Assembly: GCF_001642805.2 (NCBI RefSeq)
Contig: NZ_CP016948.1
Location: forward strand, 2,666,001 to 2,730,000
DNA length: 64,000 nucleotides
Source of the DNA: Serratia surfactantfaciens
GTDB lineage: Bacteria; Pseudomonadota; Gammaproteobacteria; Enterobacterales; Enterobacteriaceae
Reading direction: 5' to 3'
The translations under genes and the position numbers were made by a program. Position 1 is the first letter of the stretch; every line of letters starts with the position of its first letter. The notes beneath the pieces were generated by a model. It was not told the origin of the DNA. It did no database searches and saw only the letters and a list, made by a program, of their open reading frames with translations. This document shows positions 1 through 64,000 of this stretch, piece by piece.

Positions 1-746
1 AAATGTGGGGCACCACCCTGTTTGATCAAATGGCATGCCGCATCTTGTTCAAACGGATGAATTATCAGGGGGCCATGACCCCAATCAGCACGCGGCCCAC
101 GCTCGAGCAGCCCGGCAATATAGGCGGTCTCAACTGGGGCAGCATGTCGATTGATCCGGTGAACCACATGGCTTACATGAACGATGTGCGGATCCCGAAT
201 GTGTTCTGGTTAGTGACGCGCGATAACTATGAGCGCGTCGCGAAACAGTATCCGCAAAAAGTGATCGACGGCCATGGGCCATCGCCCATGATCGGCACGC
301 CATACGGCATGATCACGCTGATGTGGATGTCGCCGCTCGAGGTGCCTTGTAACCAGCCCCCTTACGGCACCATCACCGCCGTCGATTACAAAAACAAGAA
401 GATTGCCTGGCAGATCCCTGCCGGCACCGCCGAAAAAATGGGGCCGTTGGGCATCAGGTCACACCTGCCAATGCCCGTCGGCATGCCCACCTATGCGGGC
501 ACCATGACGACAGCCGGCGGCCTGGTCTTCTTCGCCGGCTTCCAGGACTACTATCTGCGGGCCTACAACAGCAGCACCGGTAAGGAGGTCTGGAAGTACG
601 CGCTGCCGGTCGGCGCGAGCGCCACGCCGATGAGCTATGTTTCGCCGAAAACCGGCCGGCAATACATCGTGATTGTGGTCGGCGGCGCGGCGCACTCGCA
701 AGAAACCGGCGATTACGTCATGGCGTTTGCGCTTCCTGAATCCTGA
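1..746 (+). CDS. gcd: PQQ-dependent membrane glucose dehydrogenase, C-terminal part
   Basis: This is the 3' part of a gene that begins left of the window; about 248 codons are visible. The protein matches the C-terminal beta-propeller of the Gcd family (quinoprotein glucose dehydrogenase, about 800 residues). Recognisable family blocks are the MWGTTLFDQ start of the visible part, FAGFQDYYLRAY and VGGAAHSQETGDY near the end. Gcd oxidises periplasmic glucose to gluconolactone and passes electrons to ubiquinone using PQQ. The sugar specificity (glucose versus quinate or shikimate) cannot be decided without the N-terminal membrane domain. Confidence 0.88.
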   Translation, partial: MWGTTLFDQMACRILFKRMNYQGAMTPISTRPTLEQPGNIGGLNWGSMSIDPVNHMAYMNDVRIPNVFWLVTRDNYERVAKQYPQKVIDGHGPSPMIGTPYGMITLMWMSPLEVPCNQPPYGTITAVDYKNKKIAWQIPAGTAEKMGPLGIRSHLPMPVGMPTYAGTMTTAGGLVFFAGFQDYYLRAYNSSTGKEVWKYALPVGASATPMSYVSPKTGRQYIVIVVGGAAHSQETGDYVMAFALPES

Positions 747-935
747 CCTCGTTACCCCGGCCGATCGAATCTGCCGGGGAGACACTACACGATACTCTGA
801 CGGCCGCTATGTATGGCCGCCCTGGAGCCATACATAGCTTATCCGCCTGCAGAAGGACGAGCCTGCCGGGGCGGCAGACATCAAGCAGGCAGCGCCTGAA
901 AACGGCGAGAAAAATTAACCAACCAAAGGTTCACG

Positions 936-2576
936 ATGGAAACATTCTTCACCATATTAATCTTATTACTCACCGTCTCGTTGTCCGGCATCGTGACGAG
1001 AATATTTCCATTCCAAATCCCCTTGCCGCTGGTGCAAATCATCGTCGGCGCCGTTTTGGCCTGGCCGCAATTTGGCCTGCACATCGACTTCAACCCCGAA
1101 CTTTTCTTGATGCTGTTTATCCCTCCTCTGCTGTTTGCCGACGGATGGAAAACGCCGGCGCAAGAGTTTATTCATTACGGCAGAGAAATACTGAGCCTGG
1201 CTTTGGTGCTGGTGATCATCACGGTGGTGGGGGTGGGCTATCTGATTCACTTGCTGCTTCCGTCTATCCCTCTCGCGGCCGCGTTTGCCCTGGCCGCCGT
1301 CCTGTCGCCTACCGATGCCGTCGCGCTTTCCGGCATCGTCGGCAAAGGGCGCATGCCCAAGCCGGTCATGCGCGTGATCGAAGGCGAGGCGCTCATGAAC
1401 GACGCTTCCGGTTTGGTTTCCCTTAACTTTTCCATCGCCGTTGCGCTCGGCGCATTGGCCTTCACCTGGGAAAGCGCCTTTCTGACCTTTCTGCAGGTCT
1501 CTATTGGCGGGGTGCTCTGCGGCATTGTTATCGTCGTTTTATATAATCAAATGGTTAAATTCATCCACAGATGGATGTACAACGACTCGGCCACGCAGAT
1601 TGTCTTCTCTTTGCTGCTCCCCTTTTCTTGTTACCTGATAGCGGAAAAGATCGGCGTCTCCGGCATTCTGGCTGCCGTCAGCGCCGGCATGATGATTGGC
1701 CAATCCAAAGTGAATCACAATATGCCGCTGGTGCGTTTGCGCACCAATAACATATGGGAAATGCTCGAGTTTATCTTTAACGGCATGGTGTTTATTTTGC
1801 TCGGGCTGCAGCTGCCGGGCATCCTGAACTTCACCCTGGCGCAAACCGATATGGATCATTCCGTCAGTCTGGAGAAACTGCTGGGTTACGTGGCCATCAT
1901 CTATTTCAGTTTGATCGCGGTACGTTTGATCTGGCTGTGGTTGATGAAATTCGGCAGCGCGAAGCTGATGCGCAAAGATCCGCTGTTATTTTCGAAATTC
2001 AGCACGCGCGATCTGTTCGTGGCGTCCTTCGCCGGGGTTCGTGGGGCCGTCACGTTGGCGGGCGTGTTATCGATCCCGTTGTTCTTGCTCGACGGTTCGC
2101 CATTCCCGGGGCGCTATCAGCTGGTGTTTATCGCTTCTGGCGTCATCTTGCTGTCGATCGTCGTCGGCATACTCACCCTGCCTTTGCTATTACGCGGCAA
2201 CCCGCCGCCTGAAGAGGATCAGGAAGAAGCGTTTTCAGTCTCAGAGGCGCTGGCGAGTGCCGCCATCAAAGCGGTTAATGAAACGAAGGAAAAGCTGATC
2301 GATACTCCACCGGACGACGCAACGCCAGAGTTGATTGAAGAAACGACGCGCCGGATGTTGGACGTGCTGCAGCGAAAAATCCTGACCAAGGACGATATTA
2401 AAAACATCGTGGCGCTGAAACGGCTCGAAAGGCAGCTGTACCTGGCTTCTTTGCACGCAGAAAGGGAAGAACTGTATCGATTGCGCCGCATGAAAAAAAT
2501 CAGCCATGAAAAGCTGAGAAAGCTGCTGCATCGAATTGATATTACCGAAGTGCTGATCTCTGAAGACAGTGTCTGA
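936..2576 (+). CDS. Na+/H+ antiporter, CPA1 family (YjcE type)
   Basis: A 546-residue cation/proton antiporter of the inner membrane. About the first 420 residues form hydrophobic segments, with the CPA1 ion-site signatures LSPTDAVALSGIVG and GEALMNDASGLV and the block SFAGVRGAVTLAGVLSIPL. The last 130 residues form a charged, helical cytoplasmic tail. Length and sequence match E. coli YjcE (549 residues) throughout. The ATG follows an AAAGG-type ribosome site. It stands alone, with inverted repeats downstream. Its physiological ion (Na+ or K+) is not evident from sequence. Confidence 0.9.
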   Translation: METFFTILILLLTVSLSGIVTRIFPFQIPLPLVQIIVGAVLAWPQFGLHIDFNPELFLMLFIPPLLFADGWKTPAQEFIHYGREILSLALVLVIITVVGVGYLIHLLLPSIPLAAAFALAAVLSPTDAVALSGIVGKGRMPKPVMRVIEGEALMNDASGLVSLNFSIAVALGALAFTWESAFLTFLQVSIGGVLCGIVIVVLYNQMVKFIHRWMYNDSATQIVFSLLLPFSCYLIAEKIGVSGILAAVSAGMMIGQSKVNHNMPLVRLRTNNIWEMLEFIFNGMVFILLGLQLPGILNFTLAQTDMDHSVSLEKLLGYVAIIYFSLIAVRLIWLWLMKFGSAKLMRKDPLLFSKFSTRDLFVASFAGVRGAVTLAGVLSIPLFLLDGSPFPGRYQLVFIASGVILLSIVVGILTLPLLLRGNPPPEEDQEEAFSVSEALASAAIKAVNETKEKLIDTPPDDATPELIEETTRRMLDVLQRKILTKDDIKNIVALKRLERQLYLASLHAEREELYRLRRMKKISHEKLRKLLHRIDITEVLISEDSV

Positions 2577-2594
2577 ACCGATGAGCCTCGGTCT

Positions 2595-2631
2595 GGCGGC
2601 AATCACGACCCTGCGGGGTACGATTGCCGCC
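2595..2631 (+). terminator. Inverted repeat after the antiporter gene
   Basis: Ten-base arms, GGCGGCAATC at 2595-2604 and its complement at 2622-2631, lie 19 bases after the antiporter stop, with a 17-base loop. There is no proper T tract, so this may be a Rho-independent terminator of weak type or an mRNA-stability hairpin. Confidence 0.35.
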
Positions 2632-2652
2632 GAAAAACCGCCGTCGTGCAAC

Positions 2653-2680
2653 AAAAAAGCCGGCGATATGACGCCGTTTT
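2653..2680 (+). terminator. Possible Rho-independent terminator
   Basis: An A run is followed by CGGCG (2661-2665), loop ATATGA, CGCCG (2672-2676) and TTTTCC. The short stem with a T run could end antiporter transcription before the next promoter. Confidence 0.4.
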
Positions 2681-2760
2681 CCTCTCCCGGCGCAGGCGAC
2701 GGCGCCCTGTCCTCTCTTCGTTACCTTGTTTCCGGGTGCCGCTTGGCAGGGCATTTATTC

Positions 2761-2775
2761 TGTTATAATGTATCA
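2761..2775 (+). promoter_or_regulatory. Extended -10 promoter overlapping a Zur-box-like core
   Basis: TGTTATAAT at 2761-2769 is a perfect extended -10 element 31 bases before the small exported protein. The same stretch, read to 2775, matches the 15-base Zur core TGTTATANTATAACA at 13 positions. Part of the match is forced by the -10 hexamer, and the outer arms of the Zur consensus are absent, so the operator assignment is tentative. Confidence 0.4.
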
Positions 2776-2799
2776 GAAATTAACGAAGGGAAGACGACG

Positions 2800-3042
2800 A
2801 TGAAAATCCAGCTGTCGCTGCTGTTTCTCAGCCTGTTGGCCGGCAAGGCCGCGGCGTTTCAGTCGAAGGTGCCCGAGCCGCGTCCCGAGCAGGCGCGCGC
2901 GGCGGAGCAAAACATCGAAAATCTGTTTTACGGCTTTCACGCCATGGACGCCCAGACGGTGAACATCGGCAGCTGCGCGGCAGTGCCGGTGGCGGGATGC
3001 CAATGCGCGTTCTGCACCCAGCTGCGGCAGGCCGGGCGCTGA
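2800..3042 (+). CDS. Small exported cysteine-rich protein, unknown function
   Basis: An 80-residue protein. The ATG at 2800 is chosen because it follows GAAGGGAAGACGACG and begins a clear Sec signal peptide (MKIQLSLLFLSLLAGKAAA). The mature part of about 60 residues is charged and ends in a Cys cluster of the form C-x7-C-x-C-x2-C. This could bind a metal or form disulfides in the periplasm. I do not recognise the family. The gene has its own extended -10 promoter and runs toward the AlaX-like gene. Confidence 0.6.
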   Translation: MKIQLSLLFLSLLAGKAAAFQSKVPEPRPEQARAAEQNIENLFYGFHAMDAQTVNIGSCAAVPVAGCQCAFCTQLRQAGR

Positions 3043-3053
3043 AGCCCCCTTAT

Positions 3054-3686
3054 TCAACCCAGCTCATACTGCACGATCAGCTGCCCTTTCTTCATTTTGA
3101 CGCCGGTGACGATCACCGCCCCTATCTCGGCCAGCGTGGCGACATGGGTGCCACCGCAGCCGTAAGCGGGCAGCTCGCCGAAACCCACCTGGCGCATGCC
3201 GTCCACCGCCTGTTGGCGACGCGGCAGATCGGCGGCGATCAGATGCGCCAGCTCCGCTTGTAAAACATCCGCCTCGATCGTCTGCGCGTCTGCCCCCGGA
3301 GTAAACGTGATGCGGCCTTCCCCCGGCCAATGATGCGCCTTGACTGGCCGCCACCCCCGGCCTTCGCCCAGCCAGCCGATCAGATGTCCGCCGGAGTGCC
3401 AGCGGGCATGCAGCCGGCGTTGCGCTTCATCGATGCGCATCGTAACCGGCCCGATCGGCAGCGGCGCGGCGGTAAAGTGCACCACCTTATCCCCCTGCTG
3501 CTGCACCCGCACGACGGCGACGTTGTCCAACGTTCCCACGTCGGAGGGCTGGCCGCCGCCCTGCGGGTGAAATAGCGTGGCGTCGAGCTCTACGGCGTAA
3601 GCGCCCGCCTCGGCCGGCGCGCAGCTCAACACCTGTGCCTGGCCCTGTAACTCGTCGCTGTAGTAATAACGTCGTTCGGTCATCAT
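3054..3686 (-). CDS. AlaX-like alanyl-tRNA editing protein
   Basis: A 210-residue stand-alone relative of the AlaRS editing domain, which hydrolyses mischarged Ser- or Gly-tRNA(Ala) in the cytoplasm. The zinc ligands are visible: the HSGGH motif (His97, His101) and CGGTH (Cys177, His181), plus the HPQGGGQPSD block near residue 40. The length suits the short AlaX classes. The start has GAGGAG five bases upstream; the two adjacent ATG codons make the exact first residue uncertain. It is divergent from the LysR gene. Confidence 0.85.
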   Translation of the reverse strand: MMTERRYYYSDELQGQAQVLSCAPAEAGAYAVELDATLFHPQGGGQPSDVGTLDNVAVVRVQQQGDKVVHFTAAPLPIGPVTMRIDEAQRRLHARWHSGGHLIGWLGEGRGWRPVKAHHWPGEGRITFTPGADAQTIEADVLQAELAHLIAADLPRRQQAVDGMRQVGFGELPAYGCGGTHVATLAEIGAVIVTGVKMKKGQLIVQYELG

Positions 3687-3768
3687 TTTTCTCCTCGATT
3701 CAGGGAGCCATTATATTCATGTCATAATCAGAGGATAATCCGTCGTCATCACAATGGACCTTTGCGTC

Positions 3769-4704
3769 ATGAGCACAAATCTTTCTTACGCCCTGTTGGC
3801 CGAAATGGCCGTTTTCGTCCAGGTGGTGGAGAGCGGCAGCTTTTCCGCCGCCGCCCGTAAGCTGGGTGCTTCGCCTTCCGCCGTCAGCCGCAGCGTGGCG
3901 AAACTCGAGCAGGCGCTGGCGCTGCAGCTGTTGCACCGCACCACCCGCAAGCTGCGGCTTAGCGAAAGCGGCGAAGAGGTGTTTCAACACTGCCGCGCCA
4001 TGCTGGCGGCGGCCGAGGCGGCGATGGCGATCGGCGGGCGCGGCGCCGCGGAGCCCGAAGGGTTGGTCAGCATCAGCGTCCCCAAGGCGGTGGGTCGTTT
4101 CGTGCTACATCCGCACATGCCGGCGTTTCTGCGGCGCTACCCGAAGGTAGACGTCAGGCTGCGGCTGGAAGATCGCTATATGGATCTGATCGACGATCGG
4201 GTCGATCTGGCGCTGCGCATTACCGATCGCCCGTCGCCCGGTTTGATCGGCCGCCAGTTGATGAGAATAGACCATCTGATATGCGCCACACCGGATTATC
4301 TGGCGCAGTACGGCACGCCGCAGCACCCGCACGATCTGGCGGCGCACAGCTGCATCTATCTGGGAGAGACGCCGAGCGATGCGCAATGGAAATTCCGCCG
4401 CAGCGGCAAAACGGTGACGGTCAACGTGCGCGGCCGCTACGCCGCCAACCACACCGGCGTGCGGCTGGACGCAGTGAAACAGCATATCGGCATCGGCAGC
4501 CTGCCGTACTTTACCGCCCGCCAGGCGCTCGAAGACGGCGAGATCGTGCAAGTGTTGCCGGAATGGGATTTTCTCAGCAGCTATCACGGCGGCCTGTGGT
4601 TGCTCTACGTGCCCAACCAGCATTTGCCGCCCAAACTGCGGGTATTCATCGACTATCTCGTCGCCTGCCTGGCGCAGGAACCGCAGCTACAGCGCCTTGC
4701 GTAG
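3769..4704 (+). CDS. LysR-family transcriptional regulator
   Basis: A typical LTTR of about 311 residues. The N-terminal winged helix-turn-helix (about residues 8-65) contains the family pattern GSFSAAARKLGASPSAVSR, followed by a LysR substrate-binding domain. An in-frame ATG at 3754 exists, but the one at 3769 gives the usual N-terminus. It is divergent from the AlaX-like gene, so it may control that gene. The ligand is unknown. Its last 18 bases overlap the convergent alkB gene. Confidence 0.85.
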   Translation: MSTNLSYALLAEMAVFVQVVESGSFSAAARKLGASPSAVSRSVAKLEQALALQLLHRTTRKLRLSESGEEVFQHCRAMLAAAEAAMAIGGRGAAEPEGLVSISVPKAVGRFVLHPHMPAFLRRYPKVDVRLRLEDRYMDLIDDRVDLALRITDRPSPGLIGRQLMRIDHLICATPDYLAQYGTPQHPHDLAAHSCIYLGETPSDAQWKFRRSGKTVTVNVRGRYAANHTGVRLDAVKQHIGIGSLPYFTARQALEDGEIVQVLPEWDFLSSYHGGLWLLYVPNQHLPPKLRVFIDYLVACLAQEPQLQRLA

Positions 4705-5340
4705 CGTAATGTTGATGCGGTGCGGCCCCACCAGCGAGTGGTAGCCTTCTTTGACCGGCAGGATGCCGTGGAAGCAGAGCCGCGCCGGGCCGCCCCATAC
4801 CACCACGTCGCCGTGCGCCAACGGGATGCGCCGCGCCCGGTCGCTGCGCTGCAGGCCGCCGAACTGAAATACCGCCGGCAGCCCGAGCGAAACCGAGACG
4901 ATCGGCGCACCGAAGTCGTGTTCGTCCTTATCCTGATGCAGCGACAGCTTGCTGCCCGGATCGTAACGGTTCATCAGGCAAGAGTCCGGCACGAAGGGGC
5001 CAAAGCCCGCCTGCTGTGCGGCCTCATCCGCCAACGCCATCAAGATTGGGGGAATGGCCGGCCAGCGTTTGCCGCTGCGTGCGTCGCGTTCCGAATAGCG
5101 ATAGCCGCGGCTGTCGCTGGTCCAGCCGTTGCCGCACCAGCTCATCGCCACCGACATCACATGCCCGCCGGGGGTGGTCAAATGCCGCCATGGCACCTGA
5201 GCCACCACGCCCTGCACCGCCGCCAGCAGTTCCGGCCCGTGATCGCGCACGAAGCCGTGCATCACCACCGCGCCGGGAGCGATCTCTTCCCGCCACGGCG
5301 GCGGCAGTGCGTCTTCAAAAAGATCGATTGTCATCGTCAA
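4687..5340 (-). CDS. alkB: DNA/RNA dealkylation dioxygenase AlkB
   Basis: A 217-residue Fe(II)/2-oxoglutarate dioxygenase that removes 1-methyladenine and 3-methylcytosine lesions by oxidative demethylation. The iron ligands His135, Asp137 (HQD) and His191, and the 2-oxoglutarate arginines Arg208 and Arg214 (RINITLR), sit four residues later than in E. coli AlkB (216 residues). It stands outside an ada operon. Its 3' end overlaps the LysR gene tail to tail. Confidence 0.95.
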   Translation of the reverse strand: MTMTIDLFEDALPPPWREEIAPGAVVMHGFVRDHGPELLAAVQGVVAQVPWRHLTTPGGHVMSVAMSWCGNGWTSDSRGYRYSERDARSGKRWPAIPPILMALADEAAQQAGFGPFVPDSCLMNRYDPGSKLSLHQDKDEHDFGAPIVSVSLGLPAVFQFGGLQRSDRARRIPLAHGDVVVWGGPARLCFHGILPVKEGYHSLVGPHRINITLRKAL

Positions 5341-5467
5341 AGCCTGTATGAATACACAGTATTAATTGTAACCCGCTGCTGTCGATTGTCCAGCGCCCGG
5401 CAACGCCATTGTCGTTGGCGGCAAATTTCTCTACAGTAGCCGCCATAAAATCAATCACTCACCAGGA

Positions 5468-6352
5468 ATGCGTGTGATTAAGGGCATCACTCTTTCGGTC
5501 GTCGCCTCCATCTTGTTCGGCGCGATGTATTACTTCACCTCTACCCTCACCCCGCTGAACGGCGAACAGGTTTACGGCTGGCGCACGCTGCTGACGCTGC
5601 CGTTCCTGACGCTGTTCATGGCGTTGTCCGGCGATTGGCGCAAGGTGGCCGACACGCTGGGCTGGATCGGCCAACGGCCGCTGCGGCTGCTGGGCCTGCT
5701 GCTCACCTCGGCGCTGCTGGGGGTGCAGCTGTGGCTGTTCCTGTGGGCGCCGCTGCACGGCAAGGCGCTAGACGTGTCGCTCGGCTATTTTCTGCTGCCG
5801 CTGACCATGGTGCTGGCGGGGCGCCTGATCTATCGCGATCGGCTGTCGCTGCTGCAAAAACTGGCGGTGGCGTGCGCTATGGTGGGGGTAGGCAATGAGC
5901 TGTATCAGGCGGGCGGCGTCTCATGGCCGACGCTGGTGGTGGCGCTGGGCTATCCGCTCTACTTTATTTTGCGGCGCCGCTTCGCCACCGACAACCTCGG
6001 CGGACTGTGGTGCGAGCTGGCGCTGATGCTGCCGGCGGCGGCCTGGTTCGCTTTCGGCGACCACGGCGCGGCGGCGCTGCAGGCCAATGCCGAGCTGTAT
6101 TGGCGCATTCCGTTGCTCGGCGTCATCAGCGCCGTGGCGCTGGTGTGTTACATCCTCGCCAGCCGCCTGCTGCCGTTCAGTCTGTTCGGCCTGCTGAGCT
6201 ATGTGGAACCTGTGCTGCTGGTGATCGTCGCGCTGCTGCTCGGCGAGAGCATCAGCCAAAGCGAATGGCCGACCTATCTGGCGATCTGGCTGGCGGTGCT
6301 GCTGCTGGCGGCGGAAGGCGCGCAGCACCTGCTGCGCCGCCAGCGGGTCTGA
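5468..6352 (+). CDS. RarD/EamA-type drug/metabolite transporter
   Basis: A 294-residue inner-membrane protein with about ten hydrophobic segments arranged as two EamA repeats, matching the RarD subgroup in length and in blocks such as LGYFLLPLTMVLAGRL and LLSYVEPVLLV. The substrate is unknown. The ATG at 5468 lies directly after AGGA. A GTG at 5474 has better ribosome-site spacing and may be the real start. It ends one base from the convergent entA stop. Confidence 0.82.
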   Translation: MRVIKGITLSVVASILFGAMYYFTSTLTPLNGEQVYGWRTLLTLPFLTLFMALSGDWRKVADTLGWIGQRPLRLLGLLLTSALLGVQLWLFLWAPLHGKALDVSLGYFLLPLTMVLAGRLIYRDRLSLLQKLAVACAMVGVGNELYQAGGVSWPTLVVALGYPLYFILRRRFATDNLGGLWCELALMLPAAAWFAFGDHGAAALQANAELYWRIPLLGVISAVALVCYILASRLLPFSLFGLLSYVEPVLLVIVALLLGESISQSEWPTYLAIWLAVLLLAAEGAQHLLRRQRV

Positions 6353-6353
6353 C

Positions 6354-7112
6354 TCAGGCGGCCAGCGTGGCGCCGCCGTCGATCACGATATCCTGCATGG
6401 TGATGTGGCTGGCCAAGTCGGAGGCCAGGAACAACACCGCGTTGGCGATCTCGTCCGGGCGGGCGATTTTACCCAGCGGGATCCCCAGTTTGAACATCTC
6501 GGGGAAGCCGGCAATGGTGCGCTGCTGCGCATCGTCGGTCTGCCACATGCCGCGCTGCATCGGCGTGTCGGTCGAGCCCGGCGACACCAGATTGCAGCGC
6601 ACGCCGAACGGCGCCATCTCCAGCCCCACGCAGTGGTTCAGGCTGGTCAGCGCCGCCTTGGAGGCGCAGTAGGCCGCCATCTGCGCGCGCGGCACGTGCG
6701 CGGCGTTGGAGCCGACGCTGACGATCGCCCCGCTGCGCTGCACCTTGAAGTGCGGCAGCAGCGCGCGGAACAGGTAAAACGCCCCCGAGGCGTTGACGTT
6801 GATGCACTGATGCCAGTCATCCACGCTCAGATCTTCGGTATTGCCCATGCGCAAAATGCCGGCGGCGTTGACCAACACGTCCAGTCGCGGGTTCTCCCCC
6901 AGCTGTTGGCGGCACACCGCCTCCACCTGTTCCGGCCGGCTGATGTCCAGCGTCACGCAAGGGTAAGGCAGATCCGGGTTGGCGAATTCGCGATCAAATC
7001 CCACCACCTCAGCACCCTGAGCCAAAAAGTGCCGGGCGATCTGCTCACCGATGCCGCGCGCCGCGCCGGTCACCCACACCCGTTTGCCGGTGAAATCCAT
7101 CTGAATGCTCAT
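6354..7112 (-). CDS. entA: 2,3-dihydro-2,3-dihydroxybenzoate dehydrogenase EntA
   Basis: A 252-residue short-chain dehydrogenase that oxidises 2,3-dihydro-2,3-dihydroxybenzoate to 2,3-dihydroxybenzoate, the catechol of catecholate siderophores. It has the NAD motif TGAARGIG, the NAAG block and the catalytic YCASK. The frame stays open upstream, but the ATG at 7112 gives the family N-terminus (MSIQMDFTGKRVWVTG). It lacks a strong ribosome site of its own, and its ATG overlaps the stop of a 16-codon ORF as ATGA, so translation is probably coupled. It follows entC. Confidence 0.9.
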   Translation of the reverse strand: MSIQMDFTGKRVWVTGAARGIGEQIARHFLAQGAEVVGFDREFANPDLPYPCVTLDISRPEQVEAVCRQQLGENPRLDVLVNAAGILRMGNTEDLSVDDWHQCINVNASGAFYLFRALLPHFKVQRSGAIVSVGSNAAHVPRAQMAAYCASKAALTSLNHCVGLEMAPFGVRCNLVSPGSTDTPMQRGMWQTDDAQQRTIAGFPEMFKLGIPLGKIARPDEIANAVLFLASDLASHITMQDIVIDGGATLAA

Positions 7113-7159
7113 GCGCACACCGCCATCCGGGCGCACAGCCGGGTCATGTTGTTGTTCAT
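7109..7159 (-). CDS. Sixteen-codon ORF coupled to entA (putative leader peptide)
   Basis: ATG at 7159 with AGGAG six bases upstream opens a frame encoding MNNNMTRLCARMAVCA, whose TGA overlaps the entA ATG. The ribosome site is much better than the one in front of entA. The likely role is delivering ribosomes to entA. There is no run of regulatory codons that would make it a classical attenuation leader. Small size and lack of comparison keep confidence moderate. Confidence 0.45.
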   Translation of the reverse strand: MNNNMTRLCARMAVCA

Positions 7160-7185
7160 CGTTGTCTCCTGCGAAAGCGTATGGC

Positions 7186-7204
7186 GCGGCGCACACTGCG
7201 CCGC
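7186..7204 (-). other. Perfect intercistronic hairpin between entC and entA
   Basis: Complementary eight-base arms GCGGCGCA and TGCGCCGC are separated by three bases, just after the entC stop and before the 16-codon ORF. No T tract follows, so it is more likely an RNA-processing or stability element than a terminator. Confidence 0.5.
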
Positions 7205-7213
7205 AAAGAGGCC

Positions 7214-8404
7214 CTACAGCGCGCCGCTGTTCAGGCCGAAAGCGTTGAGCATGGTGCCCAGTTTGGCGGCAGTTTCCATCCACTCGGACTGCGGCGTCGA
7301 AGCGGCGACGATGCCCGCGCCGGCGAACAGCCGCACCCGGTTACCGTGCAGCAGACCGCTGCGGATGACGATCGCCCACTCGCCGTCGCCGTTGGCGTCG
7401 CACCAGCCGACGATGCCGCTGAACAGGCCACGATCGTGCGGCTCCAAATCGGCGATCAGCTGGCGGGCGCTCTCGGTCGGGAAGCCGCACAGCGCCGGTG
7501 TCGGATGCAGCAGGCAAGCCAGCTGCATCACGTTGAGCGTCGGGTTCAGCAACTCGCCGCGAATGCGGGTGGACAGGTGCCACATGGTGCCGGTGCTGAG
7601 CAGCGACGGGCCGCTGGGCACGCTCAGGCTGGCGCACAGCGGCGCCAGATGCCGGCGAATATCCTCTATCACCAGCTTGTGTTCGTATTTGTCTTTGGTC
7701 GAGCGCATCAGGCGCTCGCTACCGAGGCGATCCTGCTGCGCATCGTCCTGACGGCGCGCCGAGCCCGCCAGCGGATTGGTGTGGATCTCGCCGCCCTGCT
7801 TGCGGATCAGCAGTTCCGGGCTGGCGCCGATCAGCACGCCGCCATCGGCCAACGGCAGGGAAAAGTGGTAACCGGTCGGGTTCTGCACCATCAGGTTATT
7901 GAAGATCTGGTGGCCCGCCACCGGCTGTTCCAGCTCGATGTCGAGGATGCGCGACAGCACCGCCTTGTCCAGCTTGCCTTGTTTAAAGCGGCTGACCGCT
8001 TCCGCCACCGCATGCTTGAAGCGCGGCTCGTCCGGAATGCTGGTGCAGGCGGCAAGACGATGCGGCTGTTGCAGCATCGGGCGCGCGGCGCGGGTAAAGC
8101 TGTCGTTGGCGACAAACTGGCAGTTTTCAGGCACGTACAGGCTGGAAGGCCGGCGCGTATCGAACGGAATGGCGCCCACCACCACCGGCGCCGCCTGGCC
8201 GGCGGCTTTGGCGCGCGCCAGCGCCTGGCGGATGTGCTGAGTCAGCGCGCCGCCTTCCTGTTCGCCGCCGAACGCCGGCGCCTCAATGCGCTCGAACACG
8301 CCGTCGGCGGAAAGTGAACGGAATTCGGACCGGTACAAAAAGGTCGATTGCTCGGCGTACACAAACCCGGGGAAGGTTTGGTTATCTGTCGTCAGTGTCG
8401 CCAC
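7214..8404 (-). CDS. entC: Isochorismate synthase EntC
   Basis: A 396-residue chorismate-utilising enzyme that makes isochorismate, the first committed step to 2,3-dihydroxybenzoate. The C-terminal chorismate-binding domain is clear (GASPELLIRKQGG, NPLAGSARR, STKDKYEHKLV, LHPTPALCGFP). The GTG at 8404 is chosen as start: it has AGGAG seven bases upstream, gives a length close to E. coli EntC (391), and leaves the upstream in-frame codons as Fur-box DNA. It precedes entA, but entE and entB, normally between them, are absent. Confidence 0.92.
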   Translation of the reverse strand: MATLTTDNQTFPGFVYAEQSTFLYRSEFRSLSADGVFERIEAPAFGGEQEGGALTQHIRQALARAKAAGQAAPVVVGAIPFDTRRPSSLYVPENCQFVANDSFTRAARPMLQQPHRLAACTSIPDEPRFKHAVAEAVSRFKQGKLDKAVLSRILDIELEQPVAGHQIFNNLMVQNPTGYHFSLPLADGGVLIGASPELLIRKQGGEIHTNPLAGSARRQDDAQQDRLGSERLMRSTKDKYEHKLVIEDIRRHLAPLCASLSVPSGPSLLSTGTMWHLSTRIRGELLNPTLNVMQLACLLHPTPALCGFPTESARQLIADLEPHDRGLFSGIVGWCDANGDGEWAIVIRSGLLHGNRVRLFAGAGIVAASTPQSEWMETAAKLGTMLNAFGLNSGAL

Positions 8405-8433
8405 AAGACCACTCCTTTGTTGCGCCTCACCAA

Positions 8434-8460
8434 TGATAATGTTTATGCGAATAATTATCA
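8434..8460 (-). promoter_or_regulatory. Overlapping Fur boxes upstream of entC
   Basis: TGCGAAT-A-ATTATCA (8446-8460) matches the 7-1-7 Fur palindrome TGATAAT-N-ATTATCA at 12 of 14 positions. TGATAAT-G-TTTATGC (8434-8448) matches at 11 of 14. The stretch lies 30-56 bases before the entC GTG, where bound Fur-Fe(II) would block transcription. This fits a siderophore gene. Confidence 0.85.
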
Positions 8461-8594
8461 TTAGCCATAAAAAGGATGGTAAATTACACCGGATCCCCAC
8501 CGTGGGTCAATCACCGGTGAATGAATCTTTCGGCGCGCCGCGGCAAATCCGCGTTACGGCACAGAAATAAATAACACACTGTTATTATTGTGTT

Positions 8595-9287
8595 TTAGCA
8601 AAAAATAAAGGTCGTGACGTCGTCACCTTCACGCCAAAAACGCCCGCTGAACCGGCGCCCGGCGGGGCAATGCGGCGTCAATGTCTTAAGCAGCTCTAAT
8701 ACGAACGTCTGCCGCTGCACGTCCACGGCCGTCATGCGCGCATCAAGAAAGTCAAAGTAACAGCGCACCTGCGGATAAAGCGTCTTGAACAGGCTCTCTT
8801 TGGCGGAAAACGTCAGCGTCAGCAGCGCGTTGAACGGCAGCGCCTCGCGCAGCAACGCCTCGCGCTCCGTCGGCGAAACGATCGCCCCCCACAGCTCCTC
8901 CGCCCGCTCGTCAGACAGCAGCGTCTCCACATCCAGCCCAACGCCGCCCAGCCCGCTCTCGCGGTGCACGGCGCACAGCGCGGTATTCGAATTATGGCTC
9001 AGCGCACCGGCGATGCCAGCCGGCCACTGCGGCGCGCGATCTTCGCCGCGCGCCAGAGTGAAATCGGCGAAACCGAACGGCGCCAACAGCTGCCGCGCCA
9101 GAACGCGTCCGGCCAGATACTCCGCACGGCGCTTCGGCACCGCGCGCGCCAGATGATCCGGCAGCGTAAAGCCCAATGCAGAAAAGCTGTCGTCGCGATA
9201 TTCCGCCAGCGCAAACTGGCAGCGCGCCACCTGGCCCGGATAACCGTCCGGCGTGAAAAAGTTGATATTGCGGATAAAAGTGGGCAA
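8595..9287 (-). CDS. entD: Sfp-type 4'-phosphopantetheinyl transferase (EntD-like)
   Basis: A 230-residue enzyme that attaches the phosphopantetheine arm of coenzyme A to carrier domains of siderophore synthetases. Mg2+ and CoA motifs are visible: GLDVE (117-121, with Asp119 and Glu121) and FSAKES (160-165). The apparent start is TTG with a weak ribosome site, so the true start is uncertain. It lies directly upstream of entC in the same direction but is separated from it by 190 bases holding the Fur boxes. No carrier protein or NRPS is in the window. Confidence 0.85.
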   Translation of the reverse strand: MPTFIRNINFFTPDGYPGQVARCQFALAEYRDDSFSALGFTLPDHLARAVPKRRAEYLAGRVLARQLLAPFGFADFTLARGEDRAPQWPAGIAGALSHNSNTALCAVHRESGLGGVGLDVETLLSDERAEELWGAIVSPTEREALLREALPFNALLTLTFSAKESLFKTLYPQVRCYFDFLDARMTAVDVQRQTFVLELLKTLTPHCPAGRRFSGRFWREGDDVTTFIFC

Positions 9288-9414
9288 CGGCAGTATCCAT
9301 GATAAGCAGGCAGGCTGATGATGTTAGCCCCCGAAACGGCCTGCAACAATGACTCTGGGCAAAATAAATGGCGTTAAGGCCGGCACGGCGGCGCGTTAGC
9401 CGGGATGGGAAGAG

Positions 9415-9442
9415 GCCTCTCCCCCGCAACCGGGAGAGAGGC
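9415..9442 (-). terminator. Terminator hairpin after agp
   Basis: Twelve-base arms with one mismatch and a four-base loop begin seven bases past the agp stop on the minus strand. The following bases are pyrimidine-rich (CTCTTCCC) rather than a pure T run. It would separate agp from entD. Confidence 0.55.
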
Positions 9443-9448
9443 TGGGCA

Positions 9449-10678
9449 TTACAGGATGCCCTTCATGGTCTTTTCGAAATCGCTCCAGGCGCAGAAACCG
9501 TCCTTGTCGATCGGGCAACCTTTCAGCGCCAGCGTTACGCGCTGCGGCGGGGTTTGCAGCGTCAGCGGCGTCGCCTTGCGCAGCTGTTCGGTGGACTGAT
9601 AGACGTACTCGATCTTCAGCAATTCACGGTCGTTCTGCGCGTCGCGCCAGCGTTGGAACACCAGCTTGCCGCCGATCGGCGTTTTCTCATACTGCTGCGG
9701 CAGCTGATACGGCTGGAACTGCATGGCCGACAGCAGCGAAGCGATATTGGAGTCGTGGCCGACCAGCACCGTCAGCTTCGGCGCGTCCGGTTTGCGCTCG
9801 CCGAGCAGCGCGTTGTTGATATAGGTCAGCAGCGGTTTGGCGACGTTTTGCGCCACCACCGGCGAGGTGAACAGCGAATCCTGATAGCCGTCTTTCAGCT
9901 GCGCCAGCTGTTTCCACTGATGCGGGGTGGCGATTTTGCCCCAGGCCACCTCTTTCATCGGGAAACCTTCGTAGTACTGCAACATAAAGGCGTCCACCAG
10001 CGAGTTGCCCACCCGCAGCGGGCCGGAGACGCCCGGCTCTTTGCCCGGCACCGCGCTCATCACGCTGGCTTCTTTGGTCAGATCGCAGTGTTTGTCGGTC
10101 TTGCAGGCGGCGGAATCCTTGTAATCGATGATCTTCGCCAGCTGTTGGTAAGAGGCGTCCAGCTTCAGCGATCCCAGCGCGGCGTTCATCGCCGCCAGCG
10201 CCTGCTGGTTGAAGGCTTCGCTAGTGTCGGTGATGATCGGGTTGAAGGTCGGATCCATCTCACCCATCTTGTCCTGATGGTGCACGCTGACGTCGCAGCC
10301 CGGGAACGCGCCGTTGCTGAAGAACTGCGCGGTGGCCACCGTGCGCTGCAGGCTGTTGGCGTAGACATACACGCTGCCGGCGGTCGGGCAGCCCTCTTGC
10401 GGCAACAGGCCGGTCTGCTTCAGCCAGGCATTGAAGTAGTGCCCCATGTACACTTCCAGCACCCCGCCCTTGGTGGTCAGCTGGCCGCCCGGCGTTTCCC
10501 AGGCCGGCCAGGCCTTCGGCGTAGACTGCGCCAGCACGCTGCCGTTATTGGCCAGCGGCGCACGCAGGTTATGGCGGCTCATCACCAGCACCTGTTCCAG
10601 TTGATAACCGCCGGCTTCCGCCAGCGCGTTCCCGGTGAATAACAAAGGCAGGCACAGCAATAACGTTTTTTTTCTCAT
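9449..10678 (-). CDS. agp: Periplasmic glucose-1-phosphatase
   Basis: A 409-residue histidine acid phosphatase. A Sec signal peptide (cleavage likely after LAEA or NALA, about residue 20) precedes the catalytic RHNLRAP motif (His36), with the second catalytic HD in [10 protein letters not shown]. Length and sequence follow E. coli Agp (413 residues) nearly end to end. It cleaves glucose 1-phosphate so that the cell can use glucose; some members also act on phytate. It has its own terminator and no operon partner. Confidence 0.94.
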
Positions 10679-10789
10679 CCGCAGAGGCTCCCGGAAAATG
10701 ATTATTTTTAAGGTGTTAGCGTTTGCCTGAGTATGATGGCGAGGTTAGTGTGACAAGTGTGTGACAGGGTTCACGGGAAAAGATCGTAC

Positions 10790-10815
10790 CAGCGGCCACC
10801 GGGCGGCGGCCGCTG
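10790..10815 (-). terminator. Hairpin after citT, end of the cit operon
   Basis: Eight-base arms CAGCGGCC and GGCCGCTG with a ten-base loop start nine bases after the citT stop. On the minus strand a short TTTT follows after eight more bases. A plausible end of the operon transcript. Confidence 0.5.
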
Positions 10816-10824
10816 TGCTTCAAC

Positions 10825-12288
10825 TCAGTACCACAGGCTCATGATCGGCCAGCCGATCAGCAGCAGCGCGGCGATGTACACCACGCCGAGAATGCCGCCC
10901 AGGCGCCAGTAGTCTTTCGATTTCACGTAGCCGCAGCCATAGATGATGACCCCCGGCCCGGTGGCGTACGGCGTCAGCACGCCCATGATGCCGATCGACA
11001 GCACCAGCAGCATCGACAGCTGCTCCATCGGCACGCCCGGCAGCCCTTTACCGACCGCCAGGATCACCGGCAGCATGGTGGCGGTATGCGCCGATAGGCT
11101 GGCGAACAGATAGTGGGCGAAGTAGAACACCAGCACCAGCGCCACCACCGTCATGTTCGGCGAGAAGCCGTCCAGATGGGTGCTCATGGTCTGGGCGAAC
11201 CAGTCGATAAAGCCGGAGCGCGTCAGGCCGTTGGCCATCACCACCAGCGTCGCCAGGTTAACCAGCGTGTTCCAGGCGCTGGAATATTTGGTGATCTCTT
11301 TCCACGACACCACGTGCAGTGCCAGCATCAGCGACACCGCCAGCAGACACACCGCGGTGGCGTCCAGCATTTTGCCGCCGAATACCCACAGGCACAGGCT
11401 GAGCAGCACCAGGCCGATCAGGGTGTATTCCTTGCGCGTCAGCTTGCCCATTTCCCCCAGCGCGGTATCCGCCCAGGCGGCCACTTCGCTGCTGTGGGTC
11501 ACGCCCGGTTTGTACAGGTAATAGGAAATCAGCGGCGCGATGATCAGCAACAGCAGACCGACCGGCAGGAACGCCAGGAACCACTGCATCCAGCTGATGT
11601 GCACCCCGGCGATCTTGCCGACGAACTCGATGCCCAGCACGTTCGGCGCAGCGCCAGTGACGAACATCGAGGAGCTGATGCTGGTACCGACCACCATCAT
11701 CCACATCAGGTAACCACCGATGCGGCGCGAGGAGGGATCGTTAGGGAAAGAGTCGAACAGCGGCGGCAGGTTTTTCACCACCGGGAACACGGTGCCGCCG
11801 GTGCGCGCAGTGTTGGACGGCGTGAACGGCGCCAGCAGGATATCGATGATCACCACCGCATAGCCCAGCGTCAGCGTGCGCTTGCCCATGAACTTCACCA
11901 GGAACAGTGCGATGCGCCGCCCCAGCCCGGTGGCCTCGTAGCCCAGCGCGAAGATAAAGGCGCCGAACACCAGCCAGACGGTGGTGCTGGAGAAGCCCGC
12001 CAGCCCCCATTTCAGCGCCTCTTTACCGGCCTTGAAGCCCGGCTCCGCCAGTTCCTGCGCGCCGAACAGCACCCAGTTGGCGCTGAGCACGCTGACGGTC
12101 ACGGCGATAAAGCTGATGGCGGTGGCCGGGATCGGCTCCAGAATCATGCCGACGATCATCGCCACGAAGATGGCGAAGTAGTGCCACGCCTGCGGCGGCA
12201 TGCCGTCGGGCACCGGTATCAATAACAGGATCGCGAGCACCGCCAGCGGCGCTATCGCTTTCCAGATCTTTTCCTGGGTTTGGGACAT
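10825..12288 (-). CDS. citT: Citrate:succinate antiporter CitT
   Basis: A 487-residue inner-membrane carrier of the divalent anion:Na+ symporter (DASS) superfamily. It exchanges external citrate for internal succinate, which lets citrate enter anaerobically. About 12 hydrophobic segments are visible, with family blocks FTPSNTARTGGTVFPV and SLSAHTATMLPVI. The ATG at 12288 is chosen for its AGGAG seven bases upstream and for the family length; the frame extends a little further. It is the last gene of citCDEFXGT, 25 bases after citG, as in E. coli. Confidence 0.93.
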   Translation of the reverse strand: MSQTQEKIWKAIAPLAVLAILLLIPVPDGMPPQAWHYFAIFVAMIVGMILEPIPATAISFIAVTVSVLSANWVLFGAQELAEPGFKAGKEALKWGLAGFSSTTVWLVFGAFIFALGYEATGLGRRIALFLVKFMGKRTLTLGYAVVIIDILLAPFTPSNTARTGGTVFPVVKNLPPLFDSFPNDPSSRRIGGYLMWMMVVGTSISSSMFVTGAAPNVLGIEFVGKIAGVHISWMQWFLAFLPVGLLLLIIAPLISYYLYKPGVTHSSEVAAWADTALGEMGKLTRKEYTLIGLVLLSLCLWVFGGKMLDATAVCLLAVSLMLALHVVSWKEITKYSSAWNTLVNLATLVVMANGLTRSGFIDWFAQTMSTHLDGFSPNMTVVALVLVFYFAHYLFASLSAHTATMLPVILAVGKGLPGVPMEQLSMLLVLSIGIMGVLTPYATGPGVIIYGCGYVKSKDYWRLGGILGVVYIAALLLIGWPIMSLWY

Positions 12289-12313
12289 GGGGACTCTCCT
12301 GAAGGCTTGGTTA

Positions 12314-13198
12314 TTATTCTTGGGCACCCAGCTGCGCCAGCAGCCAGGTCACTATCAACAAGTCGGCGCTGCCGCCGGGACTGAGGTTGCGGGCAATGCA
12401 GTCGGCATCGAAGCGCCGCAGGCGCGCCAGGCCAACCTCCCCGGCCGAGCCGCCCTGCGCCAGCAGCAACGCCGCCTGGCGCCGTAGCCAGCGCAGTCCG
12501 AGCATGCCGCCGCGCGAGGCGACGTTGGTGTCACCGTTGTGGGCCATCAGCCACAGCAGACTGTCCAGCAGCGCCCGCTGTTCGTCGCCGTCAGCGGCCA
12601 ACCGTTGCCGATACAGCGGCAGCGCGCCGTCCAGCACCAGCCGAAAACCGGCTTCCGCCTCGCCGCGCGCGCCGCTGAGGCCGTAGGCAGCGAACAGCCT
12701 CTGACCGGCGGTCTGCCCGGCGTTGTTGCGTCGCAGCTCGCGGTCCACCAGCCCCCGACACATCGCCGCCGTTTCGGCGCACAGCGCCGCTGCGCCGATG
12801 GCGCGCCCCTGCTGCTGCAGGCGGCCGAAGGCGGCGCACAGCAACCCGAGCGAGAACACGCTGCCTTTGTGGGTGTTAATGCCGCCGGTGGCGCGAAACA
12901 TCTGGTTTTCGCAGGCCAGGCCCAGCGGCCGCAGCCGCGCCAGCTGCTGCTCTGCCGGCAGAGCCGCGTCTTCGCGCCCGCGTTGGATAAAGCGCGGCAG
13001 CCACACGCCGATGGCGCGGGCGCTGCGGTAAAAATGCCCGAGATCCATGTCGCGGTGGGCGCCGGTGTTATGGCGATCCACCAGCCCCGGTTTGGGCGTG
13101 AGGTTGACTTCCACCAGCAGCGCGCGAAAGGCGGCGCGGGCGAAGTCGCAGGCCGGTTCGGCACGGCGGGCGGGCAGATTAATCGGCAGAGATCGCAT
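12314..13198 (-). CDS. citG: Triphosphoribosyl-dephospho-CoA synthase CitG
   Basis: A protein of about 294 residues that joins ATP and dephospho-CoA to make the precursor of the citrate lyase prosthetic group. Family blocks are [30 protein letters not shown] and [12 protein letters not shown]. The ATG at 13198 (MRSLPINL) is preferred over one eight codons upstream. Either way it overlaps the end of citX, which suggests coupled translation. It is a separate gene, unlike the citXG fusions in some bacteria. Confidence 0.93.
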
Positions 13199-13727
13199 CG
13201 TTGAACATCCTTTCCATTTCATGCAGCAGTTGCTCGCTGCTATGCCGCCGCTGGCGGGCGCAGATCTTGGCCGGTTGGCCGCACAGCAAACAGCGCCGTT
13301 CCGGCAGGCCGATATCGCGGCGCGACAAAATGCGCCCCTGCGTATCCAGCACGTCGATGTCCCACAGCCGGCCGATCGGGCGGCTCACCTCCAGCTGCAT
13401 GGCGCAGTCCTTCACCCGCTGGGCATCGGCGCGTAGCGCGACAAACCCTTCGCAGCCGGTGGAGAGCGCCAGCGCTTCGGCCTGCGGGCTGGGCCAGCCC
13501 TGTTCGGCGCACAGCCGCAGCAGCGCCGCCCACCCCAGGTTGAAGATGCCGCGCGTCAGCGCGCTGTCCTTCACCGGGCCGGGCACCACCAGCGTCAGCA
13601 CCAGCAGCGTGCACTGGTGCTGCGCCAGCCACGCCTGCTGGCGCGCCTGGCGGCATTCGCGGCTGGTGAGCAGCTCCGGCAGGCTGACCGCGCGTTCGGC
13701 GGCCAGTTGGGGATCGACGGCGGCCAT
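13179..13727 (-). CDS. citX: Holo-citrate lyase synthase CitX
   Basis: A 182-residue apo-citrate lyase phosphoribosyl-dephospho-CoA transferase. It transfers the prosthetic group made by CitG onto a serine of CitD. The family blocks [25 protein letters not shown] and the Cys-containing [11 protein letters not shown] are visible. The start lies only a few bases from the citF stop, with GGAG upstream, inside the cit operon. Confidence 0.92.
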
Positions 13728-13730
13728 CGA

Positions 13731-15239
13731 TTACTCCGCCACCTGATGCACCACGTCGATCACCGAGCCGTCGCGGTAACGCACCACCGCCACCACCTTG
13801 TCGGTAAAGGCGATCGGCTGCGGTTCGCCGGTCAGCTGCAGCGCGCGGGCGCGCAGCCAGTCGATGCTCACCACCTCGAGCCCAGCCTCCCGCAGGCGCT
13901 GCGCCAGCTCCGGCCGCGCCGGGTTGACGGCGATGCCGTGGTCGGTCACCAGAATGTCGATGCTGGAGCCCGGCGTGACGCAGGTGGTCACCTGCTCCAC
14001 CAGCGTCGGAATGCGCCCACGCACCAGCGGCGCGACGATGATCGCCAGCCGCGCGGCGGCGGCGGTGTCGCAGTGGCCGCCGGACGCGCCGCGCAGCACG
14101 CCGTCGGAGCCGGTCAGCACGTTAACGTTGAAGCCGGTATCGATCTCGAGCGCGCTCAGCACCACCACGTCGAGCCGATCGACCGACGCCCCCTTGGAGC
14201 TGAAGTTGGCGTACTGGTTGGCGCTGATTTCGATATGGCGCGGGTTGCGCGCCAGCGAGGTCGCCGCCGCCCGATCGAAGCTCTGCACGTCCAGCAGCTT
14301 GCCGATTAGCCCTTTCTCGTGCAGATCCACCATGGTCGAGGTGATGCCGCCGAGGGCGAACGCGGCGCGAATGCCGCGGGCGCGCATCTTGTCCTCCAGG
14401 AACCGGGTCACCGCCAACGAGGCACCGCCGGTGCCGGTTTGCAGCGAGAAGCCTTCGGTGAAGTAGCCGGAGCCGGCGATCACCTCGGCGGCGCGGCGGG
14501 CGATCAGCAGCTCACGCGGGTTCGAGGTCATGCGCGTGGCGTCGGCGCCGATCTTGTCGGCGTCCCCCACCCGCTCCAGCTGCACGATCAGGTCCACCCG
14601 ATCCTGCGCCAGGCTGGCGGGATGATGCGGATACGGCACCAGTTGCTCGGTCAACAGCACCACGGTGCCCGCCGCCTCGGCGTCCACCCGCGCATAGCCG
14701 AGCGAGCCGCAGCAGGCTTCACCGCTGTAGCCGTTGGCGTTGCCGAACTCATCGCAGGCCGGCACGCCGAGGAAGGCCACGTCTATCTTCAGCTCGCCGG
14801 ATTCGATCAGGTTGACCCGGCCGCCGTGCGAATGAATTTGCACCGGCTCCGCCAGCAGCCCGCGTGAAACGGCGTCCGCCAGCGGGCCACGCAACCCGGA
14901 AGTGTAAATGCGGCTCACCACGCCGTGGCGAATGTGTTCAACCAACGGCGCGTGGCAATCGGTCAGCGAACTGGAGGCCAGCGTCAGGTTGCGGAACCCC
15001 ATCGCCGCCAGCGTCTCCATCACCTGGTTGAGGGTCAAATCGCCGCCGCGAAACGCATGGTGGAAAGAGATGGTCATGCCGTCCTGCAATCCGCTGCGGC
15101 GCACCGCCTCTTGCAAGGAATCGCACAACTTGAGATCGCGCGGTTTGCGCGCCTGCAGATTGGCCTTGGAGACGTCCTGATAGCCCGGCAGATCCGCCGG
15201 GTTGGCGAAGGTCATCAATCGTTGTTGGCGGTTCATCAT
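13731..15239 (-). CDS. citF: Citrate lyase alpha subunit CitF
   Basis: A 502-residue citrate:acetyl-ACP transferase subunit. It exchanges the acetyl group on the CitD thioester arm for citrate in the first half-reaction of citrate cleavage. It matches the family over full length, with blocks [30 protein letters not shown] and [19 protein letters not shown]. The ATGA overlap with citE indicates coupling; a second ATG one codon later is an alternative start. Confidence 0.95.
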
Positions 15240-16156
15240 GCTTCCTCCCCGTGCTGAGCCGGTTCTTCCCGTAAGCCGGACAGCGCGGCGCGCTCCAGCA
15301 CCAGCCGGGCGCGTTCAATCACCGGGCTGTCGACCATTTTTCCGTTGAGCGACACCACGCCGCGTCCTTCCCGCTCCGCCGCTTCGGCGGCGTCCACCAC
15401 CCGCTGCGCGTGCGCCACCTCTTTGGCGGTCGGTGCGTACAGGTTGTGCAGCAGCTCAATCTGGCGCGGGTTGATCAGCGATTTGCCGTCGAAGCCGAGC
15501 TGTTTGATCAGCGCCGCCTCCTGCAGGAAACCGGCCTCGTTATTGGCGTCGGAGTAGACGGTGTCGAACGCCTGAATGCCGGCGGCGCGCGCCGCCTGCA
15601 GCAGCGAGCAACGGGCGAACAGCAGCTCGATGCCTTCCGGCGAGCGTTCGGTGCGCAGGTTGCGTACATAGTCTTCCGCCCCCAGCGCGATGCCGATAAG
15701 ACGCGGCGAAGCGTGCGCGATCGCCACCGCGTTGGTGATGCCCTGCGCCGATTCGATCGCCGCCAACAGCCCGGTGCTGCCGACCGGCCGGCCGCAGGCC
15801 GCTTCGATGGCGGCAATCTCGCGCTCCATGTCGATAACGTCCTGCGCGCTGTCGGTCTTAGGCAGACGCACGATGTCTGCGCCGCCGCGCACCACCGCCT
15901 GCAGGTCCGCCAGGCCGTAGGCGGAGTCGAGCGCATTGACGCGCACGATGGTTTCCACCTCCTGGTACAGCGGGTGCTGCAACGCGTGGTACACCAGCCG
16001 GCGCGCCGCGTCTTTTTCACGCAGGATTACCGAGTCTTCCAGATCGAACATCAGCGCGTCGGCCTGGTAGATAAAGGCGTTGCTGACCATCGCCGCGTTG
16101 GCGCCGGGAACGAACAGCATGCTGCGGCGCAGCCGGGTTTTATTCAGCGTTTTCAT
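15236..16156 (-). CDS. citE: Citrate lyase beta subunit CitE
   Basis: A 306-residue HpcH/HpaI-fold citryl-ACP lyase that cleaves the citryl thioester to oxaloacetate and acetyl-ACP using Mg2+. The blocks [33 protein letters not shown] and [15 protein letters not shown] are typical. The ATG follows GGGAGGCGAAAG inside the end of citD, giving a 17-base overlap. Confidence 0.95.
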
Positions 16157-16451
16157 CTTTCGCCTCCCACGGCAGTTGGCCGCCCTCGCAGGCGCGCATC
16201 AGCGCGGTTTCCAGCCGGGCGCGCAGCACGCAGTCCAGCGCGCCTTTGTCGTCAACGATCACCTGCACCGGCTCCACCTCATAACGCTGCAGCACTTCCA
16301 GCAAGGTGTGGCGGATAGCCGCGCCGAACTGTTTTTCCACGCTGCTGGCGATCAGCAGATCGTGCTGCGGTCCCTCGGCGGGCGCGATGCGCACCATGAC
16401 ATCGCTGGATTCCAGCGTGCCGGCCATTGCTTCTCGGATAATTTTCATCAT
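16140..16451 (-). CDS. citD: Citrate lyase acyl carrier protein CitD
   Basis: The 103-residue gamma subunit carrying the phosphoribosyl-dephospho-CoA arm. The modified serine lies in AGTLESSDV (Ser14 counting from the second Met, the position used in E. coli). Two tandem ATG codons exist; the first overlaps the citC stop as ATGA. Confidence 0.94.
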
Positions 16452-17518
16452 TCACCTGATTGTGCGGACTCAAAAGGATGCGGGGCCGCCTTGGCCCGGC
16501 GCTGCGTTTGCAGATCCTGCAGGTAGTACAGGGTGTCCGGCGGCACCAGCGGCGCGGCGGCGTGGAAGTCCCCCGCCGCCAGCAGCTTGCGCACCCAGGA
16601 GGCGGAGATCGCCGTGCCCTGATATTGCAAACGCTCGATTTCCACCAGCGCGATCGGCGGGCTGGGCAGCGCCGGCGTTTCCAGCCAGTAGCGCATGTCG
16701 CGGTTGTATTTCGCGGTCACCGCACAGAACGGCTCGTTGCCGACGAAGCGGTGGGTAATGCCCAGCGCGGGTGCCAGATACTGGCGGAAGATCTTCAGAT
16801 CGATTTCGGTGTAACAGTCGTCGGCCACGCCCTGGTCCTTGATGAAGTAACAGGGGAAGGTGGCGCGCGAGATCACGTACTGCGAGCCTTCGTGTACCGT
16901 GAGGTTGGGGATATCGGCGGTGCCGGCCAGCACCAGCCGGCGCCGGTCTTCATAGCTGAAGCGCGAGGTGTTTTCCTTCACCAGAAACAGGTGCAGCCAG
17001 TCGCAGCGCTTGGCCGCCTGACGCACCAGATACTGATGCCCGCGGGTGAAGGGGTTGGCGTTCATCACGATGCTGCCGATGGTGTCGCCCGGCCGGCGCT
17101 GGCTCGCCAGTTGGGCGGCATAGCGCTTCAGGCGGCACGGGCTGTTTTCCATCAGCACCACGATGCCCGGCACGGTGGCGATCGGGTAGAAACCGCACTG
17201 GCGGAACAGCGGCTCGTTCTGCACCTTGGTGTAGATAAACAGCTGGGTATGGTGCCGCTCGTAGGCCAGGTTCACCAGCTCGGTCGCCAGCGCCAGCGCC
17301 AACCCTTCGCCGCGCATCAGCGGACTGATGGCGACGCATTTGATAATATTGTCGGCGATGCCGCCGCAGGCGACCAATTTGTCGTGCTGGGTAACGGTAA
17401 TAAATATTTCAACCGTAGTGTCGATATTCAGATCGTTACTGCGCAAGAAGGCGCTTATTTCCGAAATCGCTTTATGATCCGATCGCTTTACCCGATTAAA
17501 TACGGCATCGCCTAACAT
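16448..17518 (-). CDS. citC: [Citrate (pro-3S)-lyase] ligase CitC
   Basis: A 356-residue enzyme that activates citrate lyase by acetylating the thiol of its prosthetic arm at the cost of ATP. The N-terminal third has a GNAT fold ([15 protein letters not shown]). The rest is a nucleotidylyltransferase domain with [11 protein letters not shown], the HxGH-type site with the Thr-Arg-Gly-His form. It is the first gene of the cit operon and is divergent from citB. Confidence 0.94.
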
Positions 17519-17831
17519 AACACGCTCTCTGGGTTAACTAACAAACAACAAGTTAAATACAAAAAGGCTTTTTAATTAACATTGACAAGGTTAATTAAAA
17601 CCTTAAAAACCATGAAGATAAACACGACATCGCACTCGATAAACCAATGGTAAACAGAAAAAAAACGCGGATTATTGACCTATTTCACAAACCGTCCCCG
17701 GTTAATAAGTTATTTAATGTTCTTTATTTGCTTAATTAATCTTATGGTGTTTATTATTGAGATAATCTTTATTTGACGCCGCAATTTACTTACATTCATT
17801 TAGCATCTTGATTGCAATAGTAGGTTTCATT
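17519..17831. promoter_or_regulatory. AT-rich divergent control region between citC and citB
   Basis: This 313-base spacer is strikingly AT-rich. It contains the palindrome TTAATTAA three times (17572-17579, 17591-17598, 17732-17739). It also has a CRP-like site, ATTGA-N6-TCACA at 17674-17689, with 8 of 10 bases matching consensus. CitB/DpiA regulators bind AT-rich DNA, and cit operons of relatives are CRP-dependent, so both controls are plausible. Exact binding sites are inferred. Confidence 0.6.
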
Positions 17832-18518
17832 ATGGAATGGCTGAACATCCTGATCGTTGAAGACGAAACGCCGCTGGCGGAGATGCATGCGGAGTTTATC
17901 CGCCAGAACGGCGGCTGCCGCCAGATTTGGCTGGCCGGTACGCTGGCGCAGGCCCGCGCCATGACCGAACGCTTCAAGCCGGACCTGATCCTGCTGGACA
18001 ACTTTCTGCCCGACGGCCAGGGCATCACCCTGCTGCGCGAACTGACGCTGAGCGGCTATCGCGGCGGCATCGTGTTCATCACCGCCGCCAGCGACATGGC
18101 CACCGTGGCCGAGGCTTTGCGTTACGGCGTGTTCGACTACCTGATCAAACCGCTGGCCTATGACCGGCTGAGCCAGACCCTTCAGCGCTTCAGCCAACGC
18201 CGCGAAGCGCTGAAGGACAAGGCGCGCCTCAACCAACGCCGCATTGACGAGATGTTCAACACCTACGCCCGCGGCGAACAGCAGGCGGCGCTGCCCGCCG
18301 GCATCGACGAGCTGACGCTGGGTAAGATCCGCGCGCTGTTCGCCGAACCCGCCGCGCGCCACACCGCTGAAAGCGTTGCGCAAAAAATGGGGCTCAGCCG
18401 CACCACCGCGCGCCGTTATCTGGAATTTTGCACCGCCGCGCAGCAGCTGCGCGCCGAGATCATTTACGGCAAGGTGGGCCGCCCACAGCGGATCTATCGC
18501 GCCGGCGAGCCGCATTAA
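17832..18518 (+). CDS. citB: Response regulator CitB/DpiA
   Basis: A 228-residue two-component response regulator. The receiver domain has acidic residues at ED(10-11), phosphoacceptor Asp56 in LILLDNFLPDG, and the Lys of LIKPLAYDR. The C-terminus has a helix-turn-helix (QKMGLSRTTARRYLEF) of the CitB class. ATG 17832 gives the family N-terminus; one eight codons upstream is less likely. Relatives activate citrate fermentation genes with the kinase CitA, but no kinase gene is on either side here: lacZ follows 102 bases later. Confidence 0.9.
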   Translation: MEWLNILIVEDETPLAEMHAEFIRQNGGCRQIWLAGTLAQARAMTERFKPDLILLDNFLPDGQGITLLRELTLSGYRGGIVFITAASDMATVAEALRYGVFDYLIKPLAYDRLSQTLQRFSQRREALKDKARLNQRRIDEMFNTYARGEQQAALPAGIDELTLGKIRALFAEPAARHTAESVAQKMGLSRTTARRYLEFCTAAQQLRAEIIYGKVGRPQRIYRAGEPH

Positions 18519-18602
18519 CGGTTATTTGATCGCCCTTGCAAGGTTGCGTGTAACCGCTTTACTTTTTATGCGCCGGTCAGCATCTTGGTGAGCATCACCT
18601 AG

Positions 18603-21710
<3,108 letters not shown>

Positions 21711-21777
21711 ATCTGCCAAAAAACTCAACGGGTTGCGCATTCTGTAAGCAAACAGTCACAGAATGTGTAATCCGCCT

Positions 21778-21806
21778 TTGACATGCCTGCGGCGCCTCGC
21801 TATTAT
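21778..21806 (+). promoter_or_regulatory. Consensus sigma70 promoter of the first tRNA-Asn gene
   Basis: TTGACA (21778-21783) and TATTAT (21801-21806) are separated by exactly 17 bases, and the tRNA begins 18 bases after the -10 box. The GC-rich stretch CGCCCCG after the -10 resembles a stringent-control discriminator. Confidence 0.85.
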
Positions 21807-21917
21807 TCGCCCCGTTCACACGATTCCTCTGTAGTTCAGTCGGTAGAACGGCGGACTGTTAATCCGTATGTCACTGGTTCGAGTCCAGTCAGAGGAGCCA
21901 TATTTAGAGAAGCCCGC
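21798..21917 (+). repeat. 120-bp direct repeat, copy 1 (tRNA-Asn locus)
   Basis: From the bases before the -10 box through the tRNA to the first arm of its terminator, this stretch is identical to 59718-59837. The -35 hexamer and spacer length are also the same, but the spacer sequence differs. Confidence 0.9.
21825..21900 (+). tRNA. tRNA-Asn (anticodon GTT), copy 1
   Basis: A 76-base tRNA. The acceptor stem TCCTCTG pairs with CAGAGGA, followed by discriminator G and an encoded CCA. The anticodon loop contains CTGTTAA with GTT at 21858-21860, and the T loop is GGTTCGAGTCC. It decodes AAC and AAU (queuosine at the wobble position is usual). Confidence 0.98.
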
Positions 21918-21943
21918 CCAGGGAAACCTGAGCGGGCTTTTTG
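21911..21943 (+). terminator. Rho-independent terminator of tRNA-Asn copy 1
   Basis: AGCCCGC (21911-21917) pairs with GCGGGCT (21932-21938). An inner CAGG/CCTG helix is capped by a GAAA tetraloop, and a T run follows. The inner helix differs in sequence but not in length from copy 2. Confidence 0.9.
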
Positions 21944-21996
21944 CTGTTGGGCGGTTATACTCAATTATCCCCTGCACTCTCGCTACCCGACACCGT

Positions 21997-22830
21997 TCAG
22001 CCATCCGTTGAACGGGTGAGTTTCTCCCATTGTTCAATTTCCTGACCTAACGCCTCGAGCTTTTGCCGCACCAAACTTAATGCGTCACTGCCTAACAACA
22101 GATGCGTAGGTGGGGTCTGGCTCTCGATCAATGCCAGCATGGCGTGAGCCGCCTTCACGGGATCGCCGAGTTGCTTGCCGCTTTTTTCCTGACGCGCCTG
22201 ACGAACAGGTTCAAATAACGCGTCATAGTCAGGGAGACGGCGAGGGCTGCGTACCATTGAACGCCCGGCCCAGTCCGTTCGAAACGAGCCGGGCGCTACT
22301 GCGGTCACGTGTAGGTTGAACGGGGCAAGCTCTTTACTTAAGGTTTCTGATATCCCTTCCAGTGCAAATTTGCTGCCGCAGTAATAGCTGATACCGGGCA
22401 AGGTAATGAAACTGCCCATTGAGGTGATATTGATAATGTGACCGCGACGGCGCTGGCGCATGCCCGGCAGCACGGCTTTGATCATCGCCACCGCGCCAAA
22501 CACATTGACGTTAAACTGGCGGCGCAGCTCTGCAAGCGGGGATTCTTCCAGAATGCCTTCATGGCCGTAACCGGCATTGTTCACCAGCACATCTATCGGA
22601 CCGACGGCGGACTCTATCTCTCCAACCACCTCATCAATACGTTCATCGTCCGTGACATCAAGCAGATAGCCAAAAGCCCGCAGCGTATCGAGCGCGGCGA
22701 AAGCCTGCAGTGCTTCGCTGTTGCGCACCGTCCCTACAACCCGATGCCCTACGGCGAGGGCTTCCCGCGCCAGCGCCTGACCAAAGCCACTGCTGACGCC
22801 GGTAATTAAAATCGTTTTTGCAGATGCCAT
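21997..22830 (-). CDS. Short-chain dehydrogenase/reductase
   Basis: A 277-residue classical SDR of unknown substrate. It has the NAD(P) motif TGVSSGFG, NNAGYG, and the catalytic Ser with YYCGSK. The ATG at 22830 is chosen (MASAKTILITG) because GGGAG lies upstream; the frame extends 11 codons further. It is divergent from an AraC-family regulator, a common pairing in which the regulator controls the reductase. It resembles the SDR at 61863-62696 in subfamily features. Confidence 0.85.
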   Translation of the reverse strand: MASAKTILITGVSSGFGQALAREALAVGHRVVGTVRNSEALQAFAALDTLRAFGYLLDVTDDERIDEVVGEIESAVGPIDVLVNNAGYGHEGILEESPLAELRRQFNVNVFGAVAMIKAVLPGMRQRRRGHIINITSMGSFITLPGISYYCGSKFALEGISETLSKELAPFNLHVTAVAPGSFRTDWAGRSMVRSPRRLPDYDALFEPVRQARQEKSGKQLGDPVKAAHAMLALIESQTPPTHLLLGSDALSLVRQKLEALGQEIEQWEKLTRSTDG

Positions 22831-22846
22831 AAAAAGAACTCCCATG

Positions 22847-22865
22847 AACCATGAAGGTTGCATGG
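22847..22865. promoter_or_regulatory. Operator-like palindromes between SDR and AraC genes
   Basis: AACC-ATGAA-GGTT (22847-22859) and CCATG-N7-CATGG (22849-22865) overlap just upstream of the SDR start, inside a 105-base divergent spacer. They could be the AraC-family regulator's site; this rests on position only. Confidence 0.3.
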
Positions 22866-22935
22866 TATTCTCTTCCCTGCCGTATTTTTAGGCCGTATTT
22901 TCTCTTTTTCTTGCCTGATTTTATGAGGTGGTGGG

Positions 22936-23856
22936 ATGTCCGACATGATTGCCCTGATGAATAGACTTGCGGTGCAAGAGGGATACAACCTCACTGCCCT
23001 ACCTGATGTGCGAATTTTGCGTTCCGATCGCCCGCTTGCCAGAACGCCGGTGCTTTACGATCCAGGGATCGTGATCGTCTGCCAGGGCAGCAAACGCGGC
23101 TATTTCGGTCAACAGACCTATTTATATGATGAGCAGCACTACCTGGCGGTTTCGGTGCCGGTACCGTTTGTGATGGAAACCGACGCGTCGGCAGCACATC
23201 CGCTGCTGGCGATTTATATGCATCTGGATTTTCAGCTTGCCGCGGAACTGATGTTGCAGATTGAACAGCATGGCGCCCCGCATCCTCCCGTCGCGCCGCA
23301 AAGCATGATGTCGAGCCCCATGGACGGCGCGGTAAAAATGGCCGTACTTCGCTTACTTGAAGTCCTGGCTAACCCGCTTGAGGCAGCGATCCTCGGCCCG
23401 GCGCGGGTGCGTGAGCTTTATTTCCGCGTATTGACAGGCGCACAGGGCAACGCAATGCGTGCCGCATTGGCCTTGCAGGGCCAGTTTGGCAAGATCGGTA
23501 AAGCGTTGCAGCACATCCATGCCGCTTACGCGGAGCCGTTAAAGCTGACGCAGCTGGCGATGATGGCCGGCATGAGCGTGCCGACCTTTCATAGCCATTT
23601 CAAAGCGATAACGCAGATGCCGCCAATGCAGTATGTGAAGTCGGTACGCCTGCACCAGGCACGGATGCTGATGGTGCGCCAACAAATCACCGCCGCCGCC
23701 GCGAGTTACGCCGTTGGCTATGAAAGCCCATCGCAATTTAACCGCGAATTCAAGCGTCTGTTTGGCCTGCCACCGGCAGAGGAGATAAAACGCATGCAGC
23801 GTCACTTCGCCATTCCGCCCGCGCAGCCTGCGTCGGTATTTGTTTCATCGCACTGA
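22936..23856 (+). CDS. AraC-family transcriptional regulator
   Basis: A 306-residue regulator. It has an N-terminal AraC-type ligand domain (about 20-180, including VLYDPGIVIVCQGSKRGY) and a C-terminal double helix-turn-helix (about 200-290) with LAMMAGMSVPTFHSHFK and YESPSQFNREFKRLFG. The start has AGGTGG upstream. Divergence from the SDR gene points to control of it. The inducer is unknown. Confidence 0.88.
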   Translation: MSDMIALMNRLAVQEGYNLTALPDVRILRSDRPLARTPVLYDPGIVIVCQGSKRGYFGQQTYLYDEQHYLAVSVPVPFVMETDASAAHPLLAIYMHLDFQLAAELMLQIEQHGAPHPPVAPQSMMSSPMDGAVKMAVLRLLEVLANPLEAAILGPARVRELYFRVLTGAQGNAMRAALALQGQFGKIGKALQHIHAAYAEPLKLTQLAMMAGMSVPTFHSHFKAITQMPPMQYVKSVRLHQARMLMVRQQITAAAASYAVGYESPSQFNREFKRLFGLPPAEEIKRMQRHFAIPPAQPASVFVSSH

Positions 23857-23898
23857 GGCTTATTTGGTCAGGCGAACGATAGTCCGCTATGAGCGAAA

Positions 23899-23962
23899 TG
23901 CTGACTTCGGCGTCAGCAAAATTACGTTCAGTTGACAAAGCTATATGATATAATTTTATCAT
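23899..23962. promoter_or_regulatory. Hairpin and palindrome in the AraC-GNAT spacer
   Basis: TGCTGAC-TTCGGC-GTCAGCA (23899-23918) forms a seven-base-pair stem. TTGACA (23932-23937) and the AT-rich palindrome ATGATA-N6-TATCAT (23945-23962) follow. The hairpin may end the AraC transcript or be an RNA element. The TATAAT inside the palindrome is too close to TTGACA for a normal promoter, so the promoter assignment is uncertain. Confidence 0.3.
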
Positions 23963-24035
23963 GCTGAATCGGCGGATAATTCGGTAGAGTAGTACTAAGT
24001 ATGCGTTACGTTGCTATTAAGAATGAGACAGTAAA

Positions 24036-24524
24036 TTGAAAACAAAACAGTCAAAAATCCCCAAATCAATTTATAGGCCCATGCATGACAACGAGTTTGA
24101 CCTCTGGGGGGGCCTCTCTTTAAATGACTATGTTGAAGACCTGATGGCAAATCATCGGTACAGTCGTAAAAAAGCCCAGATAGAGGCGTCGAAATCATTT
24201 AAAACAGCCTTGCCAGCGGGAATCAATACTCAAAATAACCATTTTAGAACTTATGAACATGACAGTCAGGCTGCGGGATATCTGTGGTTTAGCCTGGAAG
24301 ATAACTCAGCCTTTTTGTCAGATATAATGCTTCTCCCAGAATTTCAGGGTAAGGGAATGGGTCGGGATTTTATCCGTGCATTCCTGAATGAGCTGACTCA
24401 ACAGGGCGCATATGAGGTGGAACTCAGAGTGTCACCGGACAATCAAAGGGCTTTGAAATTATATAAAGAGTTTGGTTTTCGGATAACTGGTTTTGATATG
24501 AGTCTTTTGCTAGGATCCGACTGA
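24036..24524 (+). CDS. GNAT-family N-acetyltransferase
   Basis: An acetyl-CoA-dependent acetyltransferase of up to 162 residues. Family features are SDIMLLPEFQGKGMGRDFI (acetyl-CoA loop Q/R-x-x-G-x-G/A) and SPDNQRALKLYKEFGF. The apparent start is TTG at 24036; the ATG at 24081 would cut off the first beta strand. Base composition is clearly lower in GC than all neighbours, with AT-ending codons, which suggests recent transfer. The substrate is not recognisable. Confidence 0.75.
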   Translation: MKTKQSKIPKSIYRPMHDNEFDLWGGLSLNDYVEDLMANHRYSRKKAQIEASKSFKTALPAGINTQNNHFRTYEHDSQAAGYLWFSLEDNSAFLSDIMLLPEFQGKGMGRDFIRAFLNELTQQGAYEVELRVSPDNQRALKLYKEFGFRITGFDMSLLLGSD

Positions 24525-25104
24525 TCAGCAATCCGTTAATCATAATTTTCGGAGACAATCTCGGGTAATATCAACTATCGATAGGCAATCTACCACTATA
24601 TATCCTCACATCATCAATGTCCGCTTCTGGCACAAAGCCGACTGTCAGATTACCCACTCCAGCATTTCCCCCCCATTCCACGCCCACACCATTCCACGCC
24701 CCAGCAACGTTGGAGCGCCCCCCTGCGTTGCCGTCGGCGTGAATCCGCCAAGCGGCAGCGGCAACCACCGCCATAACTCCAACGCTTGGCCAACCCCTAC
24801 CAGCGAAACCCGCTCTTTTATCTAAGAAGATTCCTAACCCAGCTGACGGATATCCCTTCCTGACGCCAATACGCAGGTTAACCCGCAGATTTACAGAAAT
24901 AATCCTGTAAAAACAATCGATAAGAGAATTGTTCGCACTCGGTAAGTTGCGTCTATCCTTTCGTATGGGCGCCTGCCGCCCATCGTTCGCTGCGGCTCGC
25001 GGCATGCGCGTTTCTGGCTGTACGGGTTTCGGTTTATTCCATCGCGCGCCTCCATTCATCATGTTGAATTTCACAGCAATCTCTCAGCAACAAGGAGTGT
25101 TTAT
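24525..25104. other. 580-base spacer with no confident gene
   Basis: Between the GNAT and RTX genes there is no convincing conserved gene. The only long frame is the doubtful minus-strand ORF listed separately. The last bases hold AAGGAG, the ribosome site of the RTX gene. No clear promoter or terminator was identified. Confidence 0.5.
24571..25074 (-). pseudogene. Doubtful ORF or gene remnant, possibly LamG-like
   Basis: A frame of 167 codons without a convincing start or ribosome site. The C-terminal third reads as a plausible protein and ends with ADIDDVRIYSGRLP, similar to the IDDVRIY ending common in LamG/concanavalin-like jelly-roll domains. The N-terminal part looks like random translation. 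It could be a decayed surface or phage protein, or chance. Confidence 0.2.
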
Positions 25105-26811
25105 ATGGCTTACGTCATTACCGACCGAGAAAAACTGCAAGCGATTTGGGAGGCCGCCAAAGCCGGCGACTGGCCGGCCGTGTATGCCGCCTCCGTCGAT
25201 GCGCTCACCGATCCCAACCATGCCAACCAACCTATTCAAGGCGTGGATATCGCGGTCTATACCTGGATCAAAGGCGCCTATGGCGTGAACTCGAATCAGG
25301 GGGCGTTTGCCCATTACATTCGCGACCAAACCAAGCTGCAGTATGAGCTGCGCACCGGGCATGTTCCCGATGACTGGGAAACGCGCATTCAAAATGCCTC
25401 CGACAACATCGCCAAGAACTTCGCCAAGACGCTGTTTGGCGTCGATCTGAGCAGCGATCCCAACGCGCCGCTGCCGGATGCCCCGCCCACCAGCGCCAAA
25501 GTGCCGGACATTCACGAGGTCGGCCTGATCGACGCCGGCGCAGCGGCATCCGAGGTGTTCACCGATGCCTCCTCGACCGGCGCCCCCAACTATTCGCCCT
25601 GGGCCGGCACCACGCTGTTCTCCTATTTAGGCGACACCTCGTTCTTTACCGAATGGGTGGCCACCAACGATACCTCGCCTTTTAAGGTCGAAAGCGGCAC
25701 CTACGATTTGATTGCGGCGGCGCAGGTCTCCATGCAGATGAAAAACCTCAGCTACGTGGTTGAAACACTGCTGGCGGGCGAAGTGCCCACCTATTTGACC
25801 ACCCTCGGTATTGGCCACGAGACCATCCGCCTCGCCGCCGAAGCGGCGCGTGATTTCTACACCGAATCCTACGGCAGCAGCGTGACCGGCGGCGGCAGTA
25901 TCATTCCCGGCAAGCTGGATATCGGCTCGGCGATTTTCAACGACATTGCCGACGTGCTGTCCACGCCGAATCTGTACCGCGTCGGTACTCTGCATGACGA
26001 TGATTTCACGCTGGCGTTCGGCAATATCGCCGTTAACACCGGCAGCGGCGACGACACCATCAGCGTGCCGCGCGGCTGGCAAAACAACGCCGGCAACTAC
26101 GGCTGGACGGTGATCGACGGCGGCAGCGGCCATGATACGGTCGATTATTCCAGCCTGTCGCACGGGGTAAACCTGAAGTTTGACGCCCAGGGCAGCTACG
26201 GCGGGCGCGGAGTGATCGAGAAAAACGGCATCGGGCTGTACGGTTTTAAGGACGGGCTGTACAACATTGAGGCGGTGAAGCTGACGGACTTTAAGGATAA
26301 CGTCACCTTTAACGATCGGGTGCTGACGCCGGCCAACGGCCTGGAGGTTAACCTGGGCAAAGGCTCCAGCGAGATTCGCTTCGAGCACGGCTATACCACT
26401 GCGCCGGGTGGGAGCGCGCCGCAGGATTATCTCGGCGTGAACCTGAGCATGCTGTCCAACGATGTTCCCTTCCCCAACAGCCTGCTGAATATTCCCGTGA
26501 AGCAGACCCACAATATCTACATCGACGACAGCTTCGAACTGGGCTTTTTACAGGCCTCTTCCCTGTCTATCGATAACCACCTGCTGGCCTTCGGCGCCGA
26601 AGGCTCAAACAGCAGCTTCTCGCTGAACTACAACGCGCAAACGCATACGCAGGATCTGTCGATATTCATGCAGGGCACAAGCGCGCTCAATCAGCACGTC
26701 GTCAATATCTACAATTGGGGCCAGGGCGACTTCGGCATCACGCTGGAGCAGCCGGCCATACAGCTTGTCGGTTTGCAAAACGTTACGCCGCAAGAGCTGG
26801 CGGCCGCCTAA
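25105..26811 (+). CDS. RTX-type calcium-binding secreted protein, function unknown
   Basis: A 568-residue protein without an N-terminal signal peptide. Two degenerate RTX nonapeptide units (GSGDDTISV from about residue 313 and DGGSGHDTV at about 338) lead into a beta-rich C-terminal half ending LVGLQNVTPQELAAA. This pattern fits a type I secretion substrate with a C-terminal signal. No HExxH metalloprotease motif and no GxSxG lipase motif were found, so it is neither a serralysin nor LipA. The start has AAGGAG seven bases upstream. No ABC/MFP/OMF secretion genes are near; an existing type I exporter elsewhere would be needed. Confidence 0.7.
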   Translation: MAYVITDREKLQAIWEAAKAGDWPAVYAASVDALTDPNHANQPIQGVDIAVYTWIKGAYGVNSNQGAFAHYIRDQTKLQYELRTGHVPDDWETRIQNASDNIAKNFAKTLFGVDLSSDPNAPLPDAPPTSAKVPDIHEVGLIDAGAAASEVFTDASSTGAPNYSPWAGTTLFSYLGDTSFFTEWVATNDTSPFKVESGTYDLIAAAQVSMQMKNLSYVVETLLAGEVPTYLTTLGIGHETIRLAAEAARDFYTESYGSSVTGGGSIIPGKLDIGSAIFNDIADVLSTPNLYRVGTLHDDDFTLAFGNIAVNTGSGDDTISVPRGWQNNAGNYGWTVIDGGSGHDTVDYSSLSHGVNLKFDAQGSYGGRGVIEKNGIGLYGFKDGLYNIEAVKLTDFKDNVTFNDRVLTPANGLEVNLGKGSSEIRFEHGYTTAPGGSAPQDYLGVNLSMLSNDVPFPNSLLNIPVKQTHNIYIDDSFELGFLQASSLSIDNHLLAFGAEGSNSSFSLNYNAQTHTQDLSIFMQGTSALNQHVVNIYNWGQGDFGITLEQPAIQLVGLQNVTPQELAAA

Positions 26812-26815
26812 ATAA

Positions 26816-26841
26816 AGCCCGCCCGTTTCCCCGGGCGGGCT
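26816..26841. terminator. Bidirectional terminator between RTX and membrane-protein genes
   Basis: Perfect ten-base arms AGCCCGCCCG/CGGGCGGGCT with a six-base loop lie between convergent genes. The minus strand is followed by TTTATTT, the plus strand by a weaker GTTTACC. Confidence 0.85.
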
Positions 26842-26862
26842 GTTTACCTTCAGCGCGGCGAC

Positions 26863-27435
26863 TCACTCCCTGTCTCGCTCCGCAATCCGCGCCATCAGCG
26901 CCCCCAGCAACGCCAAATCGACCAGCAACGCCAGCGCGAAACAGGCTCCCTTTATCTCCGGCGCGGCATAGGTCTGCACCAGCAAAACGGCAACCACCAC
27001 CGCCGCGGTGGTCATCACCGTCGTCAGCCTGCACGCCACGGCGAACGCCGCTTTCTCCCCCACCGCCGTGCGGTAGGCTACGCCCTGGCCCAGGCCGCCG
27101 AGGGCGATGCCCGGCAGCAGGGCCGGCCAGTCATGGCCACCGAACAGCATCAGCAGCGTGAATAACCACCCCGCCGCCGCCAGCAAAAAGCCGTAGCGGA
27201 GAACGATCAACGCCGGGCCATTGCGCAGCGTCCGCCAGCGGGCCAGCGCGCCGCCGCCAAGAAACGCCAGCGCCAAGGCCGTTAGCAGCGTCAGGGTGGC
27301 GCCGATGCCCAACAGGCTTTCCGTCTCCAGCAGCAAGGCGCCCGCTGCCACCGGCACGCTGAGCGCCAGGGCACTCGCCGCCGTTCCCGTATGTTCCATG
27401 GCGCCCAGGGCGCCGTTGTTGATATAGAGGCTCAT
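26863..27435 (-). CDS. Six-segment integral membrane protein, unknown
   Basis: A 190-residue, very hydrophobic protein with about six membrane segments. The ATG has GGGAG six bases upstream, so the short length appears genuine and not a missed start. It reads like half of a 12-segment MFS-type carrier, but I do not recognise the family with certainty. It is divergent from a LysR gene, which probably regulates it. Confidence 0.6.
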   Translation of the reverse strand: MSLYINNGALGAMEHTGTAASALALSVPVAAGALLLETESLLGIGATLTLLTALALAFLGGGALARWRTLRNGPALIVLRYGFLLAAAGWLFTLLMLFGGHDWPALLPGIALGGLGQGVAYRTAVGEKAAFAVACRLTTVMTTAAVVVAVLLVQTYAAPEIKGACFALALLVDLALLGALMARIAERDRE

Positions 27436-27456
27436 CGCTCACTCCCGACAAGATGA

Positions 27457-27478
27457 AAATGATGAAATAAATTCATTT
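27457..27478. promoter_or_regulatory. Operator-like inverted repeat in the LysR divergent region
   Basis: AAATGA (27457-27462) and TCATTT (27473-27478) flank an ATGAA-N5-TTCAT core, in the spacer between the membrane-protein gene and its divergent LysR gene. LysR regulators usually bind such dyads between the two promoters. Confidence 0.4.
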
Positions 27479-27564
27479 CCTTGTTCACATGTCGGTAGCC
27501 TATCTCTTGTATACTCGGTCAGACAAACTCATAGTTTTCAGCCTTAGATGAGAATAACTCAGCC

Positions 27565-28455
27565 ATGAGAAAAACCCGTTTGCCGCCGCTGGGCGCGCTG
27601 CGCGCCTTCCACGCCGTGGCCGGCTGTCTCAGCTTCAAGCTGGCCGCCGAGGAGCTGGGCGTCAGCGCGACGGCGGTCAGCCATCAGATCAAGCTGCTGG
27701 AGTCGGTGCTGGCATGCCGGGTGTGCGAGCGCAGCGCGCAGGGCGTCAGCCTGACCGAGACCGGCGAGATCCTGTATGCCGGCACCCAGCGCGCCTTCGC
27801 CGCGCTGGAGCAGTCCGTCGCCCAAATCACCCGCGCCCAGCAGCCGCCGGCGCTGACCGTCACTACCACCTCCAATTTTCTCACCCACTGGCTGGTGCCG
27901 CGTCTGGCGGATTTCAAGGCGGAGTTTCCCGCCATCGATCTGCGCCTGCACACCAGCGTCGAGCGCGTCGATCTCAACCAGCGCACCGTGGACGTCGCTA
28001 TCCGCTACCGCGAAACGCCGGAAACCGATCTTCACTGCACCCTGCTGCATGAGGATCGCTTTATCGTGGTGGCCAGCCCGGCGCTGGCGCTGGAGCGCAG
28101 CGAGGATTTGCAGCGGGTGACGCTGTTTCACGTGGAACATCGGCAGGTGCCCGCCGACGCGCCGACCTGGGAAAACTGGCGGCGGCGCTACGGGCCGGAG
28201 GGGTTGAACGTGGCAGCCGGGCTGACCTTCAGCGACGAAACCCATGCGCTGCAGGCGGCGGTGGCAGGTCAGGGGGTGGTGATCGCCAGCCGGCTGCTGG
28301 CGCGCGATTTGTTGCAGCGCGGCGTGTTGGACGCGCCGTTCGAGATGTCATTGCCCGGCGCCAACTACTATTTGGTGGCCACCGAAGAGACCGCGCAGCG
28401 CTCCGATATCATTGCGCTGCGCGAGTGGTTGTTGCGGCAAATGGCGGCGGGCTAA
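27565..28455 (+). CDS. LysR-family regulator (GcvA-like)
   Basis: A 296-residue LTTR. The N-terminal helix-turn-helix (LPPLGALRAFHAVAG, then LAAEELGVSATAVSHQIKLLE) is of the GcvA subgroup, followed by a substrate-binding domain. It probably governs the divergent membrane protein. Its last four bases overlap the convergent LuxR gene. Confidence 0.86.
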   Translation: MRKTRLPPLGALRAFHAVAGCLSFKLAAEELGVSATAVSHQIKLLESVLACRVCERSAQGVSLTETGEILYAGTQRAFAALEQSVAQITRAQQPPALTVTTTSNFLTHWLVPRLADFKAEFPAIDLRLHTSVERVDLNQRTVDVAIRYRETPETDLHCTLLHEDRFIVVASPALALERSEDLQRVTLFHVEHRQVPADAPTWENWRRRYGPEGLNVAAGLTFSDETHALQAAVAGQGVVIASRLLARDLLQRGVLDAPFEMSLPGANYYLVATEETAQRSDIIALREWLLRQMAAG

Positions 28456-29180
28456 CGGCGCTCGGGGGCGATTTCCCCCAGGCGGATCGCCACGCCGATC
28501 GCCTGCGCGGTGGTGGCGGCGCCGAGCCGTTGGCGAATGCGCCGCAGATGGTTTTCTACCGTGCGTTCAGACAGGCCGAGCATCGCGGCAATATCCGCCT
28601 GGCGCCGGCCGATGGCGGTCCAGCTCAGCACCTCGCGCTCGCGCGCCGACAGACGCCCCCTCTCCTGCACGGCCGCCGGCTCGAACAGCCGCCGCGCCGC
28701 CAGAAAGGCCGCCGTGCCCACGAGCGACAGCGCCAACCGCACCGGCGGCGAGGCGTCGATGCGCTCGCCCCCCAGGCTGACAGCCCCCTCCAGGCCGGCG
28801 GGGCCGAACACCGGGATCTGCACGCCGTGCAGCCCCGCGCCGCGCGGCGTGCGCACAATCCGGTAGCGCTCTCCCTGCTCCGCCCGGGTTTTGGTCCAGA
28901 AGAACGGTTCGCTGGCCCGCAGCATGTGCCGGGTCACCGGGCAGTGCCGCACGTAGGTCAGCGCATCGACCGCCTCACCGTCGCCGAACCAGTCGCCCTC
29001 GACCCAATAGATATGCTCTATCCCCGCTTCCGCCGCAGCGGAGGCGGAGAACAGCACAAAGCGGTCGAAGCCGAACGGTGCGGCGAAGGTGCGAACCCGC
29101 CCCTGAATGGCGGACAGGGTTCGCTCATGCTCCATCGCCAACGCCGTCTGGAAAGCGCGCTGCGCGAGCTCGTCGCTCAT
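28452..29180 (-). CDS. LuxR-family solo regulator coupled to hchA
   Basis: A 242-residue protein with an N-terminal autoinducer-binding-type domain (about 20-165) and a C-terminal LuxR helix-turn-helix ([20 protein letters not shown], then [16 protein letters not shown]). Of the acyl-homoserine-lactone contact residues, Trp64, Pro81 and Trp95 are kept. The position of the invariant Asp is Cys80 and that of the invariant Tyr is Gly68. No luxI is present. It starts inside the hchA stop codon (ATGA), so the two are co-translated. It probably senses something other than a classical AHL. Confidence 0.8.
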
Positions 29181-30052
29181 CGCGCGGCGACGTCGGCCAA
29201 CAGCGTCTCCGCCGCCAGCTTGCCGAGGTTGTTGGAGGCCAGCGGGCTGTCGCCGGTCAGCAGGCGCCGATCTTTATGCACCTTGCCGGTGATGTCGCCG
29301 TTGACGATCTTGACGCCCCGCTCGCGCAGGCGTTCGCCCACCAGCCAGGGCATCGGGCCGGGGATGTAGCCGATGTCGATGTTGGCGCCGGTATCGAGCG
29401 AGTCCGGGAACACGCACATCTCATAGCCGCGATAGAGGAAATCCTCTTTGCGCTCGCCGATGCCCGCCGCCAGCAGGCCCGCCGGCCCGTGGCACAGCGA
29501 AATCACGTAGCGATCGTTGTCGTGCGCCCAGTGCAGGGTCTTTTTCACCTCTTCGCTGAACGGAATATCATTCAGCACGCCGTGGCCGCCGGGGATGAAA
29601 ACGCCGAGGTAGTTGCCGCCATCCAGATCCTTCACCACCTCCGTCAGCTTTTTCGGCTGCTTGAGTTGGCTGCGGTACTTCTCGTAGGTGGCCTTGACCG
29701 CTTCGTCTTCCTGCGGGAACGCCCACATCTCCAACTTCACCGGATCGCCGGACGGCGTGGCGATGTCGATCTCGAAACCGGCCAGATCCAGGTGGTACAT
29801 CGGCAACAGCATCTCGACCGGGTGGTTGCCGGTGGAGAAGAATTTGCCGTTTTGCATCAGCAGGTAGCGCTCCTGCGAGGCGATCATCAGCACCTTCCAC
29901 TTGCCGCCGCGATAGGCGTTCGGGTAGCTGGCGCCCGCGAAGTCGGTTTTGGACGAGGTGTACTGGCTGAGGGAGTAAGGCGATGGGAAGAACGCGTTGT
30001 CTTCCGCCACATCCGGGGTGGGATTACGATCGTTGGACACTGAATCAGTCAT
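29177..30052 (-). CDS. hchA: Hsp31-type protein deglycase/glyoxalase III
   Basis: A 291-residue DJ-1/PfpI-family protein. The catalytic Cys187 sits in the nucleophile elbow [10 protein letters not shown] next to His188, with Glu80 in GNHPVE. It acts on methylglyoxal and glycated protein and has been described as a holding chaperone. The ATG at 30052 is chosen because GGAG lies six bases before it; an ATG six codons upstream lacks this. It is first in a two-gene operon with the LuxR solo. Confidence 0.9.
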
Positions 30053-30153
30053 GATTATCTCCATATTCACCGTTACGTTGCCCTTTCAGCTTAAATAACC
30101 GCCGGCGGGGCCGCAATGAGGGATATCCCTCAAGCAATCTTTGCAGCCGAAAC

Positions 30154-30921
30154 TCAGGCGAGATTGCGCAGAGCGATAATAAAGGTTTCTTCGCCGGCGC
30201 CCTGGTATTCATAGCGGCACTTTCTTACCGGCACCCGAAAATAGCGCTCCAGGATATCTTCCCGCAGCACAGCGCTTTTAACGCCAAACAACGACTGCCG
30301 TTTTGTCATCAGTAAACACTTGTCGGAGATGCGTTCGGCATAATTGAGGAAATGCGTATTCAGCACGATCGTCATCTGCCGCTCTTTGGCGAGGCGCCAG
30401 AGCATCTCGATCATTTTTGCCTGATTGTAAAAATCCAGGTTCGACTCCGGCTCATCAAGGATCATGACGTCAGGATCTGCCATCAGCGCCTTGGCGAAAT
30501 AACACATCTGCAGTTCACCGCCGCTGATCTGATCGATGCTTTTCTGCGCCAACGGGCCGATTTCCAGGGATTGCAGCACCGCCTGCGCCCTGGCGAAATC
30601 GTGCTTTCCCGGCCGGGCAAACAGTCCGGCCTGACGAACGCAGCCGAAAGTGACAAAATCGAGTACGCCATAGGAAAAATGTGGCGCCTTCGCCTGCGGC
30701 ACATAGGCCAGGCGCGCCTCTCGATTATCGACACGGCCGATCTCGCACCAGCCGGCGCTGGGCCGACACAGGCCCGCAATATTTCTCAGCAGCGTGGTTT
30801 TGCCGGCGCCGTTCGGGCCCAGCACGCTGAGGATCTCGCCGCGCTTAAGCTCGAAGCTGACGTTGTCGAAAATGGGCTCCCGCCCTTTGAAACCAAAGGA
30901 TAGTCGGCTAGCGGTGATCAT
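30154..30921 (-). CDS. FecE-type ABC transporter ATPase (metal or chelate uptake)
   Basis: A 255-residue ATPase. Walker A is GPNGAGKT (35-42), the signature is QISGGELQM and Walker B is VMILDEPES, with the switch His in NTHFLNYAE. It is of the iron/cobalamin/siderophore class that pairs with FecCD permeases. Its start overlaps the permease gene by 14 bases. It is the last gene of the five-gene operon running from 34870 and has no evident terminator close by. Confidence 0.85.
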   Translation of the reverse strand: MITASRLSFGFKGREPIFDNVSFELKRGEILSVLGPNGAGKTTLLRNIAGLCRPSAGWCEIGRVDNREARLAYVPQAKAPHFSYGVLDFVTFGCVRQAGLFARPGKHDFARAQAVLQSLEIGPLAQKSIDQISGGELQMCYFAKALMADPDVMILDEPESNLDFYNQAKMIEMLWRLAKERQMTIVLNTHFLNYAERISDKCLLMTKRQSLFGVKSAVLREDILERYFRVPVRKCRYEYQGAGEETFIIALRNLA

Positions 30922-31918
30922 ATCGATTGCCCATAATAAAAAGCGTGGCGAAAAGCGGCGCACCGATCAGCGCGGTCAGGATGCCGATCGGGATTTCTGC
31001 GTAGGTGGCGCCTCTGGCGATATTGTCTATCACCAGCAAAAACAACGCCCCGCTCAGCGCCGAGACCGGGATCAGGCGGCCGTGGTTATACCCCAGCACG
31101 CTTCTCACCAGATGCGGGATCACCAAGCCGACCCATCCCACCACGCCGGCCAAGCTTACCGAGGCGGAAACCAGCAGGGAGGCGGCGATCAGCAGCAGGA
31201 TCTTCAACCGGGGCGGATTTAGGCCGGCAATGCGCGCCTCGTCGTCCCCCAGCGAGAGAATGTTCATTTTCCACCTGAGCCGATAGATTGTCAGGTAACA
31301 CGCCGCAAACAGCGGGATTAGCCAATAGACCTGCGCTTTCGCCACCGAAGCGAAGCTGCCCATCAGCCAGAAGACAATCGCCGGCAAGGTATCCTGCGGA
31401 TCGGCGACATATTTTATGACCGAGACAAACGCGATAAACAACGACGCGATAATCATGCCGGACAGGATCGTCGTCAGCGCATCCTGCCGACGTTTCAGGC
31501 GACAGATGCCGAACACCAGCAGCAGGCTCACCACGCCGAAAAGAAACGACAGCATGGCACTCAGGGCAAAAGGCAGACTCAATAAAATGCCCAGCGCAGC
31601 GCCAAAGGCGGAGGCGGAAGAGGTGCCCAGCACGTCCGGGCTGGCTAACGCGTTTTTCAGCACCGCCTGAAAGGTCGCGCCGGCGACCGCCAACCCGCCG
31701 CCCACCAGCATCACCGCCACCACCCGCGGCGCGCGCAGGTTAAAAATCACCGAATAGCGGGTCGGGTTTTCCCCCGGCATGTTCCCCTGCCATAAAATCT
31801 GCATCACATCATGGGCCGACAAGGCGTAGCGGCCGGCAAACAGTGATGCGACGGCGGCCACACACAAGGCCAAAAACAGCCCCGCCAGGATCGCCACATA
31901 TTTTCCTCTGCCCGGCAT
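30908..31918 (-). CDS. FecCD-family ABC permease
   Basis: A 336-residue inner-membrane permease with about nine or ten hydrophobic segments and FecCD blocks (LRAPRVVAVMLVGGGLAVAG, VGWVGLVIPHLVRS, EIPIGILTALIGAP). The ATG at 31918 has GGAG seven bases upstream; a TTG two codons earlier is less likely. Only one permease gene is present, so it should work as a homodimer. The transported species is a metal or metal chelate by family. Confidence 0.88.
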   Translation of the reverse strand: MPGRGKYVAILAGLFLALCVAAVASLFAGRYALSAHDVMQILWQGNMPGENPTRYSVIFNLRAPRVVAVMLVGGGLAVAGATFQAVLKNALASPDVLGTSSASAFGAALGILLSLPFALSAMLSFLFGVVSLLLVFGICRLKRRQDALTTILSGMIIASLFIAFVSVIKYVADPQDTLPAIVFWLMGSFASVAKAQVYWLIPLFAACYLTIYRLRWKMNILSLGDDEARIAGLNPPRLKILLLIAASLLVSASVSLAGVVGWVGLVIPHLVRSVLGYNHGRLIPVSALSGALFLLVIDNIARGATYAEIPIGILTALIGAPLFATLFIMGNRYDHR

Positions 31919-31961
31919 CCCCAAGCTCCCCCCATTAAATGAATACTATTCAACCGTGGTT

Positions 31962-33038
31962 CTAGCGCTGTGCCAGCACCTCATCCAGCAACCGGTCCGG
32001 GATCGCATAGGAGAACATCGTCTGATAATAGCGGCGCGTCTCCTCCCACAGCGTCTTGTCGCTAATGTCTTCAGGCGCATAGCGGTTGATCATAAACAGC
32101 GGCAGCAGCGATGTTTCCGCCGACAGGCCCCCCCAGTTATGAATGCCCACCGGCGTCGAGAAAACCTTGCCGTTTTTTACCGCCCTGAGCGTTTCCCAGG
32201 CCTGGCCGGGGATCCCCCCGTGCAGCAGCGCTTTGGCGCTACCGAACACCACGAAAATCACATCCGGGTCCCAGGCCATGATCTGCTCCATCGAAACGTT
32301 GATGTACCTGCCGGCATCCCCTTTCACCGGCAAATCCCCGGCGACGTTGTCCATGCCGGCCATTTTCAGGTAGGTGTCGCCATAGGTATGCGGGCCACTC
32401 ACCTTCAGCTGCCTGCCGTCACTTTCTTCGAGATACAACGCCCTGACGTGCTGCGCATGGATGGCTGCGGCATAGGGGCGGATCTGCTTCAGGGTCTTTT
32501 CCCAGGCGTCTTTGAATTTGTGCGTGCGCGGCAGGCCGAGCGTGTCGGCGAAAGTGTTCTCCCAATACACCTGGGTAGCCATCGGCTGGTATTTTGTCTG
32601 CCCGCCGGCATCCAGATCGACGGTCATCACGCCCGCCCTTTCCAGCCGATCGTCCTGGCTTTTGCCGTAGTAATAAATAATGTCGGGCCGTAGATTCATT
32701 AACGATTCCATGTTGACCCGGTAGTCCTTATTGATGAAGGCGGAGGTGATCCTGCCGATGTCAGGCTTCATGTCCTCCAATACATGCCTATCGGCATGCA
32801 TGAACGCCCAGGGCCCCACGCCGACGACGTGCCGGTAGGCCGCCTCGTTCGCCAGGATCACGCCGAAGGGGCAGTTGCCGGTGATGACGATCCGCGGATA
32901 GCTGCCGGGCAGCGTTTGCGCCGCCACGCTTTGTGGCGGTTCGGCCGCCGCCGGCTGGCCGGCGGTGGCGTAAGGCGCCGTCGGCAAGGCGAATATTGCC
33001 AGCAGAGCGGTGGCGATAAATTTCACTGTGACGCACAT
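31962..33038 (-). CDS. Periplasmic binding protein of the metal/chelate ABC importer
   Basis: A 358-residue class III (FepB/BtuF-fold) substrate-binding protein. The ATG at 33038 has AGGAGG upstream and opens a Sec signal peptide ending near YATAG. Fold-typical blocks are NLRPDIIYYYG, YLKMAGMDNVAGD and MAWDPDVIFVVFG. The sequence contains a Cys and many His and Met residues, but I cannot assign the ligand. The frame upstream of the start is non-coding. It is 37 bases from the permease gene. Confidence 0.82.
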   Translation of the reverse strand: MCVTVKFIATALLAIFALPTAPYATAGQPAAAEPPQSVAAQTLPGSYPRIVITGNCPFGVILANEAAYRHVVGVGPWAFMHADRHVLEDMKPDIGRITSAFINKDYRVNMESLMNLRPDIIYYYGKSQDDRLERAGVMTVDLDAGGQTKYQPMATQVYWENTFADTLGLPRTHKFKDAWEKTLKQIRPYAAAIHAQHVRALYLEESDGRQLKVSGPHTYGDTYLKMAGMDNVAGDLPVKGDAGRYINVSMEQIMAWDPDVIFVVFGSAKALLHGGIPGQAWETLRAVKNGKVFSTPVGIHNWGGLSAETSLLPLFMINRYAPEDISDKTLWEETRRYYQTMFSYAIPDRLLDEVLAQR

Positions 33039-33084
33039 GGTGCCTCCTGTGCGCACGCTCGGCGGCGTGCGTCGATGGGCTGCT

Positions 33085-33483
33085 TTAGGCCGACGCGGCG
33101 ATGCCGGCGGCCATGATGGTGATCCCGGCCACAAACACGATTGCCGTGGTGGCGACCGCGCCGCCGCCGACCAACGCGGCGGTTTTTCCTGTGGAAAGGT
33201 CTTTTCGTTGCAGGAAAGAGAGCTGCGACAGAGGAATGATTTTTCCGCTGTCGGCAACCAAGTCTTTCGGTTCAACCTTCGCCACCGTCAGCTCGCCGCC
33301 GCTGCCGTCCTTCAGGCCATATTTCAACTGGTCGCCGACATAGACCGGCGGCTGCAGCAGGTAATACGGGCTATTGAGCCCCGCCTCTTTTTGTTGCAAT
33401 GCCACGTCGTGGTAGGTCGTGCAGCCGGCAAGGGAAAACGCCGCCATCCCGATAACCAACGGCACTAATGGGACAAATCGCAT
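33085..33483 (-). CDS. Small lipoprotein in the metal-transport operon
   Basis: A 132-residue protein with a lipobox (LAGC, lipidated Cys21). A soluble segment and then a Gly/Ala/Val-rich hydrophobic C-terminal stretch of about 30 residues follow, which could insert in a membrane. The start has GAGG six bases upstream. It lies 16 bases after the MFS gene and 46 before the binding protein gene. Family not recognised. Confidence 0.65.
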   Translation of the reverse strand: MRFVPLVPLVIGMAAFSLAGCTTYHDVALQQKEAGLNSPYYLLQPPVYVGDQLKYGLKDGSGGELTVAKVEPKDLVADSGKIIPLSQLSFLQRKDLSTGKTAALVGGGAVATTAIVFVAGITIMAAGIAASA

Positions 33484-33499
33484 GGGAAACCTCGTGCTT

Positions 33500-34870
33500 C
33501 TATTTGCTGGTTTTTAACGTAACGGCGGACTTGAAGCGCATATAGCTCACGACCAGAGAAAGGAACGAGAATGCCGCCCCCGCCATTAAACTGATATTCG
33601 TCGCTTGCGCGCCGCGCATATTGAAGAAAATCGCCACTAACGCCGAACCGACGATTTGCCCAATCAGCCGGGAGCTGCCCAACAGGCCGCTGGCGATGCT
33701 GCTGTTTTCATGGGAGACCGAAGTCATGATCAGCAGGTTGTTCGGTGATTGAAACAGGCCAAAACCGATGCCGCACAGCGCCACGCGCCATACGATCGCC
33801 CCATTCGACGGATCGCTGGGCAGATTGGCCATCAGCAGCATGCCTGCCAGCAGACAGGCAAGGCCCGAGAGGGCAACAAGATTGGGATCGTATTTCTTGG
33901 CCAAATCGCCGGAAATTAGCGAAGACGCCATGGTGGCCAGCGGCCAGGCGGTCAGCAACAGACCGATGTCCACCACGTTTCTTTGCAGGACATTGTGGAA
34001 ATAGAAAGGCAGCGATACAAAAGCCAAAAGCTGGGTGCTGTAAGACAGCATCGACATCAGCAAAGACAATGACAGCGTCGGATTATGCAGCATCGCGATC
34101 GGGATCAGCGCGGCGTTGGCCTTTCTTTTCTGATTGATATACAGCAACCCGGCCAGCCCGGCGAATACCGCAAAGCTCAGCGCCGCCGCCGGCAGATGGT
34201 GGGTGGTCATGCTCATGGTGCTGAGCGAGAAAGCGATGAACAGCACAAACACCAACAGGGCGCCCCCGCGGTCAAATCCAACGCTGCGTCGCTCGCGGGG
34301 GGCCAGGAAGATCAGGCTCAGCAACAGCGACAGGCAGGCGATGGGAACATTGATGGTAAACAGCCAGTTCCAGCTCGTTTGAGAAAGTATCGCCGAGGCG
34401 ATGGAGGGCCCGGCGGCGGCGGAAACCGACACCACCATTACGTTTATGCCCAGGCCGCGCCCCAGCAGCCTTTCCGGGTATATCTCCTTGATCAGCGCCG
34501 CATTGACGCTGAGCACCGCCGCCGCACCGAAGCCCTGTATCACCCGGAATGCCGTCAGCATCGACAGCGTCGCGGAAAGCGCGCAGCCCAAGGATGAAAA
34601 AGCGAACAGCACCACCCCGGCTATAAAGATCTTTTTATTGCCCACCGCGCGGCCCAGCGCCGCGAAGGGCATCAAAGAGGCAACGACGGCAAACTGGTAG
34701 GCATTAATAATCATGATGGAGGCCGATTCGGAAACGCCGAAATCTTTGGCGATCACCGGCAGTGCCACATTGGCGATGGTACTGTCGAGCATGGCGATAA
34801 CCGTGCTTAACGAGACCGCGAGAACGGCGAATATATTTAATGTCTCTTTTTCCTGGTGTTTAAAAGTCAT
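33500..34870 (-). CDS. MFS exporter, DHA2-like
   Basis: A 456-residue multi-spanning membrane protein with the drug:H+ antiporter-2 signature LDSTIANVALPVI in segment 1 and GRAVGNKK after segment 2. Relatives export drugs, dyes or siderophores. It is the promoter-proximal gene of an operon with a lipoprotein and a FecBCD-type importer, which suggests export of a small chelator or of a toxic metal complex. No chelator synthesis gene is nearby, so the substrate is inference. Confidence 0.82.
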   Translation of the reverse strand: MTFKHQEKETLNIFAVLAVSLSTVIAMLDSTIANVALPVIAKDFGVSESASIMIINAYQFAVVASLMPFAALGRAVGNKKIFIAGVVLFAFSSLGCALSATLSMLTAFRVIQGFGAAAVLSVNAALIKEIYPERLLGRGLGINVMVVSVSAAAGPSIASAILSQTSWNWLFTINVPIACLSLLLSLIFLAPRERRSVGFDRGGALLVFVLFIAFSLSTMSMTTHHLPAAALSFAVFAGLAGLLYINQKRKANAALIPIAMLHNPTLSLSLLMSMLSYSTQLLAFVSLPFYFHNVLQRNVVDIGLLLTAWPLATMASSLISGDLAKKYDPNLVALSGLACLLAGMLLMANLPSDPSNGAIVWRVALCGIGFGLFQSPNNLLIMTSVSHENSSIASGLLGSSRLIGQIVGSALVAIFFNMRGAQATNISLMAGAAFSFLSLVVSYMRFKSAVTLKTSK

Positions 34871-34943
34871 GTTAACGCTCCAAAAACGTGAGTGGCTTCA
34901 TGCCGGCAGCAAAGACCCCGTTTTTTATCCGTTTTATTAATTA

Positions 34944-34958
34944 CGTTATAACATATCA
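34944..34958 (-). promoter_or_regulatory. Zur-box-like operator upstream of the MFS/ABC operon
   Basis: The 15 bases CGTTATAACATATCA match the Zur core TGTTATANTATAACA at 12 positions, 74-88 bases before the MFS start. It shares the 9-mer GTTATAACA with 35163-35171. The outer arms of the consensus are poorly kept. The surrounding 334-base divergent spacer (34871-35204) is strongly AT-rich. Confidence 0.45.
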
Positions 34959-35156
34959 ATTAAGAAGGAGAATAAATCTCATTTGAAATATTAGATTAAA
35001 TAGTGTGTCAAAATAAGAATTAACAAATACAAAACAAATAAATATCAATACGAACATTCAATAAACAAAATAAATGCAGTATAAAAAACCAGTGAACTTA
35101 AGGAATGACATTAAAAGTAACAGCCGCTAACAGACAACCCCGCCGAAGCACGGAAT

Positions 35157-35171
35157 TGTTATGTTATAACA
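35157..35171 (+). promoter_or_regulatory. Zur-box-like operator upstream of the amidase gene
   Basis: TGTTATGTTATAACA matches the Zur core TGTTATANTATAACA at 14 of 15 positions, and it extends as the perfect dyad TTGTTAT-GTT-ATAACAA (35156-35172). It lies 34-48 bases before the amidase ATG, where a repressor would cover the promoter. The outer arms match on one side only (GAAT against GAAA). Confidence 0.6.
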
Positions 35172-35204
35172 AAAACACCCTTTCCTTTTATGCTGGTTAC
35201 CCTT

Positions 35205-36035
35205 ATGGCTAAGACGGACCTTTTGAACACCCGGTTATCTCGCCGCAGAATGATGTTGGCAGGGCTGGCGGCCCTGGCGCTGAACGGCGCCGTTTCCCCG
35301 CTGGCTCACGCCCACGGCCTGCCGCGCCCCAAGCCTCACGGTGCGCGAAAAAGATTCCTGGTCATGTTGGATCCCGGTCATGGCGGCATCGACTCCGGTG
35401 CCATTGGCCACACCGGTTCGCTGGAAAAACATGTCGTTCTGGAGATCGCCAGAAATGTGCGTGCACAGCTCGATCGACACGGCATCGATGCCCGCCTGAC
35501 GCGCGACAGCGACGTTTTTATTCCGCTTTACGATCGGGTGGAGATCGCGCACCGGCATGGCGCGGATCTTTTCATGTCCATCCACGCCGACGGTTTTACC
35601 TGCCCCAGCGCCTGCGGCGCTTCGGTCTTTGCGCTTTCCAATAAAGGCGCCAGCAGCGCGATGGCGAAATACTTATCGAACAGTGAAAACGCGGCGGACG
35701 ATCTCGCCGGCCCTAACGTCATCAAGAAAGACCGCTATTTGCAGAAGATACTGTTTGACTTGGAGCAGACGGAAACGATCAAAGAAAGCCTGGCGCTGGG
35801 CTCGCACCTGATTCAACATATTGCGCCCATCCATCATCTGCATGCCAAAAATACCGAACAGGCGGCCTTCGTGGTCTTAAAGTCCCCGTATATTCCTTCC
35901 GTCTTGGTGGAAACCTCTTTCATCACCAACCCTGAGGAAGAAAAGCTGCTCGGCACCCCCGCCTTCAGAAATAAAATTGCCACGGCGATCGCTCAGGGGA
36001 TCGTCAGCTACTTTAAACGCGAAACGCACGCTTAA
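35205..36035 (+). CDS. Tat-exported AmiA-like N-acetylmuramoyl-L-alanine amidase
   Basis: A 276-residue zinc amidase that cleaves the amide bond between N-acetylmuramic acid and the peptide in septal peptidoglycan. A twin-arginine signal (LSRRRMMLAG, Arg13-15) opens the protein. Zinc ligands His59 (DPGHGG), Glu74 and His127 (SIHADG) and the catalytic Glu in VLVETSFITN are all present, as is the helical insert resembling the inhibitory helix of E. coli AmiA. The ATG at 35205 (MAKTDLL) is favoured over one five codons upstream; no strong ribosome site is seen. It is likely an extra paralogue, since it is beside a metal-transport operon. Confidence 0.85.
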   Translation: MAKTDLLNTRLSRRRMMLAGLAALALNGAVSPLAHAHGLPRPKPHGARKRFLVMLDPGHGGIDSGAIGHTGSLEKHVVLEIARNVRAQLDRHGIDARLTRDSDVFIPLYDRVEIAHRHGADLFMSIHADGFTCPSACGASVFALSNKGASSAMAKYLSNSENAADDLAGPNVIKKDRYLQKILFDLEQTETIKESLALGSHLIQHIAPIHHLHAKNTEQAAFVVLKSPYIPSVLVETSFITNPEEEKLLGTPAFRNKIATAIAQGIVSYFKRETHA

Positions 36036-36046
36036 GCTTCGCCGGG

Positions 36047-36070
36047 GCGGCAAGCTCACGGGCTTGCCGC
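36047..36070 (+). other. Intercistronic hairpin between amidase and porin genes
   Basis: Perfect nine-base arms GCGGCAAGC/GCTTGCCGC with a six-base loop lie in the 54-base gap. No T tract follows, so it is probably a partial terminator or stability element within a shared transcript. Confidence 0.5.
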
Positions 36071-36089
36071 GCACAGGGACGGTGCCATC

Positions 36090-37142
36090 ATGATAAAACG
36101 CAATCCTCGTTATTTTTCGGCGGGCATGCTTTTCCCCCTGCTGGCCTTGTTACCGCGCGGCGCCTTCGCCGTGTCGTTGACGGGATCGCAGCAAAACAGC
36201 CTGAATTTCTACGGCACGATTATCGCCAGACGCTACAGCGGCCACAACGAACGCGACGACGGCGACCGCAGCTACCTCTATTTCGGCCTGATAGGCAAAA
36301 AAAAGATCGCGCCGCGCTGGCAGGCCTACGCCCACTGGGAATATACCGTCAGCTTCGCCGACGCGACGCGCAACAGCACCCGGCTCGCCTATATCGGCGT
36401 GCAAAACGCCGCCCTGGGCAGCCTCGATATCGGCCGCAACTGGGGCGTGCTTTATGATGTGACCGCCCTGACCGATCGCTCTCCGCTGTTTAGAGAGATG
36501 GCCTACAACTACATCGACAACTTTATGCGCGGCCGGGCGCATAACCTGCTCACCTACCGCCAAACTTTCAGCCTGTTTCAGCGGCGCGCCGCCCTCGCGC
36601 TGCAATACCAGTTCAAAGACGGCGACGAACGGCAAGCGCCGGGCAAACAAAACGGCAACGGATTCGGCGCCTCGTTCCGTTATGCGCTGACGCCGACGCT
36701 CAGCCTCATCGCCGCCGCCTCGGCGTCTCAAACCACGCAGCGGCAGCAACACGCCGCCGGCTATCGCCGGCGCATCGATACGCTGGCCGAAGGGGTTCTC
36801 TATGCGTCGAAAAAAATCTATCTTGCGGCCGTGTTCACCCAAAGCGACAACGCCATCAGCCCGCAACAAACCGCTAACCACGGTTCGGCGTCAAGCTATG
36901 AAGCGCTCGCCAAATATCGGCTGACGGACCATATTCAACCCAACATCGGCTATACCCGCTTGATACAGGCCCGGGCAGGCCGGAACACGGACTTATTGAA
37001 CTATGAGGAGTTGGGGGTCACCTGGTTGCTCAACGGCAATATGCAGGTGTTCATTAACTATGAATTCAATAACCTTTCGCAGCACGCGGCCGGCGTCGAT
37101 GCGTCGGACAAGCTCGATATGGGCATCAGCTATCACTGCTGA
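36090..37142 (+). CDS. Divergent OmpC/OmpF-type general porin
   Basis: A 350-residue outer-membrane beta-barrel protein. A signal peptide ends near GAFA, followed by porin-like strands (SLNFYGTIIARRYSG, YLYFGLIGKKKI, LTYRQTFSLFQRRAALALQYQF, LTDHIQPNIGYTRL, MQVFINYEFNNL). The expected C-terminal Phe, the usual BamA recognition residue, is replaced by a terminal Cys (GISYHC). It follows the amidase by 54 bases and may share its promoter. The permeant is unknown. Confidence 0.75.
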   Translation: MIKRNPRYFSAGMLFPLLALLPRGAFAVSLTGSQQNSLNFYGTIIARRYSGHNERDDGDRSYLYFGLIGKKKIAPRWQAYAHWEYTVSFADATRNSTRLAYIGVQNAALGSLDIGRNWGVLYDVTALTDRSPLFREMAYNYIDNFMRGRAHNLLTYRQTFSLFQRRAALALQYQFKDGDERQAPGKQNGNGFGASFRYALTPTLSLIAAASASQTTQRQQHAAGYRRRIDTLAEGVLYASKKIYLAAVFTQSDNAISPQQTANHGSASSYEALAKYRLTDHIQPNIGYTRLIQARAGRNTDLLNYEELGVTWLLNGNMQVFINYEFNNLSQHAAGVDASDKLDMGISYHC

Positions 37143-37162
37143 TCCGCTCTCCCGCAGCCAAT

Positions 37163-37186
37163 AAAAAGCCCCGTCCGGTGAGGGGC
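37163..37186 (-). terminator. Terminator of the alpha/beta hydrolase gene (37210-38040)
   Basis: On the minus strand GCCCC-N9-GGGGC is followed by TTTTTATT. It sits between the convergent porin and hydrolase genes and could serve both. Confidence 0.75.
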
Positions 37187-37209
37187 GAGGCTCGCGACGC
37201 GTTGAGTCT

Positions 37210-38040
37210 TTAGCTGTTCACGAACGCCAGCAGATCGGCGTTGACCTGATCGGCATGGGTGGTCGGGATGCCGTGCGGCGCGCCCTTATAGGTATGGAGC
37301 GTGCCGTTTTGCACCAGCTTGGCCGACAGCACGCCGGAGTCCTGATAAGGCACCACCTGATCGTCGTCGCCGTGGATCACCAGCACCGGAATGGCAATCT
37401 TCTTGAGATCCTCGGTGAAATCGGTCTGCGAGAAGGCGACAATGCCGTCGTAGTGCGCCTTGGCGCCGCCCATCATGCCCTGGCGCCACCAGTTCCAGAT
37501 AATCGCCTCAGAGGGTTTGGCGCCCGGGCGGTTATAGCCGTAGAACGGGCCGGCGGGCACGTCGTAATAGAACTGTGCCCGGTTGGCGGCCAGCTGCGCC
37601 TGGAAATCATCGAACACCGCTTTGGGGGTACCCTGCGGATTGGCGTCGGTTTTTACCATCAGCGGCGGCACCGCGCTGATCAGCACCGCTTTGGACACCT
37701 TGTCCTCGGCGTGGCGCACAATATAGCGCACCACTTCGCCGCCGCCCGTCGAGTGGCCCACGTGCATCGCGCCCTGCACGCCGAGGTGTTTTACCACCGC
37801 GGCGACGTCATCGGCGTAGTGGTCCATGTCGTGCCCTTCCGACACCTGGCTGGAGCGGCCGTGGCCGCGGCGATCGTGCGCCACCACGCGGAACCCTTTG
37901 TTCACGAAGAACAGCATCTGGGCATCCCAGTCATCGCTGGACAGCGGCCAGCCGTGGTGGAAGTAGATGACCTTGCCGTTTTTGGGGCCCCAATCCTTGT
38001 AGAAAATCTCGACGCCATCGCTGGTCGTTACGTAACCCAT
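37210..38040 (-). CDS. Alpha/beta hydrolase, non-haem chloroperoxidase/arylesterase type
   Basis: A 276-residue cytoplasmic alpha/beta hydrolase. The nucleophile is in GHSTGGGE, the acid in IHGDDDQVVP and the His in GAPHGIPTTH. HGWPLSSDDWDAQMLFF and AHDRRGHGRS mark the cofactor-free haloperoxidase/esterase group, which hydrolyses esters and can form peracids. A close paralogue is at 48086-48916. It stands alone, divergent from the aldehyde dehydrogenase gene. Confidence 0.85.
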   Translation of the reverse strand: MGYVTTSDGVEIFYKDWGPKNGKVIYFHHGWPLSSDDWDAQMLFFVNKGFRVVAHDRRGHGRSSQVSEGHDMDHYADDVAAVVKHLGVQGAMHVGHSTGGGEVVRYIVRHAEDKVSKAVLISAVPPLMVKTDANPQGTPKAVFDDFQAQLAANRAQFYYDVPAGPFYGYNRPGAKPSEAIIWNWWRQGMMGGAKAHYDGIVAFSQTDFTEDLKKIAIPVLVIHGDDDQVVPYQDSGVLSAKLVQNGTLHTYKGAPHGIPTTHADQVNADLLAFVNS

Positions 38041-38243
38041 GTCGTTTCTCCCATTTACACATTGTCAGAAAATAAGACGGATAGTGCTCACGACGCCGGT
38101 ATGGCAAGCTCCCTCATCCCGGTTGGCCGGCGATCTTGCGTTGATCGCTTAACGAGTATAGGTTTAAACCTTACTTTAAGGTCAAATGCAGTTCTGCAGA
38201 CGGTGTGCCCCCACCCAACAAGCTCGGTATCAGGAGTATTCAA

Positions 38244-39668
38244 GTGCCAGGAGATGACGCCGCCATGACGATGAAGCAACGGCTTGCCGCCCAACGCCGT
38301 GCCTTCCTGCGCGACGGCGCGCCGACGATCGCTCAACGCAAGGACGCCCTGCGCCGCCTGCGCAGCGCCATTTTGGCCCAGCGCAGCGCACTGACGGCGG
38401 CCGTCAGCGCGGATTTCGGCCACCGCTCGCCTTACGAAACCGACATTCTGGAAATTCTGGTCACCGTGCAGGCGATCGATTATCTGCTGCGCAACCTGAA
38501 GCGCTTTATGCAGCCGGAGCGCCGCCACGTCGCCCTGCCATACCAGGCCGGGCGCGCCTATGTGCAATACCAACCCAAGGGCGTGGTCGGCGTCATGGCA
38601 CCGTGGAACTACCCGTTATCCTTGACGCTCATCCCGCTGGCCACCGCCCTGGCCGCCGGCAATCGCGCGATGCTGAAACCTTCGGAACTCACGCCGCACA
38701 CCAGCCAACTCATCGAGACGATGCTGGCGGCGCAGTTTCCCGCCGACAAGGTCGCCGTGGTGACCGGCGGGCCAGAGATCGGGGCCAGGTTCAGCGAACT
38801 GGCGTTCGATCACCTGGTGTTCACCGGCAGCACGGCGATCGGCCGTCAGGTCATGCAGGCAGCCGCTAAAAATCTGGTGCCGCTGACGCTCGAGTTGGGC
38901 GGCAAGAGCCCTGCGGTCATGGCGCGCGATGCGCTCACCGCCAGAGACGTCAACAGCCTGGCATTCGGCAAGCTGTCGAACGCGGGCCAAACCTGCATCG
39001 CGCCCGATTACCTGCTGATCCATCAGAACGATGTGGAGAACTTCATTGCGCTCTACGACGCGGCGGTCAAAGCGTTTTACCCCACAGGGCCGACGGGCAG
39101 CGACTACGGCGCCATCATCAGCGACAGGCACTATCAGCGTTTGCAAGACCTGCTGGCCGACGCGCAAGCGCGGGGCGCGCGGATCGTTCCGGTGGGCCAT
39201 CGCCCTGAATCTGCGTCTGAACGGGCAAAAACCCTGGCCCCCACGCTGATCGTCGGCGCGCCCGACGACAGCCGGATCATGCAAGAGGAGATCTTCGGGC
39301 CGCTGCTGCCGGTACGCACCTACGCTGCTATTGATGAGGCGATCGAGCTTATCAACGCCGGGCCGCGCCCGCTGGCGCTGTACTACTTCGGGCCGGCCGG
39401 CGCAGAGCGGGAACGGCTGCTGGCGCGCACCACCTCCGGCAACGTCAGCGTCAACACCACCCTGCTGCACTTCGCCCAGGACGATCTGCCGTTCGGCGGC
39501 ATCGGCCCCAGCGGCATGGGAGCCTGTCACGGCATCGAAGGGTTCCGGGCGCTGAGCCACGCCAAAGGCGTCTTCATCCAGAGCCGCTGGCACTTTACCG
39601 ATCTGCTGCGCGCCCCGTTCGGCAAACTGGCGGACGCGGTGCTCAAGATCATGCTGCGGCGTCGATAA
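38244..39668 (+). CDS. Aldehyde dehydrogenase (coniferyl-aldehyde type)
   Basis: An NAD(P)-dependent aldehyde dehydrogenase of about 474 residues. The catalytic Cys is in SNAGQTCIAPDY and the general base Glu in LELGGKSPAV. GVMAPWNYPLSL, FTGSTAIGRQV and QEEIFGPLLPV are also visible. The sequence resembles the coniferyl-aldehyde dehydrogenase subgroup, which lacks some N-terminal length. GTG at 38244 has AGGAG seven bases upstream. ATG at 38265 also has an AGGAG, but 11 bases away. Substrate is uncertain. Confidence 0.85.
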   Translation: MPGDDAAMTMKQRLAAQRRAFLRDGAPTIAQRKDALRRLRSAILAQRSALTAAVSADFGHRSPYETDILEILVTVQAIDYLLRNLKRFMQPERRHVALPYQAGRAYVQYQPKGVVGVMAPWNYPLSLTLIPLATALAAGNRAMLKPSELTPHTSQLIETMLAAQFPADKVAVVTGGPEIGARFSELAFDHLVFTGSTAIGRQVMQAAAKNLVPLTLELGGKSPAVMARDALTARDVNSLAFGKLSNAGQTCIAPDYLLIHQNDVENFIALYDAAVKAFYPTGPTGSDYGAIISDRHYQRLQDLLADAQARGARIVPVGHRPESASERAKTLAPTLIVGAPDDSRIMQEEIFGPLLPVRTYAAIDEAIELINAGPRPLALYYFGPAGAERERLLARTTSGNVSVNTTLLHFAQDDLPFGGIGPSGMGACHGIEGFRALSHAKGVFIQSRWHFTDLLRAPFGKLADAVLKIMLRRR

Positions 39669-39796
39669 GGCGCCGCGTTGCCTATCAACGGCAAGGCCTT
39701 GAATCGCTGAAAGCTATCACAGTATTCAATCATTCCTATTTTATCTCTCCGCCGCCGCTGACTAAGCTTAGCCATGAGTCGCCCTTTGCCCGTTAG

Positions 39797-42115
<2,319 letters not shown>

Positions 42116-42126
42116 ACTCCCCGCAA

Positions 42127-42153
42127 CGGCCTGCTTCGGCAGGCCGTTTTTTT
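42127..42153 (+). terminator. Rho-independent terminator of katG
   Basis: CGGCCTGC-TTCG-GCAGGCCG followed by seven T bases: an eight-base-pair stem with a stable C(TTCG)G tetraloop, 11 bases after the katG stop. Confidence 0.95.
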
Positions 42154-42627
42154 CCCGAGATCAACACTGCCTCCGCTCAGCGCCCGTCGTTATATTTCAT
42201 CTCCTCGCTTATTCGTATTTACTCAACAAGTCATATAAAAATTTGATGGGCGGCAATTCTCTTAATGCTGTATTTATATTTAGAGGGCAATGAAGAACGT
42301 AAATTCAGCGTGCCAATACGATATATCCCAGCAAGGAGAAGACCGTTATGGATTATCCTCGATTCACTTCAACACGCGACGAGGCGGGCCGCATTATCAG
42401 CGCCGTCCCTTAGCGACAGCTGGCCTGCTGGCCGGGCGCCTCACCGTTTACGCCAATAAGAATAAATGTTCTGCACCTGCGCCATATTCGCCGGGGCGTC
42501 AGAACTTCGCCCCTACTTAGCGTTTCATCACGCACGTTGCGTTTTTGGTTTTTTATTTTCAGCCGACGGGAAAGCCCATAGGAAATTACGCTGCACTCAG
42601 GAAAATAACCGCAACCTGGAGGTCATC
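42154..42627 (+). other. 474-base spacer before the VOC gene
   Basis: No conserved gene is visible. The left half is AT-rich (about 42190-42290) and could hold a promoter. A tiny ORF with a good ribosome site is listed separately. The last bases (GGAGG at 42618-42622) serve the VOC gene. Confidence 0.5.
42348..42413 (+). CDS. Possible 21-codon ORF
   Basis: ATG at 42348, nine bases after AAGGAG, opens a frame encoding MDYPRFTSTRDEAGRIISAV and a final Pro. It could be a small peptide, a leader, or the broken start of a lost gene. Only the ribosome site supports it. Confidence 0.2.
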   Translation: MDYPRFTSTRDEAGRIISAVP

Positions 42628-43527
42628 ATGCAACACATTATCGGTATTTCTTCTCGTCGGCTGAGGATATCAGCCCTTGCGCTGCTGCTCCCGGCAATGT
42701 CATGGGCGGCCGATACGGCGTCTGTCGCCGTGGGGCCGCAATACGACACCACGCATGTCTATGTGGAACGCGGCAAAATGGATGCCTTTGTCGACAGCAT
42801 CCTGAAAACCTTCGGCGGCACCAGCACCGAACGCGTGCTGGTCAACGTCACGCCCACGCCGAGCGAAACCTATTCCCAGCTGATACTGACGCCGGCCGGC
42901 AGCTTCTCGGTGTTCGATTTCAAAACGCCGATCCCGCACCCGTTCGGCACCGAGCGCAACGGTTTTCTGGTCAGGGATATGGATGCCGCCATTCAACAAG
43001 CCAAGGCCGCCGGCGCCGATGTGCAGGTTGAGCCTTTCGACGATCCGATCGGCCGCGACGCGGTGATCCAATGGCCCGGCGGCGTCAATATGCAGCTCTA
43101 TTGGCACACCAAAGCGCCCAACTACCGGCCGCTGCTGAGCGTGCCGGAAAACCGCCTGTATCTCTCCGCCTACCGCGTCGATGACTTCCTGAAAAGCTAT
43201 CAGGCGTTCTCGCACGGTAAGGTCGTGCGCGACGAGCAGGTCAGCGATGCGGCGATCGGCCGCAACGATAACGGCAAGATCCGCCAAATCGAACTGGATT
43301 CGCGGTTTGGCAAAACGCGCATTTTCGTCACCGACGGGCACCTGCCTTATCCGTTCGGTCATGAGCGCACCGGCTATGGCGTCGAGGATCTGCAGGCCAC
43401 GCTGGCCAAAGCGACGGCCAGCGGCGCACAGGTGCTGTGGCATTCGACGGCGGCGGAAAGCCGCGCTTCGGCGCTGGTGCGTTTCCCCGGCGGCTATATC
43501 GCCGAAATTCACCAGACGGCTAAATAA
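42628..43527 (+). CDS. Exported two-domain VOC (glyoxalase-like) protein
   Basis: A 299-residue protein. The ATG at 42628 follows GGAGG and opens a Sec signal peptide ending MSWA near residue 30. Two similar VOC modules follow (about 40-165 and 170-299), each with the PFGxER motif and an end strand GGVNMQLYWH or GGYIAEIHQT. VOC proteins are metal-dependent dioxygenases, lyases or binding proteins and are usually cytoplasmic; a periplasmic one is uncommon. It lies just before an outer-membrane barrel gene. Confidence 0.75.
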   Translation: MQHIIGISSRRLRISALALLLPAMSWAADTASVAVGPQYDTTHVYVERGKMDAFVDSILKTFGGTSTERVLVNVTPTPSETYSQLILTPAGSFSVFDFKTPIPHPFGTERNGFLVRDMDAAIQQAKAAGADVQVEPFDDPIGRDAVIQWPGGVNMQLYWHTKAPNYRPLLSVPENRLYLSAYRVDDFLKSYQAFSHGKVVRDEQVSDAAIGRNDNGKIRQIELDSRFGKTRIFVTDGHLPYPFGHERTGYGVEDLQATLAKATASGAQVLWHSTAAESRASALVRFPGGYIAEIHQTAK

Positions 43528-43534
43528 ACCCAAG

Positions 43535-43556
43535 GCGCGCTGCGGCGCGCTTTTTT
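43535..43556 (+). terminator. Terminator between the VOC and barrel genes
   Basis: GCGCGC-TGCG-GCGCGC followed by six T bases, just after the VOC stop and only 13 bases before the next ATG. Either the barrel gene gets a fraction of read-through or it has a promoter overlapping the VOC end. Confidence 0.85.
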
Positions 43557-43568
43557 CTTCGGATATCC

Positions 43569-44858
43569 ATGATGAAACGCACGCTTCCCGCACTTTTGCT
43601 GTTCTCCGCACTGCCCGCTCTGGCGGCGGAACCCACCGCTGCGCCCTGGAAAAACATCCCGTTGGGCGATGCGGCCACCTTGTCTTTCGACGGTTCACTG
43701 CGCGAGCGCTATGAATGGACGGATCAACGCGATCTGAGCGGCGGGCGCGACGACACTTTAATGCAGCGCCTGCTGATCGGCGCACGCCTCGACTACGGCG
43801 ACTATTTTGGCGCCTACGTCCAGTTGGGATCTTCGCTGGCGACGATGCGCGACCATGGGCGCAAGCCAACCGATGAAGATCGCGCCTATCTCGGCCAGGG
43901 CTATGTGGATATGAAATTGCCCACCGCCTACGGCCTCGGCACCCTGCGGGTCGGCCGCCAGGAGATTGCGCTGGGTTCGCTGCACCTGATGGGCACCCGC
44001 GACGGCCCCAACGTGCGCCGTTCTTTCGACGCCATCCGCGCCAGCTGGGCCAAGGATAAAAACCGCCTCGACGCCTTTATCGGCCATCCCGTCACCCTTA
44101 AAACCGGCAGTTTCGACGACGATACCGACAACAGCCAAAAAGTTTGGGGGCTCTACGGCACCACGCCGCTGACGCCGCTGGCTTCTTCGCTCGATCTCTA
44201 CACCTTTGGCTTTGAAGATAACGACGCCCATTACGCGCAGCTCAACGGGCAAGAGCGGCGCTATACCGTCGGCGCGCGCATTTTCGGCACGGCACAGGGG
44301 TTCGACTGGGACAATGAGGCCGCCTGGCAGTTCGGCAGCGCAGAACAGCGCGACATCCGCGCCTGGTCCGCGTCGGCGCACGCCGGCTATACGGTGAGCG
44401 ACTGGCGCTGGCAGCCGCGCTTCGGCGGCAAGATTGGCATCGCCAGCGGCGATAAAAACGGCCATGACGGGCAGCTCAATACCTTCAACGCCATGTACCC
44501 CAAGCTGCCCTATCTGACCGAGAACGGGCTGGTGGCGCCGGCTAACCTGATCGCCATCCACCCTTCGGTCACCATCACGCCGTGGCAAACCCTGGCCATC
44601 GACTTCAGCTGGGACGCGTTATGGCGGCAACGCCGCGAGGACGCCTTCTATCTCGGGCCGATGCGCCCGGTGAAAGGCAGCGAGCAGGGCTCGCGCTTTA
44701 TCGGCAATCAGTATCAGGTCGAAACCGCCTGGACGCCGAGAAGCGATCTCCAGTTCAAGGTGGCCTATGTCTACTTCGACGTCGGCCACAGCCTGCAGCA
44801 ACATGCCGGGCTGAAAGACATGAACTTCGTCCTGGCGCAGGGCACCTACAGCTTCTGA
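43569..44858 (+). CDS. Alginate-export (AlgE-like) family outer-membrane barrel protein
   Basis: A 429-residue protein with a signal peptide (cleavage near ALAAE, residue 20). Alternating amphipathic strands follow, ending in Phe (AQGTYSF), as expected for a BAM substrate. Domain blocks such as LRERYEWTDQRD, LRVGRQEIALGS and RRSFDAIRA mark the alginate_exp family. No alginate genes are near. The barrel may take up or export another small anionic compound, perhaps the substrate of the exported VOC protein. Confidence 0.78.
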   Translation: MMKRTLPALLLFSALPALAAEPTAAPWKNIPLGDAATLSFDGSLRERYEWTDQRDLSGGRDDTLMQRLLIGARLDYGDYFGAYVQLGSSLATMRDHGRKPTDEDRAYLGQGYVDMKLPTAYGLGTLRVGRQEIALGSLHLMGTRDGPNVRRSFDAIRASWAKDKNRLDAFIGHPVTLKTGSFDDDTDNSQKVWGLYGTTPLTPLASSLDLYTFGFEDNDAHYAQLNGQERRYTVGARIFGTAQGFDWDNEAAWQFGSAEQRDIRAWSASAHAGYTVSDWRWQPRFGGKIGIASGDKNGHDGQLNTFNAMYPKLPYLTENGLVAPANLIAIHPSVTITPWQTLAIDFSWDALWRQRREDAFYLGPMRPVKGSEQGSRFIGNQYQVETAWTPRSDLQFKVAYVYFDVGHSLQQHAGLKDMNFVLAQGTYSF

Positions 44859-44865
44859 CGTCAAT

Positions 44866-44890
44866 AAAAAGGGCGCCGAACCAGGCGCCC
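44866..44890. terminator. Terminator shared by convergent barrel and NMO genes
   Basis: GGGCGCC-GAACCA-GGCGCCC (44871-44890). On the minus strand it is followed by TTTTTATT, a good terminator for the nitronate monooxygenase gene. On the plus strand no T run is present. Confidence 0.8.
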
Positions 44891-44898
44891 CGTCTGTC

Positions 44899-45951
44899 TT
44901 ACAGCGCAGCCAACTCCGCCGCCAGGGTGGCGACCAGCTGCGCCGCCGGCATCGGCCGCGCCAGGCCTACGCCCTGCCCGGCCCACAGCGACATGAACTC
45001 CCCGCGCCCGGCCTTGGCCGCCGCCTGGCGGATATCGCCGGTGAGCGCGTTCTGCACCGGATAAGGCAGGATCTGCCCCTCCTCCGCGCGCATCTGGCGC
45101 ATGAAATCATTGACGATGCCGCGCGCCGGGCGGCCGCTGAAGGCGCGTGTCAGGCGCGTACTGTCATCACCGGCGTTGCGCAATGCCGCTCGCCAGGCGT
45201 CGGCGATGCCCGATTCCGGGCTGCACAGAAACGCGGTGCCGAGCTGCGCCGCCTGCGCGCCCAGCAATTGCGCCGCCGCGATGCCGCGACCGTTCATGAT
45301 GCCGCCTGCGGCGATCACCGGGATCTTCACCGCCGCCACCACCTGCGGCAACAGGGCCATCAGGCCGACGCAGGATTGCTCGATATCGCCGAGGAAGGTC
45401 GGACGATGACCGCCCGCCTCCGCGCCCGAAACGCAGACAAAATCGGCGCCCGCCTCTTCCCAGGCGCGGGCTTCCGCCACCGTGGTGGCGGTGCCTATCA
45501 CCCGCGAACCGGCCTGCTTGAACTGCGTGACCGTCGCGCGCGGCAGCACGCCGAAGGTGAAGCTGGCCACCGGCGGCGCAGCCTCCAGCAAGGCCGCGAT
45601 CTGGTCGCGGTTGTTTTCGGCAAATTTGGCGGGGATCGGCGGCTCGCTCAGCCCCAACGCTTCGCGGAACGGCCGCAGCAGGTGCTGGGCGCGTTTCAGC
45701 TCGGCGAGATCCGGGTGCTGTTCATCGAGCAGAAACAGGTTGATGTTGAACGGCGCGGCGGTCTGCGCGCGGATCTGCTGCACGCGCTCGAGGATCACCT
45801 CCGGCGAGAACAGCGCCGCCGCGCACGATCCCAGCGCCCCGGCGTTGCTCACCGCCACCGCCAACGCCGGCGGCGACGCGCCGTTCATCGGCCCTTGAAC
45901 GATCGGATAGCGCAACCCAAGCTCGCGGGCAAAAGCAGAAGGTGCCGTCAT
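44899..45951 (-). CDS. Nitronate monooxygenase
   Basis: A 350-residue FMN-dependent TIM-barrel enzyme that oxidises alkyl nitronates such as propionate 3-nitronate. Family blocks are YPIVQGPMNG at the start, GADFVCVSGAEAGGHR and IAAGGIMNGRGIAAAQLLGA, then GTAFLCSPES. The ATG at 45951 has GGGAG eight bases upstream. It follows the hydrolase-DoxX-MFS run in the same direction after a 96-base gap. Confidence 0.86.
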   Translation of the reverse strand: MTAPSAFARELGLRYPIVQGPMNGASPPALAVAVSNAGALGSCAAALFSPEVILERVQQIRAQTAAPFNINLFLLDEQHPDLAELKRAQHLLRPFREALGLSEPPIPAKFAENNRDQIAALLEAAPPVASFTFGVLPRATVTQFKQAGSRVIGTATTVAEARAWEEAGADFVCVSGAEAGGHRPTFLGDIEQSCVGLMALLPQVVAAVKIPVIAAGGIMNGRGIAAAQLLGAQAAQLGTAFLCSPESGIADAWRAALRNAGDDSTRLTRAFSGRPARGIVNDFMRQMRAEEGQILPYPVQNALTGDIRQAAAKAGRGEFMSLWAGQGVGLARPMPAAQLVATLAAELAAL

Positions 45952-46047
45952 CAATGTGTCTCCCTGTGTGGACTACATTCGTCTTACGGCGGCCGCGCCG
46001 CCGAACCGACCAAAAGCATAGCACCTTCTCGCCGCCTGGCCGTGCAG

Positions 46048-47658
46048 TTAATGCTTCACTTGACGCCGATCCAGCGACAGGAAGTGGTGCACCACCGGCT
46101 TGTCCGGGCCGATATGGAAGCCCAGCGCCTCCTGTTGCAGATCGGCGTCGGCGTGCGACACCCGCTGATGCTGGCGCAGATGCTCCGCCCAGGACTCCAC
46201 CAGGAACCACTCCATGATGCATTCCGGATCGCCGGTATGCTCGGTGATGCCCCAGGCGTAAGCGCCGTCGCGACGGCGCGCCCGCTCCAGCATCAGCAAA
46301 GTGCGCAAGAACTGCGGGCGATCCTGTTCGCGGATGCGGTATTCCACCTGAATCATCACCGGCCCGCGATCGTTCTCGACCGGCGTGTTGACCAACGGTT
46401 CCGGCCAATGGTTCGACGGCTGCAGATCGGCCTCGCCGGTCGGCAGACGCAGACGGTGGAACAGCAGCCCCGCCGCCAACAGGCCGACGCCACCGACCAG
46501 CAGCGTGGCGGCGACGCCCAGCTCCTGCGCCACCAGCCCCCACAGCAGGCTGCCCGCCGCCATCGCGCCGTTGAACACCATCAGGTAGATGGCCAGGCCG
46601 CGGCCGCGCACCCAGTTAGGCAGCACGCCCTGCGCCGCGCCGTTGAGCGTGGTCAGCGCGATGATCCAGCCGGCGCCCAGCACCAACAGCAGCACCACCG
46701 CCAGCCACTGCGGCGGCGCCAGCGACAGGGCCGCCATCACCACGGCGGTGAGCACCGCCGCCAGCAGCACCAGCCCGTCGGCGTTGAGCCGCTGGCGCAG
46801 ACGCGGCAGCACAATAGCCCCGAGGATCGCCCCGGCGCCCACCGCCCCCAGCAGAACGCCGTAAAAACCGGCGCTGCCGCCCAGCATGCGGCGCGCCACC
46901 AGCGGCAGCAGCGCCCAGACCGAGCTGGAGAAGGCGAAAAACACCGCCGCCCGCAGCAGCACCACGTGCAGCTCGCGGCTGGAACGCGCATAGCGCAGAC
47001 CGGCGCGGAAGGCGCCGAAGAAATGCTCCGACAAGCCGCTGTCTTCGGCCTTCGGCCGCTTCCACCACAGCAGCGCCGCGATCACCAGCACATAGCTCAT
47101 CACGTCCGCGCCGTAGGCCGCGCCGGCGCCGAAGCTGGCCAGCAGCAGGCCGCCGGCCGCCGGGCCGATGGAGCGGGCGATGTTGATGCCCAGCGAGTTC
47201 AGCGCCACGGCGTTTTTCAGCTCGGCGCGCGGCACCAGTTCCGGCACGATCGCCTGCCAGGTCGGCCCCATCAGCGCCGCGCCGATGCCGCCGACAAAGG
47301 TCAGCGCCAGCAGGTATTCCACCGTCAGCGCACCGGTCTGCGACAGCACCAGCAGGCTGCCACTGACGCAGGCCAGCAGGATTTGCACGAAGATCAGAAA
47401 GCGCCGCCGATCGAGAATGTCCGACAATACTCCGGCCGGGATCGCCAGCAGGAACACCGGCAGCGTGGCGGCGGTTTGCATCAGCGCCACCGCCGAGGGG
47501 TTGCTCGACAGGTCGGTGATCAGCCACGAGCTGGCGACGTCGCGCATAAAGCTGCCGACGTTGCCGAGCACCGTCGCGCCCCACAGCACCGCAAATAATG
47601 GGATTTTCAGCGGCGCGAAGCCGCCCGCCGCCGCCTTGTTTTCCGTCTGTTCAGCCAT
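46048..47658 (-). CDS. MFS transporter with C-terminal ABM-like domain
   Basis: A 536-residue protein. About residues 1-415 form an MFS_3-type carrier (12 segments, EntS-like group). The last 110 residues read like a soluble antibiotic-biosynthesis-monooxygenase-like domain (MIQVEYRIREQDRPQFL to HHFLSLDRRQ). AAGGAG lies seven bases before the ATG, inside the end of the DoxX gene, which overlaps by eight bases. The substrate is unknown. Confidence 0.8.
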   Translation of the reverse strand: MAEQTENKAAAGGFAPLKIPLFAVLWGATVLGNVGSFMRDVASSWLITDLSSNPSAVALMQTAATLPVFLLAIPAGVLSDILDRRRFLIFVQILLACVSGSLLVLSQTGALTVEYLLALTFVGGIGAALMGPTWQAIVPELVPRAELKNAVALNSLGINIARSIGPAAGGLLLASFGAGAAYGADVMSYVLVIAALLWWKRPKAEDSGLSEHFFGAFRAGLRYARSSRELHVVLLRAAVFFAFSSSVWALLPLVARRMLGGSAGFYGVLLGAVGAGAILGAIVLPRLRQRLNADGLVLLAAVLTAVVMAALSLAPPQWLAVVLLLVLGAGWIIALTTLNGAAQGVLPNWVRGRGLAIYLMVFNGAMAAGSLLWGLVAQELGVAATLLVGGVGLLAAGLLFHRLRLPTGEADLQPSNHWPEPLVNTPVENDRGPVMIQVEYRIREQDRPQFLRTLLMLERARRRDGAYAWGITEHTGDPECIMEWFLVESWAEHLRQHQRVSHADADLQQEALGFHIGPDKPVVHHFLSLDRRQVKH

Positions 47659-48076
47659 CCGTTCGCTCCTTCAAATCGTTAAATGCCACCAGCAACAGCG
47701 CGCCGGCCAGCCCGAGGTGTTCAAAAAATCCGTTCATCATCTGGCCGCGTTCCGCGCCGTCGAACTGCCAGAACGGATTGGCCATCAGCGTCGCCATCAG
47801 GGTAAAACCGGCCAGCGCCAACGCGCCGAGCCAGCGGTAAAAACCGCTCAGGATCAGCGCCGACGCCGCCAGTTCAAACAGCGTCACCAGCACGGCGAAC
47901 AGCGCCGCCGGCTGCAGGCCGAAGTGGGTCATCTCGGCGACCGCGTCCTCGACATTCAACGCCTTGACCAGCCCGCCCTGAATGTAGGCGGCGCAAATCG
48001 CGAGCAGCAGCAGCCAGCGCACCGCGGGCGCATGCAGCCGCTGAGCGCAGCGGGCGGCGATATCGGTAATATTCAT
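47651..48076 (-). CDS. DoxX-family membrane protein
   Basis: A 141-residue inner-membrane protein with four hydrophobic segments and the DoxX pattern (AYIQGGLVKALN, MMNGFFEHLGLAGALLLV). Such proteins are linked to quinone or thiol redox in some bacteria. It lies between a hydrolase gene (nine-base gap) and the MFS gene (overlap), so it belongs to that operon. Confidence 0.8.
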   Translation of the reverse strand: MNITDIAARCAQRLHAPAVRWLLLLAICAAYIQGGLVKALNVEDAVAEMTHFGLQPAALFAVLVTLFELAASALILSGFYRWLGALALAGFTLMATLMANPFWQFDGAERGQMMNGFFEHLGLAGALLLVAFNDLKERTDG

Positions 48077-48085
48077 CGCGCCCCC

Positions 48086-48916
48086 TTAGAATGGCGAATT
48101 CTGGATAAAGGCCAGCAGATCGGCGTTGAAGCGATCGGGATCGGTCTGCGCCAAACCGTGTGAGCCGCCAGCGTAAACATTCAGCTCCGCCTGTTGCATA
48201 AGCTTAGCGGCTTTCTGCGCCGAGGCTTCGAACGGCACGATCTGATCGGCGTCGCCGTGCACCAGCAGCGTCGGCTTGTCGATCGCCAGCAGATCGGCGG
48301 TGTAATCCACTTCGGAGAACTCGCGCACGCCGTCGTACTGGCCTTTCACGCCGCCCTGCATGCCCATCAGCCAAAAGCTGTCGATAAGCCCCGCGTTGCT
48401 CTCGACCTCATCGCAGTGGAGGCCGTAGAACGGCACCGCCAAATCTTTGAAGAACTGCGAGCGGTTGCCCGCCACGCCGCTGCGAATGCCGTCGAACGCC
48501 GCCATCGGCGAGCCCTCGGGGTTGGCCGGCGTCTGCAGCATCAGCGGCGCCGGCGCCCCCACCAGCACCACCTTCGCCACCCGACTGCTGCCGTGACGGC
48601 CGATATAGCGCGCCACTTCGCCGCCGCCGGTGGAATGGCCGACCAGGATCAGATCGCGCAGATCCAGCGTTTCTATCAGCAAAGCCAGATCGTCGGCGTA
48701 TTGATTGATGTCGTTGCCGTACCAGGTTTGATCCGAACGGCCATGGCTGCGGCGATCGTGAGCGATCACGCGGAATCCGCTCTGGCCGAAAAACAGCATC
48801 TGGTTGTCCCAGGCGTCGGCGGACAGCGGCCAACCGTGGGAGAACAGGATCGGCTGGCCGCGGCCCCAATCCTTATAGAAAATGCGTGCGCCATCGGGCG
48901 CGGTAAGAGTGCTCAT
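48086..48916 (-). CDS. Alpha/beta hydrolase, non-haem chloroperoxidase/arylesterase type (paralogue 2)
   Basis: A 276-residue enzyme with [18 protein letters not shown] and [10 protein letters not shown] supplying the triad and the same [17 protein letters not shown] block as the gene at 37210-38040. The ATG at 48916 is chosen for its GGGAG six bases upstream; the frame runs 61 codons further without support. It is the first gene of the hydrolase-DoxX-MFS operon. Confidence 0.85.
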
Positions 48917-49058
48917 GACGTGCTCCCCGTTCGGTATCGAATTGGATTTTGTACGGGTTAACAGTACGGCAGGCGTAAAGGCAGTGATAACGGAATAATT
49001 TTCGCATGATCGCGAGTTTTTTTGCTGAAGAGGCCGGCGTAGCCGCCGGCGCATAACG

Positions 49059-50453
49059 TCAGATGTTTTCCAGATCGATGCCGCGCGTTTTCGGGCCAAA
49101 CAGCCCGATCACCAGCATCACGATCAGCATGCTGGCGACGATAAACGCGATCACCCCCAGCGAGCCGCCGTACTGCAAGATAATGCCGATGATGATGCTG
49201 CTGAACACCGTCGACAGGCGGCTGAAGGAGTAGCAAAAACCGACGGCGCGGGCGCGGATGTGGGTCGGGAAGATCTCGGATTGATACGAGTGGTAGCTGT
49301 AGGTCAGCCAGGCATTGGACCAGGTGATGAAGAAACCGCACAGGATCAGCCACAGCGGATTGTTCTGCAGCGCGAACAGCGAGCCGAAGATCACCGTCAC
49401 CAGGCAAGACAACACGATCTGCCACTTGTTCTCCATCTTGTCGGCGTAAAAACTGCACAGCAGCGAGCCCAGCGGATAGGCCAGCGTGATGAAGAAAGCG
49501 TACAGCAGGCTGTGCGTGACCGACGCGCCCTTGCCCGACAGCAGCGCCGGCAGCCAGTTGCCGAAGCCGAAGAAGCCGATGGCCTGAAAGAAGTTCATCA
49601 CCACCAGCATCAGCGTGCGATCGCGATATTGCGGCGCCCAGATGTCGCGAAAGCGGCCGCGCTGCGGCGCGCCGTCGGCCTCTTCAGCCGAGCGCAACGG
49701 AAACTCCGCGGCCGCCACGCCGCAGCGCCGTTCCATGTCCTGCATCACCTGCCGCGCCTGCGCATAGCGCCGTTGCTGCACCAGCCAGCGCGGCGACTCC
49801 GGCAGCCCCTTGCGCACCAGCCAGATCACCAGCGAGGCCAGCGCGCCGGCGATCACCACGTAACGCCAGCCGCTCAGCCCCCAAATCGTCTGCGGCACCA
49901 GCCACCAGGACATCAGCGCCACCGCCGGCACCGACAGGAACTGCACGAAGAACGCGAAGGCGAAAGCCCGGGTGCGCAAGTGCGCGGGCACCCACTCCGT
50001 CAGGTAAGTGTCGATGGTCACCAGCTCGATGCCGAGCCCCACTCCCACCAGAAAGCGCAGAAAGATCACCCATTCCGCCTGCTGTTGAAACGCCAGCAAC
50101 AGCGAGAAGGCGCCATACCAGATCAGGGCAAACATAAAGGTGGCACGGCGGCCGAAGCGGTCAGCGTAAGGGCTCAGCAGGCTGGCGCCGACGAACAGAC
50201 CGAGAAAGGTGGCGGCGGCGAAGGCCGCCTGATCCGACACGCCGAAGACGCCCAGCGCCCCGATGTGGAAAATGCCGTCGGCGATAAGGCCGGTGCTGAT
50301 ATAGCCGGTCTGGAACAGATCGTAGAGTTCGAAAAAGCCGCCTAGCGACAGCAAAATGATAAAGCGCCACAGGCCGGCCGACGCGGGCAAGGCGTCGATT
50401 CTGGCCGCCAAATCCCGCGCATGGATCGGCGACGCCGCTATAGAGTCACTCAC
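49059..50453 (-). CDS. MFS metabolite:H+ symporter (sugar/aromatic-acid porter group)
   Basis: A 464-residue, 12-segment carrier with the motif DRFGRRATF between segments 2 and 3, [12 protein letters not shown] in the middle and a PESPRWLV sugar-porter-type signature after segment 6. The start is GTG with GAGG six bases upstream. It resembles carboxylate or nicotinate porters rather than hexose carriers, but the substrate cannot be fixed. It is a single gene. Confidence 0.8.
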
Positions 50454-50594
50454 CGTTAACCTCGCATTAACATTTTTGATGACTTTCTATGCTAGCGAAG
50501 CGACGCCGGAGTTAAATTTTTAATTAGCAGACTATGAAAAAAAGTTAAGCATAAAACGCTGCAGCGGCCTGTTTTATAGCGAGAAAATGTAGCG

Positions 50595-50616
50595 CGGGAT
50601 GCCGGCCGGCATCCCG
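50595..50616 (-). terminator. 22-base perfect palindrome after sotB
   Basis: A completely self-complementary 22-mer centred on CCGGCCGG lies 11 bases after the sotB stop. It would form a strong RNA hairpin, but no T tract follows. It may end or stabilise the sotB message. Confidence 0.5.
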
Positions 50617-50626
50617 AATCGGTGGA

Positions 50627-51817
50627 TTAACGGCTGTGGTGCTGCTGCAACCGTTCGCTGCGGTAAAAGCTCAGCAGGCACCAGCCGAGGGCGATCAGCG
50701 CCAGCGGCGCGGCGACGAAACCGATGTTGCCCATCCCCAGATGCAGGCTCACCTGATTGCCCAACAGCGCGCCGCTGCCGATGCCGAAGTTGTACAGGCC
50801 GGAGAAGATCGCCATCGCCACATCGGTGGCGTCCGGCGCCAGGCTCAGCACCTTGGCCTGCATCGACAGGCCGATGGCCATGATCGCCATGCCCCAGAAA
50901 ATGCACAGCACCGTCAGGTGGCTTTCGCTGCCGGCGGCCGGCAACAGCAGCAGCAGGCTCAGGGCCAGCAGCGCGATGGCGCCGATAAAGAAGCCGGAAG
51001 GAAACCGCTCGCTGTAGCGGCTGAACAGCAGGCTGCCGACGATGCCGGCGGCGCCGAACAGCAGCAGCATCAGCGTAGTGAAGTTTTCCGACAGCCCGGC
51101 CACGGTCTGGATAAACGGCTCGATGTAGCTGTAGGCGGTGAAGTGCGCCGTCACCACGATGATGGTCAGCATGTACAGCGCCACCAGCGCCGGGCGTTTG
51201 AACAACAGCGGCACGCTGGCCAGCGAACCGGAGTGCTCGCTTTTCAGCACCGGCAGCAGGCGCCACAGCAGCACCAGCGCCAGAGTGGCGCACACCGCGA
51301 TGCCGATAAAGGTCATGCGCCAGCCGAGTAGCTGCCCGACCACCCGCCCGAGCGGCAGCCCGAGCACCATCGCCAGCGCGGTGCCGCCCGCCAGCAGGCT
51401 CAACGCCTGCGCTTTCTTGCCCGGCGGCGCCACGCGGATCGCCAGCGAGGCGGTGATCGACCAGAACACCGAGTGCGCCAGCGCCACGCCGGCGCGTGAA
51501 ATCACCAGCGTGGTGAAGTTCCAGGCCACGGCGGTCAGCACATGGCTGGCGATAAACAGGATGAACACGCCGATCAGCAGCTTGCGGCGCTCGATCTTGC
51601 TGGTCAGCAGCATGCACGCCAGCGAGGCGGCGGCGACGATCCAGGCGTAAATGGTGATGATCAGGCCGACCTGTTCGGTTTGCATCGAGAAGCTGGCGGC
51701 GATATCGCTCAACAGCCCGACCGGAATAAATTCGGTGGTGTTGAAGATAAAGGCCGAGACGGCGAGGATAACCACGCGCAACCAGGCGGTTGAGCGCGAA
51801 ACGGGTGCGTGTTCCAT
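50627..51817 (-). CDS. sotB: Sugar efflux transporter SotB
   Basis: A 396-residue MFS exporter with 12 segments, matching E. coli SotB/YdeA in length and sequence ([72 protein letters not shown]). It exports arabinose and related sugars or IPTG in E. coli. The ATG at 51817 is chosen for the family N-terminus; a TTG ten codons upstream is not supported. Confidence 0.93.
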
Positions 51818-52084
51818 GGTAAACAAAATCCGGACAGGTGCGGGCAAGTAGCGATATTTTAACCAACCGCCGCGCTAAATGCGATACGCGTCACACTTTA
51901 ATTGTGTGGTTTTTTTCGCCGCATTTCGACACACTCGCAGACACACGGTTGCACAAATGCTGTGCTAATCTCTTGAAGCGTACCAATTTTTCCTGCCGCT
52001 CTTCCTTCAGCCGCCGCAAGACGATGCGCCGCGCCGAAGAACCGCGCGCAGTGTCCATTTGGCGTTTCCTGAGGCGAGGTCATT

Positions 52085-52771
52085 ATGTCCGCGATTTATG
52101 ATTGGTCCGTGCTCGCATTGCGCAATGTTTACGATCGTCGCATTCAGGGCCAACCGGTGCTCGACAGCGCCGCGCTGTTCCCCGATGCGGAACGTTTCAC
52201 CGCCCAGTGGCGGCAGATCCGCGAAGAGGCGCTGACCGTCGCCCACGATCTGCACAATATCCCACGCTTTCACGAGATCATGATCCAACAGGAGTCTATC
52301 TCCGCCAACGACGCGCGCGACTGGCGCATGTTCATCATGAAGGCCTACGGCCAGCCGATCGCCCGCAACCTGGCGCGCTGCCCTGCGCTGGCGGCATTGA
52401 TCGCCTCCTCGCCGGACGTGCTGTCCGCCTCGCTCTCCTTCCTGGCGCCCGGCAAGCAGGTGCCGCCCCACCGTGGCCCGTTCCGCGGCATTCTGCGCGG
52501 CTATCTGGTGCTGGACATGCCCAAGCGCGCCGACGGCGTACCGGCGGCGGTGCTGAAAGTGGACGGCCGCGAATACCGTCTGCATGAGGGGGAATTCATG
52601 CTGTGGGACGACACTTTCGAACACGAGGTGTGGAACGACAGCGCGCAGGTGCGCACCGTGCTGCTGCTGGATATCCGCCGTCGCGACATGCCCGGCGGGC
52701 TGCGGCTGCTCTCCAGCGCCATCATCGCGCTGGTGCGGCTGAACGTGCGCTGGATGCAGCGCCAGTTCTGA
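52085..52771 (+). CDS. Aspartyl/asparaginyl beta-hydroxylase family dioxygenase
   Basis: A 228-residue Fe(II)/2-oxoglutarate oxygenase of the Asp/Asn hydroxylase fold that also includes the lipid A hydroxylase LpxO. Iron-ligand candidates are His in PPHRGPFRG and His in FEHEVWN, and RTVLLLDIRR holds the likely 2-oxoglutarate Arg. It lacks the membrane segments at both ends that are typical of LpxO; only a hydrophobic C-terminal stretch is present. GAGG lies five bases before the ATG. Confidence 0.8.
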   Translation: MSAIYDWSVLALRNVYDRRIQGQPVLDSAALFPDAERFTAQWRQIREEALTVAHDLHNIPRFHEIMIQQESISANDARDWRMFIMKAYGQPIARNLARCPALAALIASSPDVLSASLSFLAPGKQVPPHRGPFRGILRGYLVLDMPKRADGVPAAVLKVDGREYRLHEGEFMLWDDTFEHEVWNDSAQVRTVLLLDIRRRDMPGGLRLLSSAIIALVRLNVRWMQRQF

Positions 52772-52784
52772 ACTGCTCAGGCGA

Positions 52785-53732
52785 TCAACCGCCGTGAGCG
52801 ACCGGCCAATACCGCGCCAGCCACTGGCCGGCGGTGGTGGTGAGCAGGCCCTGACGCGCATTGAAGGTTGCCGCCTTGTCCCAGGCTACGCCGTCGGGCC
52901 GGGCGAAAGCCAGCCGGTATTTGGCGCCGACGTCATGCGGATGGTTCCGCACCGCCTCCTGCAGCCGTGCGGAGTCGAGCAGGGTTCTGTTGACCTCGAC
53001 GCCCCAGTGCGCCTGCAGGAGATCGGCAAGCTCGCGGTAGGTCAACGTGTCGCCGGCGATATAAACCACCTGGTTACGAAACGCGGGCCGATGGAAAAAA
53101 ATCTCGGCCGTCAGCCGGCCAATGTCTTCAGGGGTGGTCAGCGTCACCGCATAGCGCCAGTCGCCCAGCGCGCATACCGTTTTGCTTGCCGCGTCCACCA
53201 CGCCAAAGCCGGGGTCAAACAGGTAGCTGGTGAAAATGCCCGTGGAAACAATCACCCACTCCGTCGCACGCTGCGCACGCAGCAGGTGGCGCACCTCGAG
53301 CTGTTCATCCCACACCTGCTGCCCGCTGCCTTTACCCACGACATCGTAATCTACGCCAAACTGCCACGGGAAATAGCGCGCCACGCCCGCCTGCAAGACG
53401 GCCTGGGTGATCTTTATCTGCGTGCCCGCCCCGCCGACAAAGCCGCTGCAGTTGATCACCGCGTCGAAGGAACGGAATAGCGCACTCAGCGCCTCCACGC
53501 CGTTTTGCTGCAGATCGCCTTCCACCACGGCGATGCCGAGCCGCGTCAGCTCATCCCGCCGCGCCCGATGCGGGCCGCTGACGGCGCGGGCGGCCTCCGG
53601 CCGGAGCAGCACGCTGATGGTGACATTCGCATGCCGCTGAGCGTGCCGGCTCATCGCACGCAATACCGGCAGCCCCAGTTCACCGGCGCCGAGTATGAGC
53701 ACGGTATTGATAGATGGATTTGTGGATTTCAT
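52785..53732 (-). CDS. NmrA/isoflavone-reductase-like NAD(P)-binding protein
   Basis: A 315-residue atypical SDR with a Rossmann motif LILGAGELGLPVLR near the start and a redox-fold core (NCSGFVGG, WQFGVDYDVVG, VYIAGDTLTYRELADLL). The ATG at 53732 has AGGAGG five bases upstream. It lacks a clear YxxxK pair and may be a sensor or reductase. It is divergent from an HxlR regulator, which probably controls it. Confidence 0.8.
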   Translation of the reverse strand: MKSTNPSINTVLILGAGELGLPVLRAMSRHAQRHANVTISVLLRPEAARAVSGPHRARRDELTRLGIAVVEGDLQQNGVEALSALFRSFDAVINCSGFVGGAGTQIKITQAVLQAGVARYFPWQFGVDYDVVGKGSGQQVWDEQLEVRHLLRAQRATEWVIVSTGIFTSYLFDPGFGVVDAASKTVCALGDWRYAVTLTTPEDIGRLTAEIFFHRPAFRNQVVYIAGDTLTYRELADLLQAHWGVEVNRTLLDSARLQEAVRNHPHDVGAKYRLAFARPDGVAWDKAATFNARQGLLTTTAGQWLARYWPVAHGG

Positions 53733-53818
53733 TCTTGCCTCCTGTCTTAACACTGCGTCATCCTGACAGCTGACAAAAACGGGTTCAATTAGGTACACCC
53801 GTGATACCGGAGAGGAAT

Positions 53819-54241
53819 ATGACGAGCGATCGCGCAGCGCTGCTGCAATTTTCGCAGGCGTTCTGTGAAGAACTGAGCAACGACGATGAAGGGTTGAAGC
53901 GTGAGATCCTCGCGCATGCGGGCAACCGTTGGTCGCTGGGGGTATTGCATATCCTGGGCACTCACGGGCCGCTGCGCCACGGCGAGATAAGCCGCCAGCT
54001 GGCGGGCGTGACGCAGAGAATGCTGACGCGGACGCTGCGCCATCTCGAGCGGGACGGGCTGATATCGCGCTGCGATTATCAGGAAAAGTTGCCCCGCGTG
54101 GTGTACGCCATCACCGAAGCGGGGGAAACGATGCTGCTCAACATGCTGCCGCTCTGGTCGTGGATTATCTCCTCCGCCGACGCTTTCAGGACGGCCCGCT
54201 CGCACTACGATGACCAACAGCGCAACGCCGTCGAGGAATGA
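53819..54241 (+). CDS. HxlR-family transcriptional regulator
   Basis: A 140-residue winged-helix regulator. Typical blocks are NRWSLGVLHILG, RHGEISRQLAGVTQRMLTRTLRHLERDGL and VVYAITEAGETML. Members sense aldehydes, quinones or disulfide stress, often through Cys; one Cys lies near the N-terminus and one in SRCDY. The ATG at 53819 follows GGAG; an upstream GTG is weaker. The divergent NmrA gene is the likely target. Confidence 0.85.
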   Translation: MTSDRAALLQFSQAFCEELSNDDEGLKREILAHAGNRWSLGVLHILGTHGPLRHGEISRQLAGVTQRMLTRTLRHLERDGLISRCDYQEKLPRVVYAITEAGETMLLNMLPLWSWIISSADAFRTARSHYDDQQRNAVEE

Positions 54242-54270
54242 ACGCGGGCTTCCCTGCCCTTGGGAGGCAC

Positions 54271-54987
54271 TCAGCCGCCGCCCAGATAGGCCTTTCTCAC
54301 CTCAGGATCGTTCAACAGTTCCTGGCCGCTGCCGGTGAGGCGGATCTGGCCGTTGACCATCACATAGCCGCGATCGGACAGCTTCAGCGCGTGGTTGGCG
54401 TTCTGTTCCACCAGAAACAGCGTCATGCCGCTGCGGGTCAGCTCGCGCAGCACGCCGAAGATCTGCCGCACCACGATCGGCGCCAGCCCCAGGCTCGGCT
54501 CGTCCAACAGCAGCAGCTTCGGCCGGCTCATCAGCGCGCGGGCGATAGCCAGCATCTGCTGTTCGCCGCCCGACAGGGTCATCGCCCGCTGATTGCGCCG
54601 CTCCCTGAGGCGCGGAAACAGCTCGAACATGCGCTGTAAATCCTCCGCCAGATAGCGATTGCCGACGGTGATGGTGCCCATCAGCAGGTTCTCCTCCACG
54701 CTCATGTCCGGGAAGATGCGCCGCCCTTCCGGCGCCTGCGCGATGCCGCCGGCTGCCACGTAGTGCGTGGAGCGACGGCTGATGTCCTCACCGCCGAACA
54801 GGATCTGCCCGCCGGCGATGCGCGGCTGGCCGAAGATCGACATCAACAGCGTGGATTTGCCCGCGCCGTTGGCGCCGATCAGCGCCACCGTCTCGCCGGC
54901 GTTGACCTGCAGCGACACCTTGCGCAGCGCCTGGATCGGCCCGTAAAACACGTCCACTTCGCGAAATTCCAGCATCGCTTCGCTCAT
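54271..54987 (-). CDS. livF: Branched-chain amino acid ABC transporter ATPase LivF
   Basis: A 238-residue ATPase with Walker A GANGAGKST, signature LSGGEQQML and Walker B LLLLDEPSLGLAP. It powers uptake of leucine, isoleucine and valine with LivG. Its start overlaps the livG stop (ATGA). It is the last gene of livKHMGF. Confidence 0.93.
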   Translation of the reverse strand: MSEAMLEFREVDVFYGPIQALRKVSLQVNAGETVALIGANGAGKSTLLMSIFGQPRIAGGQILFGGEDISRRSTHYVAAGGIAQAPEGRRIFPDMSVEENLLMGTITVGNRYLAEDLQRMFELFPRLRERRNQRAMTLSGGEQQMLAIARALMSRPKLLLLDEPSLGLAPIVVRQIFGVLRELTRSGMTLFLVEQNANHALKLSDRGYVMVNGQIRLTGSGQELLNDPEVRKAYLGGG

Positions 54988-55859
54988 CCCGCCAGCTCCT
55001 CTTCGTCCGCGCCCAGGTAGGCGGCGATCACCGCGTCGTTGTGTTGGATCTCCTGCGGCGTGCCGCGGGCGATCACGTCGCCGTGATCGAGCACGATCAC
55101 CCGATCGGAGATCTCCATCACCATGCCCATGTCATGCTCGATCAACAGCACCGTGATGCCGTGATGCTGGCGCAGAAAACGGATGATGCGGCTCAGCGTG
55201 GCCGTCTCCACCGGGTTCAGCCCGGCGGCCGGCTCGTCGAGGCAGATCATCTCCGGCGCGGTGCACATGGCGCGCGCGATCTCCAGCCGCCGCTGCTGGC
55301 CGTAGGACATCTCCCCCGCCAGCCGGTTGGCGCAGTCCACCAGATCCACCACCTCCAGCCAGTAGAAGGCGCGATCCAGCGCGGCGTTCTCCGCCCGACG
55401 ATAGCCCGGTGTGTTCAGTACGCCGGCGAGCAGGTTGCGGTTGCTTTGCATGTGCTGCGCCACCAGCAGGTTCTCCACCACCGACATTTCACGAAACAGG
55501 CGGATGTTCTGGAAGGTGCGCGCCAGCCCGGCGCGGTTCACCAGGTGCGTGCCGCCGAACATCTTGTAGTAGAGACGCGAACCGAGCCGCTTCGGGCGTA
55601 TCCAGTCGCCGGCGCGGAACTTCTGCCCCAGCACCTGGATCACGTCGGTCGGCCGCTTGTGGGTATTGAGCAGGATCGCGCCGCCGGTGGCGCGGTAGAA
55701 GCCGGTCAGGCAGTTGAACACCGTGGTCTTGCCGGCACCGTTGGGGCCGATCAGCGCGGTGATCGAGCCGCGCTCCACCTCCAGATTGACGTCGTTCAGC
55801 GCCTTGATGCCACCAAAGCGCATCATCAGGTGCTCCACCCGCAAAATGGCGTCGCTCAT
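54984..55859 (-). CDS. livG: Branched-chain amino acid ABC transporter ATPase LivG
   Basis: A 291-residue ATPase. Walker A is GPNGAGKTT, the signature MSYGQQRRLEIA and Walker B MICLDEPAAGLNP. An insert after Walker A, characteristic of LivG, extends it. ATGA overlaps link it to livM and livF. Confidence 0.93.
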   Translation of the reverse strand: MSDAILRVEHLMMRFGGIKALNDVNLEVERGSITALIGPNGAGKTTVFNCLTGFYRATGGAILLNTHKRPTDVIQVLGQKFRAGDWIRPKRLGSRLYYKMFGGTHLVNRAGLARTFQNIRLFREMSVVENLLVAQHMQSNRNLLAGVLNTPGYRRAENAALDRAFYWLEVVDLVDCANRLAGEMSYGQQRRLEIARAMCTAPEMICLDEPAAGLNPVETATLSRIIRFLRQHHGITVLLIEHDMGMVMEISDRVIVLDHGDVIARGTPQEIQHNDAVIAAYLGADEEELAG

Positions 55860-57142
55860 GGCGCCACCCCCTTGCGCTCAGCGAAGCTGGATCGGCTGAT
55901 GCGCACCAGCCCGCGCGGCCGCCAGATCATCATCGCCACCATCAGCACGCCGAACAACAGCACCCGGTATTCGGCGAAGCTGCGCAGCAACTCCGGCGCC
56001 ACCGTCAGCACGAAGGCCGCTAGCACCACGCCGAGGGTGGAACCCATGCCGCCCAGCACCACGATCGCCAGGATCAGCGCCGACTCGAAGAAGGTGAACG
56101 AAGTCGGGTTGACGAAGCCCTGATAAGTGGCGAAAAACACCCCCGCCAGCCCGGCGGTGGAGGCGCCCAGCATAAAGGCCGACAGCTTCACCAGCACGTG
56201 GTTCAGCCCGAGGGAGCGGCAGGCGATCTCATCCTCGCGCAGCGCCTCCCAGGCGCGGCCGATCGGCATGCGCGTCAGCCGATGCTTGATATACAGCACC
56301 AGCAGCACCACCAAAAACAGCACCGCGTAGATGAAAATGAACTTGAGATTGGGGTTGTAATCGATGCCGAGAAACTCGTGGATCGGCACCCCGCCCTCTT
56401 TGGCCCGCCGGCCGAACTCGAGGCCGAACACCGTCGGCGCCGGCACCGAGACGCCGTTCGGCCCGCCGGTGAGCGACATCCAGTTGTTCAGCACCAGCCG
56501 GATGATCTCGCCGAACCCCAGCGTAACGATCGCCAGGTAGTCACCGTGCATGCGCAGCACCGGGAAGCCCAGCAATGCGCCGGCCAGCGCCGCCATCAGC
56601 GCGCCCAGCGGCAGCATCGTCCAGAACCCCAGCCCGAGATACTGGTAGCCCAGCGCCAGCCCGTAGGCGCCGATGGCGTAAAACGCCACGTACCCCAGAT
56701 CGAGCAGCCCCGCCAACCCGACCACGATGTTCAGCCCCAGGCCGAGCAGCACGTAGATCAGGCCGAGGATCGCCACCGTCAGCAGGTATTTGGTGGCGAC
56801 AAACGGGAACAGCAACGCGATCGCCGCCATCAGCGGCAGGATCCAGCGCAGGTTGGATTTATAGCCGAGCGGCCGCACGTAGACGCCGTCGTTGCCGCCG
56901 TCGAAGCGCGCCAACACCTTACGCCCCGGCGCAGTTTGCAGGAACAGGCTCAGCAGCAGCCGCCCGGCCATCACCGCGACGATGATCCACACCAGCCGGT
57001 GCGGCTCGAAGTTGAAGCTGTAGCCGTTCAGCACGATGCCGACGATCGGCCCGAACACGATCAGAGCGATCAGCCCGGCCAAGACGGCGTCCAGCAGGCT
57101 GCGTTTAACGTCCAGCCCGCCGTTGATCACGGATTGCGACAT
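55856..57142 (-). CDS. livM: Branched-chain amino acid ABC permease LivM
   Basis: A 428-residue permease. An N-terminal extension of about 110 residues with membrane segments precedes the LivM core (GLNIVVGLAGLLDLGYVAFYAIGAY, FPVLRMHGDYLAIVTLGFGEI, GRAWEALREDEIACRSLG), as in the enteric protein. It forms the channel with LivH. The start is ten bases after the livH stop. Confidence 0.93.
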   Translation of the reverse strand: MSQSVINGGLDVKRSLLDAVLAGLIALIVFGPIVGIVLNGYSFNFEPHRLVWIIVAVMAGRLLLSLFLQTAPGRKVLARFDGGNDGVYVRPLGYKSNLRWILPLMAAIALLFPFVATKYLLTVAILGLIYVLLGLGLNIVVGLAGLLDLGYVAFYAIGAYGLALGYQYLGLGFWTMLPLGALMAALAGALLGFPVLRMHGDYLAIVTLGFGEIIRLVLNNWMSLTGGPNGVSVPAPTVFGLEFGRRAKEGGVPIHEFLGIDYNPNLKFIFIYAVLFLVVLLVLYIKHRLTRMPIGRAWEALREDEIACRSLGLNHVLVKLSAFMLGASTAGLAGVFFATYQGFVNPTSFTFFESALILAIVVLGGMGSTLGVVLAAFVLTVAPELLRSFAEYRVLLFGVLMVAMMIWRPRGLVRISRSSFAERKGVAP

Positions 57143-57152
57143 GGCGTTCTCC

Positions 57153-58067
<915 letters not shown>

Positions 58068-58131
58068 AATGAGCAGTCTCGCCTGGTAAGGCCGCCAACG
58101 CAGTCCGATGCGGCCCAAAGGTCATCGCGGA

Positions 58132-58158
58132 ACGGGCGCGCCACAGCGGCGGGCCCGT
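58132..58158 (-). other. Intercistronic hairpin between livK and livH
   Basis: Outer arms ACGGGC/GCCCGT enclose CGCC/GGCG. Without a T tract this is more a processing or partial-attenuation element, consistent with a binding-protein message made in excess over the membrane components. Confidence 0.5.
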
Positions 58159-58192
58159 CTGTCATGGGGTCACAACTTCAGTATTGGGTTGT

Positions 58193-59308
58193 TCAAAGCT
58201 GGTGATATTTGCCCTTGTCATCCCACTGATAGACCACGTAGTCCGAAACCTTCAGGTCGCCCTTCTGGTCCCAGGCTTTCTTGCCCATCACGGTGTCCAC
58301 GTCGTGCGATTTCAGCCATTCGGCGGCCTTGGCGCTGTCTTTGCCGCCGGTGGCGTTGAAGGCGGCGGCGATCGCCTGGATCGAGGCATAGGAATAGAGG
58401 GTGTAGCCTTCCGGCTCAAAGCCGCTGGCTCGGAACTTGGCGATCACCGCCTTGCCTTCCGGGATCAGGCGCGGATCGTTGCCGAAGGTCATCAGCACGC
58501 CGTTGGTGTACTGCGGCCCGCCGGCGGCGGTCACCAGCTCTTCGGTCACCACGCAGTCGCCGGAGAAGAACTTGGCGGTCACGCCCTGCTCGCGCATCTG
58601 GCGCACCAGCGGCCCGGCTTCCGGATGACAGCCGCCGAAGTAAACCACGTCCGGCTTGACCGAGGCGATCTTGGTCACCAGCGCGTTGAAGTCTTTTTCA
58701 CCGCGCGACAGCCCCTCATACAGCACCTCTGTGACGCCGCGTTTGTTCATCGCCGCCTTGGCGGCGTCCGCCAGCCCCTGGCCGTAGGTATCTTTATCGT
58801 GGATCACCGCGATGCGTTTGGCCTTCAGCGTATCCAGCATGTAGTTGGTAGCGATCGCGCCCTGCTGATCGTCGCGCCCGCACATGCGGAACATGGTCTT
58901 CATGCCGCGCTCGGTGATCTGCGGGTTGGTGGAGCCGGGGGTGATGGCGATGATGCCGGCTTCGTCATACACCTCGGAGGCGGGCATGGTGGAAGAGGAG
59001 CAGAAATGGCCGACCACCGCCGAGACCTTGTCCTGATCCACCAGCCGGTTGGCGACCGCGACCGCCTGTTTCGGTTCGCAGGCGTCATCCCCCTGCACCA
59101 GCTTGATTTTTTCCCCTTTGATACCGCCGGCGGCGTTGATGTCCGCCGCCGCCTGCGAAGCGCCGCGCCAATACTGATCGCCATAGGTGGCGTTCGGCCC
59201 GGAGAACGGCCCGGCGACGCCGATGACGATATCGGCCTGCGCAGAAAAGGCCGTGCCTAAACAACCGATGAGCAAAGCAGCGAGCGGACTTTTTATCAAT
59301 TTCGATGA
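58193..59308 (-). CDS. livK: Branched-chain amino acid periplasmic binding protein
   Basis: A 371-residue LivJ/LivK-type protein. The signal peptide ends near SAQA. GDDACEPKQAVAVANRLV, GHFCSSSTMPASEVYDEAG (with the Cys pair of the family disulfide) and VIHDKDTYGQGLADAAK are characteristic. LivJ and LivK cannot be told apart by eye; only one such gene is in the window. The ATG at 59308 gives the normal signal peptide; an ATG seven codons upstream is possible. Confidence 0.9.
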   Translation of the reverse strand, partial: SSKLIKSPLAALLIGCLGTAFSAQADIVIGVAGPFSGPNATYGDQYWRGASQAAADINAAGGIKGEKIKLVQGDDACEPKQAVAVANRLVDQDKVSAVVGHFCSSSTMPASEVYDEAGIIAITPGSTNPQITERGMKTMFRMCGRDDQQGAIATNYMLDTLKAKRIAVIHDKDTYGQGLADAAKAAMNKRGVTEVLYEGLSRGEKDFNALVTKIASVKPDVVYFGGCHPEAGPLVRQMREQGVTAKFFSGDCVVTEELVTAAGGPQYTNGVLMTFGNDPRLIPEGKAVIAKFRASGFEPEGYTLYSYASIQAIAAAFNATGGKDSAKAAEWLKSHDVDTVMGKKAWDQKGDLKVSDYVVYQWDDKGKYHQL

Positions 59309-59697
59309 CATTGTTATCTTCCTCAGCACTGTTGTAGCGAAACGCCCTGGGGCGCGGATCAGTCACTTTATGTGTAGACGGGGAAAATAATTTTCTTGAG
59401 AGCGCAGTCGCATTCCCCAAAAATGGGTAAGCAAAAATCCAGCCATTGTGACGACGAATACATATTGTTTGCTTATTCATCCTACATATCAGTTGCAGCG
59501 CAGCGTGTGGCGGGGATAACCGAGAGTCTGGGCAGTGCGGCTAGCGTGAGAGGGAGAACGGCCTTGCACCATCGCCGTGCAAAGGCTTGTGCAATCGTTG
59601 TGGGCCACAAAATCACCGCACAGCGATGGAAAATGCCGAAAAACAGCGCAAGATGTTCATTCCGCCAGCAAACGCGCTTTTTTTGCAGTTTAGCGCT
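59309..59697. other. 389-base spacer upstream of livK
   Basis: No gene is supported. The inverted repeat TTGCAC-N7-GTGCAA (59564-59582) can be extended by GCC/GGC with one bulge, giving an operator-like or RNA-hairpin element. The livK promoter should lie here, but I could not place it. Confidence 0.4.
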
Positions 59698-59726
59698 TTG
59701 ACAAACCCCAGGTGCCCCGCTATTAT
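59698..59726 (+). promoter_or_regulatory. Consensus sigma70 promoter of the second tRNA-Asn gene
   Basis: TTGACA (59698-59703), a 17-base spacer and TATTAT (59721-59726), the same layout as at the first copy, with a different spacer sequence. Confidence 0.85.
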
Positions 59727-59837
59727 TCGCCCCGTTCACACGATTCCTCTGTAGTTCAGTCGGTAGAACGGCGGACTGTTAATCCGTATGTCACTGGTTC
59801 GAGTCCAGTCAGAGGAGCCATATTTAGAGAAGCCCGC
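59718..59837 (+). repeat. 120-bp direct repeat, copy 2 (tRNA-Asn locus)
   Basis: Identical to 21798-21917 and in the same orientation, 37.9 kb apart. It covers the -10 region, the tRNA gene and the start of the terminator. Confidence 0.9.
59745..59820 (+). tRNA. tRNA-Asn (anticodon GTT), copy 2
   Basis: Identical over all 76 bases to the tRNA at 21825-21900, with encoded CCA and anticodon GTT. Confidence 0.98.
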
Positions 59838-59862
59838 TTAAGGAAACTTAAGCGGGCTTTTT
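59831..59862 (+). terminator. Rho-independent terminator of tRNA-Asn copy 2
   Basis: AGCCCGCTTAAG pairs perfectly with CTTAAGCGGGCT around a GAAA tetraloop, followed by TTTTT. Compared with copy 1, the inner helix has changed on both sides with pairing kept. Confidence 0.95.
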
Positions 59863-60013
59863 GCTTTTCGGGTTATAACTCGCTGCAAGAGAGGGTTCAT
59901 TCATCCAGGAATGACCACCGGCTATCTGGATCGCTAACCGGTGTTTCAATAGGGTTTACGGTGCATGTCAGCACATCATCACCGACCCAGGGACAACATG
60001 ACAATGGCGGTCT

Positions 60014-61141
60014 TCAGCTCGGGAACCAGCCTGGGGTATTTTGAATCGCTTGCCACAGTTTATGTGGGATCTGTAATTCATCCGGATCTTGCGACGCGTT
60101 GAGTTTGACGTTCATGCTTCCTTCATGACCTGATTGTACTCTCTCCACCCATTGGGGATTCATAACCATCGCGCGTCCCAAAGCGACCATGGACAATCCG
60201 GCATCCAGCGCTTGCCGTGCCACGTCCGACGACGTGATTTTTCCGGCGGCCAGTATCGGCAAACGGCCGTTATTCAGCTCAATGAACCTTGCCAGCGTAC
60301 TCTTTTCATCCTCGTCATCCCGAGGGGTGTCCGTCAGTACATGGTGCAACGAGATGTGCAAATAATCGATAAGCGCCTCTTCCGTCAATTGGTTCGCCAA
60401 CGCCAGAGAATCATCTATACGCAGTCCCTTTTCGCCGGATTCTTCCGGAGACAACCGATACCCCAATAAGAAAGGCTGTGTAGCATGGCGTTCGATAACT
60501 CGCCGAACTTCGCGCGCCACTTCCAAGGGGAAACGCATGCGATTCTCCAGAGAACCGCCCCATTCATCCGTGCGCTGATTGAAATACGGGGAGAAAAAGT
60601 TTTGGAGCAGGAAACCATGGGCGCCATGCAATTCTACGCCATCGAACCCCGCCTCAATCGCGCGGCGAGTGGCTTCGCCAAAATCGCGGATCACAGTCAG
60701 AATTTCGTCATGGCTTAACGCGCGGCCGGCTTTTTTGCCATCGTTAAACGGGCCTGCCGGTGCGGCTAGCGCACTGGCGCCAACGAGGTCGCCATCGGAG
60801 ATCAAGGCCGGAACGGCTTTATTTCCCGCGTGAAAGAGTTGCAGGATCGCCGGCGCGCCGCCGCTTTTAGCGGCATCCGCCAGCCGTTTCAGGCTCGGGA
60901 TAAAGCGATCGTCATAGGCCGCGAACTCATGAGTAAACCCGATGCCATTTCGCTGTACATGGGAACAGCCTGTCAGCACCAACCCAACACCGGTCGCGCG
61001 TGCCCGATAATAGGCTAACTCTGCATCTGAAATAGTTTCATCATCATTGGCTGACCAGGTGGTCATTGGGGCCATCACGATGCGATTGCGCATCTCAAGG
61101 CCGTTTTTAAATAAAAATGGCTGCATTAATGGATCTTTCAT
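60014..61141 (-). CDS. Old-yellow-enzyme family NADH:flavin oxidoreductase
   Basis: A 375-residue FMN-dependent ene-reductase-type TIM barrel. Blocks: NRIVMAPMTTWSAN, ILQLFHAGNKA, AGFDGVELHGAHGFLLQNFFSPYFNQRTDEWGG region and VALGRAMVMNPQW. The usual HxxH/N active site appears as HGAHG. The ATG at 61141 is chosen for the GAGAG upstream; an ATG seven codons earlier lacks a ribosome site. It is last in a run of five oxidoreductase genes. Confidence 0.85.
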   Translation of the reverse strand: MKDPLMQPFLFKNGLEMRNRIVMAPMTTWSANDDETISDAELAYYRARATGVGLVLTGCSHVQRNGIGFTHEFAAYDDRFIPSLKRLADAAKSGGAPAILQLFHAGNKAVPALISDGDLVGASALAAPAGPFNDGKKAGRALSHDEILTVIRDFGEATRRAIEAGFDGVELHGAHGFLLQNFFSPYFNQRTDEWGGSLENRMRFPLEVAREVRRVIERHATQPFLLGYRLSPEESGEKGLRIDDSLALANQLTEEALIDYLHISLHHVLTDTPRDDEDEKSTLARFIELNNGRLPILAAGKITSSDVARQALDAGLSMVALGRAMVMNPQWVERVQSGHEGSMNVKLNASQDPDELQIPHKLWQAIQNTPGWFPS

Positions 61142-61191
61142 AATTCTCTCAGCATTTAACATTTTGATCTAAAACCAAAAACTATAAACAA

Positions 61192-61863
61192 TCACTTCGC
61201 CAGCGGGGTTCCCAACCAGCGAGCATCGATAAATTGCAGCATCTGTTCCGGTGTGATTTGCTGCGTCATTCGCCCTCGCAGCACCGTGCGATGCTCGAAA
61301 GTGACGGCTCCCCGAACAAGCACCTGGGCTTTAAAACGCGCGATATGCTCGTCCGAGAAGTGGCTGTTGTGGGTATTAAACAGGATGACCCGTTTACCGC
61401 TGAAATCGCTGTTCTCGATAAAAGCCCAAATCGGCGGCGCCGGACTGTATAGCCAGATCGGCGAGCCTAACCAGAGAGTGTCAAACGGCGTCAAGTCAAT
61501 CTTGGCCGGCGTTATCTGGGGCAACGCATCCTGCCGCTCTTTCAGCAGAGTGGCGTCTTTCAGCGCATACGCCAGCCCCGGCAAGCCAGGGGCATAGTTC
61601 GGCGCATCAAGCCTGAAGAGCTGTGCATCCAGGCGGTTAGCGATATGGCGAGCGGCCAGCGCCGTATTCCCTGAACGAGAAAAATAAACGACGGCGGTAC
61701 GCGATGCGTTTTCTTCTGAATGCGTATGAGGCTGTATCTTGGCCAACTGGGCGGCTTGTCGATTTTCAATCAGCGTGACAGAGGCCAATACGCCCAAAAT
61801 AGCCAGCAAAACGACCGTCAAACCGATGAGGGTTCCATACATAGGTAAGCGCCTTGATGCCAT
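61192..61863 (-). CDS. Membrane-anchored flavodoxin-like protein
   Basis: A protein of up to 223 residues. One N-terminal membrane segment (about 8-30) is followed by a flavodoxin fold with the FMN phosphate loop YFSRSGNTALAA, WLGSPIWLYSPAPPIW and FNTHNSHFSD. A periplasmic or membrane-tethered flavodoxin is unusual. The first ATG overlaps the SDR stop (TAATG); an ATG seven codons later has an AAGG ribosome site. Confidence 0.75.
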   Translation of the reverse strand: MASRRLPMYGTLIGLTVVLLAILGVLASVTLIENRQAAQLAKIQPHTHSEENASRTAVVYFSRSGNTALAARHIANRLDAQLFRLDAPNYAPGLPGLAYALKDATLLKERQDALPQITPAKIDLTPFDTLWLGSPIWLYSPAPPIWAFIENSDFSGKRVILFNTHNSHFSDEHIARFKAQVLVRGAVTFEHRTVLRGRMTQQITPEQMLQFIDARWLGTPLAK

Positions 61864-62696
61864 TAATCAAAATCGGTCGTCTTGCTGAGCGCCTCAAACT
61901 CCCACGTTTCTGCGATGCGGGACTGCAAGGTCGGCATGACGAAATCGAGAGCATCATTACCGATTAATAGCTGGCGCGGAGGCGTGTCCATTTCCACCAA
62001 CCGGCAAATCACCTGCGCAAGTTTGGCAGGATCGCCCTGTTGCTGACCATCGGCGGATGCCAGTAGCTCGCGTGCGCTGCCAAAAGCGGCATAATCGGCA
62101 ATGCTTCTTTCCCCGAACCGGGCAGAACTGTCATTGAGGAACTCGGTGCGGAAAAAGCCGGGCTCAACGGCGGTGACGGTAATTCCAAGAGGCGCGACCT
62201 CATCGGCCAACGCCAGGGTCATGCCTTCCACGGCAAACTTCGACGCGGAATAAAATGTGGCGTTCGCGACGGCTTTCACGCCGGCGATGGAAGAGGTGTT
62301 GATAATGCGCCCGCCCCGCTGGCGCCGCATCACCGGCAGCACCGCGCGCAATACATTGGCCATGCCGAAAACGTTGGTTGAAAATTGCTGCTCTATCTGT
62401 TCGGCTGTCGCTTCTTCAAAACGCCCCAACAGACAGAACCCGGCATTATTCACTAATACATCAATGCGGCCAAAACGGCTCACGGCCGCATCTGCAGCAG
62501 CCAGCGCCTGATGTTCATCACGAACATCAAGCTCCAGCAGCTCAATCTTTTCCGCTGCAACATCGCTGAATGTCCGGCGCAATTTTTCCCTATCCCGCCC
62601 CGTTGCGACCACACAGTCTCCCTGTTGCAACGCAGCCCTGACAATATGGGCGCCCATACCGCGCGCGGCGCCGGTGACAAACCAAATGCGATTCAT
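61863..62696 (-). CDS. Short-chain dehydrogenase/reductase
   Basis: A 277-residue classical SDR with TGAARGMG, NNAGFC, the catalytic Ser in NTSSIAG and YSASK. The C-terminal RQLLIGNDALDF resembles the SDR at 21997-22830 (LLLGSDAL), so both are the same subfamily. It is coupled to the flavodoxin-like gene. Substrate unknown. Confidence 0.85.
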   Translation of the reverse strand: MNRIWFVTGAARGMGAHIVRAALQQGDCVVATGRDREKLRRTFSDVAAEKIELLELDVRDEHQALAAADAAVSRFGRIDVLVNNAGFCLLGRFEEATAEQIEQQFSTNVFGMANVLRAVLPVMRRQRGGRIINTSSIAGVKAVANATFYSASKFAVEGMTLALADEVAPLGITVTAVEPGFFRTEFLNDSSARFGERSIADYAAFGSARELLASADGQQQGDPAKLAQVICRLVEMDTPPRQLLIGNDALDFVMPTLQSRIAETWEFEALSKTTDFD

Positions 62697-62760
62697 ATCT
62701 ATTCACCTTAATCGGTTTAAAAACTCGTACTGCCTCATCGCAGTACGAGGTGTCGAGGCA

Positions 62761-63495
62761 CTAAAGCGTCAATTGCAAACTAGGGCGTATCACGATGTCA
62801 TCGAGTAATACGCCGGGCGGTTGAGCAAATGAATAGACCAATGCACGAGCCACGTCATCCGGCATGAGAGCCTGAATGGCATCACGACGTTCGCGCATCA
62901 TGTCTGCAGAAACATTGTGTCCCCATTCCGTATGCACCGCCCCCGGATGAATCAATGACACGCGTATGCCTGCTTCAGCCAGCTCCTGCCGCAAGCCGTC
63001 ACAGAACCCCCTGACGGCAAATTTGGTGGCGCAATACACGGCCCAGTTAGGCGCACTGCTTTTCCCCCCGACGCTGGATACCGTGGAGATCATTGCGCCG
63101 GGGCGATTTTTCATCAGAGGGATAGCTTCGTAGGAACAGTTCAACACGCCGTACATATTCGCGTTGATCTGCTCCTGCCAGCCCTCGGGTGAGCTCTCCT
63201 CGAACCGACCGAAAATCCCCATGCCCGCGTTGTTAAAAAGCAGATCCACACCGCCGAAGCGGCTCTTCACCCTATTAAAAAGTGACCGGACCTGAGCTAA
63301 ATCAGCAACGTCAGCGTCAAAGGCGACGGCGGCTCCGCCCAGTTCGGCAGCCAGACTTTCGATTCGCTCTTTGCGTCTTGCTACCAGCACGACCGAAACG
63401 CCTTCCGCAACCAATCGGCGGGCGGCAGCTTCACCAATACCGCTTGAAGCCCCGGTGATAACAGCGACTTTGCCGCTGAGACTGTTCATCTCCAT
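62761..63495 (-). CDS. Short-chain dehydrogenase/reductase
   Basis: A 244-residue classical SDR with TGASSGIG, NNAGMG, STVSSVGG and the catalytic YCATK. The C-terminal region contains DDIVIRPSLQ, common in NADP-dependent YdfG-like enzymes. The ATG at 63495 has AGG upstream; one two codons later is possible. It lies 65 bases upstream of the preceding SDR in the same direction. Confidence 0.85.
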   Translation of the reverse strand: MEMNSLSGKVAVITGASSGIGEAAARRLVAEGVSVVLVARRKERIESLAAELGGAAVAFDADVADLAQVRSLFNRVKSRFGGVDLLFNNAGMGIFGRFEESSPEGWQEQINANMYGVLNCSYEAIPLMKNRPGAMISTVSSVGGKSSAPNWAVYCATKFAVRGFCDGLRQELAEAGIRVSLIHPGAVHTEWGHNVSADMMRERRDAIQALMPDDVARALVYSFAQPPGVLLDDIVIRPSLQLTL

Positions 63496-63531
63496 CGTCC
63501 TGCCTCTATAGATAAATTTTATGGCGGGTGT

Positions 63532-64000
63532 TTACATAAAATACGGCTTGTCACCGTCAGTGCCCGGCTGGTTGACGCCGATGTTCTCACCCAGATGTTT
63601 TTTCGGTTGCTCGATGATGTCGGCAATTAAAGCGGCGACGCTCTTGCGCGATACGATCGTTCCTTTGAACGGCGCATCGCGGGCGGTAAGCTCATAGTCA
63701 ACCAGATCTTCGTCCGTTAACCAGGCCGGGCGCAGAATGGTGTAGTCCAGCCCGGAGGCTTCAATCGCGTCAGCCGCCCGACGAAATGGCTTGAGGGGCT
63801 CACCGATGATCGCGTTGTTCCATTCACCGAATTTTCCCGGGACCTCATCATAAATCCCCAGCGAAAGAACGAAGATCAGGCGCTTGACGTCGCTGGCCTG
63901 CATGGCGGCAATCACCGCCTCAGCCTGCACATCCAGATCCTCCCCCGTCAGGTTGGCATACACCAGATCCTGGCTCTGCATCGCTTGTTTCAATGCGGAC
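63532..64000 (-). CDS. NAD(P)H-binding atypical SDR, C-terminal part
   Basis: The gene runs off the right edge; about 156 codons are visible, without the N-terminal Rossmann glycine motif. Features such as [37 protein letters not shown] and [12 protein letters not shown] mark the NmrA/YwnB-like NAD(P)-binding family. It is the first visible gene of the oxidoreductase run. Confidence 0.75.

Follow-up and report, generated by a model that had tools for sequence, protein, structure and literature searches.

Introduction

FecBCD importers controlled by Zur, AmiA paralogues and spare zinc enzymes are known. According to the partly available accounts, PA2911-PA2914 of Pseudomonas aeruginosa is a Zur-regulated TonB receptor with an ABC importer that acts on pyochelin-cobalt (PMC11481552). 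AmiA paralogues that are linked to Zur and keep the conserved zinc residues were noted by Haas 2009 (PMC2770081), and such Zur-linked paralogues also appear in Mikhaylina 2018 (PMC6103462). How a spare copy can help is shown by ShyB of Vibrio cholerae, a Zur-controlled, EDTA-resistant endopeptidase (PMC6381278).

Here we describe a locus that combines a predicted Zur-controlled FecBCD-type importer with an AmiA-class amidase, a porin and an MFS pump. It lies in a stretch of 64,000 nucleotides, hereafter the window, which covers positions 2666001-2730000 of a 5.1-Mb single-contig genome from the Serratia marcescens group. A sequence-only reading had proposed a zinc-starvation locus at this place. 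We consider it probable that the locus is a mobile zinc-starvation cassette.

Results

Anatomy of the locus

Open reading frames and profile searches confirmed the proposed gene set, in which a five-gene operon (MFS, lipoprotein, binding protein, permease and ATPase) faces an amidase and a porin (Table 1). The divergent spacer between the two operons has 319 bp and 32% G+C. For the binding protein, the most likely start is the ATG at 33038, which has AGGAGG upstream, and not the start of the longer open reading frame at 33275; the protein is 93-96% identical to its counterparts in the named relatives S. marcescens, S. bockelmannii and S. ureilytica. The small lipoprotein matched no Pfam or NCBIfam family and, being found in 10 of the 17 related loci, does not belong to the core of the cassette.

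Table 1. Features of the locus, numbered by position in the window
Feature	Position	Strand	Remarks
FecE-type ABC ATPase	30154..30921	-	255 aa from ATG at 30921; PF00005; in 17/17 related loci compared
FecCD-type permease	30908..31924	-	PF01032 277 bits, ABC-3 33 bits; in 17/17 related loci
Class III periplasmic binding protein	31962..33038	-	358 aa; PF01497
Small lipoprotein	33085..33483	-	Lipobox LAGC; in 10/17 related loci (9 Serratia and L071)
DHA2-like MFS transporter	33500..34870	-	PF07690; DHA2/EmrB models below cut-offs; nearest solved sequence EmrB
MFS-side predicted Zur box AATTACGTTATAACATATCA	34939..34958		2 mismatches to TGWNAYRWTATAWYRTNWCA
Place of the relatives' Fur-like box, degenerate in the window (AAGAAGGAGAATAAATCTC)	34962..34980		7 mismatches to Fur 19-mer
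Amidase-side predicted Zur box GGAATTGTTATGTTATAACA	35152..35171		1 mismatch to 15-mer, 3 to 20-mer
AmiA-class amidase (AmiA2)	35190..36035	+	NCBIfam AmiA NF007652; twin-arginine motif SRRRMML
OmpC/PhoE-like porin (type A), last residue Cys	36090..37142	+	PF00267 (Porin_1) 161 bits; below NCBIfam porin cut-offs

Behind the ATPase gene, at a distance of about 100 nt and on the same strand, lies hchA, a possible further gene of the operon, which was adjacent in all nine fetched Serratia loci; none of the terminator-like sites listed falls in the gap between the two genes. Such site predictions were given no weight in the interpretation: promoter-like sites numbered 4 against 4.1 in shuffled sequences, and terminator-like sites 23 against 10.9, mostly within genes.

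The importer and its possible cargo

The importer has the composition of the FecBCD type, with a PF01497 binding protein, a PF01032 permease and an ABC ATPase. It does not have that of ZnuABC, since the binding protein matches PF01497 only and the permease scores far higher against PF01032 than against ABC-3 (Table 1). The MFS protein stayed below the cut-offs of both EmrB/DHA2 models, with 172 bits for TIGR00711 (cut-off 230) and 108 bits for NF000391 (cut-off 925). Profile searches of the seven genes detected no TonB-dependent receptor and no CntM-type opine dehydrogenase; the only match to the latter in the genome lies at 1502626-1503900. That gene is part of a separate opine dehydrogenase cluster, which comes with FecBCD genes and a Zur box of its own. 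The present block is therefore not needed for that zincophore, and we set aside a link between the two as unnecessary.

FecBCD systems often carry iron siderophores or B12. The top fold matches of the binding protein included binders of unknown ligands, molybdate, nickel and iron-siderophores, with the nickel-binding CeuE among the nearest, and the structural comparison named no ligand. On balance we think it likely that the block takes up a metal chelate that helps when zinc is short. The Fur-like box of several relatives (see below), together with the pyochelin-cobalt result for PA2911-PA2914, suggests that this cargo may be something other than a zinc-only chelate.

Two predicted Zur boxes in the divergent spacer

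The genome encodes Zur itself (NF008646, 324 bits, cut-off 167), with the sequence contexts SAYDLL and TVYRAL that we take to correspond to those of Tyr45 and Arg65 in E. coli. Both residues are named in the available part of the E. coli Zur structure paper (PMC4219657).

The sequence-only reading had placed two dyads in the spacer that share GTTATAACA, and this motif is indeed present at 34945-34953 and 35163-35171. The claimed agreement with the Zur core, 12/15 and 14/15, corresponds to our count of 3 mismatches on the MFS side and 1 on the amidase side over 14 fixed positions. We scanned the whole genome with the 15-mer TGTTATANTATAACA, using the reversed pattern as a control. The 15-mer gave 4 perfect and 6 one-mismatch sites, the reversed pattern none at 0-1 mismatch; at up to 2 mismatches there were 14 distinct sites (15 listed, two of them overlapping) against 4 for the control. 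With its single mismatch, the amidase-side box (35157-35171) counts among those six sites. By contrast, the MFS-side dyad has 3 mismatches; up to that level the genome holds 64 sites against 78 for the control, and by the 15-mer alone it would have to be rejected as noise.

The MFS-side dyad was retained as a Zur box because of its match to a longer pattern and its conservation. The 20-mer TGWNAYRWTATAWYRTNWCA is a Zur box derived from the E. coli crystal structure (Gilston et al. 2014, PMC4219657, available in part). At up to 2 mismatches it matched 17 places in the genome (15 distinct) against 3 for its reverse, and 34939-34958 is among them; the amidase-side site has 3 mismatches to this pattern. 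In a position matrix the MFS-side site scored 23.4 bits, and 11 of the 12 training sites scored higher when left out. The window's own sites stood outside the training set, and since the training sites had been picked with the 15-mer these scores are not independent. Thus a genome-wide scan, as the earlier reading had suggested, ranks the amidase-side box in the top ten by the 15-mer, whereas the MFS-side box fails by the 15-mer and is weak in the matrix but stands by the 20-mer.

The sites found elsewhere in the genome fit a Zur pattern. Twelve distinct 15-mer sites with at most 2 mismatches lie outside the window, and family searches placed 10 of them beside zinc or metal-uptake genes. Their neighbours are a type B L31, cysS, dksA, zinT, znuA, a DUF1007 protein (a family with a zinc link), folE2 with a CobW protein, the opine-cluster binding protein, a gene resembling a TonB receptor (below cut-off, truncated query) with PF01497 and FecCD genes after it, and a FecE-like ATPase (below cut-offs) accompanied by a PF01497 protein. 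One further site (L005) adjoins what by eye only appears to be a zinc ABC operon, and another (L009) had no candidate gene nearby. For the 20-mer, this look at neighbouring genes covered 9 of the 13 distinct sites outside the window. The znuA gene, for which the earlier reading had advised a search elsewhere, is indeed separate from the locus and has its own 2-mismatch site.

Conservation also spoke for the MFS side. Its box occurs at up to 2 mismatches in all 18 spacers compared (the window and 17 relatives), and the longest invariant run in 14 aligned spacers, 13 columns reading ACGTTATAACATA, lies within it. Against the 20-mer, the amidase-side box has no more than 3 mismatches in any of the 14 non-plasmid spacers; it is absent from the 4 plasmid spacers read. 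Predicted boxes are kept in the copies from Serratia, E. coli, Enterobacter and Klebsiella. Scans over the whole length of 11 of the 18 loci gave 18 matches at up to 2 mismatches, all of them in the divergent spacer and one (L071) at its edge. Counting against our explanation are the missing second box and the different porin (see below) of the plasmid copies, and the best 15-mer in one plasmid spacer (L067), which was reached by 9% of shuffles. Overall, genome-wide rank and conservation across spacers support the boxes predicted at both operons, and Zur control of the two is very likely, about as strong a case as sequence allows.

A Fur-like box in relatives

We also searched the spacers with a 19-mer that we take to be the Fur consensus. 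Seven of the 18 spacers, from two E. coli, G196 and four plasmids, carry a Fur-like box with 1-4 mismatches at a distance of 1 or 3 bp from the MFS-side Zur box; matches this good were reached by at most 1% of 500 shuffles. A 15-mer form of the Fur pattern was found at 1 mismatch in Serratia L060 and L061, reached by no shuffle, and at 2 mismatches in L071, reached by 0.4%. For the window and its 7 nearest relatives, the closest 19-mer match stands at 6-8 mismatches (13-92% of shuffles) and the 15-mer form at 3-4 mismatches (5-38%); two of these eight spacers do better with the 15-mer form, at 5% and 10%. All these fractions are uncorrected and treat 18 partly near-identical spacers one by one. 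Fur control was rejected for the window itself, where the 7 mismatches to the 19-mer were reached by 45% of shuffles. On the amidase side, no Fur 19-mer with 4 or fewer mismatches was found in the 11 loci scanned.

Most simply, joint control by Zur and Fur would be the older state, from which the Fur input disappeared in the S. marcescens group; the opposite order is possible. Where two repressors act at one promoter, complete release would be expected only when both metals are low.

A separate lineage of AmiA

AmiA2 scored 442 bits against the NCBIfam AmiA equivalog NF007652 (cut-off 400). The genome has four Amidase_3 genes, so AmiA2 is not the only AmiA-like gene; had it been the only one, this would have spoken against the earlier reading. 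The closest of them, at 3084730-3085524, is 65-68% identical to AmiA2 over the aligned part. Four residues (H, E, H and the catalytic E), at positions that we take from general knowledge of AmiA and AmiC to be the zinc site, were kept in all 36 aligned rows (a few genes twice). By sequence AmiA2 is therefore still a zinc enzyme, in line with a possible role as a backup amidase.

In a tree of 21 sequences, midpoint-rooted for drawing and with the long row of AmiB flagged, the ten AmiAs of the module clustered together (97/99; recovered in each of 200 bootstrap trees), away from eight chromosomal AmiAs. This group joined the chromosomal AmiAs of two non-Serratia carriers and not those of Serratia (81/100). 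It is therefore unlikely that AmiA2 arose as a copy made within Serratia.

Distribution, mobility and porin exchange

The family of the binding protein is a narrow one. Of the 26 members found, 22 align at 59-99% and the remaining four at 24-29%. Orthologues (at least 73%) were found in 10 of 30 Serratia genomes, the present one included, and in 5 of 295 family-sample genomes (E <= 1e-60), two of them non-Serratia. Nucleotide matching identified them in 5 of 5426 genomes of E. coli, of which two records share a strain name, and 5 of 72,556 plasmid records, from Enterobacter and Klebsiella, carried them too. In E. coli, VirB-type transfer genes stand close to the block in both of the records that were followed to that distance, and an integrase and tRNA-Asn in 3 of the 4 records opened. 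By tblastn, the MFS, binding protein, FecCD, ATPase and AmiA homologues were linked in 17 of 17 loci. In L067 and L068 the AmiA aligned only partly or in pieces, and the L067 permease came in two pieces; some cassette genes appear interrupted in two plasmids. To judge from these settings, the importer/amidase/porin block is a mobile cassette.

The porin appears exchangeable. Type A was found in 13 of the 17 loci (tblastn), and the 11 examined are slightly basic (34-39 basic against 25-27 acidic residues). The three plasmid porins examined, which we call type B, have 425 residues and are acidic (46-48 acidic against 22-25 basic), with 14-16 His. E. coli 4CC carries both types, its type B being 59% identical to that of E. 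mori. Type B was found in none of the 30 Serratia genomes, in a search run with no positive control.

Discussion

We propose the following mechanism. When zinc is plentiful, zinc-loaded Zur would sit on the two boxes of the spacer and keep both operons off; when zinc is short, both would be released. The left operon would then supply a binding-protein-dependent importer for a small metal chelate, the metal being most likely zinc, or a zinc-sparing metal such as cobalt, on a small organic ligand. Because the block has no TonB receptor, the co-induced porin would be the route of this chelate across the outer membrane. The MFS pump may export the ligand or a by-product, the least certain step. 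AmiA2 would act as a spare zinc amidase, allowing septal wall cleavage to continue once the housekeeping enzymes have lost their zinc. Several relatives outside the S. marcescens group have the Fur-like box as well, and there the importer would be fully released only when zinc and iron are both low; the lineage of the window is without this box.

A broader version can be put forward tentatively, and we regard it as possible at most. Here the locus would be a portable nutritional-immunity cassette, travelling on ICE-like islands and plasmids. Its one divergent promoter region would answer to Zur and Fur jointly and drive uptake of a chelate common to zinc and iron, together with an amidase dedicated to low zinc and a porin that can be swapped between a basic type A and an acidic, His-rich type B; the S. 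marcescens group would have dropped the iron input and become zinc-only.

The importer might instead serve essentially for an iron chelate, either a siderophore or a xenosiderophore. The Zur box would then add zinc control, as for a mixed metallophore, and the amidase and porin would be zinc-response passengers that share the spacer. We think this rather doubtful: the Fur match is poor in the window and its 7 nearest relatives while the Zur boxes persist, a TonB receptor is lacking among the seven genes, and the amidase side of the scanned loci has no close Fur 19-mer. It is also improbable, to our mind, that the cargo is specifically cobalt or another zinc-sparing metal on a small ligand, as proposed for PA2911-PA2914. 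That importer is Zur-controlled and of the FecBCD type, and its action on pyochelin-cobalt, as given in the accessible part of the report (PMC11481552), as well as the nickel-binding CeuE among the nearest folds, would agree with such a cargo; however, a comparison of gene content shows a TonB receptor in PA2911-PA2914 and none in the cassette.

Finally, the EmrB-like character of the MFS pump and the weakness of 34939-34958 by the 15-mer could point to a drug or toxin efflux locus with coincidental Zur-like dyads. This is very hard to reconcile with boxes conserved over diverged spacers in several genera and with importer genes linked in all 17 loci, and we give it hardly any weight.

If the zinc-starvation cassette that we favour is real, it would amount to a self-contained response to metal withholding that spreads horizontally and in which one sensor couples metal uptake, outer-membrane entry and cell-wall upkeep. 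It would also offer a natural case of a promoter that differs between joint zinc/iron control and zinc control in close relatives. Why bacteria short of zinc carry spare amidases could be tested directly on this cassette. In the open-licence literature we found no description of the mobile combination, the porin exchange or the Zur/Fur pair.

Among the known systems, PA2911-PA2914 resembles the cassette, as far as its partly available description goes, in being a siderophore-type ABC importer under Zur (predicted for the cassette) and separate from ZnuABC. The cassette differs in having no TonB receptor but a porin, an MFS pump and an amidase, in being mobile, and in the Fur-like box of its relatives. 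The Zur-linked AmiA paralogues, in the portions of the two papers at hand (PMC2770081, PMC6103462), share with AmiA2 the status of an extra AmiA, the kept zinc ligands and the Zur sites, whereas AmiA2 is tied to an importer and a porin in one cassette and belongs to its own amidase lineage. ShyB is likewise an extra zinc-dependent wall hydrolase under Zur (predicted for AmiA2) on a mobile island; it is an endopeptidase and not an amidase, however, and the available text names no importer beside it (PMC6381278). Opine zincophore clusters place a FecBCD importer beside an exporter, and the partly available source describes some actinomycete clusters that pair an MFS protein with FecCD (PMC7438024). 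By contrast, the seven genes of the cassette include no opine dehydrogenase, the genome keeping its own in the separate cluster. ZnuABC, like the cassette by prediction, is a metal ABC importer controlled by Zur, but the best families of the cassette are a class III binding protein and a FecCD permease rather than ZnuA and ABC-3.

Genes adjoining the cassette

In the window, hchA lies approximately 100 nt downstream of the ATPase gene of the importer operon. It adjoins the block in every Serratia locus fetched (9/9), and an hchA is also found on the E. coli 4CC island, about 20 kb from the cassette. Among the mobile carriers of the cassette, a cargo of DUF554, UbiD and LysR-type genes on the Enterobacter cancerogenus plasmid recurs on the E. 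coli 4CC island. In E. coli A38, the cassette is adjoined by an additional porin and by an AfsA-like/ketosynthase cluster, which has an MFS gene of its own. A LuxR-family regulator follows the importer operon in all four E. coli records opened; none was found in the annotation of the cassette-carrying plasmids.

Positions of the features around the cassette and of the distant Zur-like sites
Feature	Locus	Coordinates	Remarks
hchA	window	29177-30052	same strand as ATPase gene; NF003168, 475 bits
Porin C-terminal end	window	37137-37139	...SYHC
Zur-like site	window	2756-2775	TATTCTGTTATAATGTATCA; 2 mismatches
Small ORF	window	start 2800	MKIQLSLLFLSLL...
Zur site	L110, same genome	3935-3954	1 mismatch
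DUF554/UbiD/LysR-type cargo	L068, E. cancerogenus plasmid	237-4200
DUF554/UbiD/LysR-type cargo	L112, E. coli 4CC island	7024-10919
AfsA-like/ketosynthase/acyl carrier/transketolase cluster	L064, E. coli A38	13126-19437
LuxR-family regulator	L065, E. coli	10482-11099	autoinducer-binding domain match weak

Zur-like sites and FecBCD-type loci elsewhere

The additional site in the window has two mismatches to the 20-mer, the structure-derived E. coli Zur box, and lies about 25 bp upstream of a small ORF whose product looks exported. The site in L110 is flanked by an azoreductase-like gene and fliE, both identified by eye, and has no obvious target gene. Three more FecBCD-type loci are present in the genome (L105, L106 and L107), each with a Zur box close by, and one of the three also contains an opine dehydrogenase.

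C-terminus of the porin

The last residue of porins such as the OmpC/PhoE-like type A porin of the block is important for assembly. In the window this residue is cysteine, whereas each of the 10 type A relatives compared at the C-terminus has the ending ...SYHW.
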